NCBI GenBank assembly: GCA_030431975.1
Contig: JAUIHP010000025.1
Coordinates: 1-64,000, forward strand
Length of the DNA stretch: 64,000 nucleotides
Origin: a bacterium
GTDB taxonomy: Bacteria > Eisenbacteria > RBG-16-71-46 > CAIMUX01
Reading direction: 5' to 3'
Shown: in pieces, positions 1 to 64,000 of the stretch
How the letters are laid out: each line of letters begins with the position of its first letter
How positions within the stretch are numbered: the stretch's first letter is position 1
Position numbers and translations under genes: made by a program
The notes under the pieces: generated by a model
Databases searched by the model: none
What the model was told of the DNA's origin: nothing
What the model saw: the letters and a program-made list of their open reading frames with translations, nothing else

Positions 1-244
1 GGCGTGCCGTTCGCATCCGTAGTCGCCTCCGCCAATCGTCACATAGCTATGACTATGCTCCACATGGCTCAGGCTGCGTGCGGCCCCGGATGACACACTC
101 TGACGCGTTTCAGCTCGAGAAAAATTGACGAATCAAGGCTAGTCTTCGCCTGCGAATTCCGATATTCACCCGCCCAGTACCCAGTCACCGAAAGAACAGT
201 CAAATCTCATATACATCTACTGCCTGCCACCGCCTGTATGCGGA

Positions 245-475
245 ATGCGATTACTAACGGGCGTCGTGACGACAGCGAACATTGAAGTCCGAGCTGAGGA
301 CGGCACAAGTCGGGTGCCTGTGTTCGACAACGCAGAACTTCTCGGAGAGCCGGTCGACGAGATCCCAGATGGAATTGTCCTGAGGGTCATCGAAGAGAAA
401 GCCGCTTCGTACCTAGTCGAGACCTTCGACGGCGAGGCGTTCATTTCTCGTGAGCACACTCAGCCTACAAACTAG
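245..475 (+). CDS. Small hypothetical protein, SH3-like
   Basis: 76 aa with no signal peptide or membrane segment. The acidic, valine-rich sequence, with alternating short hydrophobic stretches (VFDNAELLGEP, VLRVIEEKAASYLVE) and a terminal AFISREH motif, is reminiscent of a single bacterial SH3-like beta barrel. An antisense ORF covers the same bases, but the + frame gives the more protein-like composition. It starts at ATG 245 with no clear ribosome binding site. It lies outside the island in chromosomal sequence. Function unknown; the fold is an impression only. Confidence 0.4.
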   Translation: MRLLTGVVTTANIEVRAEDGTSRVPVFDNAELLGEPVDEIPDGIVLRVIEEKAASYLVETFDGEAFISREHTQPTN

Positions 476-696
476 AAGCCCGGCCTAGGCCCCGCTTGAA
501 CGTCGCAGACCGAAGCGTTCACGCAGATTCGCGAAGCGGCGTCTGGAGCCAATCGGCCGGAATTCGGAACGTCCGGCGTCATGCAACTGGAACCAACTTG
601 CGGCGCCGACGGCAGCTCTCACAAGCCTGAGCCGTCAACTCGGCGACCGGCGCATCTTCTCTATGCGCCCGGAAGCGGGGCGCGCATCGTTTCCGG

Positions 697-1419
697 TTAA
701 CGAAGCTTGAACTGCAAGGCAACGGCGGCTTCGTTTCCATTCGTGCCGGAGACGGACGTGAGTAGGGAGGCATTGCGACTCACCTGCATCTCTTGCCAAC
801 CGTCCGTTTCGATCAGAAAGCCCGTGACCCCTCCGACCGCGGTTCCAAAGAGCAGGCCGACAAAGCCGCCGGTCACTTGCACTGCTGGAGAGACAGCTGC
901 GACAAGGAAGTCGCTGCCATCACTGGAAGGTTCGACTTTGGCAAGGTGCCATCCGGCGACCGCACCGACGAGTCCCCCGATAACCAATCCCGGGACGACG
1001 TGGTTCTTCCGCGTTGCGACATCCAACCGCGCGATCCGATCTTCAGGGATACGGTGAACGATCTCGGTCGCCTCGTCGACGACAAGCCAGTGACCCTGAT
1101 CCCGACCAACGACCGATCCCACGATCTTCAGACCCGGAAAGTCGTGCGCTGACTTGCGGACGAACCTTGGGTCCTTTGGAAGAGAGCTTGGGTCAATGGT
1201 AGGTCGAGGCTGATCGAAAGCTGGGGTCGAGCGGGTTTGCCGGTCACTTGAGCCGATCTCGGGACCGTCTGCTCGCACCCACACACGAGTCCGAAACAGA
1301 CACCCATTCAGGTCCTCCTCTTCAGCGGTTGCCGGAGGAGCAAAAGCGACACAGAAGAGGAGAAACGCGACACCAAAGATTGGCTTCCTGAAGGCGGCGG
1401 GCAGCGGGCTGGGACTCAT
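697..1419 (-). CDS. Secreted or membrane hypothetical with glycine-zipper segments
   Basis: 240 aa if started at the ATG ending at 1419, which has AGGAGG-like sequence just upstream and is followed at once by a signal peptide (residues 1-32, FGVAFLLFCVAFAPPATA). Residues 100-135 (IVGSVVGRDQGHWLVV, then IPEDRIARLDV) resemble the small beta-barrel plus IP-x-D-x-I-x-R-L-x-V unit of a widespread family of uncharacterised envelope proteins. Two Gly/Val-rich hydrophobic stretches follow (about 141-160 and 180-203), typical of glycine-zipper membrane segments. The gene lies immediately left of the island; before insertion it would have sat downstream of ssrA, on the same strand. Function unknown. 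Confidence 0.7.
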   Translation of the reverse strand: MSPSPLPAAFRKPIFGVAFLLFCVAFAPPATAEEEDLNGCLFRTRVWVRADGPEIGSSDRQTRSTPAFDQPRPTIDPSSLPKDPRFVRKSAHDFPGLKIVGSVVGRDQGHWLVVDEATEIVHRIPEDRIARLDVATRKNHVVPGLVIGGLVGAVAGWHLAKVEPSSDGSDFLVAAVSPAVQVTGGFVGLLFGTAVGGVTGFLIETDGWQEMQVSRNASLLTSVSGTNGNEAAVALQFKLR

Positions 1420-1689
1420 GGGACCTCCGACTTGTGGGAGACTGTTGACTCCGGTTGTCACCCTATCGACGGAGACGAGGATTCAGAAAGCTGCAGTGGT
1501 GACGGATTGGACGAAATCTGTCGCGCCGGAAGATGCGTCCCATAAGAGGATCCGGAAGGTCACTTGGGAGTGTGCGCTGGTGTTGTGGCGGTGTTGTGCT
1601 GGCGGGTGGCCGGGTGGCATCGGAAGCCATTCGCCGGCTGAAAGGCGGAGCCCAAACCGGGATCGGCGACCGAAAGCGCACTTGGCAGT

Positions 1690-1708
1690 AAATGGTGGAG
1701 GCGGCGGG
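1690..1708. repeat. Left attachment-site repeat of the island
   Basis: The 19-bp sequence aaatggtggaggcggcggg is identical to 42895-42913, where it forms the 3' end of ssrA. Flanking bases differ on both sides (t versus g before it, aattgaat versus tatcgaac after it). A perfect direct repeat, with the integrase gene beside the copy in the intact RNA gene, is the usual mark of site-specific integration. The first stop codon the integrase frame would meet after excision, TGA at 1712-1714, sits right after this copy. That supports the boundary independently. Confidence 0.85.
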
Positions 1709-2279
1709 AATTGAATCGGAGACCCAGGGAACGGCACCTGGTCACAAAAGAGCTCCAAAACTGGTGCTCCTCCTGAGCAGAACCTCACTAATCGACCCAA
1801 CAGCACTCGGTTGTCGGCGATCACCCCCATCGAATCAGCGACTGAACCCGAACGGAGTCAACACTCCGCCGGACACCAAGAGCGTGCCATATGTGTGCCA
1901 GGGAATCCTCTGCCGGAGGGCCTGCCAGCGGTCGTGATTTCCGGTCTCCGGGATTGGCACAAGCTCCCTGCCCATGTCCGGACGGCTGTTGAGGCGCTCC
2001 TGAAGAGCGCCATGGACTGAGTCAAGACAGCTGAGACCTGGGCGACAGGCGACGGAAGGGTCTGCCCACAAGTAGACGGAGGCGGACTCCTGAGAGACAG
2101 GCACTCGAACTGTCCGTCCACGTCGAGACCAGTCGAAATGCTCTACTTGCTCCGCGCAAGACTCGAGCTTTAGCTCTACAGCTCCAGCACGCCCAACGCG
2201 GCCTACTACACCGTCGCCAAGTTTTGGCACAGCACGCGCGCCCCCTCAGCCACTCAGCAAGGACATCCCGATCCGCGTC
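1709..2279. other. Left-end island DNA, mostly without a recognisable gene
   Basis: Inner left end of the island. Apart from a possible small ORF (1811-2020) I see no convincing gene; the other ORFs here have low-complexity Ser/Arg/Pro-rich translations. Bases 2041-2053 contain two GGCGAC units 7 bp apart, within an 18-bp stretch repeated exactly at 37702-37719. Similar units occur before the AlpA-like gene at 41.05 kb. Confidence 0.5.
1811..2020 (+). CDS. Possible small protein at the island's left end
   Basis: 69 aa from a TTG start. The N-terminal half is not protein-like, but the C-terminal 25 residues (LRDWHKLPAHVRTAVEALLK, then SAMD) match a pattern I associate with small proteins encoded next to tyrosine integrases in planctomycete-type elements: W-x-x-LP-x-x-V-R-x-x-[IV]-x-x-[LM]-[LV]-x-[SA]-A. 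In the excised circle this ORF would lie about 100 bp downstream of the integrase stop codon, on the same strand. It may be a real accessory gene or the 3' remnant of one. The start is uncertain. Confidence 0.4.
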   Translation: MSAITPIESATEPERSQHSAGHQERAICVPGNPLPEGLPAVVISGLRDWHKLPAHVRTAVEALLKSAMD

Positions 2280-2858
2280 TCAGTGATCATGACCGCTGTG
2301 ATCATCGTCGGCATCGTGATCGTGATCGTGATCGTGATCGTGATCGTCACCGTGGTCATCTCCGTGACCACAAACACAAGCATACTCAAGGTGGTCGCAG
2401 CCAGGGCACTCCGCGAGATTGAGATTGAGACGAAGAGTTGTCTTCTCGGCTTCGGGGGTCATCCGAATCTGGATGACGGTCGGGATGTTGACCCCCTCCG
2501 GAAGCGGCTGATCGGACAGAAAGAACTGCTCCTTCTTCTCGAAGACCATCTTCGTCGGCGCCGTTCGCTTTCCGCAATACGCGCTGATGGATTGGGCACC
2601 TGGCTCCAGAATCGACCCGTCCTCGCCGAGGAATGTGATCTGAATCTTCCGATCCTCGCGAACGAAGAGCTCGGCATGGGGAACGATCTCCTCCAGGAGT
2701 CTCCCGTCGTTCGGACCGACAGCCGGCTGGTCTTCCCGCATCATCTCGGTATCGGAGACAGCTTCCACCTGTGGGTTCTTGGGGGCATCTTCACCGTAGC
2801 TCCTCACGGACGAAGCGACGAGAGCAATGACGAAAACGACAAACACTCTGTATCTCAT
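2280..2858 (-). CDS. Periplasmic protein with His/Asp-rich metal-binding tail
   Basis: 192 aa, started at the ATG ending at 2858, with AAGGAG 6 bases upstream. Residues 1-22 form a signal peptide (MRYRVFVVFVIALVASSVRS). The middle is a beta-rich domain with no family I can name. Near the C-terminus a CPGC and a CVCG motif precede a tail of alternating His and Asp, ending HSGHDH, suited to loose binding of Zn, Ni, Co or Cu. Last gene of the minus-strand RND operon, 33 bases after the pump stop codon. It probably acts as a periplasmic metal buffer or chaperone for that pump. The DNA coding the tail is a 6-bp tandem repeat, so its length could vary by slippage. Confidence 0.75.
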   Translation of the reverse strand: MRYRVFVVFVIALVASSVRSYGEDAPKNPQVEAVSDTEMMREDQPAVGPNDGRLLEEIVPHAELFVREDRKIQITFLGEDGSILEPGAQSISAYCGKRTAPTKMVFEKKEQFFLSDQPLPEGVNIPTVIQIRMTPEAEKTTLRLNLNLAECPGCDHLEYACVCGHGDDHGDDHDHDHDHDHDADDDHSGHDH

Positions 2859-2890
2859 GATTGGCTCCTTCTTTCCAAGATGTAGTTGTT

Positions 2891-5800
2891 TCAATGGGTC
2901 GCGGGCGCCTTTTCGCGCACCGCTTTCTCGGCGGCCTGACGCCCGAAAGTCCAGAAGACGGCGGGCGTGACCCCAAGCCCCAGAATGGTCGAGGTCACGA
3001 GTCCGCCGACGATCACTATGGCAACAGGATTGAGAATCTCCTTGCCCGGCGCGGTCGTGGGATCGCTGTCATGAAGACCTGGAACGAAACCCATGTTGAA
3101 CACCAGTGGGAGCAAAGCGATTCCCGCTGCCAGCGCAGTCATGAGTACCGGGACGAGTCGTTCCTCGGTCCCACGTTGTATCATCTCTCGCGTGAATCCG
3201 TATCCCTCGTGCCGCATCAGGTGCAAGTAGTGAGATATCATCATGATGCTGTTCCGCGCGGCGACCCCAGCGACCGCTATGAACCCGACCAGGGTCGCAA
3301 TGCTGATGTTGTTCAGCGTGAGATAGGTCAGGACAATGCCCCCGATGAGAGCGAGTGGAATGTCGCAGATCACCTGTGCCATGAAGACAGGAGTCCGGAA
3401 GAAGTTGTAGAGCAGAAATGCTATGACGAGAAGCACGGCGAGCGAAAGTAAAGCGATTCTTTGGCTGGCGTCTCTTTGCGCTTGGTATTCGCCTTCGTAG
3501 CTGACGGAATAGCCCTCCGGAATGTGCACAGTATCTTCGACCTTCTTCTGCAATTGCTCAATCGCTCCGACAAGGTCCTGCGTAGTTGGCTTGATGCTGA
3601 CGACGAAGCGGCGTCGCGTATTCTCGCGAAGGATGTTGTTTGGCCCGGTTGCGTTGCGAATGTCGGCGACGAATTTGAGCGGAATGAGCTGTCCGCTTTT
3701 GGTGTCGATGTACATATCCGCAAGTCGTTGCGGGGATTCACGCCAGGACTCCGGAAGGCGCACAACGAGATCGAAGATCTTCTGACCTTCGTAGACCTCG
3801 GTCACGACCTCGCCTCCGACGAAAGCTGCCAGTTCCTCGTTCAAATCGCCGGGCGTAACGCCGTACGCAAGCGCGCGCTGTCGATTGACTTCAATTCGAA
3901 GTTGCGGAATGGGCGCCTGTTGTTCTCCGGTCGCCTGTTCGAATCCGGGAATCTCCCGAGCCAGGTCTCGGATCTCGGTTCCGATCCGCCGGTTCTCGTC
4001 GAGGTCGGGACCAAAGACCTTCACAGCCACGGGAGCGGAGACCCCGCTTAGCATGTGGCCGATTCGATCCGCCAGAGGTCCGCTGAGCGCACTGAATGTC
4101 CCGGGCAGACTTCGCATCTTGTCTGTGATGTCTTGCAGAATCTCGACGCGCGGACGCCCATGGCTAGCGAACTCGACATCGAACTCGACTGTGGAAACGG
4201 GCACGACATGGTCGCCTCGCTCGGCTCGACCAAGGCGTCGTCCCACTCTTTCGACCTCTGGGATGGAAAGCAGTAGCTTGTCTGCCGCGGCCGATATCTC
4301 ATTGGTCTGTTGGAGGGAGGTCCCTGGCGACGCAGTCATGGCCACGAGGGCCGTTGGCTCGCGGAATGGAGGAAGGAAGTTGTTCCCCATCTGCGAGTAG
4401 AGCGTCAGTGCCAGCGCGAGGAGCAGACCCGCGATGCCCATGGCAATGAATGGTTGATCCAGCGCCAAACGGAGCCAGGTTCGATTCAGTACGTGTTTGA
4501 GGCCCCTGACGAGAACCCCGTCTCGGTGTTCCTGGTTCGACCGTGGACGGAGAAGGAGGGACGCGAGGACGGGAATGACCGTGAGCGAAACCAAAAACGA
4601 GGCGGCCATACTCACTATCGTCGCGATGGCGATCGGCGCAAAGAGCTTCCCCTCCATTCCACTCAGTCCGAGCAGGGGGAGGAATACGAGGATGATCAGA
4701 ACTGTGGCATAGAGAATCGAACCGCGCACTTCCGCGGAGGCCTCCGCGATTACTTTCAGTTTCGAACGTGGATTGGCCTCTCGGGCGTTCTCTTTCAGGC
4801 GTCGAAAGACGTTTTCCACATCGACGATTGCATCGTCGACGACCATTCCAATGGCGACAGCCAGCCCGCCCAACGTCATCGAGTTGACGCCCAGGCCGAA
4901 GAGATTGAAGACCCCGAAGGAAGTCGCCAACGAGAGCGGGATGGCAGTGAGGGTAATGAGTGTCATCCGGACGTTGAGAAGAAAGAGGAACAGGACGATG
5001 GCCACCATGATCGCCCCGTCGCGGATCGCTTCCTCGAGATTGGAGATCGAAACATCGACGAAGTCCGCTTGGCGGTAGATCTGCGTGATCGTGATTCCCT
5101 CCGGGGCCGCCTCCTGCAGCTCGAGCAGAGCCTGTTCTACGCGTTGCGTGAGGTCGATGGTATCGAAGCCGGGTGACTTCTTGACGCTGAGAATGACACC
5201 GAACTGGCCATCGACGGCGGCGTCTCCTCGCATCGGTTCGATGTCCCAGATCACGTCAGCAACATCCTGGATGCGGACGGCACGGTCGTTCTCATGTCGG
5301 ACCACGGTGTTCCCGATCTCATCGAGATCGGTTGTCATGGCGAGATTGCGCACCATCGTTTCCTGCGCCCGTTTCGTCAGGAACCCCCCGGTTGTGTTGC
5401 TCACCGACTTTCCGGTGGCCTCTCGGACTTCCTCGAACGTGATCCCGAGTGCGAGCATGCGCTGTGGATCGGGCTGCACCTGCACCTGCTTGACGCCACC
5501 TCCCATGGCGAGTACCTCAGCGATCCCAGAGATGCTCTGGAGCCGGCGGGCTAGCGTCCAATCGGCGTAGGTCCGGAGGTCGCGCGGATCGATCTTTCCT
5601 GTCGGATCAGTTACCCCGACAAGCATGATGTCACCCATGAGCGAACTCACCGGGGTCATGTAAGGCGTCACACCGTCCGGAAGTTCTTCCACAGCCCCCG
5701 AGAGACGTTCCTGGACGAACTGGCGGGCCTGGTAGATGTCCGTGTTCCAGTCGAACTCGACGAAGATGAGGGAGAGTCCGACATCGGTAGTCGTTCGGAG

Positions 5801-6043
5801 GCGACTCACCCCGTTGACGCCCATGAGTGCGTTCTCGAGAGGGATGGTGACGAGTGTCTCCACCTCTTCCGGTGCGTAGCCCGTCGCCTCGGTCAACAAG
5901 GTCACTGTCGGTTTCGTCAGGTCCGGGAGTACGTCAACGGGCAGCTCCATCGCGCTTCGCACTCCATAAAACAGCACTCCCGCAGCCAACAGCAAGACCA
6001 CTGTCCGCTGCCGAAGGGAGAATCGGATCAGTCGGTTAAGCAT
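2891..6043 (-). CDS. Heavy-metal efflux RND pump (CusA/CzcA family), system 1
   Basis: 1050 aa, the usual length of a heavy-metal RND inner-membrane pump. The ATG ending at 6043 is chosen because MLNRLIRFSLRQR begins the conserved cytoplasmic N-terminal helix leading into TM1; the longer frame adds unrelated residues. Typical features are the large periplasmic domain after TM1 (PVDVLPDLTKPTVTL), the TM4 segment AVAIGMVVDDAIVDVEN with its acidic proton-relay residues, and a second large loop. The TM4 signature is neither the DFG-x-x-VDG type of CzcA nor exactly CusA, so the metal is uncertain. It overlaps the adaptor gene by 8 bases; operon order is TolC, adaptor, pump, His-rich protein. Confidence 0.9.
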   Translation of the reverse strand: MLNRLIRFSLRQRTVVLLLAAGVLFYGVRSAMELPVDVLPDLTKPTVTLLTEATGYAPEEVETLVTIPLENALMGVNGVSRLRTTTDVGLSLIFVEFDWNTDIYQARQFVQERLSGAVEELPDGVTPYMTPVSSLMGDIMLVGVTDPTGKIDPRDLRTYADWTLARRLQSISGIAEVLAMGGGVKQVQVQPDPQRMLALGITFEEVREATGKSVSNTTGGFLTKRAQETMVRNLAMTTDLDEIGNTVVRHENDRAVRIQDVADVIWDIEPMRGDAAVDGQFGVILSVKKSPGFDTIDLTQRVEQALLELQEAAPEGITITQIYRQADFVDVSISNLEEAIRDGAIMVAIVLFLFLLNVRMTLITLTAIPLSLATSFGVFNLFGLGVNSMTLGGLAVAIGMVVDDAIVDVENVFRRLKENAREANPRSKLKVIAEASAEVRGSILYATVLIILVFLPLLGLSGMEGKLFAPIAIATIVSMAASFLVSLTVIPVLASLLLRPRSNQEHRDGVLVRGLKHVLNRTWLRLALDQPFIAMGIAGLLLALALTLYSQMGNNFLPPFREPTALVAMTASPGTSLQQTNEISAAADKLLLSIPEVERVGRRLGRAERGDHVVPVSTVEFDVEFASHGRPRVEILQDITDKMRSLPGTFSALSGPLADRIGHMLSGVSAPVAVKVFGPDLDENRRIGTEIRDLAREIPGFEQATGEQQAPIPQLRIEVNRQRALAYGVTPGDLNEELAAFVGGEVVTEVYEGQKIFDLVVRLPESWRESPQRLADMYIDTKSGQLIPLKFVADIRNATGPNNILRENTRRRFVVSIKPTTQDLVGAIEQLQKKVEDTVHIPEGYSVSYEGEYQAQRDASQRIALLSLAVLLVIAFLLYNFFRTPVFMAQVICDIPLALIGGIVLTYLTLNNISIATLVGFIAVAGVAARNSIMMISHYLHLMRHEGYGFTREMIQRGTEERLVPVLMTALAAGIALLPLVFNMGFVPGLHDSDPTTAPGKEILNPVAIVIVGGLVTSTILGLGVTPAVFWTFGRQAAEKAVREKAPATH

Positions 6044-7280
6044 CTTTGACCGGCCTCCTCTGTGGCAGCTCGGTAGCGCCGGAATCAGGTCGTTCCGAAG
6101 TGGCTGCAGTTCCATCCTCTTCCGCCAAACTGATCAGCCGCGTGATGAGCCGGGTATCGCGGGCATGCTTCAGCCCACTCAGGACAAGGAGGGCAGCAAG
6201 AATGACAGCAGCAAATCCCAGAAAGAGTGTTACTGGCCCTCCTTTGGCGCTCCCTGAAGACGCCCCAAGCGCGGCCTCTTGGGTTGCGTTCTGGTTTGCC
6301 GTCATCTCCGAACCGTCTTCGTTGTGTTCATGCCCGTGGGCAGCATCAAGAGCCTCTCTCAAAGACACACTTCCGCTGCTCGCAGATCCGAGGAAGTAGG
6401 ATCCGGTTGTGACTACCCGATCTGCCGGAAAGAGTCCGCCTACGATCTCGACGTACTGGTCATTCTGGGCCCCGGTCTGGACAGGCGACTTGATGAAGGC
6501 GTGAGGTAAGTCGAAATGCTCGACGTAGACGACACGATGGGCTGGATCACCTTGCACGGCTTCCCGTGGCACGGCGAGGACATCGGAGCGACTTCGGGTG
6601 ATGATGGAAAACTCGGCCCGCATGCCCGGCCGGAGGTGAAGCTCCGGATTCTCGAGTAGGAAGATGGCGTCCAGCGTCCCCGTCGACGCGTCGGCCTGCG
6701 TCCCGAATCGGATGAGTTCTCCCTCGAAGAGTTCGTCGGGGAGAGCCGCCACGCGGATGCGTGCCTTCGAGCCAACCTTGACCCGCCCGGCCTCCTGCTC
6801 GGGCACGCGAGCGATCGCCCAGACCTCTGTAAGATCCGTGATGTCGAGGAGTTCATTCTCCGGCTCGACCGGCTCACCTTGGCGAACGTGACGTTGAATG
6901 ACCGTGCCGGAGATCGGTGCGGACAGCGGGATGATCGGCGGCGGATCGCCGGGAAGCCGACTCTCGACTCGCACAAGAACATCCCCTTGTCGCACCCGGT
7001 CACCCGGAATGACGTTGACCTCGACCGCACGCCCTGAGATACGGCTACTGACGACGGCGTGATGGGTCGGAAGGTAATCGATCCGCCCGATGGAGAAGAC
7101 CACCTCCTCGAAGCCGATCTCGACCGCTTCCGCCATCTCCAGGCCAAGGTTCTTCACCGCGATGTCACTCAGGACGATCGTATCCTCGGCGCCTTCGATC
7201 GGAGGCTCTTGGCTCATTGCCGGGCCGACCAGAACCAAGCTGATCAGCGCAACTACAAACAAGATCGTGAAGTTCTTCAT
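6036..7280 (-). CDS. RND periplasmic adaptor (membrane fusion protein), system 1
   Basis: 414 aa starting at the ATG ending at 7280; the longer ORF only adds sequence from the tolC-like gene. A signal peptide (MKNFTILFVVALISLVLVG) is followed by the barrel-sandwich hybrid halves (GRAVEVNVIPGDRVRQGDVL near residue 80) and beta-barrel sequence (VWAIARVPEQEAGRVKVGSK). The short region between the halves has little of the long alpha-hairpin of drug adaptors. Unusually, the C-terminus carries a transmembrane segment (GPVTLFLGFAAVILAALLVL, about 350-370) plus a short cytoplasmic tail, preceded by a HGHEH cluster. It links the pump to the outer-membrane channel. 10 bases downstream of that channel's gene. 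Confidence 0.88.
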   Translation of the reverse strand: MKNFTILFVVALISLVLVGPAMSQEPPIEGAEDTIVLSDIAVKNLGLEMAEAVEIGFEEVVFSIGRIDYLPTHHAVVSSRISGRAVEVNVIPGDRVRQGDVLVRVESRLPGDPPPIIPLSAPISGTVIQRHVRQGEPVEPENELLDITDLTEVWAIARVPEQEAGRVKVGSKARIRVAALPDELFEGELIRFGTQADASTGTLDAIFLLENPELHLRPGMRAEFSIITRSRSDVLAVPREAVQGDPAHRVVYVEHFDLPHAFIKSPVQTGAQNDQYVEIVGGLFPADRVVTTGSYFLGSASSGSVSLREALDAAHGHEHNEDGSEMTANQNATQEAALGASSGSAKGGPVTLFLGFAAVILAALLVLSGLKHARDTRLITRLISLAEEDGTAATSERPDSGATELPQRRPVKDA

Positions 7281-7290
7281 GAGACCCCGC

Positions 7291-8568
7291 TCACGGTTTG
7301 GCCACAGCGGCGACGAAGCGCACGCGGGCGTGATGAAAGTTACGAAGAGCATCGATACGAGAGGCCCCGAGTTGAAGCTGTTGCTCACGGGCGCGGAGAA
7401 CGGCCTGGAGGTCTCCCAATCCTTCGCGGTAGGCTCGCTCCGCGTCCGCCGCCTGCTTGTCGGCAAGAGGGAGTAGCTCTGAGGAGATATTGAGGAGTAG
7501 CTCGTTCCACTCGACCATCTCTCGTCGCGCCGTCTCGGCTTCGTGGCGAATGTTGTGGGCAAGAGCTTCGAGTTCCCGCCGTTTCCGTTCGGCTCGTGCT
7601 TCCGCGACCTGGATCCCGCCTTGATTCCTGTTCCAAAAGGGCAGTGGCAGAGAGACGCGGAACCCCAGGCTCACTTCGCTTTCCAGCCCCTCGGGAGCGT
7701 CCTCCGCCCGGTCGAGGGCGACCGCGATTCCAGCTTCGATGTCGTCGAACCGGCGTGCCCGTTCCAATCGAACTCCGATCGACGCGGACTCGGCTTCCAA
7801 AGCCGCGGCCTGGTACCCAGATCGCCTCTCCGGTTCGATCAAGTGAGATGGAAGCTCGGCAGGCAGGAGTTCGCCCAGAATGTTCACGGATTCAAACGGG
7901 TCCATGCCAAGAAGTGGCTTCAGTCTTCCGGTAGCAGCGATCTCATCGGCCCGAAGTTGGCGGACTTCACTGGCCAGTCGGATAGCCTCCAGGCGAGCCT
8001 GGCCGGCATCGATCGGCGACAACTCACCGCGCGCCGCCACCTTGCCGACGAAGTCGGCAAACTGGTTGGACAGCTCCGCCTGTTGGCGTCGCAGTTCACG
8101 CTGTTGACGAATTGCCAGGACATCCACTAGCGCAGCCTGAGCTTCCGCGACAAAGTGGCGCTCTAGGTCCGCGATCTCCGCTGAGGCTACCTCGGTTCTG
8201 AGGTTGGAAATCTCAGTCTCGAGGCCCAGCCGACCCGTAAGCGGAACGCTTTGGACGATACCGACCTCCGTCGTTCGCTCGCGAAAACCGCCGCTTCCGC
8301 TCAGGCCAAGCTCGATCGCCGGGTTGGACCAGCGTCCTGCCTGGACCTTCCAACCGTTGGCTTCCTTGACCTTCAGACGCACTGCGGCAAGGTCTGGGTT
8401 GTTCCTGCGAATACGTTCCGGAATGCTCTCGAACGTGATAACGAAACCGGACGGATCTTCGGCCGAGGGGTTCTGCCCCTTCGGTTCCGTTCCGCGCGCC
8501 TCCGTCCCCAAGCCCAAAAGGCATGTGACTGTCGAGACGCACAAGGCAACGATAGTTCTTTGGATCAT
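7291..8568 (-). CDS. TolC/CzcC-like outer-membrane efflux protein, system 1
   Basis: 425 aa with a signal peptide (residues 1-25). Two repeats of long amphipathic helices with periodic Ala, Leu and Glu, and the motifs PGLXF-like NPDLAAVRLKVKEANG and SLPLPFWNRNQGGI, are typical of the outer-membrane factor family in CzcCBA operons. It should form the trimeric channel by which the adjoining pump exports metal across the outer membrane. First gene of the operon 8568-2280; about 170 bases separate it from the Cys/His-rich gene upstream, so a promoter may lie there, though none is obvious. Confidence 0.88.
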   Translation of the reverse strand: MIQRTIVALCVSTVTCLLGLGTEARGTEPKGQNPSAEDPSGFVITFESIPERIRRNNPDLAAVRLKVKEANGWKVQAGRWSNPAIELGLSGSGGFRERTTEVGIVQSVPLTGRLGLETEISNLRTEVASAEIADLERHFVAEAQAALVDVLAIRQQRELRRQQAELSNQFADFVGKVAARGELSPIDAGQARLEAIRLASEVRQLRADEIAATGRLKPLLGMDPFESVNILGELLPAELPSHLIEPERRSGYQAAALEAESASIGVRLERARRFDDIEAGIAVALDRAEDAPEGLESEVSLGFRVSLPLPFWNRNQGGIQVAEARAERKRRELEALAHNIRHEAETARREMVEWNELLLNISSELLPLADKQAADAERAYREGLGDLQAVLRAREQQLQLGASRIDALRNFHHARVRFVAAVAKP

Positions 8569-8742
8569 GACGCGGACTTACCGACCTCCCCACATACAAG
8601 AGCACGGGCGTTCGAGCCTGTTTTTCGGCACTTTTTTCCGGATGTGATGGGGGTAGAACCGCAGCCGTCCGACCGGCCGAGAATGCATCTGCCGATGCTG
8701 ACAGGCGGAAGGGCGCTCTACGCCGAGCGAAACCTAGGTCCG

Positions 8743-9201
8743 CTAGGCGATGGGGGGGCGATCCAATAGAAAGACCAGAGGCTCAAGCGGAGCGGACCAG
8801 AGGGATTCCCGCCACGTTTCTCCACCACACAGTGGTTGGATCCACTCGTCCGCGTTGACGAAGAGTCCAACGGCGGCGCCGGAGCAGATGCACTGATGGT
8901 GGTGGTGACTTTGCTGGTGCTCATGGGGACCGGGCGGGCACTCAGAAACCTCTTTGTGGGAACAAGCGGTCGCTTCACCGAACTCGCAAGCACACTCTGC
9001 CGGTGCGGAGACGAAGACAGCATGAGATCCCCGGGCGACAATCTCGTTGCAGGCATCCGCCTCTACACAAGGATCCAAGTCCGCGCAAACCTCGGCATCG
9101 TCGCACGGCGTCTCATGGCCCGGACCCCATCCAAGATTGGGCAGGGAACCGGCCATTACGGCAGCCACTAGGACGACTCTCAAGAGGATCTGCATAGTCA
9201 T
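8743..9201 (-). CDS. Secreted Cys/His-rich hypothetical protein
   Basis: About 152 aa. Start codons ending at 9201 and 9195 are both possible (MTMQILL). A signal peptide (ILLRVVLVAAVMAGSLPNLG) is followed by a mature region with about ten cysteines (DPCVEADAC, CACEFGEATAC) and a His cluster (HEHQQSHHHHQC), consistent with metal binding in the periplasm. No family recognised. It lies in the same direction as, and upstream of, RND system 1 and may be co-expressed with it. The stretch 9202-9615 further upstream contains no gene I can support. Confidence 0.65.
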   Translation of the reverse strand: MTMQILLRVVLVAAVMAGSLPNLGWGPGHETPCDDAEVCADLDPCVEADACNEIVARGSHAVFVSAPAECACEFGEATACSHKEVSECPPGPHEHQQSHHHHQCICSGAAVGLFVNADEWIQPLCGGETWRESLWSAPLEPLVFLLDRPPIA

Positions 9202-9615
9202 AGGTTTACATTGCCAGTAAGTACGAGGTTCCGTCAAGGGCGACAAACATGGGTCGCGGCGCCAGGAATAGCCTTCCGGTTCAGCCTTGCGGCTCGGTTT
9301 CCTATTGAGGGTTCGGCAGTTAAGGCCCAGAGGTTGACTCCAAATGTTCGCAGGATTGTTCGTGTTTCGACAGAGCGGATAGCAACCGAGGATCCTCCAG
9401 GCTCATCAGTCCACCAGATTCTCGGTCTGGACCCTATTCGGCAACGGCCATCATTGCCCAACACCGCTCTTCTGGAGGCCTCGGCTGTCGAGCGCGCTGC
9501 CGAGAAGAAGCCCGCCGACGTATCCAGCCAGCGTGAACTTGAGGAGCTAGCTCTCCGAAGCCCTCCTCGGAGTCGCCCTCGCGTTGCTTGTCGATTGACA
9601 CGCACATTCGACTGC

Positions 9616-10995
9616 CTACCGAGGCCCGGTCTCTTCAACGAGCTCGCGGAGCGGGCGACCGCAGGCAGCCTCGAGTTCTATCAGCATGAGCGCCGACGCT
9701 TCGGCCCATTCGTTCGCGTCTCGCCTTGCTGCAAGCAGTCGTTTCTGGGCTTCAAGGACCGAGAGAAACCCCGTCTTGCCGGCGCGGAATGCTTCCCGCG
9801 CAAGCTCCAAGCTCGATTCTCGAAGCGGAGTGATGTTGTCTCGGTATGCGCGCGCCGTTTCCAGAGTGGAGATAAGCCGTTGATGAGCAGCGCGCACCTG
9901 CTGGTGTGTCTCAACGGTGAGCGCATCGAGAGTTGTCTGGGCTTGTTGGTGTCGGAGCTCGGCCCTGGCGACTTGGGCGCCGTTTCGATCGAAGAGAGGA
10001 AGCTCCATGTCGAGCCCCGGCCCTATCTCGTGCTCGCCGCCTCGCGACTCGAGCTCGACCCCGCCTCGCAGTTCGCGAAGGAACAGTCGCTTCTCGAGAG
10101 AGATCTCCGACTCAATGGCTTGCATGTTCTCTCTTGCGGCCCGAAGGTCGAGCCTGTGCCGGGTGGCGCTTGCTATCAACACTTCAAGGTCAACGCCCGT
10201 GTCAGGCGGCGGCGCGAGTGGGGTCGTGAGCGAGAGCGCCTCGGGTCCGACTTCTAGGCCGAGAAGCGTTGCGAGCCGGAGCTTCTTCTCGAACTCGTGC
10301 AGGCTTGCAGACCGCAGTCGTACCTCTTGCTCGACGTGCTCGGCCCGCGCAGCGTTCGCCTCGGCCTCTGTCGCCGCTCCCGCTTCTTGCCGAGCCAAGG
10401 TGAGCTCGAGGAACTCACCGGTAGATACGAGATTCTCTTCTTCAACCAGTCGAGCACCCGTGGCCGCTACGGCTGCGACGTACGCTGCCTTCGTGCTGGC
10501 AACGAGTTGTGCAGAACGGTGAGCTACCTCTAGAACGGTGCGCTCGAGGCGCTGCTCCTGAACGCGCTTCCTCGCAGGGCGGTGCCACAGGTCGATGAGG
10601 TTCCAGGCCAGCCGAGCTTCAAGGGTCGTATCGCCGTCACCATTCGGGAACCGGAGGGCTGCCCCGATCGAGGGATTCGAAAGGAGACCGGACTGGACGA
10701 CCTCAGCACGAGAGATGCCGATTCCAAAGAAGGCCGCCTGAAGGTCCCTGTTGTTCAGAAGCGCAATCTCGACCGCTTCGTCTGCGCTCACCCCGCCAGC
10801 CAAGCGGCTCGCAATCTGTTCCTGTGCGTGCGGTTCCTCGGGCGGCACAACAATGAGCCTGCCGTCGGTGGCGGCTGCCTTGGCGGCGTGGTCGCTTGCG
10901 CGGTCGTAGTCGGCCGTGGGGCGGACCGAGGCGCACCCAGTGACGACCAAGAGCGCGGTCGAGAGGAGGGCGAACACCGGTCTATGATGGCGCAT
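9616..10995 (-). CDS. TolC/CzcC-like outer-membrane efflux lipoprotein, system 2
   Basis: 459 aa. The N-terminus has a lipoprotein signal with lipobox LVVTGC, so the mature protein is probably lipid-anchored like CusC and OprM. The body has the duplicated helical architecture of outer-membrane factors (SADEAVEIALLNNRDLQAA at the start of repeat 1, DLRAARENMQAIESEISLEK in repeat 2, MELPLFDRNGAQVARAEL). Its start overlaps the end of the pump gene by 14 bases, the third step of a tightly packed adaptor-pump-channel operon on the minus strand. Confidence 0.9.
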   Translation of the reverse strand: MRHHRPVFALLSTALLVVTGCASVRPTADYDRASDHAAKAAATDGRLIVVPPEEPHAQEQIASRLAGGVSADEAVEIALLNNRDLQAAFFGIGISRAEVVQSGLLSNPSIGAALRFPNGDGDTTLEARLAWNLIDLWHRPARKRVQEQRLERTVLEVAHRSAQLVASTKAAYVAAVAATGARLVEEENLVSTGEFLELTLARQEAGAATEAEANAARAEHVEQEVRLRSASLHEFEKKLRLATLLGLEVGPEALSLTTPLAPPPDTGVDLEVLIASATRHRLDLRAARENMQAIESEISLEKRLFLRELRGGVELESRGGEHEIGPGLDMELPLFDRNGAQVARAELRHQQAQTTLDALTVETHQQVRAAHQRLISTLETARAYRDNITPLRESSLELAREAFRAGKTGFLSVLEAQKRLLAARRDANEWAEASALMLIELEAACGRPLRELVEETGPR

Positions 10996-13900
10996 CGGAC
11001 ACCTCGGTCACTAGCTCACGTTTCGGAGCTGTCAGCATATAAAGGAGCGGGAGCACAAAGAGCGTGAGGATTGTCGATGTGAGCACGCCGGCGACGACCA
11101 CCGTTGCCAGCGGCCGTTGCACCTCAGCGCCGACGCCAGTGGATATCGCCATCGGAATGAATCCGGCGGCGTCGGTGATGGCAGTGGCGAGCACGGGGCG
11201 CAGGCGCTGCTTTGCAGCCGCTGTGACGGCCTCGACAAGCGGCCGTCCCTGTTCCAGAAACGACCGAATCGCGGCCACGAGAATCTGTCCGTTCAGCACG
11301 GCGATGCCGATGAGGGCGATGAATCCGATAGCGGCGCTCACGCTAAACGGAATCCCGCGGAGCCAGAGCGCGAACACACCGCCCACCGCCGCGAACGGAA
11401 TGCCCGTGTAGATGAGGAGTACCTCTCGAAAGTTCTTCAGACTGAAGTACAGGAGCAGAAAGACGAATACGAGGGTCATGGGCACGACAATCAAAAACCG
11501 CAACTTGGCCCGAGCCAGGTTCTCGAATTGGCCGCCCCAGTCGATGACGTACCCTGCCGGCAACGTGAGTTCTTGGTCGATTCGTCGCTGGGCCTCCTCT
11601 ACGAAGGACGAAACATCGCGGCCACGGACGTTGCATTGCACGCGAATGAGTCTCCGCCCCCACTCCCGATTGATCGTGGAGATTCCCTCTTCCTCTGCCA
11701 CGTGTGCAAGCTCCCCGAGCGGCAGACGAAGGCCGCTGGCTGTCGGGATAAGCGTGTTCTGCAGGGCCAAAACGTCCCGCCGGTGACTGTCGGGCAGCCG
11801 CGCGGCTAGTGGGAACTGCTTCTGCTCCTCAAAGACGTCTCCGACGCGCCGGCCGCCCACAACCTCTACGAAGTCGAGCACGTCTGCGCCAGACACTCCG
11901 TGGCGTGCGACCGCGTCAGGGTCGACGCGAATACGCAGCGTTGGTTGGCCGGTGATCTGGTCAACGGCAATATCCGATTGTCCTGGGATGTCAAGGAGGA
12001 TGCGCTGCACGTCGTCAGCGACGCGCACGAGTTCGTCAAAGTCGTCGCCATAGATTTTGATTCCGAGGTCAGAGCGAATCCCTGAAACCATTTCGTTCAG
12101 CCGCATCTCAATGGGCTGCGTTGCGACGATGTTGAGCCCGGGCAAGTCGTCGACTTCCTCCTGCATCGCAGCCACGAGTTCGGCCTGCGTGCTGGCCTTT
12201 GTCCACTGCTTGCGCGGATGCAGGGAAATAAAGATGTCAGTAAGCTCCAGGCCCATAGGGTCGGTGGCCACCTCGGCGGTTCCGATGCGGCTCCAGACAT
12301 GGCGTATCTCATCTGGAAACTCTTCGAGCAGGAGCTTCTCAATCTCGGTGTTGTATCGAACGGACTCGTCAAGCGATACGCCAGCGAGGCGAATCGTGTT
12401 CAACACGATGCCCCCTTCGCTCAGACGCGGAATGAATTCGCCGCCGATGCGGGTCGCAAGGCCTGCTGCACTCAGGACGCCGACGAGAGCGACGCTCAGG
12501 GTCATCCACCGAAACCGTAGAGCGCCATCAAGTAACTTGGAGTAGGTTGCGACGAGCCAGGTCGCGAATCGACCCTCCTTCTCGGTTGGGTTTCGTGGCA
12601 GGAAGTAGTAGCCAAGCACCGGCGAGAGCGTCAGCGCGAGAATGAGAGCGCCGACAAGGGCAAATATGAATGTCCAGGCCATGGGCCGGAACATCTTGCC
12701 TTCCATCCCCTCGAGCGTGAGGACGGGCACGAACACAACAGCAATGATGGCCATTCCGAAGGCGATTGGTCGGGCCACCTGGCGCGCGGACGCAAGAACG
12801 ATGTCGAGTCGCTCGCGTGGGGAGAGTCGGCGGCCGAGCTTCCGTGTGCGTTCAGCGAGGCGCCTCATGTTGGATTCGGTCATCACGACCGAGCCGTCGA
12901 CGAGAATGCCGAAGTCAATGGCACCGAGGCTAAGAAGGCTTGCGGCGATAGCGAAACGATACATACCAATGACCGCAAAGAGCATCGCGAGCGGAATAAC
13001 GATGGCAACGAGCAGCCCGGCGCGGAGATTGCCAAGCAGGACGAGGAGCACGACGACTACGAGAAGCGCCCCCGCGACCAGGTTGTGTTCGACGGTCCCG
13101 ATGACTTTGCTCGTAAGCTCTGTCCGGTCGTAGACAACGTCAACGATGACATCCTCGGGCAGTGACTTCTGAACGCTCGCCAGGCGGTCTTTAAGCCGCT
13201 CCGTGACAACCTTCCCGTTCTCGCCCATGAGCATGAACGCCAGTCCGAGAACGACTTCCCCCTGCCCGCCGGCAGATACCGCGCCGCGCCGAATCTCGTG
13301 GTCGATTCGGACATCTTCAGCGACGTCGCGGATGCGAATAGGAACGCCATCAAATGACGACATGACGATGTTCTCGATCTGCTCCAACGTGGATACACGT
13401 CCGAGGCCGTGCACGAGCTTCGACTGGCCGCCCGAGGTGAGAACCCCGCCGCCTACGTTCTGGTTGTTCCGCTCAAGGGCCGCGAATACGTCGCCTAGAG
13501 TAAGGTTGTACTTGAGAAGCGCCGCGGGTGACATGATGACGTGGTACTGCTTCTCGTGCCCCCCCCAGGAGTTCACTTCCGCAACTCCAGGGACCTTCCG
13601 TAGCTCGGGCTTCACGACCCAATCATGAAGCGTCCGAAGTTCCTCGAGCGTCCGGTTGGGGCTTTCTGAGCGGAGGACGTAGTGGAAGACCTCCCCGAGT
13701 CCCGTCGCGATTGGGCCAAGCTGTGGGCGCTCGATGCCTGCGGCGAGAGACACGGAGGAGAGGCGCTCGGTGACATACTGGCGGGCGTCGGTGATGCTGG
13801 TGTCGTCGTCGAAGGTCGCTACGACCTGTGATAGTCCAAACTTCGATATCGAGCGCACGTTGGAGAGACCGGGCAGCCCGCCGATGGAGAGCTCGACGGG

Positions 13901-14101
13901 GAGCGTAATCTGCTGCTCAACCTCTTCGGGGTTAAGCGCCGGCGCCACGGTGTTGATTTGAACCTGGACGGGAGTGGTGTCCGGAAACGCGTCGACGGGC
14001 GTTCTAAGCAGAGTGAAGGCTCCGCCGCCGACAAGCAGGGCCGCAAGGAGGAGGACGAGGAGTCTGTTCTGCAGGGAGAGTTGAACGACGCGCTCAAGCA
14101 T
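10982..14101 (-). CDS. Heavy-metal efflux RND pump (CzcA/CnrA-like), system 2
   Basis: 1039 aa, full length for the HME-RND family. The start MLERVVQLSLQNR is the conserved N-terminal helix. TM4 reads AIDFGILVDGSVVMTES, the DFG-x-x-VDG-x-V-x-x-E type of CzcA, CnrA and NccA pumps, which handle divalent cations such as Zn, Co, Cd and Ni. The periplasmic porter subdomains and second TM block (GYVIDWGGQFENLARAK, then IAVLNGQILV) are intact. It works with the adaptor upstream (14119-15699) and the channel downstream. Substrate assignment is from the motif only. Confidence 0.92.
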   Translation of the reverse strand: MLERVVQLSLQNRLLVLLLAALLVGGGAFTLLRTPVDAFPDTTPVQVQINTVAPALNPEEVEQQITLPVELSIGGLPGLSNVRSISKFGLSQVVATFDDDTSITDARQYVTERLSSVSLAAGIERPQLGPIATGLGEVFHYVLRSESPNRTLEELRTLHDWVVKPELRKVPGVAEVNSWGGHEKQYHVIMSPAALLKYNLTLGDVFAALERNNQNVGGGVLTSGGQSKLVHGLGRVSTLEQIENIVMSSFDGVPIRIRDVAEDVRIDHEIRRGAVSAGGQGEVVLGLAFMLMGENGKVVTERLKDRLASVQKSLPEDVIVDVVYDRTELTSKVIGTVEHNLVAGALLVVVVLLVLLGNLRAGLLVAIVIPLAMLFAVIGMYRFAIAASLLSLGAIDFGILVDGSVVMTESNMRRLAERTRKLGRRLSPRERLDIVLASARQVARPIAFGMAIIAVVFVPVLTLEGMEGKMFRPMAWTFIFALVGALILALTLSPVLGYYFLPRNPTEKEGRFATWLVATYSKLLDGALRFRWMTLSVALVGVLSAAGLATRIGGEFIPRLSEGGIVLNTIRLAGVSLDESVRYNTEIEKLLLEEFPDEIRHVWSRIGTAEVATDPMGLELTDIFISLHPRKQWTKASTQAELVAAMQEEVDDLPGLNIVATQPIEMRLNEMVSGIRSDLGIKIYGDDFDELVRVADDVQRILLDIPGQSDIAVDQITGQPTLRIRVDPDAVARHGVSGADVLDFVEVVGGRRVGDVFEEQKQFPLAARLPDSHRRDVLALQNTLIPTASGLRLPLGELAHVAEEEGISTINREWGRRLIRVQCNVRGRDVSSFVEEAQRRIDQELTLPAGYVIDWGGQFENLARAKLRFLIVVPMTLVFVFLLLYFSLKNFREVLLIYTGIPFAAVGGVFALWLRGIPFSVSAAIGFIALIGIAVLNGQILVAAIRSFLEQGRPLVEAVTAAAKQRLRPVLATAITDAAGFIPMAISTGVGAEVQRPLATVVVAGVLTSTILTLFVLPLLYMLTAPKRELVTEVSDAPS

Positions 14102-14118
14102 TGGGGATCTCTGTGGTC

Positions 14119-15699
14119 CTAGTCATCAACACACCCTGCGCCGAGCCGCGACTTGAGGAACTCCGACATCGCTGTGAAGGCCCCCTCGACGACTACAGAC
14201 TCGTTCGGAAGGAGTCCGGCGGTCACGGCAAAGACGTCGTCCACGGAACGGGCAACGACAACCCGCCGCAATCCGAAGAGATCCTCTGCGTGCTTAACGA
14301 ACACGTAGGGTTGGTTCTCGAAGTGCTGCACGGCGTCGACCGGCACATTGAGAACGGGGCCGCTTGACGATAGAAGTACCTGGGCCTCGCCGAACATTCC
14401 CGCCTTCAGGCGTTGGTCCTCGTTGGGAACGACCGCCCGGGCGCGCACCATTCGGCTTTTTTCGTCGATAGAGGTGTTAATCCACGTGAGTTCTCCGCGA
14501 GTGCTGAGGCCAGGCACGCCGCTCATGGTGGCCTCGACCGCGAGACCGTCCTCGAGGAGCTGGGCGCCGGCGGCGGGAACTGACAGTGAGAGCCACATCG
14601 TTGCGAGGTCCGCCAGAGTGAACAGCGCCGTCCCTGGCTCAACGGCCTCGCCAACAACTGCGTCCCTCTCAACCAGAGTGCCCGCGTACGGGGCGCGAAC
14701 GAGAAGAGTCGCAGAGGCATCGCCGGTCCCTTCGACACGCTCAATCTCTCGCGCGGAGAGCCCGTAGTTCACTAGACGCTGCCGCGCGGTGCTGAGGGCA
14801 AGCTCAGCGTTTCTGTGCGCCGCAGCCGCCTCCTGCAGGTCCTTTTCTGACGAGATCTTCTTTGCCGCGAGACCTTGCTCTCTGTCGAATGAGACCCTCT
14901 TAAGCTCCGCATCGACTGCAGCGGAGACAAGCGCGGTCCTGGCGTCAGCAATATCGGCAGAGTGAAGCTCCACGAGAACTTCGCCAGCCTCGACCTCGGA
15001 GCCGACGTCGGCAAGAACCCGCCGCACGATGCCCGGGGCGAAGGGCGTGATTCGGGCTACGGCGTTCTCGTTGTACTGGACCTCGCACACGGCCGAGACG
15101 CTCGCTTGCACCTCGCTCGCTTCTGGAGAAGACGTGCGCAGTCCAGCTTTGGTGGCTGCTTCCGCAGACTCGAAGCGCACCTTCAGCTCTTGGCCGGGCT
15201 CAAGCTCCGCAGTTCTTTGCGGCTGACAAATGCCGCACTCGAGCTCTGGGACCTGGTGTTCGTTGCAGAAGAGCTCGGCGGAAGCACGGTCGTTCGAGGG
15301 AGACAGGACCGAGGAGCTGTTCTCCTTGACGGGTGCCTCGCTGTCCGCTTCCTTGAGCTCCGGGTGGCAGAGGAAACACTCGTCTTCGTAGAGAAAGTGC
15401 TCCGCGCAGTAAAGGCGAACCTTGTCCTCGAGCTGTGGCTGGCAAATCCAACACCGGTCTTCGTAGCGAGCGTGCTCGGAGCACCAGAGGCGCCCTGGCT
15501 CGCGTTTGCTGGCGTCGCAGATGAAGCACGTGTCACCGGCCTCCGAGTGACTGTGGACTGCGGTCACCTGGCTACCTTCGCCACCCACCCCTTTCTCACT
15601 AGGAGGAGAGCCATCGCCTCCACAGCCCGATGCAGTAGCGAGTAGCAGCGTACAGGCGAGGAGAGCCCCGAATCTGCGAACGCTGGAGAAGTTGGGCAT
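14119..15699 (-). CDS. RND adaptor with N-terminal Cys/His repeat domain, system 2
   Basis: 526 aa from the ATG ending at 15699, preceded by AAAGGAGG. A lipoprotein signal (lipobox ASGC, Cys26) is followed by an unusual segment, residues 57-160. It contains three to four copies of a unit, C-x-EH-x-x-x-x-x-x-C-x-x-C-x-P about 25 residues apart (LWCSEHARYEDRCWIC, LYCAEHFLYEDECFLC, LFCNEHQVPELECGIC). The rest is a normal adaptor: lipoyl halves (GIVRRVLADVGSEVEAGEVL), an alpha-hairpin and a beta barrel. The repeats look like zinc-ribbon-type metal sites able to sense or hand over metal at the pump mouth. Transcribed divergently from the ArsR-type gene, 87 bases away. Confidence 0.9.
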   Translation of the reverse strand: MPNFSSVRRFGALLACTLLLATASGCGGDGSPPSEKGVGGEGSQVTAVHSHSEAGDTCFICDASKREPGRLWCSEHARYEDRCWICQPQLEDKVRLYCAEHFLYEDECFLCHPELKEADSEAPVKENSSSVLSPSNDRASAELFCNEHQVPELECGICQPQRTAELEPGQELKVRFESAEAATKAGLRTSSPEASEVQASVSAVCEVQYNENAVARITPFAPGIVRRVLADVGSEVEAGEVLVELHSADIADARTALVSAAVDAELKRVSFDREQGLAAKKISSEKDLQEAAAAHRNAELALSTARQRLVNYGLSAREIERVEGTGDASATLLVRAPYAGTLVERDAVVGEAVEPGTALFTLADLATMWLSLSVPAAGAQLLEDGLAVEATMSGVPGLSTRGELTWINTSIDEKSRMVRARAVVPNEDQRLKAGMFGEAQVLLSSSGPVLNVPVDAVQHFENQPYVFVKHAEDLFGLRRVVVARSVDDVFAVTAGLLPNESVVVEGAFTAMSEFLKSRLGAGCVDD

Positions 15700-15749
15700 A
15701 AACCCTCCTTTCGGGTTGCGGGCCGGGGATGGACGAGAGAACCCCGTTC

Positions 15750-15779
15750 TTGCGCCGACCCTTGTGAGCATAGTATACT
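15750..15779 (+). promoter_or_regulatory. Promoter of the ArsR-type gene, with overlapping operator
   Basis: TTGCGC at 15750-15755 and TATACT at 15774-15779, separated by 18 bases. TATACT ends 7 bases before the ATG at 15787 and there is no ribosome binding site, so the transcript may be leaderless. AGTATACT is its own reverse complement, so a -10 element is also present for the divergent adaptor operon. An inverted pair GCATA (15768-15772) and TATGC (15786-15790) brackets the -10 and the start codon and could be the repressor's operator. Confidence 0.6.
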
Positions 15780-15786
15780 CGGATAT

Positions 15787-16215
15787 ATGCACAACTCTAC
15801 AAGTATCGACACAAAGGGCTCGGTCGTCAACGGCAAATGGCTCAGCGGCGCCTTCAAGGCGCTCTCTGACCCGACCCGCCTCCGAATGGTCCGGCTTCTC
15901 GCTGCAAATCGTTCCCAGTTATGCGTTTGTGAGTTTGTCGACTGCCTCGAAGAGCGGCAATACACCGTCTCCAGGGGGCTTCGGCTCCTTGAGCAAGCGG
16001 GACTAGTTGAGGGGCAGAAAGATGGTCGCTGGGTGTACTACTCGCTGGTCCAGGGAGATGACACCACGGCAACGTTGCTTCACGACCTCGTCGCATCAGT
16101 CTCCGGCGACGAGGTGTTTTCACTCGACCAGAGCCGCTTCGAAGGGCGAATGGCGCTTCGAGAGGACGGCCGCTGTCGCGTGGGCATTCAGACCGAAGGA
16201 CTCGTGGAGCGATGA
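15787..16215 (+). CDS. ArsR/SmtB-family metal-responsive repressor
   Basis: 142 aa winged-helix protein. The core (ALSDPTRLRMVRLLAANR, then QYTVSRGLRLLEQAGLVEG and RWVYYSL) is the ArsR/SmtB dimer fold, with the recognition helix around residues 55-72. Cys46 and Cys48 in LCVCEF match the ELCVCDL alpha-3 metal site that binds As(III), Cd or Pb in this family. It is divergently arranged with RND system 2 and shares its promoter region, so it most likely represses both operons and is released when metal binds. The C-terminal 40 residues extend beyond the usual length of about 100-120. Confidence 0.9.
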   Translation: MHNSTSIDTKGSVVNGKWLSGAFKALSDPTRLRMVRLLAANRSQLCVCEFVDCLEERQYTVSRGLRLLEQAGLVEGQKDGRWVYYSLVQGDDTTATLLHDLVASVSGDEVFSLDQSRFEGRMALREDGRCRVGIQTEGLVER

Positions 16216-16426
16216 TTCTGGAGGGTAAGAACGTCTCACTCGCTCCGGGAGGCCCCTCCCTGCATCAGAGTACGGTCCTTTCCATGCCGGCTCGTCCACT
16301 GCCACTCCCGGTGCGAACCGCGTGTAGAGCGTCGGTATCAGCACTCTCGAGATGCCCTCAGTGAACCCAGAAACGGGCTCCAGGTAGTACCGTCTGCTAC
16401 CGAGTCCGGCAGCCGGCCGGGAGCAA
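16216..16426. other. Intergenic region without a supported gene
   Basis: Between the ArsR-type gene and the decayed oxidase fragment. No ORF, RNA or strong hairpin seen. Confidence 0.4.
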
Positions 16427-16935
16427 CTAGTGTAGGAACATGACCTTTCGAGTCATGCGCCCTACGCCGCTTGAGAACCGAACGTAGTAGACGCCTTCTG
16501 CCACCTCGGCTCCAGATGCCTCACGACCATCCCACACGAACTCCCCTGCCCCATCCGCTTTCGCCAGGGAAGCTTTTTGCACCTGTCGTCCCCGACCGTC
16601 GAGCACTTGGGCAACTACTGGTCTATCGTCCTTGACAGGTCATCTGGAATCGGACGCTCTGTCTGAAGGGACTCGGTGCCGGGACAGAGACCCAAAAGGG
16701 GCCGCTGGAAGCATCCACACCGCTCGTCCCGGTAACGCCCACGGGAACATCCGCCGTGCCGAGAACCCGTTGTTCGGAGAGGTCAACGTTAGTCGAGATG
16801 AACCATGTGGGTCCCCGCTTGGGCACCCCTGACTAGCACGTCAAACCGCTCGCCAGGGGTCACCACGAGTCCTTCCTCATCGAAGGACCGGGAAGGGTGC
16901 GTCCATCGCTCGACAGGGCGCTTTGAACGGTACCA
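16427..16935 (-). pseudogene. 3' remnant of a multicopper oxidase with FlgD-like domain
   Basis: On the minus strand, translations in different frames match, piece by piece, the C-terminal third of the intact oxidase at 18450-19721. Examples are EGLVVTPGERFDVLVRG (about 16800-16870), LGTADVPVGVTGTSGVD, VPAPSPFRQSVRFQ and finally GEFVWDGREASGAEVAEGVY, ending TRKVMFLH at the TAG 16427-16429. At least two frame changes, near 16640 and 16800, and the missing N-terminal two-thirds make it non-functional. It is an inverted, diverged relic of a second oxidase copy, fused at its 5' side to a DUF2933 remnant. Confidence 0.8.
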
Positions 16936-16939
16936 AGTA

Positions 16940-17137
16940 GGTCGCTGTGGCCATGTCCGCGATGCATGAAGAGATGCACGAACGGGCACGCAAGGAGGAC
17001 AAGCCAGGGAAGGGCGCCGAAAAGATGTGCGGGTGCTCGGCGAAGAGAAGGAACGCGGCAATGACCACGAAAACGGCAAGCGCCAAGACTGTCCGCAGAG
17101 CCCGTTTCTTCGAGGGTCGGTCGTTGTAGTCCTTCAT
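16940..17137 (-). pseudogene. Frameshifted DUF2933-like small membrane protein (copy 1)
   Basis: The frame starting at 17137 (MKDYNDRPSKKRALR, then TVLALAVFVVIAAFLLFAEH) is a good DUF2933-type N-terminus. After LFAEH a one-base deletion relative to the other copy at 37.2 kb changes the frame. The rest, GALPWLVLLACPFVHLFM then HRGHGH, continues in a neighbouring frame. DUF2933 proteins are small membrane proteins often found beside copper genes. After the GHGHSDL stretch the sequence runs straight into the oxidase remnant. Confidence 0.75.
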
Positions 17138-17149
17138 CTCGTTCTCTTG

Positions 17150-17390
17150 TTCGTTTCAGGGTCGCCAAGAGACCAGCAGGCCGCGCTAGCGTCCGGGGTC
17201 ACCTGCTTCCGCGAGGACGACGACTCTCTTCCAGCGAGTGCTCGTGAAGAGTCTCGCCCCCAGTCAACTTGGCCGGACCCGAGAGGAGAGGGGTGCCCTC
17301 GAGAGGGAGCTTCGTTCGGAGGCGGAACCAGCCGTTTGATGATACGGCGTAGGACGGACTCCTGGAGTTCCAAAGCCTGTGGCCAGCTGT
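17150..17390 (-). pseudogene. Decayed copy of the beta-barrel protein gene at 36.4 kb
   Basis: The minus strand is closely similar in DNA sequence to 36722-36900 of the intact gene (ACAGGCTTTGGAACTC, CTCGGGTCCGGCCAAG) and then jumps to the last 40 bases (CCCCGGACGCTAGCGCGG). An internal block of roughly 230 bases is therefore lost, and the N-terminus is missing. It is followed by the DUF2933 remnant, the same gene order as at 36.4-37.4 kb. The two blocks are inverted relics of one duplication. Confidence 0.75.
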
Positions 17391-17531
17391 GCCTGCCCGT
17401 ATGGGAATTCCCTGAGTACCGGCTCGTCCTGTCCCTGTGCGATTCTTGTTTTAACATTCTTTTTTGGTTCGGCAGGTGAAGGGGAGGCTTCTTCATCACC
17501 ATCTGTTACTAACGCATCAGGAGGCCACGCT

Positions 17532-18446
17532 ATGCTCCATCGGATCGGAATTCCGGAAGGCTTCGGGCTTGTCCCAATCCTCATCGGAGCCACCGCCGCC
17601 AGCCTACTCGCTGGAAATGCCCTTGCCGAACGGCTCGCGGTCGATCTCTACGTACGCCCGGGAACCCTCGCCACAGTGGACGGCACCGTGCTCCCCACCC
17701 TCTGCTACGCGGAGCAAGAAACCGGGGACGCCGAGCTTCCCCCGCCTGCATTTCGTTTGGAAGCCGGAGATACTTGGGAGGTCACTCTCCACAACCAAGA
17801 TGATACCGCCCACGGAATCGAGGTCGTCGGTATCGGCGGTAGCTCTTCTTCGGTCGCACCTGGGTCGTCCGAACTCTTTGTCTTCGACTTCCCCTCATCG
17901 GGCACTTTTCTCTACCGCGATCCGGTGGCCTACCCGGTGAATCAGGGGGTGGGGCTGGCCGGAATAGTCGAGATCGCGGATCCCGGAGCCACCCATGACG
18001 CGGACTTCACTTGGCTGCTCATGGATCACTCTGAGGAATGGATGAATGGGGTGGAGTCCGGTCTCTCGATCGATACTGCTGTCTATATCCCGAACTACTT
18101 CACCGTGAATGGTCTCTCCGGGGCCGATACGAGTGGCGATCCTCGCGCCCATATCACCGGCCGGGTGGGCGATCAGCTGCTCATTCGCGTCGCCAATGGG
18201 GGTCTCCGAATCCACACCCTTCACTTTCACGGGTACCACGTCGATGTCATGAGCCGCAACGGCGCTGAGTTGGCCGACCCCATCTCCAAGGACACCGTCC
18301 CCATCCCCTCGGGCGAAACGGCCGAGCTCATGCTTACGCCCCACCAGGGCGGCATCTTTCCAATCCACGATCACGTCGTCCTCTCCGTGGCCGCGAATGG
18401 CGTCTATCCCCTGGGTATGATCGTCTTCACCGACATTCAGGAGTAA
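17532..18446 (+). CDS. Secreted cupredoxin/multicopper-oxidase-like protein
   Basis: 304 aa. The ATG at 17532 is chosen because it begins a plausible signal peptide (about residues 1-32, ending LAGNALA); the longer frame is Cys-rich noise. The first cupredoxin-like domain lacks an obvious copper ligand set (HGIEVVGIGGSS). The second has HTLHFHGYHVDV and IFPIHDH, resembling the HxH copper ligands of multicopper oxidases, but the HCH-x-x-x-H block is absent. It may be a copper-binding or electron-transfer partner of the oxidase encoded 3 bases downstream. Likely role: periplasmic copper oxidation or storage. Confidence 0.8.
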   Translation: MLHRIGIPEGFGLVPILIGATAASLLAGNALAERLAVDLYVRPGTLATVDGTVLPTLCYAEQETGDAELPPPAFRLEAGDTWEVTLHNQDDTAHGIEVVGIGGSSSSVAPGSSELFVFDFPSSGTFLYRDPVAYPVNQGVGLAGIVEIADPGATHDADFTWLLMDHSEEWMNGVESGLSIDTAVYIPNYFTVNGLSGADTSGDPRAHITGRVGDQLLIRVANGGLRIHTLHFHGYHVDVMSRNGAELADPISKDTVPIPSGETAELMLTPHQGGIFPIHDHVVLSVAANGVYPLGMIVFTDIQE

Positions 18447-18449
18447 GTC

Positions 18450-19721
18450 ATGATGAAGCAGCTTGAGATCTCTTTCCCCTTTCCGGGGAGCCCAGCCATC
18501 CTGACGTCCGGCCTGGTTCTCCTCGGCCTACTCGCCGGAGGCGCCGATGCAGCCGACGTCCACTATGACCTCACTTCGAGGATGAACGGCCAGGCGACCC
18601 TGAGCGACGGAACCTCGATCAACACCTGGGGATTCCGGTTGGGCAGGCAGGGCATGGGTGGCCCCGAAGTTCCGGGCCCGGTCCTTTATGCCAACGAGGG
18701 GGACCGAGTCTTCCTCCATTTCTTTAACATGTCGCCGGAAGACCACACCATCCATCCCCATGGCCTCGATGTGGACCAAGAAAACGACGGCGTACCACAG
18801 ACCTCCTTCGCCGTGCCCATGATGGGCAGGTACACCTACGAGTTCGTCGCACCTCACGCCGGGTCCTACAACTACCATTGCCACGTGGAGACCATCGTCC
18901 ATCTCCAAATGGGCATGTACGGCGCGATCAACATCCTGCCCCCGGATGGCTCGAACCATGTCTACGATGGTGGGCCCGCATTCGACTTCGAACGCACCTG
19001 GATCACCGCCGAGATTGATCTGGCCTGGAACACCTCGCCGGGCAACAACGACCTCACCATCTACGAACCCGACTACTTCCTCGTCAATGGCAAGGACGGT
19101 CCGGATGTCGCAGGTGACTCCTATACCACATTCGATCTCGATGGAAGCGACGTAGCGCTGGTCCGGATCGGTAACATGGGCTACCTCCCGGTCCGCTATG
19201 GGTTCGATGGGCTCGTGACCGAGGTCGTCCAGAGCGACGGACGCACCCTCCCGCAGTCCTTCCCGGGCGAGGGGCTCCTCGTCACTCCGGGCGAACGGTT
19301 CGACGTTCTCGTGAGCGGCGGCCCGGCTGGCGTTCAAAACATTCACCTCGAGTACTTGGATCTCTACGACGGGCAGGTTCTCGGGACGGCCGACATCCCG
19401 GTAAACGTGACCGAAACGACTGGAGTCGACACTCCCGACGCGACGGCTGCGCTCTGGGCTTCGGCTCCGGCTCCCAGTCCCTTCCGGGAGAGCGTCCGAT
19501 TCGAGCTGACCCGCGCCGACGAAGCACCCCTCCTCGTTCAGGTACTCGACGTGAGGGGGCGCCTATTGACGCAGTCCACCCTGGTTCCGGCTGCCGGATC
19601 CGGTGAATTCGTGTGGGACGGCCGTGATGCAGCCGGGGAGCGGGCCGCCGATGGGATCTACTACGTGCGGTTTTCTTCCGGATCCAACTCGCTCACCCGG
19701 AAGGTCACTCTGCTTCACTGA
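18450..19721 (+). CDS. Secreted multicopper oxidase with FlgD-like C-terminal domain
   Basis: 423 aa with a signal peptide (residues about 1-30; the second of two adjacent Met codons is also a possible start). HIHPHGLDVD and NYHCHVETIVHLQMGMYG supply paired HxH copper ligands of the type 2/3 centre. The middle domain (DYFLVNGKDGPD, GERFDVLVSGG) resembles domain 2 of CopA/laccase-type enzymes. Residues 340-423 form a FlgD-like Ig domain (PAPSPFRESVRFEL, GEFVWDGRDAAGERAADGIY) that serves as an outer-membrane sorting or anchoring tail in FCB-type bacteria. It probably oxidises Cu(I) outside the cytoplasm. Whether all four copper ligands sets are complete is not clear, since the normal third domain is replaced. 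Confidence 0.88.
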   Translation: MMKQLEISFPFPGSPAILTSGLVLLGLLAGGADAADVHYDLTSRMNGQATLSDGTSINTWGFRLGRQGMGGPEVPGPVLYANEGDRVFLHFFNMSPEDHTIHPHGLDVDQENDGVPQTSFAVPMMGRYTYEFVAPHAGSYNYHCHVETIVHLQMGMYGAINILPPDGSNHVYDGGPAFDFERTWITAEIDLAWNTSPGNNDLTIYEPDYFLVNGKDGPDVAGDSYTTFDLDGSDVALVRIGNMGYLPVRYGFDGLVTEVVQSDGRTLPQSFPGEGLLVTPGERFDVLVSGGPAGVQNIHLEYLDLYDGQVLGTADIPVNVTETTGVDTPDATAALWASAPAPSPFRESVRFELTRADEAPLLVQVLDVRGRLLTQSTLVPAAGSGEFVWDGRDAAGERAADGIYYVRFSSGSNSLTRKVTLLH

Positions 19722-19722
19722 G

Positions 19723-19748
19723 GCGGCGGGGGTCCAATCCTCCGCCGC
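19723..19748 (+). terminator. Hairpin after the oxidase gene
   Basis: GCGGCGGGGG and CCTCCGCCGC form a 10-bp stem (one G-T pair) around a 6-base loop, 2 bases after the oxidase stop codon. No T-run follows, so intrinsic termination may be weak. Confidence 0.45.
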
Positions 19749-19825
19749 TGGACGGGCCGCGCAAGCTCCCCCTGACCTCGGACACGCCGAAGTAGACTTT
19801 CTGGCAGAATGCCCAGGAGGTTCTC

Positions 19826-20092
19826 ATGAAGCGTTCCCGATTCACGGAAGAGCAGATCGTCGCGATCCTGAAGGAGGGCGATGCCGGAGGCACGATCAAG
19901 GACCTGTGCCGGCGCCACGGGATCAGTCCCGCGATGTACTACCAGTGGAAGTCGAAGTACGGTGGGATGGACGCCTCGGACGTGAAGCGGCTGGATGATC
20001 TGGAGCGGGAGAACGCCAAGCTCAAGCAGATGTATGCCGAGCTCTCCCCCGAGAACAACGCCCTGAAAGACCTCATCCACCGAAAGCTCTGA
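19826..20092 (+). CDS. IS3-family transposase OrfA
   Basis: 88 aa. RFTEEQIVAILKEGDAG and IKDLCRRHGISPAMYYQWKS form the helix-turn-helix of IS3/IS911-type OrfA, followed by a leucine-zipper-like helix (RLDDLERENAKLKQMYAEL). A good AGGAGG-type site precedes the ATG. The reading frame is intact, but the downstream OrfB is gutted, so the protein could bind DNA but not transpose. It is full length for OrfA of this group. Confidence 0.9.
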   Translation: MKRSRFTEEQIVAILKEGDAGGTIKDLCRRHGISPAMYYQWKSKYGGMDASDVKRLDDLERENAKLKQMYAELSPENNALKDLIHRKL

Positions 20093-20241
20093 AGCCATCA
20101 GAGAAAAGCTACCTGTTCCGAAGCCTGGCCGAGGTCCGCGAGATCACCGGGGAGTGGCTCCGGATCTACAACGAAACGCGGCCCCACGATGCTCTCGGCA
20201 GAGTCCCGCCGAGCGTGTTCCGAAGGAAGATCGAACCCTAA
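20092..20241 (+). pseudogene. IS3 OrfB with the catalytic core deleted
   Basis: Directly after OrfA, in the frame expected for OrfB, the sequence reads KPSEKSYLFRSLAEVREITG then EWLRIYNETRPHDALG to the stop at 20239-20241. The first residues and the last 40 are recognisable OrfB, but the whole DDE integrase domain between them is missing. A clean internal deletion has left a dead remnant. No intact terminal inverted repeat pair is apparent around 19.78-20.3 kb. Confidence 0.85.
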
Positions 20242-20840
20242 ATGTGCCGCGCCTGAGTTTCCGCCGATGTCAGCATGTGACGTGTCAGCCTGAACGGGAC
20301 AGAGCCAAGGTTTAGCACAGAGGACGATAGTCCGGTCACCGGGAGAAGCTATCGACTGCGGAACAAGACTGGCGCGAAGAGCGCTTCGTGAGGTAGAAAT
20401 CTAAACACGGAGTGGGCGGTTATGAACCGACCGCCAATGGCCGGTTATGAACCGACCGGTGACAGCGTTCTGAGGTTGCGGGGCGTCCGTTCCAGCCCGC
20501 CGGAGATGATTTCGGTTCCTCTCAGGGCGACGCGCTAGGGTGGCCGGCGAACCCGGTTCTCGTTGTCGTGGGAGAGCTCCGAGACAAGTTTCCAACCGTG
20601 CCACCGTGCCACGCCCGGTGAAGGCAGATGCCCCCGTCCTGGCCAGCGACTTCCAAGGCGACACCTGGCCTACCACCGAGTGACTAGCCGGATATCGAGG
20701 GCCGACCATGGATCAAGCTGTTATCGCACACCCAGGTGATCGACGACAGAGGACAGGGACCATGGCTTTGTACCTGCCGAACAATGCACGCTGTCCCAAG
20801 CAGGAGCAGTGTCCGAGAGCTGCTATCGAGGCCGGAGCGC
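20242..20840. other. Gene-free stretch between IS remnant and DUF6370-like gene
   Basis: About 600 bases without a convincing gene on either strand. The only structure I see is the pair of palindromic repeats at 20417-20458, listed separately. Confidence 0.5.
20417..20458. repeat. Two copies of a 17-bp motif containing a palindrome
   Basis: CGGTTATGAACCGACCG occurs at 20417-20433 and 20442-20458. Within each, CGGTT-ATG-AACCG is a perfect 5+5 inverted repeat. The two centres are 25 bases apart. The layout resembles paired operator sites; no gene start is adjacent. Confidence 0.55.
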
Positions 20841-21236
20841 CTACAGGATCAGCTTCAGAGAGCTCACCACGAAGCGCTCGTTCTCGATCCTCCCTTCGAC
20901 TTCGGCCTTCCGGATAGCGTTGCAGAAACCATCCTCTGCATGGGCATCGCCATGATCGTCGATGCTAGTGCCGTCAACGTAATAGGCTTTGCCGTCGATG
21001 CGAACCGCGAGATCACAACCGTCCCCAGAGAGGCCAAACTGGCATTGACCACACGCTGCCTCAACCACCTGACGAATCTCCCTCGGTCGCTGATTCTCCA
21101 TGCTTCCTTGCTCCCTTTGGGCACTCTGCTGTCCACGATCCTGCTCTCCGCACCCCATCTCAAAAACGAGAGAGGAGCAGATCACCAAAAACCAGATTGC
21201 TCCCGGGCACTGATTCAACTGTCTCGCTGCCTTCAA
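20841..21236 (-). CDS. DUF6370-like Cys-rich secreted or lipoprotein
   Basis: 131 aa from a TTG start ending at 21236. A hydrophobic N-terminus (IWFLVICSSLVFEMGC) looks like a lipoprotein or secretion signal. The C-terminal half (VEAACGQCQFGL, GCDLAVRIDGKAYYVDG, FCNAIRKAEVEG) fits the small DUF6370 family of uncharacterised proteins as I remember it, with CGQC and GC-type cysteines that could bind metal. It lies 22 bases after the response-regulator gene and ends the minus-strand two-component operon, so it may be an accessory periplasmic sensor or buffer. The start is uncertain. Confidence 0.65.
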   Translation of the reverse strand: MKAARQLNQCPGAIWFLVICSSLVFEMGCGEQDRGQQSAQREQGSMENQRPREIRQVVEAACGQCQFGLSGDGCDLAVRIDGKAYYVDGTSIDDHGDAHAEDGFCNAIRKAEVEGRIENERFVVSSLKLIL

Positions 21237-21257
21237 GGTTCGGCCTCCCTGGTCTTC

Positions 21258-22619
21258 TCAAGAGATCTCGTACTTCTCCAGGCGGTAACTGAGCACATGG
21301 CGCGGAATGCCAAGATAGCTCGCGGTTCGGGTACGGTTTCCGCCGTGTTTTGCCAAAGCGCGAACAATCACCTCACGCTCAAGATCTGGTAGGGAGAGGC
21401 CATCGTCTGGAAGCGTTCCAAGAAGACCAGCAGGCCCTCCCTGGGCCTTCGCTTCCTTTGGCGCTTCAGACTGCGCTCGGAGGCCACCTTCGCCTAGCAC
21501 ATCGGATTCCCGAAGCAGCACCATGCGCTGACAGACATTTGCCAGTTGGCGCACGTTCCCCGGCCAAGCCCGCTGCATCAACGCTCGGATCAACCCCGGG
21601 CTCGATCGCACCGATGCCCCCTGGGAGTACTTGCGAACGAAGTGATCCCAGAGCGCTGGGATGTCTTCCTGTCGCTCGCGAAGCGGGGGAATGTGGACCG
21701 GTATGACGTTTAGCCGGTAGAACAAATCCTCCCGGAAGTGCCCGTCGCGCACTCGATCCTCGAGTTTCGCGTTCGTGGCCGCAACCAACCGCACGTCCAC
21801 CTCTCTGGGCTCCTGTCCGCCAACCACATCGATTTCCCCGGTCTCGATCACGCGCAGAAGCTTCGCTTGTAGGTCTGCCGCCAAGTCTCCGACCTCGTCG
21901 AGCAGCAGCGTTCCGCCAGCCGCCTGCAGAAACTTGCCCGGCTTGTCTCTGACGGCCCCCGTGAACGCTCCGCGAACGTGCCCGAAGAGCTCAGCCTCCA
22001 TTAGATCTCGCGGGATGGCGGCACAGTTAATGGCGACAAAGGCCTGCTCCCAACGATCTGAGTAGGCGTGGAGCGCCTGAGCTACAACTTCCTTGCCTAC
22101 GCCGCTCTCGCCCGTGATTAGGACCGTAGCATCAGTCGGGGCCACGCGTCGTACCTTCTCGACTATGCCCTCCATTGCGGTGGAGACGTAGACGAGGTCG
22201 GTTTTCAGCGTCTTCTCTCGCAGCCGAGCCCGAAGCGTACGATTCTCAGAGAGTAGCTGCCGGCGCTCAAGCGCCTGGTCAATCGTCAGTTTCAGTTCGT
22301 CTCGGTTGTAGGGTTTGGTCAGGTAGTCGTAGGCTCCGAGCTTCATGACTTCAACGGCATCCGCAATGGTCCCGAAAGCCGTAAGGACGATGACTGGAAC
22401 ACCGGGGTCCGTTTCCTTCACCCTCCGAACCACTTCCACCCCGTCAATCCCCGGCATCTTGAGATCCGTAACCACAACCTCCGGCCTGAAGGCCTCAAGG
22501 GCCGAGAGACCACGCTCGCCGTTCTCGTGCGACTCAACCTCGTGCCCGAATTCCTCGAGGGCAAACGTCAGCACCTCTCGCAGCCCCGCGTCGTCGTCTA
22601 TGAGCAGGACCCTAGCCAT
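21258..22619 (-). CDS. NtrC-family sigma-54 response regulator
   Basis: 453 aa. Residues 1-120 form a receiver domain with phosphoacceptor Asp52 (VVVTDLKMPG). An AAA+ domain follows, with Walker A TGESGVGKE, the sigma-54 contact loop GAFTGA and the arginine-finger region (LFYRLNVIPVHIPPLRER). The C-terminal Fis-type helix-turn-helix is GGNRTRTASYLGIPRHVLSY. It activates sigma-54 RNA polymerase after phosphorylation by the kinase whose gene overlaps it. ATG at 22619 is preferred, with GAGGTG upstream. Beside copper genes, such systems resemble ZraSR or copper-responsive pairs; here the likely targets are the genes at 23.99 kb onward. Confidence 0.95.
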   Translation of the reverse strand: MARVLLIDDDAGLREVLTFALEEFGHEVESHENGERGLSALEAFRPEVVVTDLKMPGIDGVEVVRRVKETDPGVPVIVLTAFGTIADAVEVMKLGAYDYLTKPYNRDELKLTIDQALERRQLLSENRTLRARLREKTLKTDLVYVSTAMEGIVEKVRRVAPTDATVLITGESGVGKEVVAQALHAYSDRWEQAFVAINCAAIPRDLMEAELFGHVRGAFTGAVRDKPGKFLQAAGGTLLLDEVGDLAADLQAKLLRVIETGEIDVVGGQEPREVDVRLVAATNAKLEDRVRDGHFREDLFYRLNVIPVHIPPLRERQEDIPALWDHFVRKYSQGASVRSSPGLIRALMQRAWPGNVRQLANVCQRMVLLRESDVLGEGGLRAQSEAPKEAKAQGGPAGLLGTLPDDGLSLPDLEREVIVRALAKHGGNRTRTASYLGIPRHVLSYRLEKYEIS

Positions 22620-23679
22620 TTGCACCTCGAAGGGGCACTTCCACCTCTACCACCCCGCCCCCACCGGCATCATTCGAGATTTGAATCCTGCCACCGTGCA
22701 GTTCGACGATTCGATGTGATATCGCCAGGCCAAGCCCCGACCCCTCCTCTTTCGTCGTGAAGAATGGCGTGAAGACGTTCTCAAGCGCGTCGTGGCTGAA
22801 GCCGGGACCCGAGTCCCGTACTCGAAGTCGAAAGAGTCCATCCCGGGCCTCGCAAACCACCCACACGCTTCCACCCGGTCCTGCCGCTTGACAGGCATTC
22901 AGAAGCACGTTCAACACCACCTGACGAAGCTGCTCGCGATCGCCACGGATTTGGGGCCGGTCCTTGCCGATCGAGTCGTAGTGCACCTGCGCTGCCTGCC
23001 CGTGTTTCTGACCTTCGAGAAGTGTGATGACATCTTCGATTTCGGAGGAGATGGCGAAGTCCCTCTGCTCAAGCCGCCGAGGCCTGGCAAAGGCCAAGAA
23101 TCGAGCGAGGACGTTGTTCAGGCGTTCCGACTCTTCGAGTAGAACTCGAAGCATCAGGTGTTTTCTATGGTCGGGCGGAAAGTCGTCCGCAAGGATCTCC
23201 GCAGAACCCTTTATGGATGCGAGGGGATTCCGGATCTCGTGAGCGAGTCCGGCCGAGAGGCGCCCGACTGCCGCGAGCTTCGCTGTCGTGAGCAACTGGC
23301 TCTCGGTACTTCGAAGCTGTTCGAGACTCGTTTGAAGCTCCTCCTGTGCTCTCTTGAGACGGGATACGAGGTATCCCGTAACCAGCCCGACGGCCAGGTA
23401 GAGGAACATCTCCAGCAGCTTCTCCGTGTTGCTCGCCGGGTCGCTCGTGATGTGCCCAAAGGCATGGGGGAAGTACGCGAGACAGACAACCCCAGCAGCC
23501 AGAAGCCCCCCTGGGAGTCCATGCAGGAACGCAGCGAGGATGATCGGTAGGTAGTAAAGGCGCCGATAGATGTCATGAAGCTGGTGGGCGTGCGTTCCCG
23601 TGGAGTAGTGAAGCACGGAAACGATGCCAATCGCCAAGTACACGCCGACGAGATACATGTGCGAGCGTTGCCACTTCAC
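22612..23679 (-). CDS. Membrane sensor histidine kinase
   Basis: 355 aa from GTG at 23679, preceded by GGAAGGA. Residues 8-105 contain four to five hydrophobic segments (VGVYLAIGIVSVLHY, YYLPIILAAFLHG, MFLYLAVGLVTGYL) with almost no periplasmic loop. A linker helix follows, then HisKA with His147 in GLAHEIRNPLASIKG, and a HATPase_c domain (NVLLNACQAAG, DSGPGFS, GSGLGLAISHRIVELHGG). A sensor without a large periplasmic domain could detect metal or stress within the membrane. It overlaps the regulator gene and is first in the operon. Confidence 0.93.
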   Translation of the reverse strand: MKWQRSHMYLVGVYLAIGIVSVLHYSTGTHAHQLHDIYRRLYYLPIILAAFLHGLPGGLLAAGVVCLAYFPHAFGHITSDPASNTEKLLEMFLYLAVGLVTGYLVSRLKRAQEELQTSLEQLRSTESQLLTTAKLAAVGRLSAGLAHEIRNPLASIKGSAEILADDFPPDHRKHLMLRVLLEESERLNNVLARFLAFARPRRLEQRDFAISSEIEDVITLLEGQKHGQAAQVHYDSIGKDRPQIRGDREQLRQVVLNVLLNACQAAGPGGSVWVVCEARDGLFRLRVRDSGPGFSHDALENVFTPFFTTKEEGSGLGLAISHRIVELHGGRIQISNDAGGGGVVEVEVPLRGANG

Positions 23680-23992
23680 CCGTTTTGTCCTTCCCAGTTC
23701 TGCAGGCAGAGGGCCATTCCTAGTGGAGAATATCCCACAGCTCCAGTCATCAGCTTGGAGACTATTCTCCAGTGCTGAGAGACGTCACGCGATCTCTCCC
23801 ACATCCATTCTCTTTTCGAGAAGCCGTAACTACCCACAATACAACACACTAAAGTGTCTCTCCGCAACCCCCTCGCTGGAGTAGCTCAGTTGGCACGATG
23901 CATGCAACGTGCCAGTTTGTTGGCGAACTAGCAGGACACGACACGATGACGAAATGGCACGAACAGTGGATGGAGCTTCCAAGGGACGGATC
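23680..23992. promoter_or_regulatory. Divergent intergenic region between kinase and copper operons
   Basis: 313 bases separate the kinase start from the next gene on the + strand. The only clear signal is the palindromic sigma-54-like promoter element at 23890-23915. GAGTAGCTCAGTTGGCA at its left edge resembles a tRNA D arm, but no tRNA can be folded from it. Confidence 0.5.
23890..23915. promoter_or_regulatory. Palindromic, back-to-back sigma-54 promoter candidate
   Basis: On the + strand TTGGCACGATGCATGCA has GG (23892-23893) and GC (23904-23905) with the 12-base offset of sigma-54 -24/-12 elements. On the minus strand CTGGCACGTTGCATGCA has the same layout (GG at 23913-23912, GC at 23901-23900). 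The two are halves of one near-perfect palindrome, with arms TGGCACG and CGTGCCA. It would start transcripts toward the copper operon (near 23917) and toward the kinase operon (near 23888). It could instead be an activator binding site. Confidence 0.6.
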
Positions 23993-24406
23993 ATGAAGAG
24001 CGCGTTTCTTACGAAATCGATCGCCCTGAGTCTCTCCATACTGCTCCTCGTCGTTCCACGCGCGACCCTGGGACCGTTCTGCTCTTGCTTCGAAGCTAGT
24101 TTCGCGTGCTGCCGAGTGGACTCGGCTGAGACACCGCCCTCCCAATGCTGCGCCGGACTGGGAGGCCCCACCGCAGCCGCAACCTGCTGTGGACAACTCG
24201 CCCCTTCTGGCAAGGCAGTTCCGGAGGCGCTGGCCGCTAGTACCGTCAACGACTCTAGGCCTCACACCCTATCGCCTGCGCTTCAAGGCCCCGACGATGT
24301 CTCGCGGCTGCGTCGTTCGAGCCTGCGAGTCCTCGCCACCCCTGGGTCCATTGACCACGGTCCTCCCCTGCCGACCTATCTGCTCTTCTGCTCGCTTCTG
24401 ATCTGA
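23993..24406 (+). CDS. Secreted Cys-rich hypothetical protein
   Basis: 137 aa from ATG 23993, with AGGGA upstream. A signal peptide (AFLTKSIALSLSILLLVVPR) is followed by a Cys-rich stretch (FCSCFEASFACC, QCCAGLG, TCCGQL) typical of metal-binding periplasmic proteins, and by a final hydrophobic segment (TYLLFCSLLI). It resembles no family I can name. First gene after the sigma-54-like promoter and probably the leader of the copper operon running to 36.4 kb. Confidence 0.65.
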   Translation: MKSAFLTKSIALSLSILLLVVPRATLGPFCSCFEASFACCRVDSAETPPSQCCAGLGGPTAAATCCGQLAPSGKAVPEALAASTVNDSRPHTLSPALQGPDDVSRLRRSSLRVLATPGSIDHGPPLPTYLLFCSLLI

Positions 24407-24506
24407 GGCTCCCCTCTCCACACCTTTTCCCCACTCAGTCGCGTAGAAGCATGTCACCTCCAACTCGACCTAGATGAACTCGTACTCCAAGAAGGAACCG
24501 AACCCT

Positions 24507-25199
24507 ATGAAACTGCATCTTCCAACCAAGACCCTCAGCGCATCGGCCCTGGCCCTGTTCCTCTTTCCCCTGGGCGCAGCCATCGCCGCACCAACCTCGA
24601 ACCCGGCGACCTACCCCATTGACACGTGCATCGTGTCTGGAGAGGCCCTCGGCGAGCATGGTGACGTCGTCATAAAGGAGTACGCCGGCAGAGAGGTTCG
24701 ATTCTGCTGCAAGATGTGCGTCAAGGACTTCGAGAAAGACCAAGCTGCCTACCTTCAGAAGCTCGACCACGCCATCATCGAAGCGCAGCTTCCGGCCTAC
24801 CCCCTCGAGACCTGCGTCGTCAGCGGCGAGGTCCTCGGCGGCGACATGGGCGACGTCGTCAACTCGGTCGAGGGAAACCGTCTCGTCCAGCTCTGCTGCA
24901 ACTCCTGCAAGAAGGACCTTGCTGCCGACCCCGCCAAGTTTCTCCAGACACTTGACGCAGCAGTGGTCGCAGCGCAGCTCAAGGACTACCCGGCCGACGT
25001 TTGCCCCATCTCCGGCCAGAAGCTCGGAAGCATGGGGGACCCCTACAACTACGTCTTCGCAGGGCGCCTCGTTCGATTCTGTTGCGCCGGCTGCATTGGC
25101 CAGTTCAACGAGAATCCGCAAGCCGCCATGGCCAGCGTCCACGGGGGCAAGAGTCCTGGAGCCGCGCACGAACACGACCACAGCGGGCACGAGCACTAG
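24507..25199 (+). CDS. Secreted triple TRASH/YHS-type metal-binding protein
   Basis: 230 aa starting at ATG 24507, with a signal peptide to about residue 28 (ALALFLFPLGAAIAAP). Three tandem domains of about 60 residues each begin YP-x-x-T/V-C-x-x-SG and contain a FCC-x-x-C or LCC-x-x-C site (VRFCCKMCVKDFEK, VQLCCNSCKKDLA, VRFCCAGCIGQFNE). This Cys pattern matches TRASH and YHS domains, which bind copper or zinc. A His-rich tail follows (HEHDHSGHEH). It probably sequesters copper in the periplasm. Downstream genes follow closely in the same direction. Confidence 0.85.
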   Translation: MKLHLPTKTLSASALALFLFPLGAAIAAPTSNPATYPIDTCIVSGEALGEHGDVVIKEYAGREVRFCCKMCVKDFEKDQAAYLQKLDHAIIEAQLPAYPLETCVVSGEVLGGDMGDVVNSVEGNRLVQLCCNSCKKDLAADPAKFLQTLDAAVVAAQLKDYPADVCPISGQKLGSMGDPYNYVFAGRLVRFCCAGCIGQFNENPQAAMASVHGGKSPGAAHEHDHSGHEH

Positions 25200-25212
25200 G
25201 AGACTCCAACCG

Positions 25213-25995
25213 ATGACCCGCTCGCTCTTACTTGCAGCCCTTCTCTTCGTGCTCCTTGCGGTCCCTGCATCGGCGGACCGCGAAGGCCATGGAAGCCACG
25301 AAGACCCAACACTCACCGAGAGGGAACAGGTCACGAACTCCCTCTGTCCTGTTTCGAGCGATGAACTCGTGGACCCGGGAGTGTTCACTGAGTACGAGGG
25401 CGAGCGCGTTTTCTTCTGCTGCAAGCGCTGCCGGAAGCAGTTCATCGAGAACCCCGGAGCCTATACTTCCAACCTCCCGCAGTTTGCAGGCGTTGGGCAG
25501 GTAGAGCCGCATGACCATGAGCGGGATCACGGGCTCGTAGCAGAGATCTCCTTTGGGGAGCGTGCTGTGCGCTTCGCAGGCAAGTTCCACCCGCTTACGG
25601 TCCACTTCCCGATCGCTCTTCTGATCTCCGCCCTTCTCGCCGAGCTCCTATCAGCAACCACGCGGGTTCGTCGGTTCCGTGACGCTTCGCGAGTCTTTGT
25701 CCTGTTGGGAGCACCGGCGGCGGCGCTTGCCGCAACTCTCGGCTGGGCCGCGGGGCTCAATGCCCGCTACCCCGACGAACTCGCCCAAGTCCTCACAACC
25801 CACCGCTGGCTCGGAACCGCCACGGTGGTCCTGGCGCTCGTGACTCTCGTCGCCTCAGAGCGCTACTGGAGGCACGAAGCCGCTCGTCGGCACCTCCCTT
25901 ACCTCCTGGCGTTAACTCTCACGGCGATTCTCGTCGGCATCACTGGCCATTTCGGGGGCACGCTGATTCATGGCACGGAGCACTTCACATGGTAA
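25213..25995 (+). CDS. TRASH-like domain fused to DUF2231-like membrane protein
   Basis: 260 aa. ATG at 25213 gives a signal peptide (SLLLAALLFVLLAVPASA), then a single TRASH/YHS-like metal site (NSLCPVSSDELVD, then FFCCKRCRKQF) and a His-rich linker. About four transmembrane helices follow, beginning KFHPLTVHFPIALLISALL, the start motif of DUF2231-type membrane proteins. The longer ORF in the same frame reaches back into the previous gene and is not used. It may link periplasmic metal binding to a membrane function. Its end overlaps the next gene by 7 bases. Confidence 0.85.
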   Translation: MTRSLLLAALLFVLLAVPASADREGHGSHEDPTLTEREQVTNSLCPVSSDELVDPGVFTEYEGERVFFCCKRCRKQFIENPGAYTSNLPQFAGVGQVEPHDHERDHGLVAEISFGERAVRFAGKFHPLTVHFPIALLISALLAELLSATTRVRRFRDASRVFVLLGAPAAALAATLGWAAGLNARYPDELAQVLTTHRWLGTATVVLALVTLVASERYWRHEAARRHLPYLLALTLTAILVGITGHFGGTLIHGTEHFTW

Positions 25996-27362
25996 GGCAA
26001 CCGCCAACATTCACTGTGGCCATAGCCACGGCTGGCATCCTCTTCGGGCTCACCGGATGCGCTGCCAGCAGCGAGAACGCGGCGCGAACGCGCTGGGCCG
26101 ATGTCCAACACCACCGCTACCAGAGTGAGAGCTCGCAAGCGGAGGTGATTGGCGACGACACTCATGAGATCACGAGTCTCGAGGAGCTCCTCCGACTTGC
26201 TGAGTCGACGAATCCGGGGCTCCGTTCGTCGTTTGACTCTTGGACGGCCGCACTTGAGCAAGTGCCTCAAGCAAAGTCTCTTCCAGACCCAAGACTCTCC
26301 TATGCCTACTTCATAGAGTCCGTTGAGACACGAGTTGGCCCCCAGCGACAGAAGTTTGGGGTCTCACAGACCATCCCGCTCTTCGGAAAGCTCAGTCTGC
26401 GGGGTGAAGTCGCGGTGAGCGCCGCCAATGCGGCCGGCGCCCACTTCGAGGCTGCTCGCCGCGACCTCCGTTTTCGCCTGACGGAGCTCTGGAATGATCA
26501 CTACTACCTGAGCCGCGCCATCTCCGTCACGGACGAGAACGTCCGTCTTCTCACGTATCTGGAGAACGTAGCTCTCACTCAATACACCGCGGGCAAAACG
26601 TCGCATTCCGCTGTCATCCGAGCCCAGGTGGAGCTCGGGCGCTTGGAAGACCGCCTGCGGACTCTTCGCGATGAGCGAGCGCCGGTTCTGGCCGCTCTAA
26701 ACGCGGAACTCGGGCGAGCTCAGGACGCGCGCATTGCGTGGCCGGACTCCATTGCCACACTCCCAGTAGCACTTTCCCAAGACGAGCTCCGAAACGCACT
26801 CCTAAGGGAGAATCCCCAACTCTCAGCCCTATCGTTCATGACAGAGAAGGCCTCAGCTGCCTCAAGGCTCGCGGGCAAGAGCCCGATTCCGGACCTCACC
26901 ATCGGAGCTGAGTACATCGCCACGGACGACGCCCGTTTCCCCGATGTTCTAGATAGCGGAAAAGACGCCGCAATCGCCAAGGCCACTTTCAACATCCCGC
27001 TTTGGCTCGGTCGCTATCGCGCAGAGAAGAACCAAGCAAAAGCGCGCCACTCCGCCGCGGAGAACACGAAGACTCAACTTCAGAATCGACTCCTCGCCGA
27101 CCTCGAACGGGCTCACTTCAAGTACCGCGACGCGGAGCGACGAGTGGACCTCTACGCCTTCACTCTGCTGCCCAAGGCCAGACAGTCGCTGGAGGTGACA
27201 GAGGACTCCTTTACGACGGGTGAGACCGGCTTTCTTGATCTCGTTGATGCCCAGAGAACGCTTCTCGAGTTCGAGCTGGCATACGAGCGGGCTTTGGCTG
27301 ATCGCGCAACGAAGCGCGCCAAGCTCGAGCAGATCACTGGCATTGACATCGGGAATCAGTAG
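25989..27362 (+). CDS. TolC/CusC-like outer-membrane efflux lipoprotein, system 3
   Basis: 457 aa. The N-terminus has the lipobox GLTGCAA. The motifs ESTNPGLRSSFDSWTAAL, QTIPLFGKLSLRGEVA and FNIPLWLGRYRAEK plus long paired helices identify an outer-membrane factor of the CusC group. The start codon overlaps the previous gene's stop, and the adaptor gene begins 20 bases after its own stop. It is the outer channel of the Cus-like system. Confidence 0.9.
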   Translation: MVRQPPTFTVAIATAGILFGLTGCAASSENAARTRWADVQHHRYQSESSQAEVIGDDTHEITSLEELLRLAESTNPGLRSSFDSWTAALEQVPQAKSLPDPRLSYAYFIESVETRVGPQRQKFGVSQTIPLFGKLSLRGEVAVSAANAAGAHFEAARRDLRFRLTELWNDHYYLSRAISVTDENVRLLTYLENVALTQYTAGKTSHSAVIRAQVELGRLEDRLRTLRDERAPVLAALNAELGRAQDARIAWPDSIATLPVALSQDELRNALLRENPQLSALSFMTEKASAASRLAGKSPIPDLTIGAEYIATDDARFPDVLDSGKDAAIAKATFNIPLWLGRYRAEKNQAKARHSAAENTKTQLQNRLLADLERAHFKYRDAERRVDLYAFTLLPKARQSLEVTEDSFTTGETGFLDLVDAQRTLLEFELAYERALADRATKRAKLEQITGIDIGNQ

Positions 27363-27382
27363 GTGAGCGGAGGGATTGAGCG

Positions 27383-29251
27383 ATGAAGATCACACAGAAC
27401 CGATGGGTCCGGATGGGTGGCCTCGCCGTGGCCCTATTTGCCACGTTTTTCCTCGGCCTTTCCCGCCGGAGCGGCCCGTCGGAGGGCGACCACTCGAGCC
27501 ACGCTTCCGAGGAGATAGAAGCCTCCGTCTGGACTTGCTCCATGCACCCCCAGATCCAGATGCCGACTCCCGGTCTGTGCCCGATCTGTGGCATGGACCT
27601 CATCCCGCTTGCTACCGACAGCGGCGGGGCCGATGGGCCGCGCTCGCTCACGCTTTCCCCAGGTGCCCAGAAGATTGCCGAGATCCAGACCACCGCAGTC
27701 ACCCGCCAAGCGGTCGAAACGACTCTCAGGATGGTCGGCAAACTCGAAGCCGACGAGACTCGTATTCGGGAGATCTCAGCTTGGGTGCCCGGCCGTATCG
27801 ACCGTCTCTACATCGACTACACAGGGGTCCCCGTTCGATCCGGTCAGAGGCTCTTCGACCTCTACAGCCCGGAGCTCTACTCCGCCCAGGAAGAACTCCT
27901 TCAAGCGATCAAAGCCTCGGAGGCGCTAACGAGGAGTGGCCTCGAAAGCACAAGGCGCTCTGCCAACAGAACCATTGACGCTTCCCGGAAACGGCTTGAA
28001 CTCTGGGGTCTGACAGCGGCTCAGATTGAGGAGATCGAGAAGCGAGGGGAGCCTTCCGACCACGTCACCATCGTTGCACCCATGAGCGGCATCGTGCTCC
28101 ACAAAGATGCCGTCGAAGGCTCCTACGTTCAAACCGGCACACACGTCTTTGCCATCGCTGACCTTTCGGTCCTATGGCTGAAGCTTGATGTCTACGAATC
28201 GGACCTCGCCTGGATGGCGCTCGGCCAAGCGGTCACGTTCGAGACCGAGACCTATCCCGGCCAGAAGTTCGAGGGCACCGTCGCCTTTATCGATCCTGTG
28301 CTCGATGAGCGATCGCGTAGCGTCAAGGTCCGAATCAACGTCAGGAACCCGAACGGACGACTCAAGCCCGGCATGTTCGCCCGGGCGATCGTTAGCGCGG
28401 CAATCCAGGGCGAGGACGACACAGCCCCGCTCGTGATTCCGGCCTCCGCACCACTTGTCACCGGCACTCGGGCTGTTGTCTACGTCGATGACCCGAACCA
28501 ACCGGGCAAGTTCCATGGACGTGAAGTTGTCCTGGGACCCGAGGCGGGGGACTTCTTCGTGGTTCTCGAAGGCCTCGAGGAAGGAGAACTGGTCGTCTCC
28601 AACGGGAGCTTCAAGATCGATAGCGCCCTCCAGATTCTCGCCAAGCAAAGCATGATGAGCCCAGAAGGAGGCGCCCCCGCCCCAGGACACCAGCATGGAG
28701 AGGGTTCACCGGGAGCCCCAACCGAGGTCCGTCGGGAAGTCGAGGAGATAGCGGACGTTCCTCAGGAGTTTCGCGTTCAGCTCGACCAAGTCCTCGGGCG
28801 CTACTTCGCCCTGAGCAGCGCACTCAGCCACGACGACTTCGAGGCAGCGAAGACGGCTGCCGCCGGTCTCCCCGGGGCGCTTCAGGCAGTGGACCACACT
28901 CTTTTACCCAACGTTGGACATCTCCCATGGGGCAAGGCTCATGAACAGCTTGCGCTGGCGTCGAAGGCGATCGCCACCGCCTCCGACATCGAGACGGCAC
29001 GAAAGGTCTTCTATGACCTGTCGGTGGAGATGATCGACACCGTCCGTGCCTTCCGAAGCTCTGGCAAGACACCGGTGCTCGTCTACCACTGCCCGATGGC
29101 CATGGGTGGAGCCGGGGCAGACTGGCTCCAACCCGCCGCTGGCACGGAGAACCCCTACTACGGCTCGAAGATGTTCAAGTGCGGCTCTCAGACAGAAACG
29201 CTCATCGCGGGCTCCGACGCTGCGCCAAGCCCAGCCCACGACCATAACTAG
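27383..29251 (+). CDS. CusB-like adaptor with heavy-metal-binding and DUF3347 domains
   Basis: 622 aa, longer than usual for CusB. An N-terminal membrane anchor is followed by a heavy-metal-binding motif (WTCSMHPQIQMPTPGLCPIC, residues about 52-75). The adaptor core follows, with lipoyl halves (VPGRIDRLYIDYTGVPVRSG), an alpha-hairpin and barrel domains. The C-terminal 150 residues contain a DUF3347-like helical region (FALSSALSHDDFEAAKTAA) and a further Cys/His site (VYHCPMAMG, KMFKCGSQTE). It joins the CusA-like pump to the channel and likely passes Cu(I) or Ag(I) to the pump. Followed 12 bases later by the pump gene. Confidence 0.92.
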   Translation: MKITQNRWVRMGGLAVALFATFFLGLSRRSGPSEGDHSSHASEEIEASVWTCSMHPQIQMPTPGLCPICGMDLIPLATDSGGADGPRSLTLSPGAQKIAEIQTTAVTRQAVETTLRMVGKLEADETRIREISAWVPGRIDRLYIDYTGVPVRSGQRLFDLYSPELYSAQEELLQAIKASEALTRSGLESTRRSANRTIDASRKRLELWGLTAAQIEEIEKRGEPSDHVTIVAPMSGIVLHKDAVEGSYVQTGTHVFAIADLSVLWLKLDVYESDLAWMALGQAVTFETETYPGQKFEGTVAFIDPVLDERSRSVKVRINVRNPNGRLKPGMFARAIVSAAIQGEDDTAPLVIPASAPLVTGTRAVVYVDDPNQPGKFHGREVVLGPEAGDFFVVLEGLEEGELVVSNGSFKIDSALQILAKQSMMSPEGGAPAPGHQHGEGSPGAPTEVRREVEEIADVPQEFRVQLDQVLGRYFALSSALSHDDFEAAKTAAAGLPGALQAVDHTLLPNVGHLPWGKAHEQLALASKAIATASDIETARKVFYDLSVEMIDTVRAFRSSGKTPVLVYHCPMAMGGAGADWLQPAAGTENPYYGSKMFKCGSQTETLIAGSDAAPSPAHDHN

Positions 29252-29263
29252 GGAGCCGCAATC

Positions 29264-32200
29264 ATGGACCAACCGACAAACATCCTCGATCGCCTCATCC
29301 ACTTCTGCCTACACCGGAAGATCGTCGTTGTGATTCTCGTCCTCCTTACGATTGGCTGGGGCCTCATGGTCGCCCCATTCGACTGGAACCTCGGAGACGT
29401 TCCCCGTGATCCGGTGCCCGTGGATGCCATTCCCGACATTGGCGAGAACCAGCAGATCGTCTTCACCCGCTGGGAGGGACGGTCGCCGCAAGACGTCGAG
29501 GACCAGATTTCCTATCCGCTAACCGTCGCGCTCCTCGGGATCCCTGGCATCAAGACCGTTCGGAGCTTTTCGATGTTCGGCTTCTCGAGCATCTACGTAA
29601 TCTTCGAAGAGGACGTGGAGTTCTATTGGTCACGGTCTCGCATCCTGGAGAAACTCAACAGCCTCCCTGCGAGCACTCTTCCCTCGGACGTACAGCCCGC
29701 GCTCGGTCCGGACGCCACCGCGCTTGGCCAGATCTTCTGGTACACCCTCGAGGGTCGAGACCCGGAAGGGAACCCCACAGGTGGTTGGGACCTCCATGAG
29801 CTCCGAAGCGCCCAGGACTGGTACGTCCGCTACGCCCTCATGTCGGCAGAGGGCGTCAGCGAAGTCGCCTCCGTCGGTGGCTTCGTTCAGGAGTACCAGG
29901 TCGACGTCGACCCGGACGCCATGCGTGCCTACGACGTGACCCTCGAAGAGGTCTTCGCAGCTGTCCGAATGTCCAACATCGACGTCGGCGCACGGACCAT
30001 CGAGCTCAATAGTGCAGAGTACGTCATTCGCGGCGTTGGTTTTGTGAAGAGTATCGAGGACATCGAGAGCTCGGTCATCAAGGCCTACGACAATGCTCCC
30101 GTATTTGTTCGAAACGTCGCCCGCGTGTCGCTCGGTCCAGCGCTGCGGCGTGGAGCTCTTGATAAGGCGGGTGCCGAGGCGGTCGGTGGAGTCGTCGTCG
30201 TCCGGTACGGCGAGAACCCCTTGGCAACCATCAAGGCAGTGAAGGACAAGATCGCCGAGATCGCCCCGGGACTTCCCACGAAGACCCTGCCTGACGGCAC
30301 TGTCAGCCAAGTCACTGTCGTCCCCTTCTATGACCGCACTGAGCTCATACAGGAGACTTTGGGGACACTAAACACCGCCCTCACTGAAGAGATCCTCGTG
30401 ACCATCATCGTGGTGCTCGTCATGGTGATGCATCTTCGAAGTTCCATACTCATCGCTGGCCTTCTGCCGCTGGCCGTCCTCTTGTGTTTCATCGCGATGC
30501 GCGTGTTTCGCATCGACGCCAACATCGTCGCCCTGTCCGGAATCGCCATCGCCATCGGCACCATGGTCGACATGGGCATCATCATCATCGAGAACATCCT
30601 CAAACACCTCGACAAAGCTGACCCCGATGAGTCTCCGATACGCGTGATCTTCCGTGCGTCCAGTGAAGTCGGAAGCGCCGTTCTTACGGCCGTTGCCACC
30701 ACCGTCGTTAGCTTCTTGCCCGTCTTCACAATGACTGGGCCCGAGGGAAAGCTGTTTCGGCCCCTGGCCTTTACGAAGACCTATGCTCTCGTTGCCGCTG
30801 TCCTGGTAGCCATACTCGTCATTCCTCCCATGGCTCAGGTGCTCTTCACAGGTCAGATTCGAGCCCGAATTCTGCGTATCGGCCTCTACTCGGCGCTGGT
30901 ACTCGTGGGTCTCGTCACGGCGCTCAGCGTGAGCTGGTGGGCAGGCGGCATCATCGCGCTGATCGGTGGCTACCACCTCCTCGAAAGACGCGTCCCTGAG
31001 CGCCACAGACGTCACCTCGGCCGATCTGTTAACTGGGTCGCTATCGTTGCGGTCCTTCTCTACCTGGCATCGCACTGGCTTCCCCTCGGGCCCGAAAAAG
31101 GCTTCGTTCGCAACACCATCTTCGTCACTGCGCTCATCGGTGGGCTCCTCGGAGCCCTGCTCCTCTTCCTTCGCGCCTACGGCCGAATTCTCGCGTGGGC
31201 ACTCCGGCACAAGCTCCTTGCCCTCTCTGGGCCGGCCCTTATCGCCGTCATGGGTGGGATGGTCTGGCTCGGGTTCGACGCATTCTTCGGGTGGTTGCCG
31301 CAACCGGTTCGGACCTTTGGTCCAGTCTCAACTGTCGCGCACGCATTCCCAGGACTAGGCCGAGAATTTATGCCCCCGCTCGACGAGGGCTCTTACCTCT
31401 TCATGCCAACGACGATGCCGCACGCGTCCATTGGAGAGGCGTATAACGTCCTCCAGAAACAAGACATGGCCATGCAAGGCATTCCCGAGGTCGATACTGC
31501 CGTCGGCAAGATCGGACGTGTCGAATCGCCCCTCGACCCGGCTCCGATCTCGATGATCGAGACGGTCATCAACTACAAGCCCGAGTATCTCGTCGACGAA
31601 GCTGGGCACCGCCTCCGCTTCAAGTACGACCCAGAAGAGAACGAGCTCTTCCAGGACTTGGCCGGAACTCCCGTCCCGGCTCCCGACGGGGAACCGTATG
31701 TCGTTCGAGGCACTTTCGAACGAGACGAAAGCGGTGCCCTCATTCCCGACCCCCGGGGCAAGCCGTTTCGACTCTGGCGCCCCGCCCTTGACCCGGACTT
31801 GAACGACGGCCGTGCGGAGTGGGTCGGCATCCAGACACCTGACGATATCTGGGATGCCATCATCGACGTGACCGCCATCCCCGGCACTACGGGCGCCCCA
31901 AGGCTTCAGCCCATCGCCGCACGCATCGTCATGCTCCAAAGCGGAATGCGCGCCCCAATGGGCATCAAAGTAAAAGGCCCCGACCTCGACACCATCGAAG
32001 CATTCGGCCTTGAGCTCGAACGCGAACTGAAGAACATCCCAGCGGTTCAGGCCAATACGGTCATCGCTGATCGCATCGTTGGAAAGCCGTATCTCGAGAT
32101 CCACATCAACCGGGAGGCCATCGGGCGTTACGGCATCCACCTTGGCACCGTCCAAAACGTGATCGAAGTCGCGATTGGTGGCCGTCCCATCACGCGCACC

Positions 32201-33169
32201 GTCGAAGGCCGCGAGCGCTACCCCGTACGAGTTCGCTACATGCGCGAACTTCGAGACAACATGGGCGCGCTAAAGCGCATCTTGGTGGCGGCACCCGACG
32301 GCACGCAAGTGCCGCTCGCCCAGCTAGCAGAGATTCGCTATGTCCGCGGCCCCCAAGTCATAAAGAGCGAAGATACGTTCCTCCTTGGCTACGTCATCTT
32401 CGACAAGAAGCCCGGATCCGCCGAGGTCGATGTCGTCGAACAGGCAAGTGAGTACTTGAACCAAAGGATTGCCTCTGGGGAGCTCGTCGTGCCGGCTGGA
32501 GTGAGCTACTCCTTCGCGGGAAGCTATGAGAACCAGATTCGAGCCCAAAAGAAGCTCTCGGTGATCCTCCCGCTCGCTCTTGCGGTCATCTTTCTCATCC
32601 TCTACTTCCAGTTCAACTCCGTCGTCACCACGGCCCTAATCTTCTCTGGCATCGCTGTCGCCTGGGGAGGCGGTTTCGTCATGATCTGGCTCTATGGTCA
32701 GCCGTGGTTTCTTGACTTCAGCGTCTTCGGTACCTCGATGCAGCAGCTCTTCCAGGTGCACCCACTCAATCTCAGTGTGGCGGTCTGGGTAGGCTTCCTT
32801 GCCCTGTTCGGAATTGCCACCGATGACGGCGTCATCATGGGCACCTATCTCGACCAGACCTTCCGCAAGAACACACCAACAACAGTGGAGGCCATCCGCG
32901 CGGCCACTCTCGAGGCGGGACGCCGGCGCATTCGGCCATGCCTCATGACGGTTGCCACTACCATCCTTGCCCTCATCCCGGTACTCACGTCCACCGGTCG
33001 TGGCTCAGACATCATGGTCCCGATGGCAATCCCTTCGATTGGTGGGATGGCCTTCGTGGTGCTCACGACATTCACCGTTCCAGTCCTCTACGCCGCCGTA
33101 GCCGAGTGGAAACTCGCTCTCAGCCGCCAGGAAGGCCCTTCCTTGGACCTCGCACCCCAGGAGTCGTAG
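29264..33169 (+). CDS. CusA-like copper/silver RND efflux pump, system 3
   Basis: 1301 aa, about 250 more than typical CusA. The TM4 segment [16 protein letters not shown] is the CusA type (AIG-x-MVD-x-x-I-x-x-IEN), which exports Cu(I)/Ag(I). Two inserts explain the length: an extra block of hydrophobic helices around residues 530-690 ([20 protein letters not shown] and following), and an insert of about 90 residues in the second periplasmic half ([15 protein letters not shown], then [11 protein letters not shown]). A conserved pattern of this type is known in longer CusA variants. It works with the CusB- and CusC-like proteins just upstream. Confidence 0.93.
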
Positions 33170-33179
33170 GAGAATCGTG

Positions 33180-35483
33180 ATGAAAACCGAACAACGCTCC
33201 CGTCATGGCGAACACACTGCGACCTCTGATCCGCCCGCCGGAGGCCGGTCCTACACGTGCCCTATGCACCCGGAGCTGCAGGCGGCAGAACCGGGCTCCT
33301 GTCCCAAGTGTGGCATGGCGCTCGAACGGGCGGGCCTACCCGCCGAGGCCACCCAGACCGAGTGGACCTGTCCCATGCACCCGGAGATCGTTCGGAGCGA
33401 GCCCGGGAGCTGCCCTGTCTGCGGAATGGCGCTCGAAGCTCGGACGGTTAGCGCGGAACCCGAGGACAACGCCGAACTTCGCGATATGACTCGTCGGTTC
33501 TGGTTCGCCGCGCTCCTCACCCTTCCCCTAGTCGTTGTCGCCATGGGCGACCTACTCCCCGGAGCGCCCGTTTCCCGCTTCCTGTCGCACCGTTCACGGA
33601 TCCTGCTCGAACTAGCGCTCGCAACACCCGTTTGCCTCTGGTCCGCATGGCCGTTCTACGTCCGAGCCGTCCAGTCCGTCCGGAACCGCAGTCTCAACAT
33701 GTTCACCTTGATCGGCCTTGGAGTGAGTGTCGCCTACGTCTACAGCCTCATCGCCGCCCTTGTCCCGGACCTCTTCCCCGCCTCCTTCCGCGGCGCGGCT
33801 GGCCAGGTTGCCGTCTACTTTGAGGCCGCCGGCGTCATCGTCACTCTCATTCTCCTCGGCCAGGTCTTCGAACTCCGCGCCAGATCCCAGACGGGAGCCG
33901 CCATCAAAGCGCTCTTGGGTCTCGCAGCAAAGACCGCACGACGAGTCGACGAAGAGGGCAATGAGCACGACGTTCCCCTCGACGCTGTCCATGTGGGCGA
34001 CCTACTTCGCATCCGCCCAGGCGAGAAGGTCCCCGTTGACGGTGCCGTCGTCGAAGGCCGAAGCACCGTGGATGAGTCCATGGTCACCGGAGAGCCCATC
34101 CCCGTTGAGAAGCGACGCGGCGATCAGGTCATCGGCGCCACCATCAACACGACCGGGGCACTTCTCATGCGCGCCGAGCGGGTCGGCTCCGAAACACTTC
34201 TTTCACGAATCGTCTCCATGGTCGCAGACGCCCAACGAAGCCGCGCACCCATCCAGAAGCTCGCTGACGTCGTCGCGGGATACTTCGTTCCAGTGGTCGT
34301 CGTCATCGCCGCTCTAACTCTGACCATCTGGGGCACTGTCGGGCCCGAGCCCCGGATGGCCCACGCTCTCATCAACGCCGTCGCGGTGCTCATCATCGCT
34401 TGCCCCTGTGCCCTTGGGCTCGCCACACCGATGTCCATCATGGTAGCCACCGGAAAGGGAGCAACCCTCGGAGTTCTCTTCAAGAACGCCGAGGCCATCG
34501 AGACACTTCGAAAGGTCGGCGTTCTCGTCCTGGACAAGACCGGTACTCTCACCGAAGGCCGACCCGAGCTCGTCACGCTTGCGCCAGTCGTCCCCACCTC
34601 GGAGGATGAACTCCTCCGGCTTGCCGCTGGGCTCGAGCGCTCGAGCGAACATCCACTCGCTGAAGCAATCTTGCGCGGCGCCGTTGAGCGCAATGTAGTC
34701 CCCGCACCCATCGAGGGCTTTCAGTCCATCACGGGCAAGGGTGTCCGCGGACAGGTCGATGGACGCACCGTCGCGCTGGGAAATGGTGCGCTCATGAAGG
34801 ACCTCGGTGTCGACACGACTCCGCTTGCGGGCCACGCCGAGGCTCGGCGCCAAGATGGCGAGACCGTGATGTTCCTCGCCGTTGACGGTGAGCTTTCCGG
34901 CGCACTCGGCGTTGCAGACCCCATCAAGTCCACCACTCCGGAAGCCATCGAAGCTCTCCAGTCGCTCGGCCTCCGCATTGTCATGCTCACAGGTGACAAT
35001 CGAACCACGGCCCGTGCCGTTGCCGAACGACTCTCCATCCAATCGGTCTTCGCAGAAGTCCTTCCCGAACACAAGGCCGAGGCCATCCGGAGCCTCCAGC
35101 ACGATGGACACGTCGTCGCTATGGCTGGAGACGGCATCAATGATGCACCCGCGCTGGCCCAAGCCGATGTCGGAGTCGCCATGGGAACGGGCACCGACGT
35201 CGCCATTGAGAGCGCCGGTGTGACGCTCGTCAAAGGTGACCTCCGCGGGATCGTTCGCGCCCGGCGGCTCAGTCAACGGACCATGAACAACATCAAGCAG
35301 AATCTCTTCTTTGCCTTCATCTACAACGCCCTCGGCGTACCGATCGCAGCGGGAGTTCTCTATCCCTTCTTTGGGATTCTTCTAAGTCCCATCATCGCGG
35401 CCGCGGCGATGAGCTTCAGCTCCGTATCGGTGATCGCCAATTCACTTCGTTTGCGTCACGCGGACCTCGGAGACAGGAGGTAG
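33180..35483 (+). CDS. copA: P1B-type copper-exporting ATPase
   Basis: 767 aa; ATG 33180 follows AGGAGAA and overlaps a GTG just before it. Instead of MXCXXC domains the N-terminus has two heavy-metal-binding modules (YTCPMHPE...CPKCGMAL at 25-47 and WTCPMHPE...CPVCGMAL at 62-84). The metal-transport motif CPC is at residues 408-410. The phosphorylated Asp452 lies in [10 protein letters not shown], and [10 protein letters not shown] marks the hinge. YNALGVPIA and MSFSSVS in the last two helices fit the Cu(I) class P1B-1. It pumps copper from cytosol to periplasm, feeding the Cus-type system. Eleven bases after the pump gene. Confidence 0.94.
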
Positions 35484-35490
35484 GGCACAC

Positions 35491-35781
35491 ATGGCGCTCC
35501 AACCGAAGAGGCTCGCCCTCGCTGCCGCCACTACGGCGATCATCCTCTACATGCTCTGTTGGCACTTCATGGCGCTCGCGCCAGAACTCAGCCTTCAGCT
35601 CACAGAAGACATGTTTCACGGCTCCCTGGGCGCCATGACCTGGCGCATGGACGAACGAAGCCACCTCGTTGGAACCGTCCTCAGGGAGGCTCTCGCTGGA
35701 CTCTCTGTTTGGATGGGCGCCGCTCTCTACAACGGATTCGAAACCTCGCCTCCTGAGACGGGAGACGAGACAACGATGTGA
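35491..35781 (+). CDS. Small two-helix membrane protein (DUF5676-like)
   Basis: 96 aa. Two hydrophobic helices (LALAAATTAIILYMLCWHFM and VLREALAGLSVWMGAALYN) flank a polar loop with EDMFHGSLGAMTWRM. This is the size and layout of DUF5676 family proteins that often sit beside copper ATPase genes. It lies 7 bases after copA and is probably co-translated. Function unknown; a role as ATPase accessory is only suggested by position. Confidence 0.7.
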   Translation: MALQPKRLALAAATTAIILYMLCWHFMALAPELSLQLTEDMFHGSLGAMTWRMDERSHLVGTVLREALAGLSVWMGAALYNGFETSPPETGDETTM

Positions 35782-35849
35782 CCGACGCGCAGCTGTTCAC
35801 CAAGACCGCGCCCCATGGGGCGCGCAAGACCCGTAGGAGGAACTCCACG

Positions 35850-36395
35850 ATGTTCACGCGAAGATCGCTCGCACTTCTCGCCCTTGGCCTCTTAAGTACG
35901 GCCGTTGCCGCTGCCCCCTCGCTCGCCCAACACGGCGATCACATGGGAGGGGGAGGCGACGACCATCAGCAGGGTCAACACGAGGGCATGGGCGAGCACA
36001 TGGGCGACATGCATTCAGACGAGATGATGGAACAGATGAGCACGATGATGGACCACATGTCCGAGATGGTCGGGGACATGCACGAATACCACGAACAGCT
36101 CGGGTCCATGGAACACATGGCCGGCGCCGACGGTAACCATCACGACGCCGCGATGCACGCCATGGCTCAGGGTATGGAGGAGATGCTCCCGTACATGGAC
36201 GGGATGGTCAAGCACATGCGCTCATTCATGGAAGAGCCCCACGATGGGCACATGGGCGAGGCGATGGAGGCCCTAGTGAAGCACATGGACACGATGCTCC
36301 AGGCAGGCCGAGACGTCATGGCCACGATTCACGGGATGTCTGGGGACCAGTCCGGTCGGCCATCCGAAGCTGGCCACTCAACCCACAACCACTAG
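35850..36395 (+). CDS. Secreted Met/His-rich putative copper-binding protein
   Basis: 181 aa from ATG 35850, 9 bases after AGGAGG. A signal peptide (RSLALLALGLLSTAVAAAPS) precedes a helical, very Met- and His-rich body (HQQGQHEGMGEHMGDMHSDE, MMEQMSTMMDHMSEMVGDMH) with no cysteine. Methionine-rich motifs bind Cu(I), and His-rich ones bind Cu(II), so this is a likely periplasmic copper sponge like the Met-rich proteins of other resistance operons. No family assigned. Confidence 0.8.
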   Translation: MFTRRSLALLALGLLSTAVAAAPSLAQHGDHMGGGGDDHQQGQHEGMGEHMGDMHSDEMMEQMSTMMDHMSEMVGDMHEYHEQLGSMEHMAGADGNHHDAAMHAMAQGMEEMLPYMDGMVKHMRSFMEEPHDGHMGEAMEALVKHMDTMLQAGRDVMATIHGMSGDQSGRPSEAGHSTHNH

Positions 36396-36403
36396 GGCTC
36401 GAG

Positions 36404-37189
36404 ATGCCCCGCTTTAGCTTTCCTAGGTCCCGTCGCCCTGCCCACCCCTGGAAGCAGATAGGTCTCTCCCTTCTTCTGCTTTTAGGGGCTGCGCCCCCCC
36501 CGCCAGTGGCGGCGGGGCCTGCCTCGCTCACCCAGACCGTCAGGTGGCTTCAGCCTGCGGATTCCGCCAACGCGGGAACGTACTGGATCAGCTACACGAG
36601 TCTTTCATTCCGCTCCGAACGCTGGTCACTCCGAGGGAGCCTGAGCTGGCTATCCTGGAGTGCAGACTCTCCCACGGCTCCTGCCGCGGATCGGTCCGGG
36701 CTCGGTGCCTTCTACGTCGTAGCTGGCCACAGGCTTTGGAACTCGAGGAGCCTGTCCTACGCCGTAACATCAACCGGCTGGCTCCGCCTCCGAACGAAAC
36801 TCCCACTCGAGGGCAATCCCTCTCCCCTCGGGTCCGGCCAAGTCGACTGGGGGGCGAGTCTCTTCACAAGCACTCGCTGGAAGAGACTCCTCGTCCTCGC
36901 GGAAGCGGGGTATCTCGACCTCGGGAACCCCGCTGGCTTTACCTACCGGAAGCTCGCATCAACCTCCCTCTCGGTGAGTTACCGGATACGAGACTTCCCG
37001 CTCTATCCACTGGCGTCTGCGCTTGCCTCTTCGTCCTCGCGAGAGGGCGACGCCGCCTATGCGGAGATCTCCGCTGGGGTGGGGCTTGCGCCCACAAGGC
37101 GAACCGGTCTGAGCGTGCTCCTATCCAAGGGACTCACGGACGTAACCCCGGACGCTAGCGCGGCCCTGCTGATGTCTTGGCGACCTTGA
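36404..37189 (+). CDS. Putative outer-membrane beta-barrel protein
   Basis: 261 aa. After a signal peptide (WKQIGLSLLLLLGAAPPPPVAA) the sequence alternates short aromatic/hydrophobic and polar runs (YWISYTSLSFRSERWSLRGS, LVLAEAGYLDLGNPAG, KLASTSLSVSYRIRDF) with many Ser and Gly, the pattern of transmembrane beta strands. It ends in a hydrophobic residue run ALLMSWRP. It may let metal or solute cross the outer membrane. A truncated relic of the same gene lies inverted at 17.15-17.39 kb. Confidence 0.65.
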   Translation: MPRFSFPRSRRPAHPWKQIGLSLLLLLGAAPPPPVAAGPASLTQTVRWLQPADSANAGTYWISYTSLSFRSERWSLRGSLSWLSWSADSPTAPAADRSGLGAFYVVAGHRLWNSRSLSYAVTSTGWLRLRTKLPLEGNPSPLGSGQVDWGASLFTSTRWKRLLVLAEAGYLDLGNPAGFTYRKLASTSLSVSYRIRDFPLYPLASALASSSSREGDAAYAEISAGVGLAPTRRTGLSVLLSKGLTDVTPDASAALLMSWRP

Positions 37190-37208
37190 AACGAACTAGG
37201 AGAACGAG

Positions 37209-37436
37209 ATGTAGGACCACAACCACCGCCCTCCCAGGAAACGGACTCTGCGGTCAGTCTTGGCGCTTGCCGGCTTCGTATTCGTTACCGCGTTCTTTCT
37301 CTTGGCCGAGCACCGCACACATCTTCTCGGCGCCCTTCCCTGGGTCATTCTCCTCGCCTGTCCGTTCATCCATCTCTTCATGAATCACGGACGTGGCCAC
37401 GATGACCACGCCGAACCAGAATGGACGCAGCATTGA
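37209..37436 (+). pseudogene. DUF2933-like gene stopped at codon 2 (copy 2)
   Basis: An open frame reads HNHRPPRKRTLRSVLALAGF, then VFVTAFFLLAEHRTHLLGAL, then PWVILLACPFIHLFMNHGRG and ends at 37434-37436, a full DUF2933-type membrane protein. But the ATG at 37209-37211 is followed at once by TAG, where the copy at 17.1 kb has AAG. No other start is placed well, so the gene is probably silenced by a single base change. It lies 20 bases after the beta-barrel gene. Confidence 0.75.
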
Positions 37437-37805
37437 CTCATGACGGACCCGCCTATGGGCTGTGAGGGCTAGTCGCTGTAGGAGTCCGCTCGTGGCTGAG
37501 AAATGAGCAAAAGGGGTCTCTGCATGACCCCGCCGCATTTCGCCGAGAGACGGCCTGCTCCAACCGGAGTGACTTCTCGTAGCCTGCGCCAAACAACCAG
37601 AGTTCATTGGAAATGGCTTGACTGAGAAACGCGACACCCCGACTTGTCCCGTACGAAGAAGGCCCAGCGACAGCCAACTCACCGTTGAGAATGGCGACGC
37701 CGGCGACAGGCGACGGAAGCTACTCACAAGATGATCCGCTGGACGTCATCCTATAGGGGTGGCAGCCTGTAGAGGACACAACAACCTCGAACCAGATGTG
37801 GGCAG
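37437..37805. other. Gene-free stretch with GGCGAC repeats
   Basis: About 370 bases with no convincing gene. It contains three GGCGAC units at 37693, 37702 and 37709. The 18-bp segment 37702-37719 also occurs at 2041-2058. This is the join between the metal genes and the mobility module. Confidence 0.5.
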
Positions 37806-38204
37806 ATGCGCGGACACGGACAGAAACTGACACGAAAGCAGGAACTGGCAATCGCTGCGCTGCTCTCCGAGCCTTCTCAGGAGCGGGCTGCGGGGAGGGC
37901 TGGAGTCACCTCTGAAACGCTGAGACGCTGGCAACGCCTTCCGGCATTCGAGGCAGCGTTCAAACAGGCTCGAAGCAAGATATTGGATGACGCCATCACT
38001 TCAATCAGCCAGGCGACGGTCGACGCTGTGCGTACACTGAGAAGGAACCTGAGTTGCGGGAACCCATCAATAGAGACCCGAGCCGCACAATGCATTCTCT
38101 CCACCGCGTTTCGCGCCAAGGAACTCCTAGAGCTGGAAGAGCGCGTGGGCAGACTAGAAGACCAGGTTGTCGACTGCCGGACCGGTGTGGGAGGTCAAAA
38201 GTGA
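37806..38204 (+). CDS. Helix-turn-helix protein (phage/terminase-small-like)
   Basis: 132 aa, with a helix-turn-helix near residues 25-45 (SQERAAGRAGVTSETLRRWQ) and then a long helical tail (AFEAAFKQARSKILDDAITS, ISQATVDAVRTLRRNLS). The pattern matches small HTH proteins of prophages and integrative elements that resemble phBC6A51-type or terminase small subunits. It may control element genes or initiate packaging or replication. First gene of the mobility module; its stop overlaps the next gene's GTG. Confidence 0.7.
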   Translation: MRGHGQKLTRKQELAIAALLSEPSQERAAGRAGVTSETLRRWQRLPAFEAAFKQARSKILDDAITSISQATVDAVRTLRRNLSCGNPSIETRAAQCILSTAFRAKELLELEERVGRLEDQVVDCRTGVGGQK

Positions 38205-38431
38205 CAGCGAGAAGATCGGGTTCACTCAAGCAACGGCTGTCACAATTGGAGAACCGCGCAAGAAACCAGCCGTGTCCACTCTGCTACGGAATCGGAGCGG
38301 GGCCCACCGGAGTGATCTACATGCCCGCCCGGGAAGGATCGGAGCCTCTACCGGAGGAGATGGAAAGCCACTGTCGCGAGTGTGGCAGGCCAAGGGGTGT
38401 CGTGATCTACAAGCCTGAACTAGAGGCTTAG
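38201..38431 (+). CDS. Small zinc-ribbon protein
   Basis: 76 aa from GTG 38201, overlapping the previous stop codon in the TGA/GTGA style. It contains CPLC and CREC motifs about 35 residues apart, which together form a four-cysteine zinc ribbon, preceded by a basic helix (SLKQRLSQLENRARNQP). No family name assigned. Likely a DNA- or protein-binding partner of the HTH protein. Confidence 0.65.
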   Translation: MTARRSGSLKQRLSQLENRARNQPCPLCYGIGAGPTGVIYMPAREGSEPLPEEMESHCRECGRPRGVVIYKPELEA

Positions 38432-38501
38432 CTGTACCCAGGGACGGCTCGGGAGCCAAGCGACCTGCTCGTCGCGCAACTGGCCTTCGTGCCACTCCGA
38501 C

Positions 38502-39326
38502 TCATCCCACATCGAGGTTGGGTTCAGCGATGCGCACTTCTTCCTTTCGAACGCACAGCCGCAGGCAGCCTGATCGAGATTCGATGAGCCCTTCGATGTC
38601 CTCTTCCGTCACCCCGGCTTCTCCGACCAACTTCCTAAGCTCTCGCATGATCGAGAGCTTGTGATCCTTCATCCAACGAACAGGGCTGCCAACGGAACGA
38701 TCCTCGCTACCCCGGACGGCCACCATCAAGCGGTCTCCATCCACAAACTCCCCGGCCTTTCGTGCCAGTGCCAAGAACATTCGATAGGGCGTCTTCCTGA
38801 GTCGAATCTCATGACCTCGGTAGAGCACCTGTTGGGTCCTCGGCTCGAACCGAAGAATCGCCTCCGTCGAGTAACCCCCCTGATCTGTAGCGAGCAAGGC
38901 GGCTTGGTCGAGGATCTTCCGCACTTGGGGAACATCGAAGTCCGGGTCTTGCCTCACCGATAGGCAAGCATCTCGAAGCTTCGTGGGGTCCACCCCATCT
39001 GGGACGGCCTCACCGCGAGCGAGCAAACGGAGGATTTCCCGAGCGGCCGACCTCGCTTCTCGGAGGTCAGACTCTGCATCTGGATCGTCGGAGAACCAGG
39101 ACTCGTCGCTCCACCCCGCCCCCAGATCCGGAGTCCACCTCTCTCTCGTCAGATACGCCTCGATTTGACGGAGTGCTCGGGCGAATTGACGGATGTTTGT
39201 GCCTAGGGATTCCGAACCCATTTCGTTCCCCGCAGCCGTGGGTAGAACTCGACTTTGCAAAGGCGGCCTACCTGCCTTATCGGCACTTCGCGAGGCTCCG
39301 AGATCCCAGACTTCGACTCGCGCCAT
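38502..39326 (-). CDS. Putative winged-helix transcriptional regulator
   Basis: 274 aa if started at the ATG ending at 39326; an ATG ending at 39221 (MGSESLGTN) is an alternative. The N-terminal part is mostly helical and unassigned. The C-terminal 110 residues (EIRLRKTPYRMFLALARKAG, FVDGDRLMVAV, SIMRELRKLVGEAG, CLRLCVRKEEV) resemble an OmpR-like winged helix. It is the only rightward-module gene on the minus strand, facing the DUF3987 gene, and 11-bp repeats lie directly upstream of its start. It may be the element's regulator. Confidence 0.6.
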   Translation of the reverse strand: MARVEVWDLGASRSADKAGRPPLQSRVLPTAAGNEMGSESLGTNIRQFARALRQIEAYLTRERWTPDLGAGWSDESWFSDDPDAESDLREARSAAREILRLLARGEAVPDGVDPTKLRDACLSVRQDPDFDVPQVRKILDQAALLATDQGGYSTEAILRFEPRTQQVLYRGHEIRLRKTPYRMFLALARKAGEFVDGDRLMVAVRGSEDRSVGSPVRWMKDHKLSIMRELRKLVGEAGVTEEDIEGLIESRSGCLRLCVRKEEVRIAEPNLDVG

Positions 39327-39328
39327 CG

Positions 39329-39359
39329 TTTTCGACCTTTTTTCGACCTTTTTTCGACC
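39329..39359 (-). repeat. Three 11-bp-spaced TTTTTTCGACC repeats at a gene start
   Basis: TTTTCGACC at 39329-39337, then TTTTTTCGACC at 39338-39348 and 39349-39359. One copy per DNA helical turn, immediately upstream of the regulator's ATG (39326). This is the layout of an operator bound cooperatively by a regulator, possibly the adjacent gene's own product. Confidence 0.6.
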
Positions 39360-39586
39360 GCGCGCTGGACGACTCCCCATACCGCCAGGCGCTAGTCTGC
39401 GGTCATCGACGAAGGGGCTGGCCGCCGTCGCTGTCGCGATCCAGGAAGCCCCATGACGCAGGATCCCAGTCACAAGCGACTGGGGAATAATGACTTGTAG
39501 TCCCAATCGCGGGTTCCGCAGGCGAATCAGACGCAAGAAGGCGAGCTACAACGCTGGTGAGTCCGACCCAAGAAGGTGAGTTCACC

Positions 39587-41023
39587 ATGAGTACAGATTC
39601 AGACAGGACAGTCGAGGGCCCAAGGTACTCGGCGCCCAGGACCACAGTCGACCAGCGGGCCACGGACCCCGCAGTGGAGCTGGATCCGTTTCCACTCGAC
39701 GTACTCCCAGAGGTTCTCCAGGGCTACGTCAGAAGTCACGCCGACGCCTTAGGAGTCCCTCCGCAGTCTGTAGCCGTTCCGCTCCTCGCAGCGCTCGCAG
39801 GTGTAGTCGGCAACGCTCGCCGGGTGCAGCTGAAACGGACCTGGACGGAGCCCTCAGTTGTCTGGACTGCGATTGTCGGGCTCTCCGGCACACTCAAGAG
39901 CCCAGCGCGCGACGTGGCCATCGCCCCGCTTCGAAGGATCGAGGCTCGTGAGCAGGCTCAGCACCGAACCGATTTGCAGCAGCACAAGAGCGCAATGTTC
40001 GCGTGGGAAGCGGCTGGGAGACCGGTAGGACAGAAGCCTGAGCAACCCATCGCAACGCGCCTGATCGTGTCCGACACGACGACTGAAGCCTTGTCAGTAA
40101 TCATGGAAAGGAACCCACGAGGCGTGCTGCTGGAACGCGACGAGTTGAGAGGTTGGCTCGGTTCGTTCGACGAATACAAGGCCGCCCGAGGATCCGATGA
40201 AGCTTTCTGGCTTCAAGCCCATCGAGCAAGTGCCCATACCGTCGATCGAAAAGGCAACAGCGAGTCCATCTTCATTCCACATCTTGCCGTCAGCGTGACG
40301 GGCACCATCCAGCCGCAAGTTCTGGCCCGTATGCTGGGCAAGTCTCGCTTCGAGTCCGGGTTGGCTGCTCGCCTGCTGCTGGTCATGCCTCCCATGCCCA
40401 AGAAACGGTGGTCCGAGGACGAGGGCGATGAGTCTGCGGATGCAGATGTGGATGACCTGTTCTCAAGGCTCCGTGCTTTGGAACCTGAAGTGGATGGGAC
40501 CGGGACCGGGACCGTGACACCCGTGGTCCTGCCACTATCCCCCCACGGAAGGAGTGCGTGGCAGCAGTTCTATGACCGTTGGAACGCAGAACCAGAAACT
40601 GACGAGTCTGACGCTGCTGCTGCGAACAAGCTCGAAGCATATGCGGCTCGATTCGCATTGGTGCTGGCGTTGGCCCGCGATCCTGAAACCCAGTCAGTGA
40701 GCAGCCGCGATGTAGAGGCGGGCGCGGCTTTGGCTTGGTGGTTTCGAAGAGAGATACGCCGTGTCTACGACGAACTCGGAGCCTCGAATGAGAAGCGAGA
40801 GCAAGCGGCCCTAACAGGCTGGATCCAGAAGCGCGGCGGAGAAGCCACCCCACGGGACTTGCAGCGTTCGGGTCCAAGGCACTGTCGTACGAGTTCGGTT
40901 CGGGCCTACCAAGCCCTCGAGCGTCTCGTATCGGAGGGGCTAGGCAGGTGGGAAAGGAAGGAAACCGGCGGTCGGCCAGTTAAGGCCTTCCGCCTCTTCG
41001 ATCAACAACAGTCGGATGTCTGA
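39587..41023 (+). CDS. DUF3987 family protein (element-encoded helicase/primase-like)
   Basis: 478 aa from ATG 39587. LLAALAGVVGNARRVQLKR and IVGLSGTLKSPARDVAIAPL (a Walker-A-like G-x-x-G-T-x-K-S) are followed by ATRLIVSDTTTEAL and VLLERDELRGWLGSFDEYKA, typical of DUF3987 proteins of prophages and islands, which resemble the ATPase part of primase/helicase enzymes. A C-terminal 100 residues looks like winged-helix DNA-binding sequence. It is likely to act in the element's DNA maintenance. No separate primase gene is visible. Confidence 0.85.
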   Translation: MSTDSDRTVEGPRYSAPRTTVDQRATDPAVELDPFPLDVLPEVLQGYVRSHADALGVPPQSVAVPLLAALAGVVGNARRVQLKRTWTEPSVVWTAIVGLSGTLKSPARDVAIAPLRRIEAREQAQHRTDLQQHKSAMFAWEAAGRPVGQKPEQPIATRLIVSDTTTEALSVIMERNPRGVLLERDELRGWLGSFDEYKAARGSDEAFWLQAHRASAHTVDRKGNSESIFIPHLAVSVTGTIQPQVLARMLGKSRFESGLAARLLLVMPPMPKKRWSEDEGDESADADVDDLFSRLRALEPEVDGTGTGTVTPVVLPLSPHGRSAWQQFYDRWNAEPETDESDAAAANKLEAYAARFALVLALARDPETQSVSSRDVEAGAALAWWFRREIRRVYDELGASNEKREQAALTGWIQKRGGEATPRDLQRSGPRHCRTSSVRAYQALERLVSEGLGRWERKETGGRPVKAFRLFDQQQSDV

Positions 41024-41047
41024 GCTACACCAGATTGCTCAACTCGC

Positions 41048-41097
41048 GGCGACAATGGCGACACATGTTGGGTTCTGTCGCCTGTCGCCCAGTCGCC
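41048..41097. repeat. Inverted GGCGACA/TGTCGCC array before the AlpA-like gene
   Basis: Two direct GGCGACA units (41048-41054, 41057-41063) face two TGTCGCC units (41076-41082, 41083-41089) and a GTCGCC (41092-41097). The array lies in the 99-base gap upstream of the small HTH gene. Related GGCGAC clusters occur at 2041-2053 and 37693-37714. The arrangement suggests binding sites for an element-encoded protein such as an excisionase. Confidence 0.6.
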
Positions 41098-41122
41098 ATT
41101 ATCAATGAACCGAAAGGGCACT

Positions 41123-41440
41123 ATGGACGGAACAGACAGACACAGGGAGCCCTCGACAACGTCGGATCCCACCCCGCGGGAGCGTCGAGTCATTGCAGAA
41201 CTGGGAGAGCTCGGAGAAGGGGCTTGGATCACGGAAAAGGGGTTGGCCGACCTCCTGCAATGCCACACCGCATCGGTGAAGCGAGCCGTCGAGCGAGGTG
41301 AGCTGCCGCCACCCGTTCGAGTCATGGGCAAGCCAACATGGACAGCTGGTGTCCTCAGGCGCCACATGGAAGGGCGTCTAGCCGACGCGGCGAAGGAGCA
41401 CGCGCGAACTCTCTCTCGTCTCAAAGGGCTCCGACCTTGA
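41123..41440 (+). CDS. AlpA/excisionase-like helix-turn-helix protein
   Basis: 105 aa from ATG 41123 (an ATG at 41105 is less favoured). The segment WITEKGLADLLQCHTASVKR followed by AVERGELPPPVRVMGKPTW is the MerR-like winged HTH of AlpA and excisionase proteins, where residues after the wing (GKPTWTAGVLRRH) form the usual recognition helix and tail. In integrative elements it directs the integrase toward excision. It lies two genes before the integrase and follows the GGCGAC array. Confidence 0.75.
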   Translation: MDGTDRHREPSTTSDPTPRERRVIAELGELGEGAWITEKGLADLLQCHTASVKRAVERGELPPPVRVMGKPTWTAGVLRRHMEGRLADAAKEHARTLSRLKGLRP

Positions 41441-41471
41441 CTTTTGAACAGTGCGTAAGTAGGCTCCGAGT

Positions 41472-41672
41472 GTGGCGAAACGAACGAAGGCACAAACAAA
41501 CGCGGACCGCTATCGGACTGGACGCCCGCCTAAGCCTCCCTCCCACCGGAAGAGCGAGCGCGTGATGGTCTACATGACTGAGGTCGAAAAAAGGCGACTG
41601 AGTTCACTCGCAAAGGAGCGAGGCATCTCATTGGCAAGTCTCATCATGGCTCCGTGGCGAGAGGAGACTTGA
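41472..41672 (+). CDS. Small ribbon-helix-helix-like protein
   Basis: 66 aa from GTG 41472. A basic N-terminus (AKRTKAQTNADRYRTGRPPK) is followed by SERVMVYMTEVEKRRLSSLA and KERGISLASLIM, a beta strand then two helices like the ribbon-helix-helix fold used by small DNA-binding or mobilisation proteins. Its stop codon overlaps the integrase ATG (TGATG), so the two are translationally coupled. It may modulate integrase synthesis or action. Confidence 0.7.
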   Translation: MAKRTKAQTNADRYRTGRPPKPPSHRKSERVMVYMTEVEKRRLSSLAKERGISLASLIMAPWREET

Positions 41673-43162
41673 TGCCTGGTGTTCGCAAGAAGCCCGGCAG
41701 CAACGGGAAGTTCCAGGGCTGGTTCAAAGACAGCGCAGGCAAGCGAAGATTCTTCTGGGGTACGTACAACCGCAAGGAGACCCGTCGCATGGCAGAGTCG
41801 CTGGAGGACGAACACCGTCAGGTCGCCCTCGGCTACAGACCGGCGATGTCTTCTGCCGATCGGGCTGCGGCCAGGCCGTTCATCGAGGTACGAGACCTGT
41901 ACCTCGAATGGGGAACAGCGCAAGGGGGCCGCGGTGGACGCCCATGGAGTACCACGCACGCCCGGATGCGCAAACGATCCCTCGGTTACTGGACGGACCG
42001 CCTCAAGCTCAGAACCTTGGGCGACCTGCAAGGCATTCTCGAATCCGTAGAGGCGAGCTTACGCGACCTTCTCTCGCAGGGATTGGCGCCCAAGACCGTA
42101 TGGGACCATGGTGACGCTCTGAAGGCGTTCTGTAGGTGGTGCGTGGACCGCGACTACCTCGACCGATCTCCATTGGAGCGACTCCAGAAACTCGATACGA
42201 CACCACGGACCCGTAGGCGGGCGATGAGCCGTGATGAGGTGATCCGACTACTCGAGGCGGCCCCGCCTCAGCGACGGTTGCTCTACGAGGTGGCTTTCAG
42301 CTCCGGCCTTCGGGCCGGAGAACTCCGGTCTTTGGAAAGGAGACACTTGGACGTTGCTCGATCCGGGTTGCAGCTCGAAGCAGAGTGGACCAAAGACCGG
42401 CGTCCGGGCTTTCAGCCGTTACCTCAATGGCTGATCGAGAAGTTGGCGTTGTTTGCGCATGATCGAGGCGCCGAGCGTGTATACGCCAAACTCAACAGAG
42501 GACCCGGGGCCGCTGTTCCAGAAGACCCACTCCTCTACGTTCCGTCGCACCCCGCCAGAGACATGGATCGGGACATGGAGGCCGCGGGCATCCAGAAATG
42601 GAATCCTCATGGAAAGATCGACTTCCACGCAGCTCGAACGGCGTTCATCACGTTTCTGTTCGAATCAGGGGCTTCCCTCAAGGAAGCGCAGAGCCTTGCC
42701 CGACACTCCACACCGACGATCACCGCCAATACGTATGCGCGGACTCGACCGGAGCGACTAGCGGATGTCACAGAGAAAGTGGGTGAGGCGGTGTTAGGAG
42801 ATCCGGATCGTGCCGAATGCGTGCCACAGCGAGTCGCCGGAGCGGAAGGCGACTCAGTCAACGCAAGCGACCCCAACGACATGGCCGGAAAGGGAAATGG
42901 TGGAGGCGGCGGGTATCGAACCCGCGTCCGAAGAAAGATCCCCAGCGACGTCTACGTGCGTATTCGGTCTTTTGTTCTCGTCCCTAGAACCTCCGACCGT
43001 CGGGATGGACTAGGCACCAGCCCCTGGTGTTTCGCCGGCTTCGCGGGGCGCTCCGCCTGGCTAGCCCGAAGTGATTGCGTCTCGTCGCCCCCCTACGGGC
43101 CAAGGAACGGGAGACGTCGCAGCTATTTAAGCAGCGAGTGCCATTTCAGTGTTGGCAATTGA
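41672..43162 (+). CDS. Tyrosine integrase of the island
   Basis: 496 aa as read in the integrated state. ATG 41672 follows GAGGAG; residues 1-60 are an Arm-type N-terminal domain, 75-170 the SAM-like core-binding domain. The catalytic set is present: Arg214 (SGLRAGELR), Lys241 nearby (EWTKDRR), His319 and Arg322 (HAAR), His345 (ARHS) and nucleophile Tyr355 (NTYART). Codons 1-414 are element DNA; the frame then runs through the attachment repeat into antisense tmRNA. In the excised circle it would end after one more codon, as 415 aa (AAT TGA at 1709-1714). The extra 82 residues have no integrase function. Confidence 0.95.
   Translation: MPGVRKKPGSNGKFQGWFKDSAGKRRFFWGTYNRKETRRMAESLEDEHRQVALGYRPAMSSADRAAARPFIEVRDLYLEWGTAQGGRGGRPWSTTHARMRKRSLGYWTDRLKLRTLGDLQGILESVEASLRDLLSQGLAPKTVWDHGDALKAFCRWCVDRDYLDRSPLERLQKLDTTPRTRRRAMSRDEVIRLLEAAPPQRRLLYEVAFSSGLRAGELRSLERRHLDVARSGLQLEAEWTKDRRPGFQPLPQWLIEKLALFAHDRGAERVYAKLNRGPGAAVPEDPLLYVPSHPARDMDRDMEAAGIQKWNPHGKIDFHAARTAFITFLFESGASLKEAQSLARHSTPTITANTYARTRPERLADVTEKVGEAVLGDPDRAECVPQRVAGAEGDSVNASDPNDMAGKGNGGGGGYRTRVRRKIPSDVYVRIRSFVLVPRTSDRRDGLGTSPWCFAGFAGRSAWLARSDCVSSPPYGPRNGRRRSYLSSECHFSVGN
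42895..42913. repeat. Right attachment-site repeat within the 3' end of ssrA
   Basis: 19 bases identical to 1690-1708. On the minus strand this is the tmRNA acceptor-stem 3' side plus CCA (cccgccgcctccacca) and three flanking bases. Integration leaves the RNA gene intact because the element supplies the same end sequence. The integrase gene runs directly into it. Confidence 0.85.
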
Positions 43163-43247
43163 TTGTTTGTCAGTGGTTTAACGAGGGTACCGACACCTCG
43201 ACACGCAGTCTCTGCTTCACTTACCCCGTCGAATCCAGTTCGCCCCC
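42898..43247 (-). ncRNA. ssrA: tmRNA
   Basis: 350 nt on the minus strand. The 5' end GGGGGCGAACTGGATTCGAC and the 3' end TTCGATACCCGCCGCCTCC plus ACCA form the tRNA-like domain: GGGGGCG pairs with CGCCTCC. The tag frame runs to TAA at 43127-43129 and reads, from the GCC that is the best resume-codon candidate, ANTEMALAA, an ALAA-type proteolysis tag. tmRNA with SmpB rescues stalled ribosomes and tags the product for degradation. Its 3' end is the island's integration site, a common target for tyrosine integrases. Confidence 0.95.
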
Positions 43248-43430
43248 ATTCTCGGTCGTTGCGGTTTCAGGGATCATACGCGATCGGGGCCACGTACGTC
43301 CGCTCTTCTATCCGCTTGGATGCGAGTACCCACGCATCGATTGCGGGCCTTTTGGTCCCGCCGGGCGTGCGCCGCTAGAAAGGGGACAGAGCGAGCGCCT
43401 CCTATCCCTCCACGCCATGAGGACAGAAAC

Positions 43431-43468
43431 GAAGAACCTCCCCGGGACATGTCCCAAGGAGGTTCTTC
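43431..43468. terminator. Large hairpin between tRNA-Lys and tmRNA
   Basis: GAAGAACCTCC (43431-43441) and GGAGGTTCTTC (43458-43468) enclose a second palindrome GGGACATGTCCC, giving a long stem. On the minus strand it follows the tRNA-Lys gene with no strong T-run. It may end the tRNA transcript or act as a processing signal. Confidence 0.5.
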
Positions 43469-43472
43469 AAAC

Positions 43473-43548
<76 letters not shown>

Positions 43549-43643
43549 GACAACTGGGCGAAGTCGCCGCAGAGGGGGAAGATAGGCTCCCGGAACGGCT
43601 CTCGTCAAGCATCGCATTACGTGACAACGGTCTCCGGGCTGGG

Positions 43644-45005
43644 CTAGGGCTGGGCCGAAACGAGTGCGGTCAACGGATCGACCCACCCGCTCCCGAACGC
43701 CCACGGCGGCTTCGTCCCGGTCGCGCCGGCTTTCAGCTGCTTCACCGCAACGCGACCGTCGACGAGCCAGCCGTCGATGAGGAGAGCGACACATCCGGCC
43801 GCGATCGGAGTCGCCATGGAGGTTCCCGACGCGTACCAAAGCTCTCCGCCGGGATAGGCGCTGAGAATGGTCTCCCCTGGAGCGGCCAGGGAAACCACGC
43901 TCCCGGCCCCGGACCACGCAGAGACCTTGCCGTGATGCGAAACGCTCCCGACCCCGACGGCATGGGCCGACGTCGCGGGATAGCGCGCGTCGTCATTTCC
44001 ATAGTTGCCCGCAGCGGCCAGGACGGCGATCCGGGCGGCGGAGGCATCGATCAGAGCCACTTCCATGGACTCGGATTCGTCGCTCATCGAGAAGCTGAGG
44101 TTGATGACGTCGGCTCCGAAATCGATGGCCAGGCTGAGCCCGTGCAGAATGTCCCAAAGACTGCCGACCCCGTCGTCGTTGATCACGCGAATGGGAAGGA
44201 TCTCGGCGCCGGGTGCAACCTGAACGGCGCAACCCGCCACGTGGGTTCCGTGGCCATAGGCTTCATCGACGAGACCGTCCTCGTCATTGTCGATGCCGTC
44301 CGTCGTTTCCGCCGAACTGAGCCCGAGGCCTTCCGGCAGAAGCTGCAGGCGACCGGCCAACATCGGGTGCTCGATGTCGACGCCGGTATCGAGAACGGCG
44401 ATCGTCACCCCTTCCCCGGTGGCAAACTGGTGGGCATCTGCCAGTCGCATGGTCTCGAGCCACTTCTGTTCCTCGACGACCCCGGGCTGCCAATCCCCCT
44501 CGAGGAAACCGACGAGCAGCGTCGCCACCTCGATCAGATTGACCTCGGAGTTCAGGTCCGCAGAGCGGACATAGGGATCCTGGCGGAGGCGTGTGAGATC
44601 GAAGTCCTCGGGAATCTCCATCCGAAGAAGCGTCTCTCCACCCGTTGTCACGGCCTCGACGACGGTGAGACCGTAGCGTTCCTCCAGGTAGTCGGGACTG
44701 ATGGGACCCGGAATCCGGACGACCACCTCGAGCTCGCTCGCGGGGACGAGCACGAGATCGAACTCCATATAGGGAGGCATCTCACCGCCCCCGGTCGGTT
44801 CCCATTCTGTGGTGGGATGGGCGGAACTGGACGGCGGGGACAGAGTCGGCTCTTCAGCACAGCCGACCGAGCCGAACAAGACGGAGCCCAACGAAAGGAT
44901 GAGGCCGACACCGACGACAGCACCCATGTCGGGGCCGAACTCACGGAATAGGCGTCCTCGATCAAAAAGGCTGCCCCGATTCCCCGTTCGGCTCAAACTC
45001 ACCAT
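43644..45005 (-). CDS. Subtilisin-like serine protease lipoprotein
   Basis: 453 aa from ATG 45005, or about 427 aa if begun at the ATG ending at 44927; both lead into a lipoprotein signal with lipobox GSVGC (Cys49). An N-terminal pro-region (LEVVVRIPGPISPDYLEERY) precedes the S8 catalytic domain with Asp206 (AVLDTGVD), His252 (GHGTHVAG), Asn in AAGNYGN and Ser396 (ASGTSMATP). An acidic insert DGIDNDEDGLVDE may bind Ca2+. It should act outside the inner membrane. A close paralogue is encoded at 62134-63420. Confidence 0.9.
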   Translation of the reverse strand: MVSLSRTGNRGSLFDRGRLFREFGPDMGAVVGVGLILSLGSVLFGSVGCAEEPTLSPPSSSAHPTTEWEPTGGGEMPPYMEFDLVLVPASELEVVVRIPGPISPDYLEERYGLTVVEAVTTGGETLLRMEIPEDFDLTRLRQDPYVRSADLNSEVNLIEVATLLVGFLEGDWQPGVVEEQKWLETMRLADAHQFATGEGVTIAVLDTGVDIEHPMLAGRLQLLPEGLGLSSAETTDGIDNDEDGLVDEAYGHGTHVAGCAVQVAPGAEILPIRVINDDGVGSLWDILHGLSLAIDFGADVINLSFSMSDESESMEVALIDASAARIAVLAAAGNYGNDDARYPATSAHAVGVGSVSHHGKVSAWSGAGSVVSLAAPGETILSAYPGGELWYASGTSMATPIAAGCVALLIDGWLVDGRVAVKQLKAGATGTKPPWAFGSGWVDPLTALVSAQP

Positions 45006-45192
45006 CTGACCTCTCCCTCACCCACCTTGCGACTGGCTCCACTGGCCCCACTGGCCCCGACCTGCCACGTACGGGCCGCGAAGCGGCGTTTGGATACACC
45101 CAAACTTCACTTTCTTGGAGGGACGCGACACGACCGGCGACGGACAATTGCGGCGGCCAACGATCTCGTCGACCACCGCAGGGAGAACCGGT

Positions 45193-45678
45193 CTAGAACG
45201 GCAGGTCGTCGTCACTCCCGAAGTAATCCGCGGACGATGACGAATCCGACGGCGCGTCGGCGGGCGGAGAAGCCACCGTCTGCGGCGGAGCGGACTGACG
45301 GGACATGCCGCCTCCCCCACCACCGCCGTACTCACCTTCGCCACCCCGACCGCCCAGCATCATCATGTTCGAGGCGATGATCTCGGTCATGTACCGCTTC
45401 TGGCCCTGCTGATCATCCCAGGAACGAGTCTGGAGACGGCCCTCGATGTAGACCTGCCGTCCCTTGCGGAGGTACTCGTTGCAGATCTCGGCAAGACGGC
45501 CCCAGGCGACGATCCGGTGCCACTCCGTCTTTTCCTGGCGTTCCTGACCGTCACGGCCGCCCCAGGATTCGTTGGTGGCTACACTGAAGTTGACGACCGT
45601 CTGGCCGCTCGGCGTGTGCCTCATCTCCGGGTCCGTCCCCAAGTGGCCGATGATCGTCGCTTTGTTCAGACTGCGCAT
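45193..45678 (-). CDS. ssb: Single-stranded DNA-binding protein
   Basis: 161 aa. The OB-fold (residues 1-110: [53 protein letters not shown]) matches bacterial SSB. A Gly/Ser-rich disordered linker leads to the acidic tip DDDLPF, which binds partner proteins such as RecO and Exo I. Length is normal. Stands alone, upstream of tRNA genes on the other strand. Confidence 0.95.
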
Positions 45679-45909
45679 GCTTCTGGCTCCCTTTCCTCAC
45701 CACATCCTCTGTGGATCCACGTTTTGGCCCTCTGTGTGGCCCTCGGTTCGCGCCGGATCCCGACGAAGCGTCGGGCCGGGCCTGTCGGCATCCCCGGACG
45801 GGTACCGTCCCCGCCGGAAGATCGACGTTCGCTATCCAAGGATGCGAATACCGTTCCAGCTCGTGGATTACCGTTTCATCTCCTGAACTATCATAAGATG
45901 ACCCTCATA

Positions 45910-45939
45910 TTGACACCTTTTGTTCCGCTGACCTAGGAT
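45910..45939 (+). promoter_or_regulatory. Sigma-70-type promoter for the tRNA-Pro/tRNA-His pair
   Basis: TTGACA at 45910-45915 and TAGGAT at 45934-45939, spacer 18 bases. Transcription would start near 45946, about 12 bases before tRNA-Pro. Confidence 0.75.
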
Positions 45940-45957
45940 TCCCCTCTGCACCAGCTT

Positions 45958-46034
<77 letters not shown>

Positions 46035-46058
46035 TTTTGAAGCGGCGCAACGGCTTGT

Positions 46059-46135
46059 GGAGGATGTAGCTCAGCTGGTAGAGCTCCGGCTTGTGGTGCC
46101 GGCGGTCGCGGGTTCAAGCCCCGTCATCCTCCCCA
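46059..46135 (+). tRNA. tRNA-His (anticodon GTG)
   Basis: 77 nt including the extra G at -1 diagnostic of tRNA-His (GGAGGATG, paired with CATCCTC and C73) and encoded CCA. Anticodon loop CTTGTGGTG contains GTG. 24 bases after tRNA-Pro, likely one transcript. Confidence 0.96.
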
Positions 46136-46149
46136 TTTTCTTCCCGCCG

Positions 46150-49100
46150 TCATTGCGAAGACGGACCGAACTCGACGACGGACAGGATTTCGTCGGGTGC
46201 GGTCGTCTTCCCGCGATGAGCCAGCTCCTCGGCGGTCTCGATACCCAGTTCGGACTCAATCTGGCTCCACAGTCTTTCGTCGTCCCTCGCCTGGGTCGCC
46301 ACGAGGCGTGCCCCGTAGCGCTCCACTTCAGCTCTGGCACAGGCCAGCAGAATGGCTGCGCTCTTCAGGTCCCCGAGCCCGCCGCGGGCGAGTGCCAAAT
46401 GACGAAGAGGCTGGTAGGCGACGACCGAAGAACTCGCCAGTCGAATGCGGAAGGACTTCAGTCCGAGCGATTGCGCTTCCTCGAAGTCCGGAAGCTTGAT
46501 CGCGTACCCGGATAGAACGTCCAGAGCCGTGGCTTCCGTGTTGGGACTCTTCGCGACTCTTGCGCTCTCCAGCGCTTCCTTTGCAACCTCGATGGCCGCC
46601 CGCAGATTCCCCTGCTGAGACTGGATCAGGGACAGAGTGAGGTAGAGCGTGGCCAACTGGACATGGTCCCCAGCCCGCTTGGCCAACTCGATCCCTTCCT
46701 TCGACCAGTCTGTCGCCTGCTCCCAGCGCGTGGCCGGGTCACTGTCCGTGAGTGCGACGTTCGCCGCCACTCGACCTAAATTTCCAAGAGACATCATCAT
46801 TCCAGCCACATCATCATGCCGGCGACGAATGGCCAGGCTCCGTTCGTAACAGGAAAGAGCCTCCGAGTACTGGCCCCGAAGCGACGCCACCGCACCGATC
46901 GCATTGACGCACGAGGCGGTTCCCAATTCGTTTCCCAGGGCCTCCTGCATCTTCAAACTCTTTCGGAGTACCTTGTCCGCCTCATCCGGCTGACCGACAT
47001 GAAGAAGGACGACCGCGCGATTGTGGAGAATCGTCGCCAGCTCCGCCTCTTTGACCGCGGTTCCAGCGGGAAGCGCATCCTTTTCCGAAGCGGCGATCAG
47101 ATCCAAAGCCTGATCCAACAACTCGAGTGCCTTTGGCAACGCGCCGAGTCCGCGCGCAGCGCCCCCCAGCAAGGTAAGCCCGCGGACTTGATAGCGGACG
47201 TGCCCGAGCTCGACGGCTTGGTCGAGAGCGGTCGAAGCGATCTCCTCCACCTCCGCCGCGCGTCCCTCCCGAAGCCGGGCCTCGGCGCGGTTCAGATGGA
47301 CGCCGCAACGGAGGACCCTCTCCTCTGCAGCAAAACGTTCCACACCTTCTGACGCCGTTTCCGTCCGCCGGATCCATTCGTCGTACCTGCCGAACAGGTT
47401 CCAAAACCGGCTGGCATCCAACGTGAGTTCGGCGCAGGCGACCGCGAGGTCCTTCGCTTCCGGTTTGTCGACGTCCACCCCGCGTGAGGCCTGCATATCA
47501 CGAAGCTGATCCAGCGCGCCGCTCACGTTGTCGTCTTCGAGACGAAACACCTGTGAAAGACGATGGAACTCAGAGATCGGATACGACTCACGGTCCAGAA
47601 GTTGGTGGTAGTAGCGGACGAAGGCAAGGCGTGCGCTCGCTTCGTCGCCCACGATTTCATTCTCGCGGAGCTGCTCGCGAGCGTACTCCGCGACCGTCTC
47701 GAGCATACGAAAGCGTGAAGGAGAATCCGGATCTCTCGTCGACTCACGCTGAAGAAGCGAGGCACGAACCAGGCCCTTGACGATTTCGAAAGCGCGCCAC
47801 GGACTGCCCGGATCTTCGAGCCCCACCGCTTCGGCCGTCGCGAGAGTCCAGCTCGACGGAAGCAGGGACATTCGGCAGAGCATTGTCTTCTCCGCCGCCG
47901 ACAAGCGATCGAAACTCCAGTCGATGACGGATCGCAAACTGCGATGGCGAGCCCCGGATGGTTCACTCGGCAGTTCGATCCGCGAGTCAAGCCGGTCGTT
48001 GAGTTCTCCCAAACCCAGAACGTCAAGTTGACCCGCCGCGATCTCGAGCGCGAGCGGAATGCCTTCGAGACGACGACAAATCTCGATGGCGAGCTGTCGC
48101 GCTTCCTCGGACTCGGTGATTACAGCCCCGAAGGACTCCGCACGATCGAGAAAGAGCCGCAACGCTGGATTCTCCGGAGAGTCCCCGTCGCCCGCTGGAA
48201 CGGGGAGCGGCGAAACCGGGATGACGATCTCACCATCGAGGCCAAGCGGCTCACGGCTGGTGGCCAAGACACGTACGCGCGGGCACTGCGGAAGAATCCG
48301 TTGGAGCAGCTCTCGACAACGACTGAGAACATGCTCGCAATTGTCGAGCAGAAGAACAGTGTCGGAATCGCCGAGAAGATGCATGACTTGTCCGACCGGA
48401 TCGTTCCCCGGCTCCTTGACTCCGAACGCGCTGAGGAAAGAAACCAACACCTGATCCGGATGGTCGATCGCGAGAAGATCCACCCACACGGACTCTTCCG
48501 CGAGCACCGACAGAGCTTCTACAGCCAGGCGCGTCTTGCCACTTCCCCCAAAACCCGTCAGCGTGACCAGTCGATGCGTGCCGAGACGCTCCGCAATCGT
48601 TTCGACTTCCTGTTCTCGTCCGTGAAACCGCGTGAGGTACCTGGGCAGTGAGGGACGGTCCGCACCCCGAGTGTTCAGCGACTGCAAACGATCCCGCTCT
48701 TTTCGCTCGATGACACTCTCGACGATTCGGCGCACGGTGCGAAAACTCGTCAGTCTCTCGTCCGTGTTCTTGGTCAGGCACTGCTCGACAATGTGCCGTA
48801 GGGGCGCGGGTGTCTGCGCAGGAAGCAAGTCGAGGGGTGCGGGAGAGGAAAGTGTCGTCCGTAGTCGTTCTTCGGCCGTGCCGCCAAAGGCACGGAGTCC
48901 CGTAAGACACTCGAAGAGGACACAGCCGAAGGACCAAGCATCCGCCGCAAACGCGTCGAGGTGTGGAGCAGCACTCGGGCGCGCATCACTGCGAATCGAT
49001 CCGAGTTCGGTTGGATCCGTGACTTCGGACACATCTGCGAACAGAGCCATCGCGGGAGAGGAGCGCACGCGTTCCGGACTCATGTAGCCGGGGGTTCCAG

Positions 49101-49926
49101 CGACGCCAAGGGGAGTCTCCCTGGGAGAGTCCGCGTCGGGAGAACCGGAATCGGAAGAAACGTCGTCGGACGGAACCTCGGCGTCTGATGACTTCGTTTC
49201 GAACCTTCGGGCCAAACCAAAATCGAGAATTCGCGGCCTGTGATCATCCCCCACCATGATGTTGTCCGGTTTGAGATCGAGGTGTGCGATTCCACGGTCG
49301 TGCGCGGCCTCCAACGCGCCGGCCACGCCGAGAACGAGCGTGAGCACCTCGTCCGTCTCCATCGGTCCGCTCTTTAGGAGCTCGGCGAGCGTCTCTCCGG
49401 AAACGAACTCCATCGTAAGGAAGGGACGATCCTGATCGGTTTCGAGACTATGGATGGTCGCGATGTTCGGATGATTGAGCTGCGCCAGGGTTCGTGCTTC
49501 TTCCCGAAACTGATCCAACCATTCGGAGCTTTCCGCAAGTCGCCCCGGCAGTTGTTTGATAGCAACTTCCCGGTCCAGATCCGGGTCTCTGGCCAGGTAG
49601 ACAACACCCATTCCGCCCTGGCCAATGCGTCGATGAATCTCGTAGCGACCGATCTGGGTCAGGCTCTCGGCCGGGTCGAGCCGCGACGAAGCGGACGGCG
49701 GAGGGAACGGCGAAACGACTCGAGTCTCCTGCGCCTCCGCTCCGTCTGCATCCGCCCCGTCTACATCCGCGCCCGCTTCCGAGGGATGGAAGCGCAACAG
49801 CTTGAGGGCCGCTTCGAGGAGGGCATCGTCCGGACACGTCGCCCGCAGATACTCCTCCCGGACTTCGGCGGGCAAATCGAGGGCAGTGACGACGAGACTA
49901 CGGAGACGATCGAGATCGAGGCTCAC
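46150..49926 (-). CDS. Ser/Thr kinase-NTPase-TPR signalling protein
   Basis: 1258 aa if started at GTG 49926, which overlaps the sigma factor's stop (GTGA); the longer ORF adds sigma-factor antisense. Domains: kinase about 92-390 (GQGGMGVVYLA, invariant Lys in VAIKQL, catalytic HLDLKPDN, DFGLARRF, and activation segment GTPGYMSPE), a STAND-type NTPase with Walker A GFGGSGKT and Walker-B-like VLLLDNCEHVL, helical winged segments, then many TPR-like repeats to the end. No membrane segment. Coupled to the ECF sigma gene, it probably phosphorylates or senses through TPR-bound ligands and controls the sigma factor. Confidence 0.9.
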   Translation of the reverse strand: MSLDLDRLRSLVVTALDLPAEVREEYLRATCPDDALLEAALKLLRFHPSEAGADVDGADADGAEAQETRVVSPFPPPSASSRLDPAESLTQIGRYEIHRRIGQGGMGVVYLARDPDLDREVAIKQLPGRLAESSEWLDQFREEARTLAQLNHPNIATIHSLETDQDRPFLTMEFVSGETLAELLKSGPMETDEVLTLVLGVAGALEAAHDRGIAHLDLKPDNIMVGDDHRPRILDFGLARRFETKSSDAEVPSDDVSSDSGSPDADSPRETPLGVAGTPGYMSPERVRSSPAMALFADVSEVTDPTELGSIRSDARPSAAPHLDAFAADAWSFGCVLFECLTGLRAFGGTAEERLRTTLSSPAPLDLLPAQTPAPLRHIVEQCLTKNTDERLTSFRTVRRIVESVIERKERDRLQSLNTRGADRPSLPRYLTRFHGREQEVETIAERLGTHRLVTLTGFGGSGKTRLAVEALSVLAEESVWVDLLAIDHPDQVLVSFLSAFGVKEPGNDPVGQVMHLLGDSDTVLLLDNCEHVLSRCRELLQRILPQCPRVRVLATSREPLGLDGEIVIPVSPLPVPAGDGDSPENPALRLFLDRAESFGAVITESEEARQLAIEICRRLEGIPLALEIAAGQLDVLGLGELNDRLDSRIELPSEPSGARHRSLRSVIDWSFDRLSAAEKTMLCRMSLLPSSWTLATAEAVGLEDPGSPWRAFEIVKGLVRASLLQRESTRDPDSPSRFRMLETVAEYAREQLRENEIVGDEASARLAFVRYYHQLLDRESYPISEFHRLSQVFRLEDDNVSGALDQLRDMQASRGVDVDKPEAKDLAVACAELTLDASRFWNLFGRYDEWIRRTETASEGVERFAAEERVLRCGVHLNRAEARLREGRAAEVEEIASTALDQAVELGHVRYQVRGLTLLGGAARGLGALPKALELLDQALDLIAASEKDALPAGTAVKEAELATILHNRAVVLLHVGQPDEADKVLRKSLKMQEALGNELGTASCVNAIGAVASLRGQYSEALSCYERSLAIRRRHDDVAGMMMSLGNLGRVAANVALTDSDPATRWEQATDWSKEGIELAKRAGDHVQLATLYLTLSLIQSQQGNLRAAIEVAKEALESARVAKSPNTEATALDVLSGYAIKLPDFEEAQSLGLKSFRIRLASSSVVAYQPLRHLALARGGLGDLKSAAILLACARAEVERYGARLVATQARDDERLWSQIESELGIETAEELAHRGKTTAPDEILSVVEFGPSSQ

Positions 49927-50510
49927 GGAGGATCCTCTCCGGCCAGGACCGCGCGCAGCCAGAGGCAGGCGAATCGCCAATCGTCCACCGCGGTCTTCCG
50001 CGAGATTCCCTGGGCCTGCGCGACTTCCTTCCCGGTGAGACCGCCGTACACACGCATCTCGACACCTTCGGCCATTCGCGCATGACGAGCCGCCAGCCGC
50101 TTCAGGGCCTCTTCGAGTTCGAGGGAATCGATCGCAGTGTCCTTGGACATCAACGCGCCTTCGGAGTCGACCCCTTCCAGAAGGACGCGCTGCCAACCCC
50201 CGCCTCGCTTCTCGGCGTCCCGGCGTCGGGAGTGATCTATAAGGACCTGACGCATCGCGTTCGCGGCGATGGCAACAAACTGCGAACGGCTTTCCGCGCG
50301 CACGCCCTTGGTGTCGACAAGCTTGAGATAAGCCTCGTTGACCAATGCCGTGGGCTGGAGCGTGTGGTCGGCTCGTTCGTGGCGCATCCGATGGACGGCG
50401 AGCTGCTTGATTTCATCGTAGGCCGCGGCAAAGACACGTTCCGCGTCGGCTGCGGAAATGGGAGAGTCTTCGCTCGCCGCGAAAATGGCTGTGATGTCCG
50501 CGTTCGCCAT
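49923..50510 (-). CDS. ECF-like sigma factor
   Basis: 195 aa from ATG at 50510. Sigma-2 sequence KQLAVHRMRHERADHTLQPT followed by ALVNEAYLKLV, and the C-terminal DNA-binding helices (GVEMRVYGGLTGKEVAQAQG, ISRKTAVDDWRFACLWL), fit the sigma-70 ECF-like (TIGR02999-type) group. It redirects RNA polymerase to a specific regulon. The kinase gene overlaps its 3' end by 4 bases, so the two are probably one functional pair, with the kinase taking the place of an anti-sigma factor. Confidence 0.9.
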   Translation of the reverse strand: MANADITAIFAASEDSPISAADAERVFAAAYDEIKQLAVHRMRHERADHTLQPTALVNEAYLKLVDTKGVRAESRSQFVAIAANAMRQVLIDHSRRRDAEKRGGGWQRVLLEGVDSEGALMSKDTAIDSLELEEALKRLAARHARMAEGVEMRVYGGLTGKEVAQAQGISRKTAVDDWRFACLWLRAVLAGEDPP

Positions 50511-51035
50511 GATTCCGAGCCTCGAATTGCAGATCGTTGACCAGCCGCGAAACCCGGACCGACTTCTTCTCTTTCCCAGTCCTTCTTCTCTTCCCGGTAG
50601 AACCGGGGAGGGCCGACGGTGAGCGGGAGCGAGGACGGTCCGACGTGGATAGGATCCTAGCCCGATCTCTTCATGGAGGTCTACATCAGTGGCGGATGGA
50701 GGCCGGGCTCGCGGGTCCGAACGAGGAAGCGGGTGCGGGGTGAAAGGCCAATGCAAAAATGAGGACCGGTCAATCACCTTGATCTCGTAGAATATTCCTG
50801 GCTTCGTCCCGCTGCGCCTGTTTCACACGACTCCCGTCGGGTGGCGCCGCCCTCTCAGGGACATGGGAAGTGATTCGGTGGCGATTTCCTGGGTGAAGGA
50901 ATTGGGTGCGAAGACGCTCCGTGCGGGTCGACCCCAACGTTGACGACCGGATGGGGGCGCCTCAAAGCGCAATATCGGTAGAGCCCGAGCGGACAGCTGC
51001 GGCGACCGCAAAACAAACTGCAGAGGAGCTTCTCG
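50511..51035. other. Intergenic region without a supported gene
   Basis: 525 bases between the sigma factor and the Cys-rich secreted protein. Likely holds both promoters, but I could not place convincing -35/-10 elements. No RNA or repeat seen. Confidence 0.45.
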
Positions 51036-53582
51036 ATGAACGCAGCGAGCTGCCAAAGCGGACCGACCTTCCGACTTCGCCAAAGGCCCACTCCGATTGG
51101 GTCGTGGGTTCTCGCGCTCTTCCTCGCCACCCACGCCGCGGTCGGCGCCGAGCTTCCGATCGCCGAGCTGGGCGGTTCACAGACCGGTCGTGTAGAAGCG
51201 CCAGCGGAAGACTGCGGTCAGATTCTCTTTAATGCCGATCTGAGCTACGAGAACGGGTACACGTGGCAGTACAGCGGCATCGTACCTCCGGACTATGGAG
51301 CATTCGCCGAAGGCTATGGCGTATCCGGAATCGTGTGCGCGGCGCATATCGACCTCAGCCAGGTTGGAAATCAAATCAGTCAGGTTCTGGACGTCTATGT
51401 TTGGGACGACGACGGCGGGCTGCCGGGCGCCGTGCTCTACCTTCTCCCCGGGCAGGATCCGGGTGGCGTAGCGTTTTGGCCGTCACTCAGCCGACACACC
51501 TTTCCCGTCGATGCAACACCAGACGGCTCCTGGTGGATCGGCTACTGGGGTAGTTGGCCGGGACAGGTCGGAGCCTACTTTGTGGGCGCCGACCTCGACG
51601 GACCGGGCGGATTTCCGATGACGAAGATCGCGCCCGGACTGGGCTTTCCAACCGGGTGGCAAAACGTGAGCGTCGCCTGGGGTCCGACGCAGGCTATCGC
51701 CATCGGCGCCGAACTCATTGGCGGAGACTTCGGCGCCTGCTGCTATGAAGATGGTCGCTGTGTCCTCAGCGCGGAAGAGAATTGCGACGGAGTCCTTCAA
51801 GGTCCAGAGACGAACTGTGTTCCCAATCCGTGTCCGCAGCCGCCGGAAGGAGCCTGCTGCTTTCCGGACGGGTCGTGTGAACTCCATGATGAGTTCGACT
51901 GCGCCACACTCGGCGGAAGCTACTTCGGGGCAGAGACTCCCTGCGATCCCAATCCGTGTCCCCAACCTCCCAAGGGTGCCTGTTGCTTCCCCAACGGCAA
52001 CTGCGTCTTCGTGGACGCGTTCGACTGCGAAGCTCTGGACGGTTCCTATCTGGGTGACGACATCATCTGTACACCCAACCCGTGCCCACAGCCGCCCGAT
52101 GGAGCATGCTGCCTGAACAGCGGTTCCTGCATTTTCATCGACATGTTCGAGTGCGCCATCGAAAACGGCGAGTATCAGGGCGACGGGATTCCCTGTGACC
52201 CCAACCCTTGCGTGCCGGGAGCCTGTTGCTTCGAGGACGGAAGCTGCGGCCTCGTGATCGCTCGCGACTGCGACGCCGCAGGTGGAGACTTCCTCGGACC
52301 GGACGAAAGCTGCAGTCCCAACCCGTGTCCGCAACCGCCGGTCGGCGCCTGCTGTTTCCCCAACGGAAACTGCCAGACCCAGGATCGCTTCGACTGCGCG
52401 GACGGCAACGGCGACTACCTGGGAGACGGTGTTCTCTGCGACCCGAATCCGTGTCCTCAACCACCTGAGGGCGCCTGTTGCCTGCCGAACGACAACTGCG
52501 TCCGTCTCGACGAATTCGAATGCGCGGACCAGGGCGGCGCCTATCTCGGTGAAACCGTGTTGTGTGATCCGAACCCCTGTCTCGAAGGAGCCTGCTGTCT
52601 GGGTGACGGCAGTTGCGTGGTTGGAACCCCCATCGACTGCGACGAATGGCTCGGTGAGTACCAGGGCGCAGAGACAAGCTGCGATCCCAATCCGTGCCCG
52701 CAACCTCCAACAGGAGCTTGTTGTCTAGGCGACGGATCCTGCGAAACCCTCACGGACTTCGACTGCGAACAAGCCGGCGGGATCTTCTACGGCGAAGGAG
52801 AACTCTGCGAGAACCTGAACTGCCCCGTTCTCTGTCCGTCACCCGAGCCGGTACGGCCGAGCAAGAGATCACAACGGAACCGGGTCGGGGCCGGCCCCAA
52901 CTCCGGCGGAACCCTTATCATCCACCACAACGAAGCACTGCAGTTCACTTCCGTCGAAGACTTCTGCAACGAATCGGAGCTCTTCACGTGCGCCGATGCC
53001 CAACCACGAGTCGATCGGTCCGGGCCCGTCATCTTCCACGTGCTTTCCGCCTTCCCGTCCACTGCCGAATCGCGACTCGCAGGGGTGACCTTCGGGATCA
53101 ACTACCCCGACTGCGTCATTCTGCTGGCCGCCGGCCACTGCGGAGACTTCGAAGTCGACATGGCTGAGTGGCCCGATCCCGAGACCGGAACCGCCGTGAC
53201 CTGGACCGAACCCCAGACTTCGAATCTGGTCGAGGTCTACTGGTTCGCCGGTTACGTTTTCGATGATCAGGTCGCTACGGTGAGCGCCATCCCCCACCCC
53301 ATCCAGGGCGGGTACTTCGGCGACGACAGCATTCCATCGATACTCGACCCGATCACCGGCTACGGCGTTCTCGGCTTCTTTGGACCGGGTTCCGCACCGT
53401 GCCCGGATCCGGAAGGAGCGTGCTGCCTACCCGACGGACTGTGCGAGATCGTCTTCGAGTCCGAATGCGTCACGCAGGGCGGGCAGTTTCTCGGGGTAGG
53501 GACGACGTGCGATCCGAACCCGTGCTCAGTCGTTCCGACCATCGACTCGTCGTGGGGGCAGCTCAAGCACCGCTTCCGGTAG
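51036..53582 (+). CDS. Secreted Cys-rich repeat protein (10 GACC-type repeats)
   Basis: 848 aa from ATG 51036, with GAGGAG upstream. A signal peptide (residues about 15-38) is followed by a domain of about 170 residues with aromatic beta-type sequence. Then come nine tandem repeats of about 38-42 residues (from about 232) with consensus GACC-x-x-x-G-x-C-x8-C-x3-GG-x-Y-x-G-x5-C-PNPC-PQPP, a 200-residue spacer domain, and a tenth repeat near the C-terminus. Six conserved cysteines per unit suggest disulfide-stabilised extracellular modules. Such proteins occur in large numbers in FCB/planctomycete-type genomes. Function unknown, perhaps adhesion or surface structure. Confidence 0.85.
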   Translation: MNAASCQSGPTFRLRQRPTPIGSWVLALFLATHAAVGAELPIAELGGSQTGRVEAPAEDCGQILFNADLSYENGYTWQYSGIVPPDYGAFAEGYGVSGIVCAAHIDLSQVGNQISQVLDVYVWDDDGGLPGAVLYLLPGQDPGGVAFWPSLSRHTFPVDATPDGSWWIGYWGSWPGQVGAYFVGADLDGPGGFPMTKIAPGLGFPTGWQNVSVAWGPTQAIAIGAELIGGDFGACCYEDGRCVLSAEENCDGVLQGPETNCVPNPCPQPPEGACCFPDGSCELHDEFDCATLGGSYFGAETPCDPNPCPQPPKGACCFPNGNCVFVDAFDCEALDGSYLGDDIICTPNPCPQPPDGACCLNSGSCIFIDMFECAIENGEYQGDGIPCDPNPCVPGACCFEDGSCGLVIARDCDAAGGDFLGPDESCSPNPCPQPPVGACCFPNGNCQTQDRFDCADGNGDYLGDGVLCDPNPCPQPPEGACCLPNDNCVRLDEFECADQGGAYLGETVLCDPNPCLEGACCLGDGSCVVGTPIDCDEWLGEYQGAETSCDPNPCPQPPTGACCLGDGSCETLTDFDCEQAGGIFYGEGELCENLNCPVLCPSPEPVRPSKRSQRNRVGAGPNSGGTLIIHHNEALQFTSVEDFCNESELFTCADAQPRVDRSGPVIFHVLSAFPSTAESRLAGVTFGINYPDCVILLAAGHCGDFEVDMAEWPDPETGTAVTWTEPQTSNLVEVYWFAGYVFDDQVATVSAIPHPIQGGYFGDDSIPSILDPITGYGVLGFFGPGSAPCPDPEGACCLPDGLCEIVFESECVTQGGQFLGVGTTCDPNPCSVVPTIDSSWGQLKHRFR

Positions 53583-53618
53583 GATGAAGTTGGTGGTAGA
53601 TTGCAAACTTGGTTTTGA

Positions 53619-53692
<74 letters not shown>

Positions 53693-53772
53693 CATCCTTC
53701 CATCCAACTGTCGACGGACCGCGTATCAATGGGCCATCGACCGCCAGAGCGTTTTCCACCGCTCATGACGAA

Positions 53773-53814
53773 GGGCAGTGAGACCCGATTTCCGAGTCTC
53801 CCTGCCCTCTTTTC
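53773..53814 (+). terminator. Intrinsic terminator after tRNA-Arg
   Basis: GGGCAG-T-GAGAC (53773-53784) pairs with GTCTC-C-CTGCCC (53796-53807) around an 11-base loop, followed by TCTTTTC. Suitable as the end of the tRNA-Arg transcript. Confidence 0.75.
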
Positions 53815-53901
53815 ACCTGGATCTCGACCGCCGGTGTCACCGCATTAACGACGACGGCGGCGTGAATCGGATCTTCAATTCAAGTCTTCGTTGTGTCGTT
53901 T

Positions 53902-54273
53902 CTACGGACAGTCGAGACACGAGGTCACGATGTCGTCGACGGTCTGTACGCCGCCGTTGCTGTAGACGATCTTGAAGCGGTAGTCGCTCGAGGCATCTCC
54001 GCAGTACGTGAAAGACGTCTCGTTGCAACCGACCGTGGCGATCTGAACCCAGCCGCCGTCACAATCCTGGTCTGCAAAGATGGTGATCTGGTCGCAGCCG
54101 CAACTGGACTGGTCATACCAGTCGATCTGCCAGGCGGTCGTTCCAAATTGAAGGCACGGAGAAGAACTGCAGGAAACAGTCGGAGCCGATGCGCTACAGA
54201 CGGCAAAGGAAGGGGCGGAAACCAAGGAGATCAAGGCTGCCGCAGCAAGAGAAGTAGTCAAGAAACGCTTCAT
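53902..54273 (-). CDS. Small secreted Cys-rich protein
   Basis: 123 aa from the ATG ending at 54273 (signal peptide MKRFLTTSLAAAALISLVSA). The mature part has about ten cysteines and beta-type sequence (FGTTAWQIDWYDQSSCGCDQ, ITIFADQDCDGGWVQIA, YRFKIVYSNGG), ending CLDCP. Folding probably depends on disulfides outside the cytoplasm. No family recognised. Stands alone. Confidence 0.75.
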   Translation of the reverse strand: MKRFLTTSLAAAALISLVSAPSFAVCSASAPTVSCSSSPCLQFGTTAWQIDWYDQSSCGCDQITIFADQDCDGGWVQIATVGCNETSFTYCGDASSDYRFKIVYSNGGVQTVDDIVTSCLDCP

Positions 54274-54731
54274 CGGATAGGTCCTTTCGTTGTTTGTCGG
54301 CCAGTTGGCCCACTCGTCGCGCTCCGTTTGTTTAACGTTGTCGCGACTGATCGGGAAACTACGGATCGCCATCTCCAATGTATAGAAAGACATCATTGAA
54401 CTTCGCTGCCTTTACCCGCGGATCGCCTACGATGTTTTACAATGGCCTTCCAACATCGTCATCAACGACCTTTCATGTTCATTTCCGAACGCAAGTGCCC
54501 GAACTCGGACAAAAGACACGGCCTCTTCGTTTGCCAGACGAACAAACTGTCGCGCGCCCCGTCGCAGGTCCGAATCCGCGCCAAAGGAGGGCGGCAGGGT
54601 CACGACTCCCACGACTCCCACCGACGCCGCTACCCGACTTGCCACTCTCGGAATTCAGCCTAAACTGAGATGAGATTGCCCATTACCGGTTCCAAGCACA
54701 CACTTCGCCCCAAACGGAGGACCCTAGAACG
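54274..54731. other. Intergenic region without a supported gene
   Basis: 458 bases between two divergent genes. AT-richer around 54370-54440; no RNA, repeat or firm promoter identified. Confidence 0.4.
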
Positions 54732-55199
54732 ATGACGAATCCCCAACCAGACGCGCAGACCGCGGTGTACCGAGTCGTGGCTCACCTCCATGTCGCCGAC
54801 GTCGAGGACTCCGTGAGTTTCTACCGCCTTCTGGGTTTCGAACCGGACGAATGGGTTCGAAACGCCGACGGCCAAGCCATCTGGGCCTGCGTCAAACGGA
54901 TCGAACCGGGAGGCGCTTTCGCGGAGATCCACCTTGACCGGGCCAGTGCTCCGGTGATCCCGGAGGAGCAGGCGATCCTGCTCTACATGTACTCACGGGA
55001 TGTCCGCGGGCTTCGGTCCCATCTGATCGAAAACGGACTTCACAACGGTGGGAAGTACGTCGGGCAACCAGGCCCGAATGGCGGAAAGCGGGTCGTTTTC
55101 GACGTCTACGAGCCGGGTCACATGCCGAAGGGCGAACTGCGCGTGGCCGACCCCGATGCCTACTGTCTGCTCATCGGGCAGCTCGGTGATGCGGGATAG
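54732..55199 (+). CDS. VOC-superfamily (glyoxalase/bleomycin-resistance fold) protein
   Basis: 155 aa. The motif VAHLHVADVEDSVSFYRLLG is the first beta-alpha unit of the vicinal oxygen chelate fold. FAEIHLDRAS and the C-terminal GKRVVFDVYEPG and GELRVADPDAY complete a single domain, which would dimerise. His and Glu ligands for a metal are plausible but the specific reaction cannot be read from sequence. Confidence 0.88.
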   Translation: MTNPQPDAQTAVYRVVAHLHVADVEDSVSFYRLLGFEPDEWVRNADGQAIWACVKRIEPGGAFAEIHLDRASAPVIPEEQAILLYMYSRDVRGLRSHLIENGLHNGGKYVGQPGPNGGKRVVFDVYEPGHMPKGELRVADPDAYCLLIGQLGDAG

Positions 55200-55243
55200 A
55201 GGTTCGGATTCTGTGCAAGTCGAATGTTGAAGAAAAGAAAGAA

Positions 55244-55263
55244 GGGGAGCGCAAAGGCTCCCC
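55244..55263 (-). terminator. Perfect 7-bp hairpin flanked by an A/T-rich run
   Basis: GGGGAGC-GCAAAG-GCTCCCC. Read on the minus strand it is followed by TTCTTTCTTTTCTTC, like an intrinsic terminator, although no minus-strand gene lies upstream; on the + strand it follows the VOC gene and could stabilise or end that transcript. Confidence 0.45.
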
Positions 55264-55358
55264 TCCAGAGGTTCGCAGTAGGAATAGGCCGTTTACTCCT
55301 GAGCGAACTGCGGGAACCTACGACGCTTTGACGGACAAAGCGAGTGAGAAGTTTAGTC

Positions 55359-56012
55359 ATGTCTGACCCCGTCAGCCGCATCCAGCTACAAACACGACAC
55401 CGGCGCATTTTGGTTCTGTACGCACACCCCGCGACGCAAAAGTCCCGCGTAAACAAGGTTCTCGCCGCCCGAATTCGGGCGATCGAGGGGGTCACGTTCC
55501 ATGACCTCTACGGCCACTATCCCGAATTCGACATTGACGTTCAGAAAGAGCAGGCTCTCCTCAACTCCCACGACGTCATCGTCTTTCAGCATCCCTTTTT
55601 CTGGTACTCGACTCCGGCGATCCTCAAGGAATGGCAGGACTTGGTTCTGGAACACGGATGGGCCTACGGTCGGGATGGGACGGCACTTCGGGGCAAACTG
55701 TTCCTGAGCGTGGTCACGGCTGGAGGGGGCCAGGCTGCCTACGAACCGACCGGTTACAACGCCCGAACGGTCAGGGACTTTCTGGCACCGATCGAGGGAA
55801 CGGCCAAACTTTGCGGCATGACGTTCCTCGCCCCTTTCGTCGCGCACGGCACTCATGCGATGAAGTCCGATCACATCGAGAAGCACGCACACGAATATCG
55901 TGACCTTCTTCTGGCACTGCGCGATGACCGACTCGACATCGAGGCCGCCTCCGCGCGCGACCTTCGCTTCCTCAACTCCAGCTTCGACCGGCTGATTCGG
56001 ACGGAGGACTAG
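55359..56012 (+). CDS. Flavodoxin-fold NAD(P)H:quinone oxidoreductase (KefF-like)
   Basis: 217 aa from ATG 55359. RRILVLYAHPATQKSRVN is the flavin-binding first strand and loop, HPFFWYSTPAILKEWQDLVL is the substrate/flavin region of KefF, MdaB and mammalian NQO1-like enzymes, and VVTAGGGQAAYEPTGYN follows. Somewhat longer than KefF of E. coli (176 aa). It ends 4 bases before the KefC-like gene, so it is the likely cytoplasmic regulatory partner of that transporter. Confidence 0.9.
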   Translation: MSDPVSRIQLQTRHRRILVLYAHPATQKSRVNKVLAARIRAIEGVTFHDLYGHYPEFDIDVQKEQALLNSHDVIVFQHPFFWYSTPAILKEWQDLVLEHGWAYGRDGTALRGKLFLSVVTAGGGQAAYEPTGYNARTVRDFLAPIEGTAKLCGMTFLAPFVAHGTHAMKSDHIEKHAHEYRDLLLALRDDRLDIEAASARDLRFLNSSFDRLIRTED

Positions 56013-56016
56013 ACCG

Positions 56017-57987
56017 ATGTACGGCGAGAGTTTCTTCCTGCAGGCAATGCTCTACCTCGGGGCCGCCGTCATTGCCGTCCCCATCGCCAAGCGGCTGGGT
56101 CTCGGATCCGTCCTCGGTTATCTGTTGGCCGGAATTGCCATCGGCCCTTTCGGACTCGGACTGGTCGGCGAAGAAGGACAGGATGTCATGCACTTCGCCG
56201 AGTTCGGTGTCGTCATGATGCTTTTTCTGGTCGGGCTCGAGCTGCGCCCGCAACTTCTGTGGGAGATGCGCGGCCCGATCCTGGGCCTCGGCGGTTCGCA
56301 GGTCGCGATAACCGCGGTCATCATTACAGCTATCGGTCTGGCCGTGGGTCAGGCGTGGCAATCGTCACTGGCCGTCGGCCTGACGCTGGCGTTGTCGTCG
56401 ACGGCCATTGTGCTGCAGAGCCTGAACGAAAAAGGGCTCATGAAGACCGAGGCTGGCCAGTCGAGTTTCGCCGTCCTTCTGTTTCAGGACATCGCCGTCA
56501 TCCCCATGCTGGCTCTGTTTCCGATGCTTGCCGTTCAGGCGATGACGGGTGGGTCCGGGGAGGGCCTTGGGGGCGACGACGGGCAAGATCCGGGTCTCGG
56601 ACACGGACATGGTCCAAACCACGCGGAAGATCACGGCGCCCCTGAAACCTGGCTCGAAGCTCTCGACCTTCCCGGTTGGGCAGAGACATTGGTCGTCATC
56701 GGCGCTGTTCTCGCGATCATCCTGGCCGGCCGCTACCTCTTCCGCCCCTTCCTTCGTTTTGTCGCGGGAACCCGGCTTCGCGAAACATTCACAGCGGCGG
56801 CGCTTCTTCTGGTCGTCAGCATCGCGCTACTCATGACCAAGGTCGGGCTGAGCCCTGCGCTCGGAACCTTCCTCGCCGGAGTCGTTCTCGCCAACAGTGA
56901 GTACCGGCATGCCCTGGAGAGCGACATCGAACCGTTCAAGGGACTGCTGCTCGGCGTCTTCTTCATCGCCGTGGGCTCGTCGATCGACTTCGCTCTCATC
57001 GCGTCAGAACCGGGCGTGATCAGCGGACTCGTCGTCGGAATCATCGTCCTCAAGCTGGTCGTTCTCTTCGTTCTGGGAAAGCTTTTCAAGCTTCCGTTCG
57101 ACCAGAATCTCATCTTCTCGTTTGCCTTGGCACAAGGCGGTGAGTTCGCCTTTGTCCTCTTCTCCTTTGCGAGGCAGTCAGGAGTACTGACGACGGAGGT
57201 GACGGCTCCCCTCATCGCATCCGTTGCTCTGACCATGGCGCTGACACCGCTACTCATGATCTTCAACGAGCGCGTTCTCCAACCTCGGTTCGGAACCCGA
57301 CGCGCCGAGGCTCCGGAGGTCGCGGCAATCGATGCGCAGAGCGCCGTCATCGTCGCAGGTTTCGGTGACTTCGGGGGCACGGCCGTCCGTTTTCTTCGCG
57401 CGAATGGCATTCAGCCCGTCGTCCTGGAGCACGACTCCGAGCGGGTCGAACTTCTACGCCGCCTGGGGTTGAAAGCGTTCTACGGGGATGTCCGGCGACA
57501 CGATCTACTCCACGCGGCCGGCGCAGAAGAGGCACGCATCCTGGTCGTCGCGGTCGGGGGTCACGAGCGCCAACTCGAAGTGATTCACATGGCGAAGAAG
57601 CACTTTCCCCACCTGGAAATCTACGCCCGGGCAGAGGCCTGGTTCGAAGCGTTCGAGCTCATCCAGACCGGCGTCCGACACGTTTACCGGCAGAATGCCG
57701 ACACCGCGCTGCGGGCCAGTGCGGATGCGCTGTATGCATTGGGCTATGAGCGGCACCAGGTTCACCGCGCGGCTCAGCGGTTCCGCCGCCATGACTTCGA
57801 AGCCATGCACGATCTGGCCAAGACGTGGGGCGATGAAAAGGCCTATATGAACCTGGCGAAGCAGCGAATCGAGAATCTCGAGAAGATCATGCTGGCGGAA
57901 ATGGAGGACGGCACGCCCCACGATCAAGGATGGGACGTCGAGACGCTACGCGACGAATTCGGCAACCTTGTCGAAGCGGACACCTAG
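56017..57987 (+). CDS. KefB/KefC-like glutathione-gated K+/H+ antiporter
   Basis: 656 aa. Residues 1-410 form a CPA2 antiporter domain of about 12-13 helices (AVPIAKRLGLGSVLGYLLAG, GVVMMLFLVGLELRPQLLW, STAIVLQSLNEKG, FQDIAVIPMLALFPML, ALGTFLAGVVLANSEYRHAL). The C-terminal RCK/TrkA-N domain (VIVAGFGDFGGTAVRFLRAN, then VLEHDSERVELLRRLGLKAF) binds nucleotide or glutathione. A Gly/His/Asp-rich loop between helices (about 185-212, GHGHGPNHAEDHGAPE) is unusual for the family. Exports K+ to acidify the cytoplasm under electrophile stress. Confidence 0.93.
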   Translation: MYGESFFLQAMLYLGAAVIAVPIAKRLGLGSVLGYLLAGIAIGPFGLGLVGEEGQDVMHFAEFGVVMMLFLVGLELRPQLLWEMRGPILGLGGSQVAITAVIITAIGLAVGQAWQSSLAVGLTLALSSTAIVLQSLNEKGLMKTEAGQSSFAVLLFQDIAVIPMLALFPMLAVQAMTGGSGEGLGGDDGQDPGLGHGHGPNHAEDHGAPETWLEALDLPGWAETLVVIGAVLAIILAGRYLFRPFLRFVAGTRLRETFTAAALLLVVSIALLMTKVGLSPALGTFLAGVVLANSEYRHALESDIEPFKGLLLGVFFIAVGSSIDFALIASEPGVISGLVVGIIVLKLVVLFVLGKLFKLPFDQNLIFSFALAQGGEFAFVLFSFARQSGVLTTEVTAPLIASVALTMALTPLLMIFNERVLQPRFGTRRAEAPEVAAIDAQSAVIVAGFGDFGGTAVRFLRANGIQPVVLEHDSERVELLRRLGLKAFYGDVRRHDLLHAAGAEEARILVVAVGGHERQLEVIHMAKKHFPHLEIYARAEAWFEAFELIQTGVRHVYRQNADTALRASADALYALGYERHQVHRAAQRFRRHDFEAMHDLAKTWGDEKAYMNLAKQRIENLEKIMLAEMEDGTPHDQGWDVETLRDEFGNLVEADT

Positions 57988-57992
57988 CTAGC

Positions 57993-60740
57993 CTAGCCCA
58001 CGACGACGAACGGCGCCCAATGGAACGGATGCGGATGAAGATCCCGCAGCCGCGCTCTGGCCTTCGCTGCGGCCGCCGGAGCCGTCTCCCCCGTGGACCA
58101 TCGCTCGTAGAACGGTTTCGAGAAACCGCGCGCGGCATCGGCGTCGATGCGCCACGCCGTCAAGACCAACTCTCGCGCACCGGCAGACAGCGCCGCAGCA
58201 ATCCAGCCGTCAAAGTCCGAACCCGGCATGAGCTCCACGACACCCGATTCGCAGCTGGTGAACTGGACCAATGCGCCATCCAGAAGCTCTTTCCGCAGGT
58301 GTTCGAAGCCAACCCATCCGTCGGAAAGTTCCAGACCGGACATGAGCCAACCGGAGCGGTGAAACGTTCCGTGAGCTGCGACATGCAGCGCCCCGACCGG
58401 ACCGCGAACCTCGTCCAGGGCCGCCCGTCCGGTTCCGGTTTCCACCTGGAAGCCGGAGTGTCCGAGTTGGGCCGCGACATCCTCGATCTCTTCCGACATG
58501 GAGTCATCCGGCCCCGCCAACAGCAACGCATTCTGCAACGGCTTCCGTTCGCGCTGCGCCAGTAGCGATGGGTGGGGCAACCGGGAGACGGTCCGCCCGT
58601 TCCGGTCCATCGACTCGAGCGGCAGGCTGTGGAGTTCGCGAAGTGGAATGACCACGACGTGATCGCTGTTCAAAGGAAGGGGATCCCAGAACGCCCGGCG
58701 CAGTGACTCGAGACTCTTCGTGCTTTCGACCAGAGTCCGGTCGAGAAACTCCGTGCGCCGCGTCTTGGGAGCCCGGCTCGCGGTCTCGAACGTGAGGCGC
58801 AAAGCAAACCAGTCGCGGGCCAGAGCTTGTTCGCCGCCCGGAAGCGGAACAAACCGCGAGGTACCGTCGGCGCGCACGACGAAGGCGCGCCAACCCTGGT
58901 GATAGTCGTAAAGCACGACGTCCCGACCGCGAAGGTGCTTTTTCCAACGGTCGAAGCCGCGGTCCCGATGGGCGGCCCGCACGAGTTGCGGTGTGCGGGC
59001 GAGCACCCGGGTCAGCCGCTTGTCGAGCTGCTCCATCTGTCCCTGCAAGGAACGGGAACGAAGGTCCTCGGTCTCTTCATCGGGATTGGACGAAAGCAGC
59101 TGGTCACGCAGTCGAACGATGGCCGCTCGCGTGTCGGGAAGCATCTCACTCGACCGACCCTGCAACAGATCCTCGATGAGAACGGGCGACCGCGCTCGCG
59201 AGAGCAGGTCGACCGCGGTCTCCTCGGCCCGCTCGCCGCCGCACTCCAGGATGACATCGATGGCTGGGCCGTAGACCGCAGCCCGTGATCCGCCGACCAG
59301 AATGCGAAGCTGGCGCGTCCCGAACTTGAGGAGTAGTTCTTCCAACAGATCGACCGCCCGCTTGGCCCAACGAACCGCTTCCGCGTCGCGACCCAGTCGC
59401 GCCGCAGCTTGGGCGCGAACCAGTGCCATCGTCGGTCGCTCCAACTTGGCCGGATGCTTCTTTGCATCTGCATAGGCGCGGGTTGCCGCCTGGTGGGCTC
59501 GCGAGTTCTTTCCTTGAACGAGATACGCCTGAGCAGCCCGCGCCCGAGCCAAGGCACCATCGCTGTGCGGACTTTTCCGATCGAGGTAGCCCTGGCTCTT
59601 TCGCAGTCGGGCCAGCGCTTCGTCAGCCCGGTTCTCCGCCAAAAGGACGGGCGCCATCTCCACATTGACACGATGTTTCAACCACGTGTGTCCGACGTCG
59701 GTCCAATGCCGGGAGGCCCGCTCCAAATGTACCAGGGCTTCGTTGTGGCGGCCCTGTCCTGCCAGCAAACGACCCAACAAGCACTCGGCGTGGGCCGCGT
59801 CCATCTCCAAACCCAACTCTCGGTAGAGCCGAAGGGCCGACTCCGCAGCGGGAACGCCCGCTTCGCTGGCGCCGACTGAGGAAAAGAGCAAGGCCAGCTC
59901 TCGCTGAAGCCACGCCTCGCCACGCCGATCTCCTCTGGAGGTGAACACCTCACGAATCCGTTCGATCTCGTTCAGTCCGCGCTGCCAATCGCCGTCTGCA
60001 ATGTCCAAGGCCGCGAGCACGGTGTGACTGTAAAGAGACGGCATGTGGTCGTCGCCGCCGGAGTAGAACTCCAACGCCTGCCGACAGGCTTTTCGCGCTT
60101 TCTTCGACTCACCCAGCATGTGGAAGACGACACCGAGGTTGTGCGCGGTGACCGCAGCATCCCCGGGTGACTTGGCTGCACGAAACAGCTTGAGGGCCTT
60201 TTCGGATTGCTCCGCGACGAGATCCAAACGGCCGACGGTCATCCAGGCGCTACCGAGGTTGGCTTCGAGACGGGCCTGCAGGATTCGGTCGCGCGCCTGA
60301 AGGAGCTGGATTCCACGCGCGGCCACTTTGCGCGCCTGGGAAGCCCGGCCCGCCATCCCCAAGGCGAAGACCCAGCCGATCGCCGTGCGTCCCTCTTCCA
60401 TCCGGTCGCCGAGCTTGCGAAACGCCTTCGCCGCCGATTCGTAAGCCGGCAACGAACCGGACACATCACCCGAGGAAAAGAGAGCATGTGCGCGCAATCG
60501 CAAGAGCCGGGCCTGCCCTGCCGCATCCAGGCCCCGACCGGCGAGCGCCTTGTGGAGACGATCCACGGCGCGAGCGGTCAGAGCCGGGTCGATTCGGCAA
60601 CCGACAACAAGGTCGTCGTAAACGGCAGCAAAGTCGGAAGCCAGTGCGTCCGCCTCCGTCGCCTTCATTCGGGACGGTCCACTCGTCAAAGACCGGAGCC
60701 GTTCACGGACGGCGTCCTTACGGTCGGCGATTTCGTTCAT
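57993..60740 (-). CDS. TPR-CHAT caspase-like protease
   Basis: 915 aa. Residues about 30-480 are tandem TPR repeats (HNLGVVFHMLGESKKARKAC, SALRLYRELGLEMDAAHAEC, YLVQGKNSRAHQAATRAYAD). The C-terminal CHAT domain (about 600-915) has the catalytic dyad His790 (HVAAHGTFH) and Cys830 (QFTSCESG), the pair of the caspase/separase clan. TPR-CHAT proteins include Csx29, the protease of type III-E CRISPR craspase. Here the gene is third in an operon with an ECF sigma factor and a small protein, 32 bases after the latter. Substrates are unknown. Confidence 0.9.
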   Translation of the reverse strand: MNEIADRKDAVRERLRSLTSGPSRMKATEADALASDFAAVYDDLVVGCRIDPALTARAVDRLHKALAGRGLDAAGQARLLRLRAHALFSSGDVSGSLPAYESAAKAFRKLGDRMEEGRTAIGWVFALGMAGRASQARKVAARGIQLLQARDRILQARLEANLGSAWMTVGRLDLVAEQSEKALKLFRAAKSPGDAAVTAHNLGVVFHMLGESKKARKACRQALEFYSGGDDHMPSLYSHTVLAALDIADGDWQRGLNEIERIREVFTSRGDRRGEAWLQRELALLFSSVGASEAGVPAAESALRLYRELGLEMDAAHAECLLGRLLAGQGRHNEALVHLERASRHWTDVGHTWLKHRVNVEMAPVLLAENRADEALARLRKSQGYLDRKSPHSDGALARARAAQAYLVQGKNSRAHQAATRAYADAKKHPAKLERPTMALVRAQAAARLGRDAEAVRWAKRAVDLLEELLLKFGTRQLRILVGGSRAAVYGPAIDVILECGGERAEETAVDLLSRARSPVLIEDLLQGRSSEMLPDTRAAIVRLRDQLLSSNPDEETEDLRSRSLQGQMEQLDKRLTRVLARTPQLVRAAHRDRGFDRWKKHLRGRDVVLYDYHQGWRAFVVRADGTSRFVPLPGGEQALARDWFALRLTFETASRAPKTRRTEFLDRTLVESTKSLESLRRAFWDPLPLNSDHVVVIPLRELHSLPLESMDRNGRTVSRLPHPSLLAQRERKPLQNALLLAGPDDSMSEEIEDVAAQLGHSGFQVETGTGRAALDEVRGPVGALHVAAHGTFHRSGWLMSGLELSDGWVGFEHLRKELLDGALVQFTSCESGVVELMPGSDFDGWIAAALSAGARELVLTAWRIDADAARGFSKPFYERWSTGETAPAAAAKARARLRDLHPHPFHWAPFVVVG

Positions 60741-60772
60741 GGCGGCGGCCCCTGCGCCTTTCGTTCTGCGAT

Positions 60773-61270
60773 TCAGGTTGCGGGATTCTTCAGCTCGAGC
60801 ACGGTCCGATTCGGAAGATGAAGTTCCAAGGTCCAGCCTGCGGCCACAGTCTCTTCGAGTTCGAAGGGAACGCCGTTTTCTACGTCACAGGCGGTAATCA
60901 CGTGTTCCTCGTGAAGCCAAATCAGCTTGGCCGGTTTGTCGCCGGCCTCATGGAGCCAGAGGATTCCCCGCATGGACCAACGCCCGCCGTAGCCGGTGTC
61001 GGCAACGACCAGCCCAAGTTCCCCTTCGTCGAAGGTCTCGGTCAGAGTCACCGGACCCACGCCCAAATCGACGGTCGGCGCTGAGCGAACATCGGCAGCG
61101 GAATCATCTGTCCACTTCAGGTTCCTGATCTGTGAGTCCGCGGCTGCACCGTCGCGACCCGGCGCCGCGTCAGGCTCTTTCGAGAGCAGGTCTGCAACGA
61201 GGTTATTCGGAGGGTTCTTCCACTCTCCGGTTGCCGAAGCCTTCTTCAGAATGTCATCGAAACGGCTCAT
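60773..61270 (-). CDS. Uncharacterised protein coupled to sigma factor and CHAT protease
   Basis: 165 aa starting ATG 61270, overlapping the sigma factor's stop by 4 bases (ATGA). No signal peptide or membrane helix. Residues 1-70 look disordered and acidic (LLSKEPDAAPGRDGAAADSQ); 75-165 look like one beta-rich domain (VGPVTLTETFDEGELGLVVA, LHEAGDKPAKLIWLHEEHVI, WTLELHLPNRTVLELK). No family assigned. Position between sigma factor and protease suggests it regulates one or is cut by the other. Confidence 0.8.
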   Translation of the reverse strand: MSRFDDILKKASATGEWKNPPNNLVADLLSKEPDAAPGRDGAAADSQIRNLKWTDDSAADVRSAPTVDLGVGPVTLTETFDEGELGLVVADTGYGGRWSMRGILWLHEAGDKPAKLIWLHEEHVITACDVENGVPFELEETVAAGWTLELHLPNRTVLELKNPAT

Positions 61271-61965
61271 CGTTCGGCTACAGCTTCTCGGGTTCCGTTT
61301 TGATCCTCACGAATCGAGGATGTCTCGGCCGTGGGACGACTCATCCCTTCACTTTCTTTGAGGACACGCCGCAGCCGCTCGAGACAACGCCCCCGGATCG
61401 GTCCAATCGATCCGACGGCCATTCCCGAACGACGCGCCACTTCTTTGTATCCCTGCGGACCCGTCCGGTAGAAGAGTTCTCGCAGAAGCTCCGCGCACTT
61501 GCCTCCCAGTCGGTCGAGAGCCCGTTCGATTCGCACCCGCGCGTCTTCGTCGGAAGCAAGTTCATCCGGGAGTATCCCCGGATCCGGAATGTTTCGAAAC
61601 TGTCCATAGATGAAGCGTCGGTGGCGGGCAGCGTACTTGTAGGAGAGCCGGCGCGTCGCCACTTCGAGCCACCGGGGAAGGGCCTCCGGACTCTCGATGG
61701 TTCGAATGCGGCGATGCAAGTCGATCCAGACTTCCTGTGCGACGTCTGCGGCATCGTCTTCTTCGAGTCCGACGCGTCGAGCCGTAGCCACGACCAGGTC
61801 CTGGAATCGTTCGACGAGTTCGGACCAGGCGCGGTTGTCACCGCCTCTGCACCGTAGAACGAGTTCGAGCTCGCTGGTGCGGAGCCTCCGCGGCAAACGC
61901 GAAACGTCGGATCGTTTTCGATCCTCCGCCGACGTCGTCGTGACAGGTTCGAGCGGTCGGTGCAC
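61267..61965 (-). CDS. ECF sigma factor of the CHAT cluster
   Basis: 232 aa from GTG 61965. Region 2 (DNRAWSELVERFQDLVVATA, VAQEVWIDLHRRIR, LPRWLEVATRRLSYKY) and region 4 (GYKEVARRSGMAVGSIGPIR, CLERLRRVLKESEGM) define an ECF sigma factor. A 35-residue polar tail follows. It overlaps the next gene by 4 bases. No anti-sigma membrane protein is adjacent, so activity may be controlled by the small protein or by the CHAT protease. Confidence 0.92.
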   Translation of the reverse strand: MHRPLEPVTTTSAEDRKRSDVSRLPRRLRTSELELVLRCRGGDNRAWSELVERFQDLVVATARRVGLEEDDAADVAQEVWIDLHRRIRTIESPEALPRWLEVATRRLSYKYAARHRRFIYGQFRNIPDPGILPDELASDEDARVRIERALDRLGGKCAELLRELFYRTGPQGYKEVARRSGMAVGSIGPIRGRCLERLRRVLKESEGMSRPTAETSSIREDQNGTREAVAER

Positions 61966-62133
61966 TCTCCCGTTCCCATGACGCAGTCCGACACGACCCG
62001 ACCCGACAGAACTTGTGGGTAGGCGGTGCCGGCCCCGGTGCCGCCGGCGCTACCGCCGACGACCGGGTGATTCGGTTCACCCAATTCGGGCGCCGAGATC
62101 GCGTTTGGATACATGGGAGTGTGCAAGTTCATT

Positions 62134-63420
62134 TCAAAGGTCCCCGTCGCCGCCGATCTCGAGCACGGCCTGCAACGGATCGACCCGTCCGTACTCGACG
62201 GCATTCGTCGGATTGACGGGCTTCGACGTCAGGGTGACACAGCGCGCTCCAATCAGCGGGGAGACGCGGTGCGCCTCGATGGCCAAAGCAACGGAGCCGC
62301 TCACGATCGGTGTCGCCATGGAGGTTCCAGTCCCGAAGGCAGCCTCGGCGCGAGGATATCCACTGAGAATCAGTTCGCCCGGAGCGGCCACAGCAATGCC
62401 GTTCCCGGACCCCGACCACGAAAGAAGTTCGTCGTCATCCGTGACTGCGGCAACTCCCAACGTATACGGCGAGGTGGCAGGATACGTCGCGGCCTCGTTG
62501 CCGTAGTTGCCGGCTGCGGCGATGACGGCGACGCCCTTCAACCAGCACTCTTCGAGAACCGCGTCGAGCGCGGTTTGCTGTGACGCCACCGAGATACTCA
62601 GGTTGATCACGTCCGCATCCATGGCCAGGGCCAGCTTCAGCGCTTTGACGATGTCCCACAGACTCCCGACTCCGTCGTCCGTGATGGCCCGGATGGGGAC
62701 GAGCTGTGCGCCGGGCGCGACCAACGCGACACAACCGGCGACGTGCGTGCCGTGTCCGAATCCTTCGTCCAGCTCGCCGTCCTCGTCCTGGTCGATGTGG
62801 TCCTTGTATTCCTCGGACTCGAACCCGGAGTCGTCAGGCAACTCGACCGTACGCCCGCGCAGAAGCGGATGTCGGGAATATGCGCCCGTATCGATGACGG
62901 CCACGCGAACGTCGTCCCCCGTCGCCACCGCATGAGCCGACCGGAGATTCAGGTTGTTCAGCCACTCCTGGTCGTCCACCGCCTCCTGGTTGAATCCGCC
63001 TTCGAGAAAGCCGACGAGCAGAGTTTGGACCTCGCCGATGAAGACCTCGGCATTCGGGTCCGCGCCGGTAACCCCCTCTTCATGACGAAGGGCGGTGAAG
63101 TCGAAACCCGTCGGGATGTCATAGCGGACGAGCAGGCCGTCCGGAGTCTCGACGATCTCGATGATGTCGATCTCGTAGGCGGCTGCGATCTCGTCGGGAT
63201 CGCCGTTCGAATCGAAGACCACGACCGCTTCGTTGTCGTTCGGAAGCACCAGCCGTTCGACGAAGTTTTCCATCTGGAAGTGGGCGAGCGCCGGAGCATC
63301 CATGGCCAGCCCGTCCGACTTGGACCCAATGAGGTTGTCGTCCGGCGAGCACCCCTGAAGTCCGCTCCCCGCCGCCACCGAAACCGCTACCGCCATCAAC
63401 CCCAACGTCTTGGACCGCAT
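62134..63420 (-). CDS. Subtilisin-like serine protease lipoprotein next to the CHAT cluster
   Basis: 428 aa from the ATG ending at 63420; upstream codons of the longer frame are not protein-like. Lipobox LQGC (Cys24). The pro-region precedes the S8 domain with Asp177 (VIDTGAYS), His223 (GHGTHVAG) and Ser367 (GTGTSMATP). Acidic DQDEDGELDE may bind Ca2+. It aligns along its length with the lipoprotein protease at 43644-45005 (GFLEGGFNQEAVDDQEWL versus GFLEGDWQPGVVEEQKWL). 168 bases upstream of the ECF sigma gene and on the same strand, so it may belong to the same module. Confidence 0.88.
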   Translation of the reverse strand: MRSKTLGLMAVAVSVAAGSGLQGCSPDDNLIGSKSDGLAMDAPALAHFQMENFVERLVLPNDNEAVVVFDSNGDPDEIAAAYEIDIIEIVETPDGLLVRYDIPTGFDFTALRHEEGVTGADPNAEVFIGEVQTLLVGFLEGGFNQEAVDDQEWLNNLNLRSAHAVATGDDVRVAVIDTGAYSRHPLLRGRTVELPDDSGFESEEYKDHIDQDEDGELDEGFGHGTHVAGCVALVAPGAQLVPIRAITDDGVGSLWDIVKALKLALAMDADVINLSISVASQQTALDAVLEECWLKGVAVIAAAGNYGNEAATYPATSPYTLGVAAVTDDDELLSWSGSGNGIAVAAPGELILSGYPRAEAAFGTGTSMATPIVSGSVALAIEAHRVSPLIGARCVTLTSKPVNPTNAVEYGRVDPLQAVLEIGGDGDL

Positions 63421-63720
63421 ATGACCACCTCCTGGGAGTCCCCCTCCCGTCCACGCGAGGGAAGACCCACATGTTGCAACGCATCCCAAACCGTTCATCC
63501 GTACCGGCCAGCGACCTGGGTCGTCGAAGGCCGGCTGATTGTCTGGGCAGGCAAGGGAGCTTGAGATACACCCTATTTGAACTTTTTTGTCGGGAACGGA
63601 GGAAGGGGATTCTGGCTTCTGGCCAGCCATAGGCCACATGACCTGTAGACTCACGTCCGTCGGGGACTTCGAGGACTCGCGTCTCGCCGGCGGCCAGGCA
63701 CACCGGAAACGTCTTGAGCC
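63421..63720. other. Intergenic region without a supported gene
   Basis: 300 bases, likely with the subtilase promoter. No convincing -35/-10 pair, RNA or repeat. Confidence 0.4.
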
Positions 63721-63912
63721 TTAGGAACGCTTGTAGTTGCCGGTGACCCGGGCCATCAGCTGCTGCGCCTGTGCCGGGTTCATCTTGCCGACGCGGGCGC
63801 GGAACTTGTCGGCTGCGCCCCCCCGGAGCGTCGTGACGACCCTCCCGTCACGGGAGATGAAGACCTGCCCGTCCTTGGCGATTCGGTAGCTGAACCCGAG
63901 GTCTTCGGACAC
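63721..63912 (-). CDS. Small basic hypothetical protein
   Basis: 63 aa starting GTG 63912, 3 bases after the RdgB-like stop codon. FSYRIAKDGQVFISRDGRVV looks like a small beta-hairpin unit, and the C-terminal half (KFRARVGKMNPAQAQQLMAR) is helical. No signal peptide. Function unknown; probably transcribed with the gene upstream. Confidence 0.6.
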   Translation of the reverse strand: MSEDLGFSYRIAKDGQVFISRDGRVVTTLRGGAADKFRARVGKMNPAQAQQLMARVTGNYKRS

Positions 63913-63915
63913 GTT

Positions 63916-64000
63916 CTAGAGCTCCGCGAGGCGGGCTTCGATGAGAGCTCGGGCCTTGGCGAGCGCGCGGCCGCGGTGGCTGACCGACCGCTTCTCCTCC
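63916..64000 (-). CDS. 3' end of an RdgB/Ham1-like XTP/dITP pyrophosphatase (partial)
   Basis: The minus-strand frame ends EEKRSVSHRGRALAKARALI then EARLAEL at TAG 63916-63918. E-K-x-x-[IVL]-SHRGRAL is the C-terminal signature of RdgB/Ham1 nucleotide-pool sanitising enzymes. The remainder lies beyond the window, so this is judged from 27 residues. Confidence 0.75.
   Translation of the reverse strand, partial: EEKRSVSHRGRALAKARALIEARLAEL

Follow-up and report, generated by a model that had tools for sequence, protein, structure and literature searches.

Genes for proteins with CHAT, subtilase and 'carboxypeptidase' domains lie near the genes of ECF54 group sigma factors (Huang 2015; Casas-Pastor 2021; reviewed in PMC8999054). 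The review files the group under 'proteolysis' and 'without anti-sigma factor'. In type III-E Craspase/CASP systems (Cas7-11, Csx29, Csx30, CASP-sigma), the CHAT protease Csx29 cleaves Csx30, an inhibitor of CASP-sigma (PMC10028731). Anti-sigma factors of the zinc (ZAS) type are removed by regulated proteolysis in the RseA/DegS/RseP, RsiW and RslA pathways. We know of no substrate for most bacterial TPR-CHAT proteases.

The window is the whole 64,000-nucleotide stretch of the Eisenbacteria contig that was analyzed. An ORF check places four genes on its minus strand, and they form one copy of a module of ECF sigma factor, small protein, TPR-CHAT protease and subtilase (Table 1). The sigma and small-protein genes are joined by a 4-base overlap (ATGA), and 32 bases separate the small-gene stop from the CHAT start, which confirms the same-direction cluster and the spacing read in the initial annotation. 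The operon of these three genes starts at 62113 counted from the promoter motif or at 61965 counted from the sigma start codon. The subtilase gene is separated from the sigma gene by a 168-base gap, has its own copy of the motif and is a separate transcription unit. The neighboring genes are housekeeping genes (rdgB, rph, murI, smpB and a kefC-like gene).

Table 1. Coordinates of the module and of associated features in the window.
Feature	Position	Strand	Basis or remarks
TPR-CHAT caspase-like protease, 915 aa	57993..60740	-	Pfam, alignments, profile; without export signal
Catalytic His790 codon	58373-58371	-	CHAT alignment
Catalytic Cys830 codon	58253-58251	-	CHAT alignment
Candidate anti-sigma factor, 165 aa	60773..61270	-	Two N-terminal helices; flexible linker 37-72; Ig-like/CarboxypepD_reg-like beta-sandwich 73-162
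Arg62 codon, invariant linker Arg (...AADVR/SAP...), candidate CHAT cleavage site	61085..61087	-	Inferred
ECF sigma factor, 232 aa, GTG start; CHAT-associated clade (ECF54-like)	61267..61965	-	Pfam, NCBIfam, tree
Promoter-like motif TGTATC-N16-GCCC before sigma-small-CHAT operon	62088..62113	-	Motif search
Lipoprotein-type S8 subtilase, 428 aa, ATG start; triad D177/H223/S367	62134..63420	-	Pfam, NCBIfam, relatives
Promoter-like motif TGTATC-N16-GCCC before first subtilase	63545..63570	-	Motif search
Second lipoprotein-type S8 subtilase, 46% identical to first; predicted second regulon member	43644..45005	-	Sequence comparison
Promoter-like motif TGTATC-N16-GCCC before second subtilase, 17 kb away	45073..45098	-	Motif search

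The sigma factor matches Sigma70_r2 in Pfam (E = 1.8e-8) and TIGR02937 (E = 4e-16) and has the sigma2-sigma4 composition of an ECF factor. In the sigma tree it belongs to a clade of 65 (support 0.94), 58 of which adjoin a CHAT gene, and it is grouped there with module sigma factors from three phyla; among 71 generic ECFs with scores of 50-100 bits, just 3 lie within 3 kb of a CHAT gene. The sigma gene stands beside genes for CHAT, subtilase and carboxypeptidase-type domain proteins, a context that matches ECF54, and the factor is therefore called ECF54-like here.

Pfam matches to CHAT (E = 3e-22) and TPR (E = 8e-18) identify the 915-aa protein, and a profile search relates its CHAT domain to Csx29/TPR-CHAT structures (E = 2e-17 to 5e-14), a kinship that bears out the initial comparison with Csx29. 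The His790/Cys830 dyad is invariant in the CHAT alignment (A4), and among CHATs of the same phylum the catalytic His is present in 106/107 and the Cys in 107/107. The first subtilase matches Peptidase_S8 (Pfam, E = 1.6e-35), and its triad and N305 are invariant among close relatives. The catalytic residues first noticed in both proteases are thus present and conserved. The best NCBIfam match of the subtilase is the mycosin family TIGR03921 (E = 8e-39), and the triad is intact as in mycosins, but the score of 133.8 bits lies below the curated cut-off of 278.75 bits, the protein is of the lipoprotein type, and no type VII secretion genes were seen.

The genome carries 10 CHAT genes, and many chromosomal paralogues occur per genome. 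A sigma-70 region 2 match lies within about 4 kb of 10/10 CHATs (40 sigma matches in 6.19 Mb, or ~0.07 per 10 kb by chance), and an S8 gene lies within 5 kb of 6/10 (35 S8 matches genome-wide), so the clustering exceeds what the background density predicts. Across the phylum, 56 of the 107 CHAT loci have the order sigma-x-CHAT or CHAT-sigma-x, often followed by an S8 gene. Relatives' loci were also collected with the sigma alignment (A5). When only the sigma factor served as bait, the small gene was present in 37 of 40 loci of acidobacterial or actinobacterial-phylum origin, CHAT in 35 and a subtilase in 32. In nearly all cases the small gene directly follows the sigma gene, also at loci with CHAT on the opposite flank of sigma. 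The module is kept across at least three phyla; this is the conserved synteny that the initial annotation had named as a check.

A Pfam search of the 165-aa protein returned no family, and with this protein as query the related-loci search found zero relatives; a whole-genome search did recover relatives. Members of the family have 165-230 aa, and much of the wider family carries an HxxxCxxC/zf-HC2 motif. The motif is absent from the 165-aa protein and is retained in two of its close relatives (L021 and L039). A profile of the relatives (A9) matches RslA (3hug, E = 9e-4, residues 16-62), RsiW (5wuq, E = 1.4e-3) and a beta-sandwich domain in the PDB, each match being weak singly. A profile built only from the clade of the 165-aa protein itself had no PDB match, to anti-sigma factors and Csx30 included. 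The profile link between the 165-aa protein and the zinc family spans the C-terminal part only, and Foldseek searches with both AlphaFold models returned mostly Ig-like beta-sandwich proteins, which do not settle the anti-sigma half. In the 165-aa protein, the zinc ligands are all gone and little of the N-terminal anti-sigma helices is left, which makes its hold on the sigma factor no more than a proposal. Taken as a family, the small proteins look like the missing anti-sigma factor of ECF54, with a zinc anti-sigma-like N-terminus, degenerate here, and a beta-sandwich. The literature gives ECF54 no anti-sigma factor, and the anti-sigma reading of this family is new; the 'carboxypeptidase' domain of the published context is probably the CarboxypepD_reg-like half of the candidate anti-sigma factor.

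The topologies of the CHAT protease and the small protein are matched, which is a new observation. With topology assigned from hydropathy rather than SignalP, 53 of 56 pairs agree: 21 combine a cytosolic CHAT with a soluble partner and 32 an exported CHAT with a transmembrane one, leaving 3 mismatches (Fisher p = 1.5e-12). In the CHAT tree the two topologies switch together several times. In its transmembrane form the module shares the topology of the RseA/DegS/RseP, RsiW and RslA pathways, and in the module, too, a ZAS-type protein would be removed by proteolysis. What sets the module apart is its protease, a CHAT enzyme of caspase fold whose gene lies in the same operon and which occurs in cytosolic and exported forms.

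Reviews of ECF54 propose that the CHAT protease or the subtilase degrades the sigma factor directly, with no anti-sigma factor involved, and the loss of the zinc core from the 165-aa protein agrees with this. We consider it unlikely because in 37/40 loci the sigma gene is followed by a small gene whose product family has anti-sigma features, topology ties CHAT to the small protein, an exported CHAT cannot reach a cytosolic sigma factor, and the subtilase in its mature form is outside the cytoplasm. All members retain only the last helix, the linker Arg and the beta-sandwich, and the zinc anti-sigma core is lost repeatedly. This pattern would also suit a protein that does not bind sigma and instead assists CHAT as a positive partner or as a substrate adaptor (e.g. 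a delivered peptide or a CHAT inhibitor). The family-level anti-sigma matches and the position of the small gene behind sigma irrespective of CHAT speak against this reading, which we consider improbable.

The linker Arg is the candidate CHAT cut site in the anti-sigma reading, with Arg specificity assumed from other clan CD proteases. It is present in 60/61 soluble members from three phyla, compared with ~0.33 for non-anchored Arg columns after linker shuffling. Of 35 transmembrane members, 26 show [VLMIF]R[GDSA] behind the membrane helix, against 11 expected; in this class the linker-Arg alignment alone is weak, since shuffles reach 0.94, and the motif count is the better measure. Arg62 lies in a low-confidence loop of the predicted structure. 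One locus (L017, on G000:C20) has a sigma factor and a small protein with the conserved Arg, yet no adjoining CHAT. In Csx30 the Csx29 cut falls at residues 427-429, and no residue there is essential (PMC10028731).

Exact 5-mers revealed no shared promoter, and the motif TGYATC-N16-GCCC, new for this module, emerged after the second subtilase was added and mismatches were allowed. The window contains 3 matches where 0.33 would be expected, with the regions used for validation included among those used for discovery. Genome-wide (6.19 Mb) there are 19 occurrences versus 20 for the reversed control; 14 are intragenic, and 3 of the 5 intergenic copies are the sites of the sigma operon and the two subtilases. 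The motif stands before both the sigma gene and the S8 gene in L039 and L041 and before the S8 gene in L018, and an exact copy is absent from L017, L019 and L021. Because it precedes the sigma gene and both subtilase genes, the subtilases are probable outputs, a role that the initial annotation, which rightly listed the first subtilase in the cluster, had not given it.

These sequence features suggest that the locus is likely a cytosolic, protease-gated sigma-factor switch. The small protein would bind and hold the ECF sigma factor. The TPR region would sense a cytoplasmic signal or partner and activate the caspase-like CHAT domain, which would then cleave the linker, most likely after Arg62, and free the sigma factor, as in Csx29/Csx30/CASP-sigma. 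Recognition of TGYATC-N16-GCCC by free sigma, the step most strongly indicated by the sequence, would turn on its own operon and both lipoprotein subtilase genes. By activating its own operon the sigma factor would set up a feedback loop and restore the inhibitor, and the exported subtilases would act outside the cytoplasm. The proposed logic is that of Craspase, with a TPR-CHAT protease with a His-Cys dyad, an ECF sigma factor and an inhibitor of two parts, of which the N-terminal one would bind sigma. The module differs in lacking Cas7-11 and CRISPR and in having a subtilase output; no array-like repeats occur in 50000-64000. A CRISPR-free Csx29/Csx30-like logic with the 165-aa protein as inhibitor had been suggested initially, and synteny, anti-sigma family features, matched topology, the invariant linker Arg and the common promoter favor it. 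Homology to Csx30 itself was not borne out: Csx30 has 565 aa, a relation to the 165-230 aa proteins was not detectable in the PDB profile search, and Csx30 is absent among the fold matches listed for the 165-aa protein.

CHAT proteases work in Craspase and gasdermin systems. A defense or programmed-death role, raised at first, in which activated CHAT would bring about death or arrest of the cell, helped by sigma and subtilase, would suit this and the kinship with Csx29, but it was set aside as improbable because the locus encodes neither a nuclease nor a pore former nor a nucleotide sensor (the lack of an effector noted at the outset holds), PADLOC gives generic matches only (a subtilase model for the S8 protein, E = 5e-14, and sub-threshold TPR and IetS) and, apart from the weak TPR match, nothing for sigma, the small protein or CHAT, the neighbors are housekeeping genes, and the genome has no RAMP/Cas7-11 match. 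Physiology fits better because there are many chromosomal paralogues per genome and the promoter links the module to secreted subtilases.

Topology coupling, the linker Arg and the promoter motif go beyond what is published for ECF54, whose sigma factors have so far been filed as having no anti-sigma factor. We regard as evenly balanced the wider proposal that CRISPR-free CHAT/anti-sigma/ECF sigma circuits are widespread, in at least three phyla and in both a cytosolic form and an exported form whose anti-sigma factor spans the membrane, that CHAT cuts its partner after the linker Arg, and that Craspase is a specialized offshoot of an older signaling kind. If this is true, many CHAT genes would gain a substrate (the next-door gene) with its cut site, and an output for which the subtilase promoter could serve as reporter. 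Caspase-like proteases of bacteria would then largely be signal-transduction proteases, and the Craspase pathway would gain a plausible non-CRISPR origin.

The ORF check bore out the positions and common strand given in the initial annotation, together with the overlap of the sigma factor and small-protein genes and the spacing ahead of the CHAT gene. The catalytic residues it attributed to both proteases are also present, with the His790/Cys830 dyad of the CHAT domain and the S8 triad intact. Domain searches gave solid matches for three of the four products (subtilase, sigma factor and TPR-CHAT) and none for the 165-aa protein. Flanking genes were named by eye from translations. They are of housekeeping type: genes resembling rdgB, rph, murI and smpB lie upstream, and a convergent kefC-like antiporter gene lies downstream. 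The window also contains an ECF-kinase gene pair, which is another non-canonical ECF arrangement, and an exported Cys-rich repeat protein.

Features of the window
Feature	Coordinates	Strand	Remarks
Subtilase (S8)	63420-62134	-	ORF and domain match
Sigma factor	61965-61267	-	GTG start; domain match
165-aa small protein	61270-60773	-	Overlaps sigma factor gene at ATGA; no domain match
TPR-CHAT	60740-57993	-	Starts 32 bases past small-protein gene; domain match
Second lipoprotein-type subtilase	43644-45005	-	46% identical to first; no adjoining CHAT; same upstream motif
ECF sigma factor of kinase pair	49923-50510	-	Overlaps gene of 1258-aa protein with N-terminal Ser/Thr kinase domain; pair spans 46150-50510
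Exported 848-aa protein	51036-53582	+	Repeated ~40-aa Cys-rich units (GACC-x-x-G-x-C...CxPNPCPQPP)

Conserved synteny, proposed earlier as a check, was found within the phylum and in two further phyla. The 6.19-Mb genome of the window encodes 10 CHAT proteins. All 10 lie within about 4 kb of a sigma-70 region-2 gene, of which there are only 40 genome-wide, and six lie within 5 kb of an S8 gene (35 S8 matches genome-wide). CHAT proteins occur in 34 of the 47 genomes of the phylum, with up to 15 per genome. About 100 CHAT loci of the phylum were fetched and their genes predicted with our own codon-usage script. A sigma factor is near 74 of 107 CHATs, and the strict order sigma-small-CHAT or CHAT-sigma-small is found for 56 of the 107, with S8 next in 16 of these. 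The sigma factor was used as sole bait to search ~590 genomes of one actinobacterial and one acidobacterial phylum, and strong matches were obtained in 38 and 28 genomes, respectively. The 40 loci fetched from this search contain the small gene (37), CHAT (35) and S8 (32). Close copies are also present in Krumholzibacteriota records.

The window's sigma factor falls inside a clade of 65 (support 0.94) in which CHAT adjoins 58 members; generic ECF factors scoring 50-100 bits have a CHAT neighbor in 3 of 71 cases. The genomic context is the same as that published for ECF54, a group in which an anti-sigma factor is reported to be missing (PMC8999054).

The small-protein family consists of two halves. 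Many members carry H-x(3-4)-C-xx-C in the N-terminal half, and the zf-HC2 match is weak. A profile of 16 relatives searched against the PDB placed two anti-sigma factors of solved structure, RslA (E=9e-4) and RsiW (E=1.4e-3), each weak singly, among the top three matches. Both align with the N-terminal half, and the C-terminal half matched a beta-sandwich protein. In nine members, Pfam assigns CarboxypepD_reg to the C-terminal half, probably the source of the 'carboxypeptidase' reported near ECF54. The AlphaFold model of one relative has a beta-sandwich plus four N-terminal helices. In that of the 165-aa protein, the helices are short and number only two, residues 37-72 form a disordered linker, and the beta-sandwich, Ig-like by Foldseek, is predicted with confidence. 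The near relatives at L021 and L039 retain the zinc motif, so the 165-aa copy is a reduced form. Comparable short forms lacking the motif are present in the acidobacterial and actinobacterial sets. At L018 (G002:C628), the subtilase is flanked by two different family small proteins ahead of a single CHAT, which suggests duplication of the candidate anti-sigma factor.

Export signals and transmembrane helices were assigned by hydropathy. A CHAT without an export signal accompanies a soluble small protein at 21 loci, and a CHAT with an N-terminal export signal accompanies a small protein with a transmembrane helix at 32. The three mismatches have a borderline helix score in the small protein, a doubtful CHAT start or a CHAT ended by the contig end. 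The association is strong (Fisher p=1.5e-12), although the loci are related and the p value overstates their independence. All 29 acidobacterial and actinobacterial pairs combine a cytosolic CHAT with a soluble small protein. On the CHAT tree, the two traits switch about six and about five times, almost always jointly. The simplest meaning of this match is that CHAT would act on the portion of the small protein located in its own compartment. An exported CHAT followed by the sigma factor and a transmembrane zinc-finger anti-sigma-like protein (L161, L156, L129, L187 and others) is common in the phylum and reads as an envelope form of the same circuit. A third recurrent layout (L158, L160, L181, L184, L190, L192) places a transmembrane protein of 570-610 aa between a sigma factor and an exported ~1050-aa CHAT.

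One linker Arg is conserved in 60 of 61 soluble small proteins and is shifted one residue on in the other. The surrounding linker is indel-rich, yet the conservation of this Arg equals that of the structural Gly and Phe in the beta-sandwich. The next residue is mostly Ser, Gly or Ala. Linker shuffling left no comparable Arg column except the unshuffled Arg at the beta-sandwich start. Of 35 transmembrane small proteins, 26 have [VLMIF]R[GDSA] past the membrane helix versus 11 expected (500 shuffles, maximum 18). Other clan CD proteases, among them separase and metacaspases, are known to cut after Arg. In the 165-aa protein, we infer Arg62 as the candidate cut site. A second sigma/small-protein pair of the same clade (L017 9035-10095, G000:C20; 52% and 39% identity) has no adjoining CHAT, and it may be served by the window's CHAT because its linker Arg is kept.

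Comparison of upstream regions yielded the motif TG[CT]ATC-N16-GCCC. The window contains three copies versus 0.33 expected (0 of 100 shuffles gave three), located in the correct orientation upstream of the sigma factor gene and both subtilases. There are 19 copies genome-wide versus 20 for the reversed control; 14 of the 19 are intragenic, and three of the five intergenic copies are those of the window. The motif occurs with equal spacing ahead of both sigma and S8 at L039 (divergent) and L041 and ahead of S8 at L018; an exact copy was not found ahead of the genes at L017, L019 and L021. The shared motif suggests that the sigma factor drives its own operon and the exported subtilases.

The sequences establish that the module exists and is conserved, that its catalytic residues are intact, that CHAT and small protein match in topology, that the linker Arg is invariant and that the upstream motif is shared. 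In the proposed mechanism, the small protein would bind the sigma factor, the TPR region of the CHAT protein would act as the sensor, and cleavage of the small protein by CHAT would release the sigma factor. Craspase contains Cas7-11, whereas the module does not; Cas7-11 was not found in the window's genome, and homology of the 165-aa protein to Csx30 is not detectable. The proposed logic is nevertheless the same as that of Csx29-Csx30-CASP-sigma (PMC10028731), and Csx29 is related to the module's CHAT domain. The subtilase is better read as an output than as an input because it is exported while the CHAT here is cytosolic.
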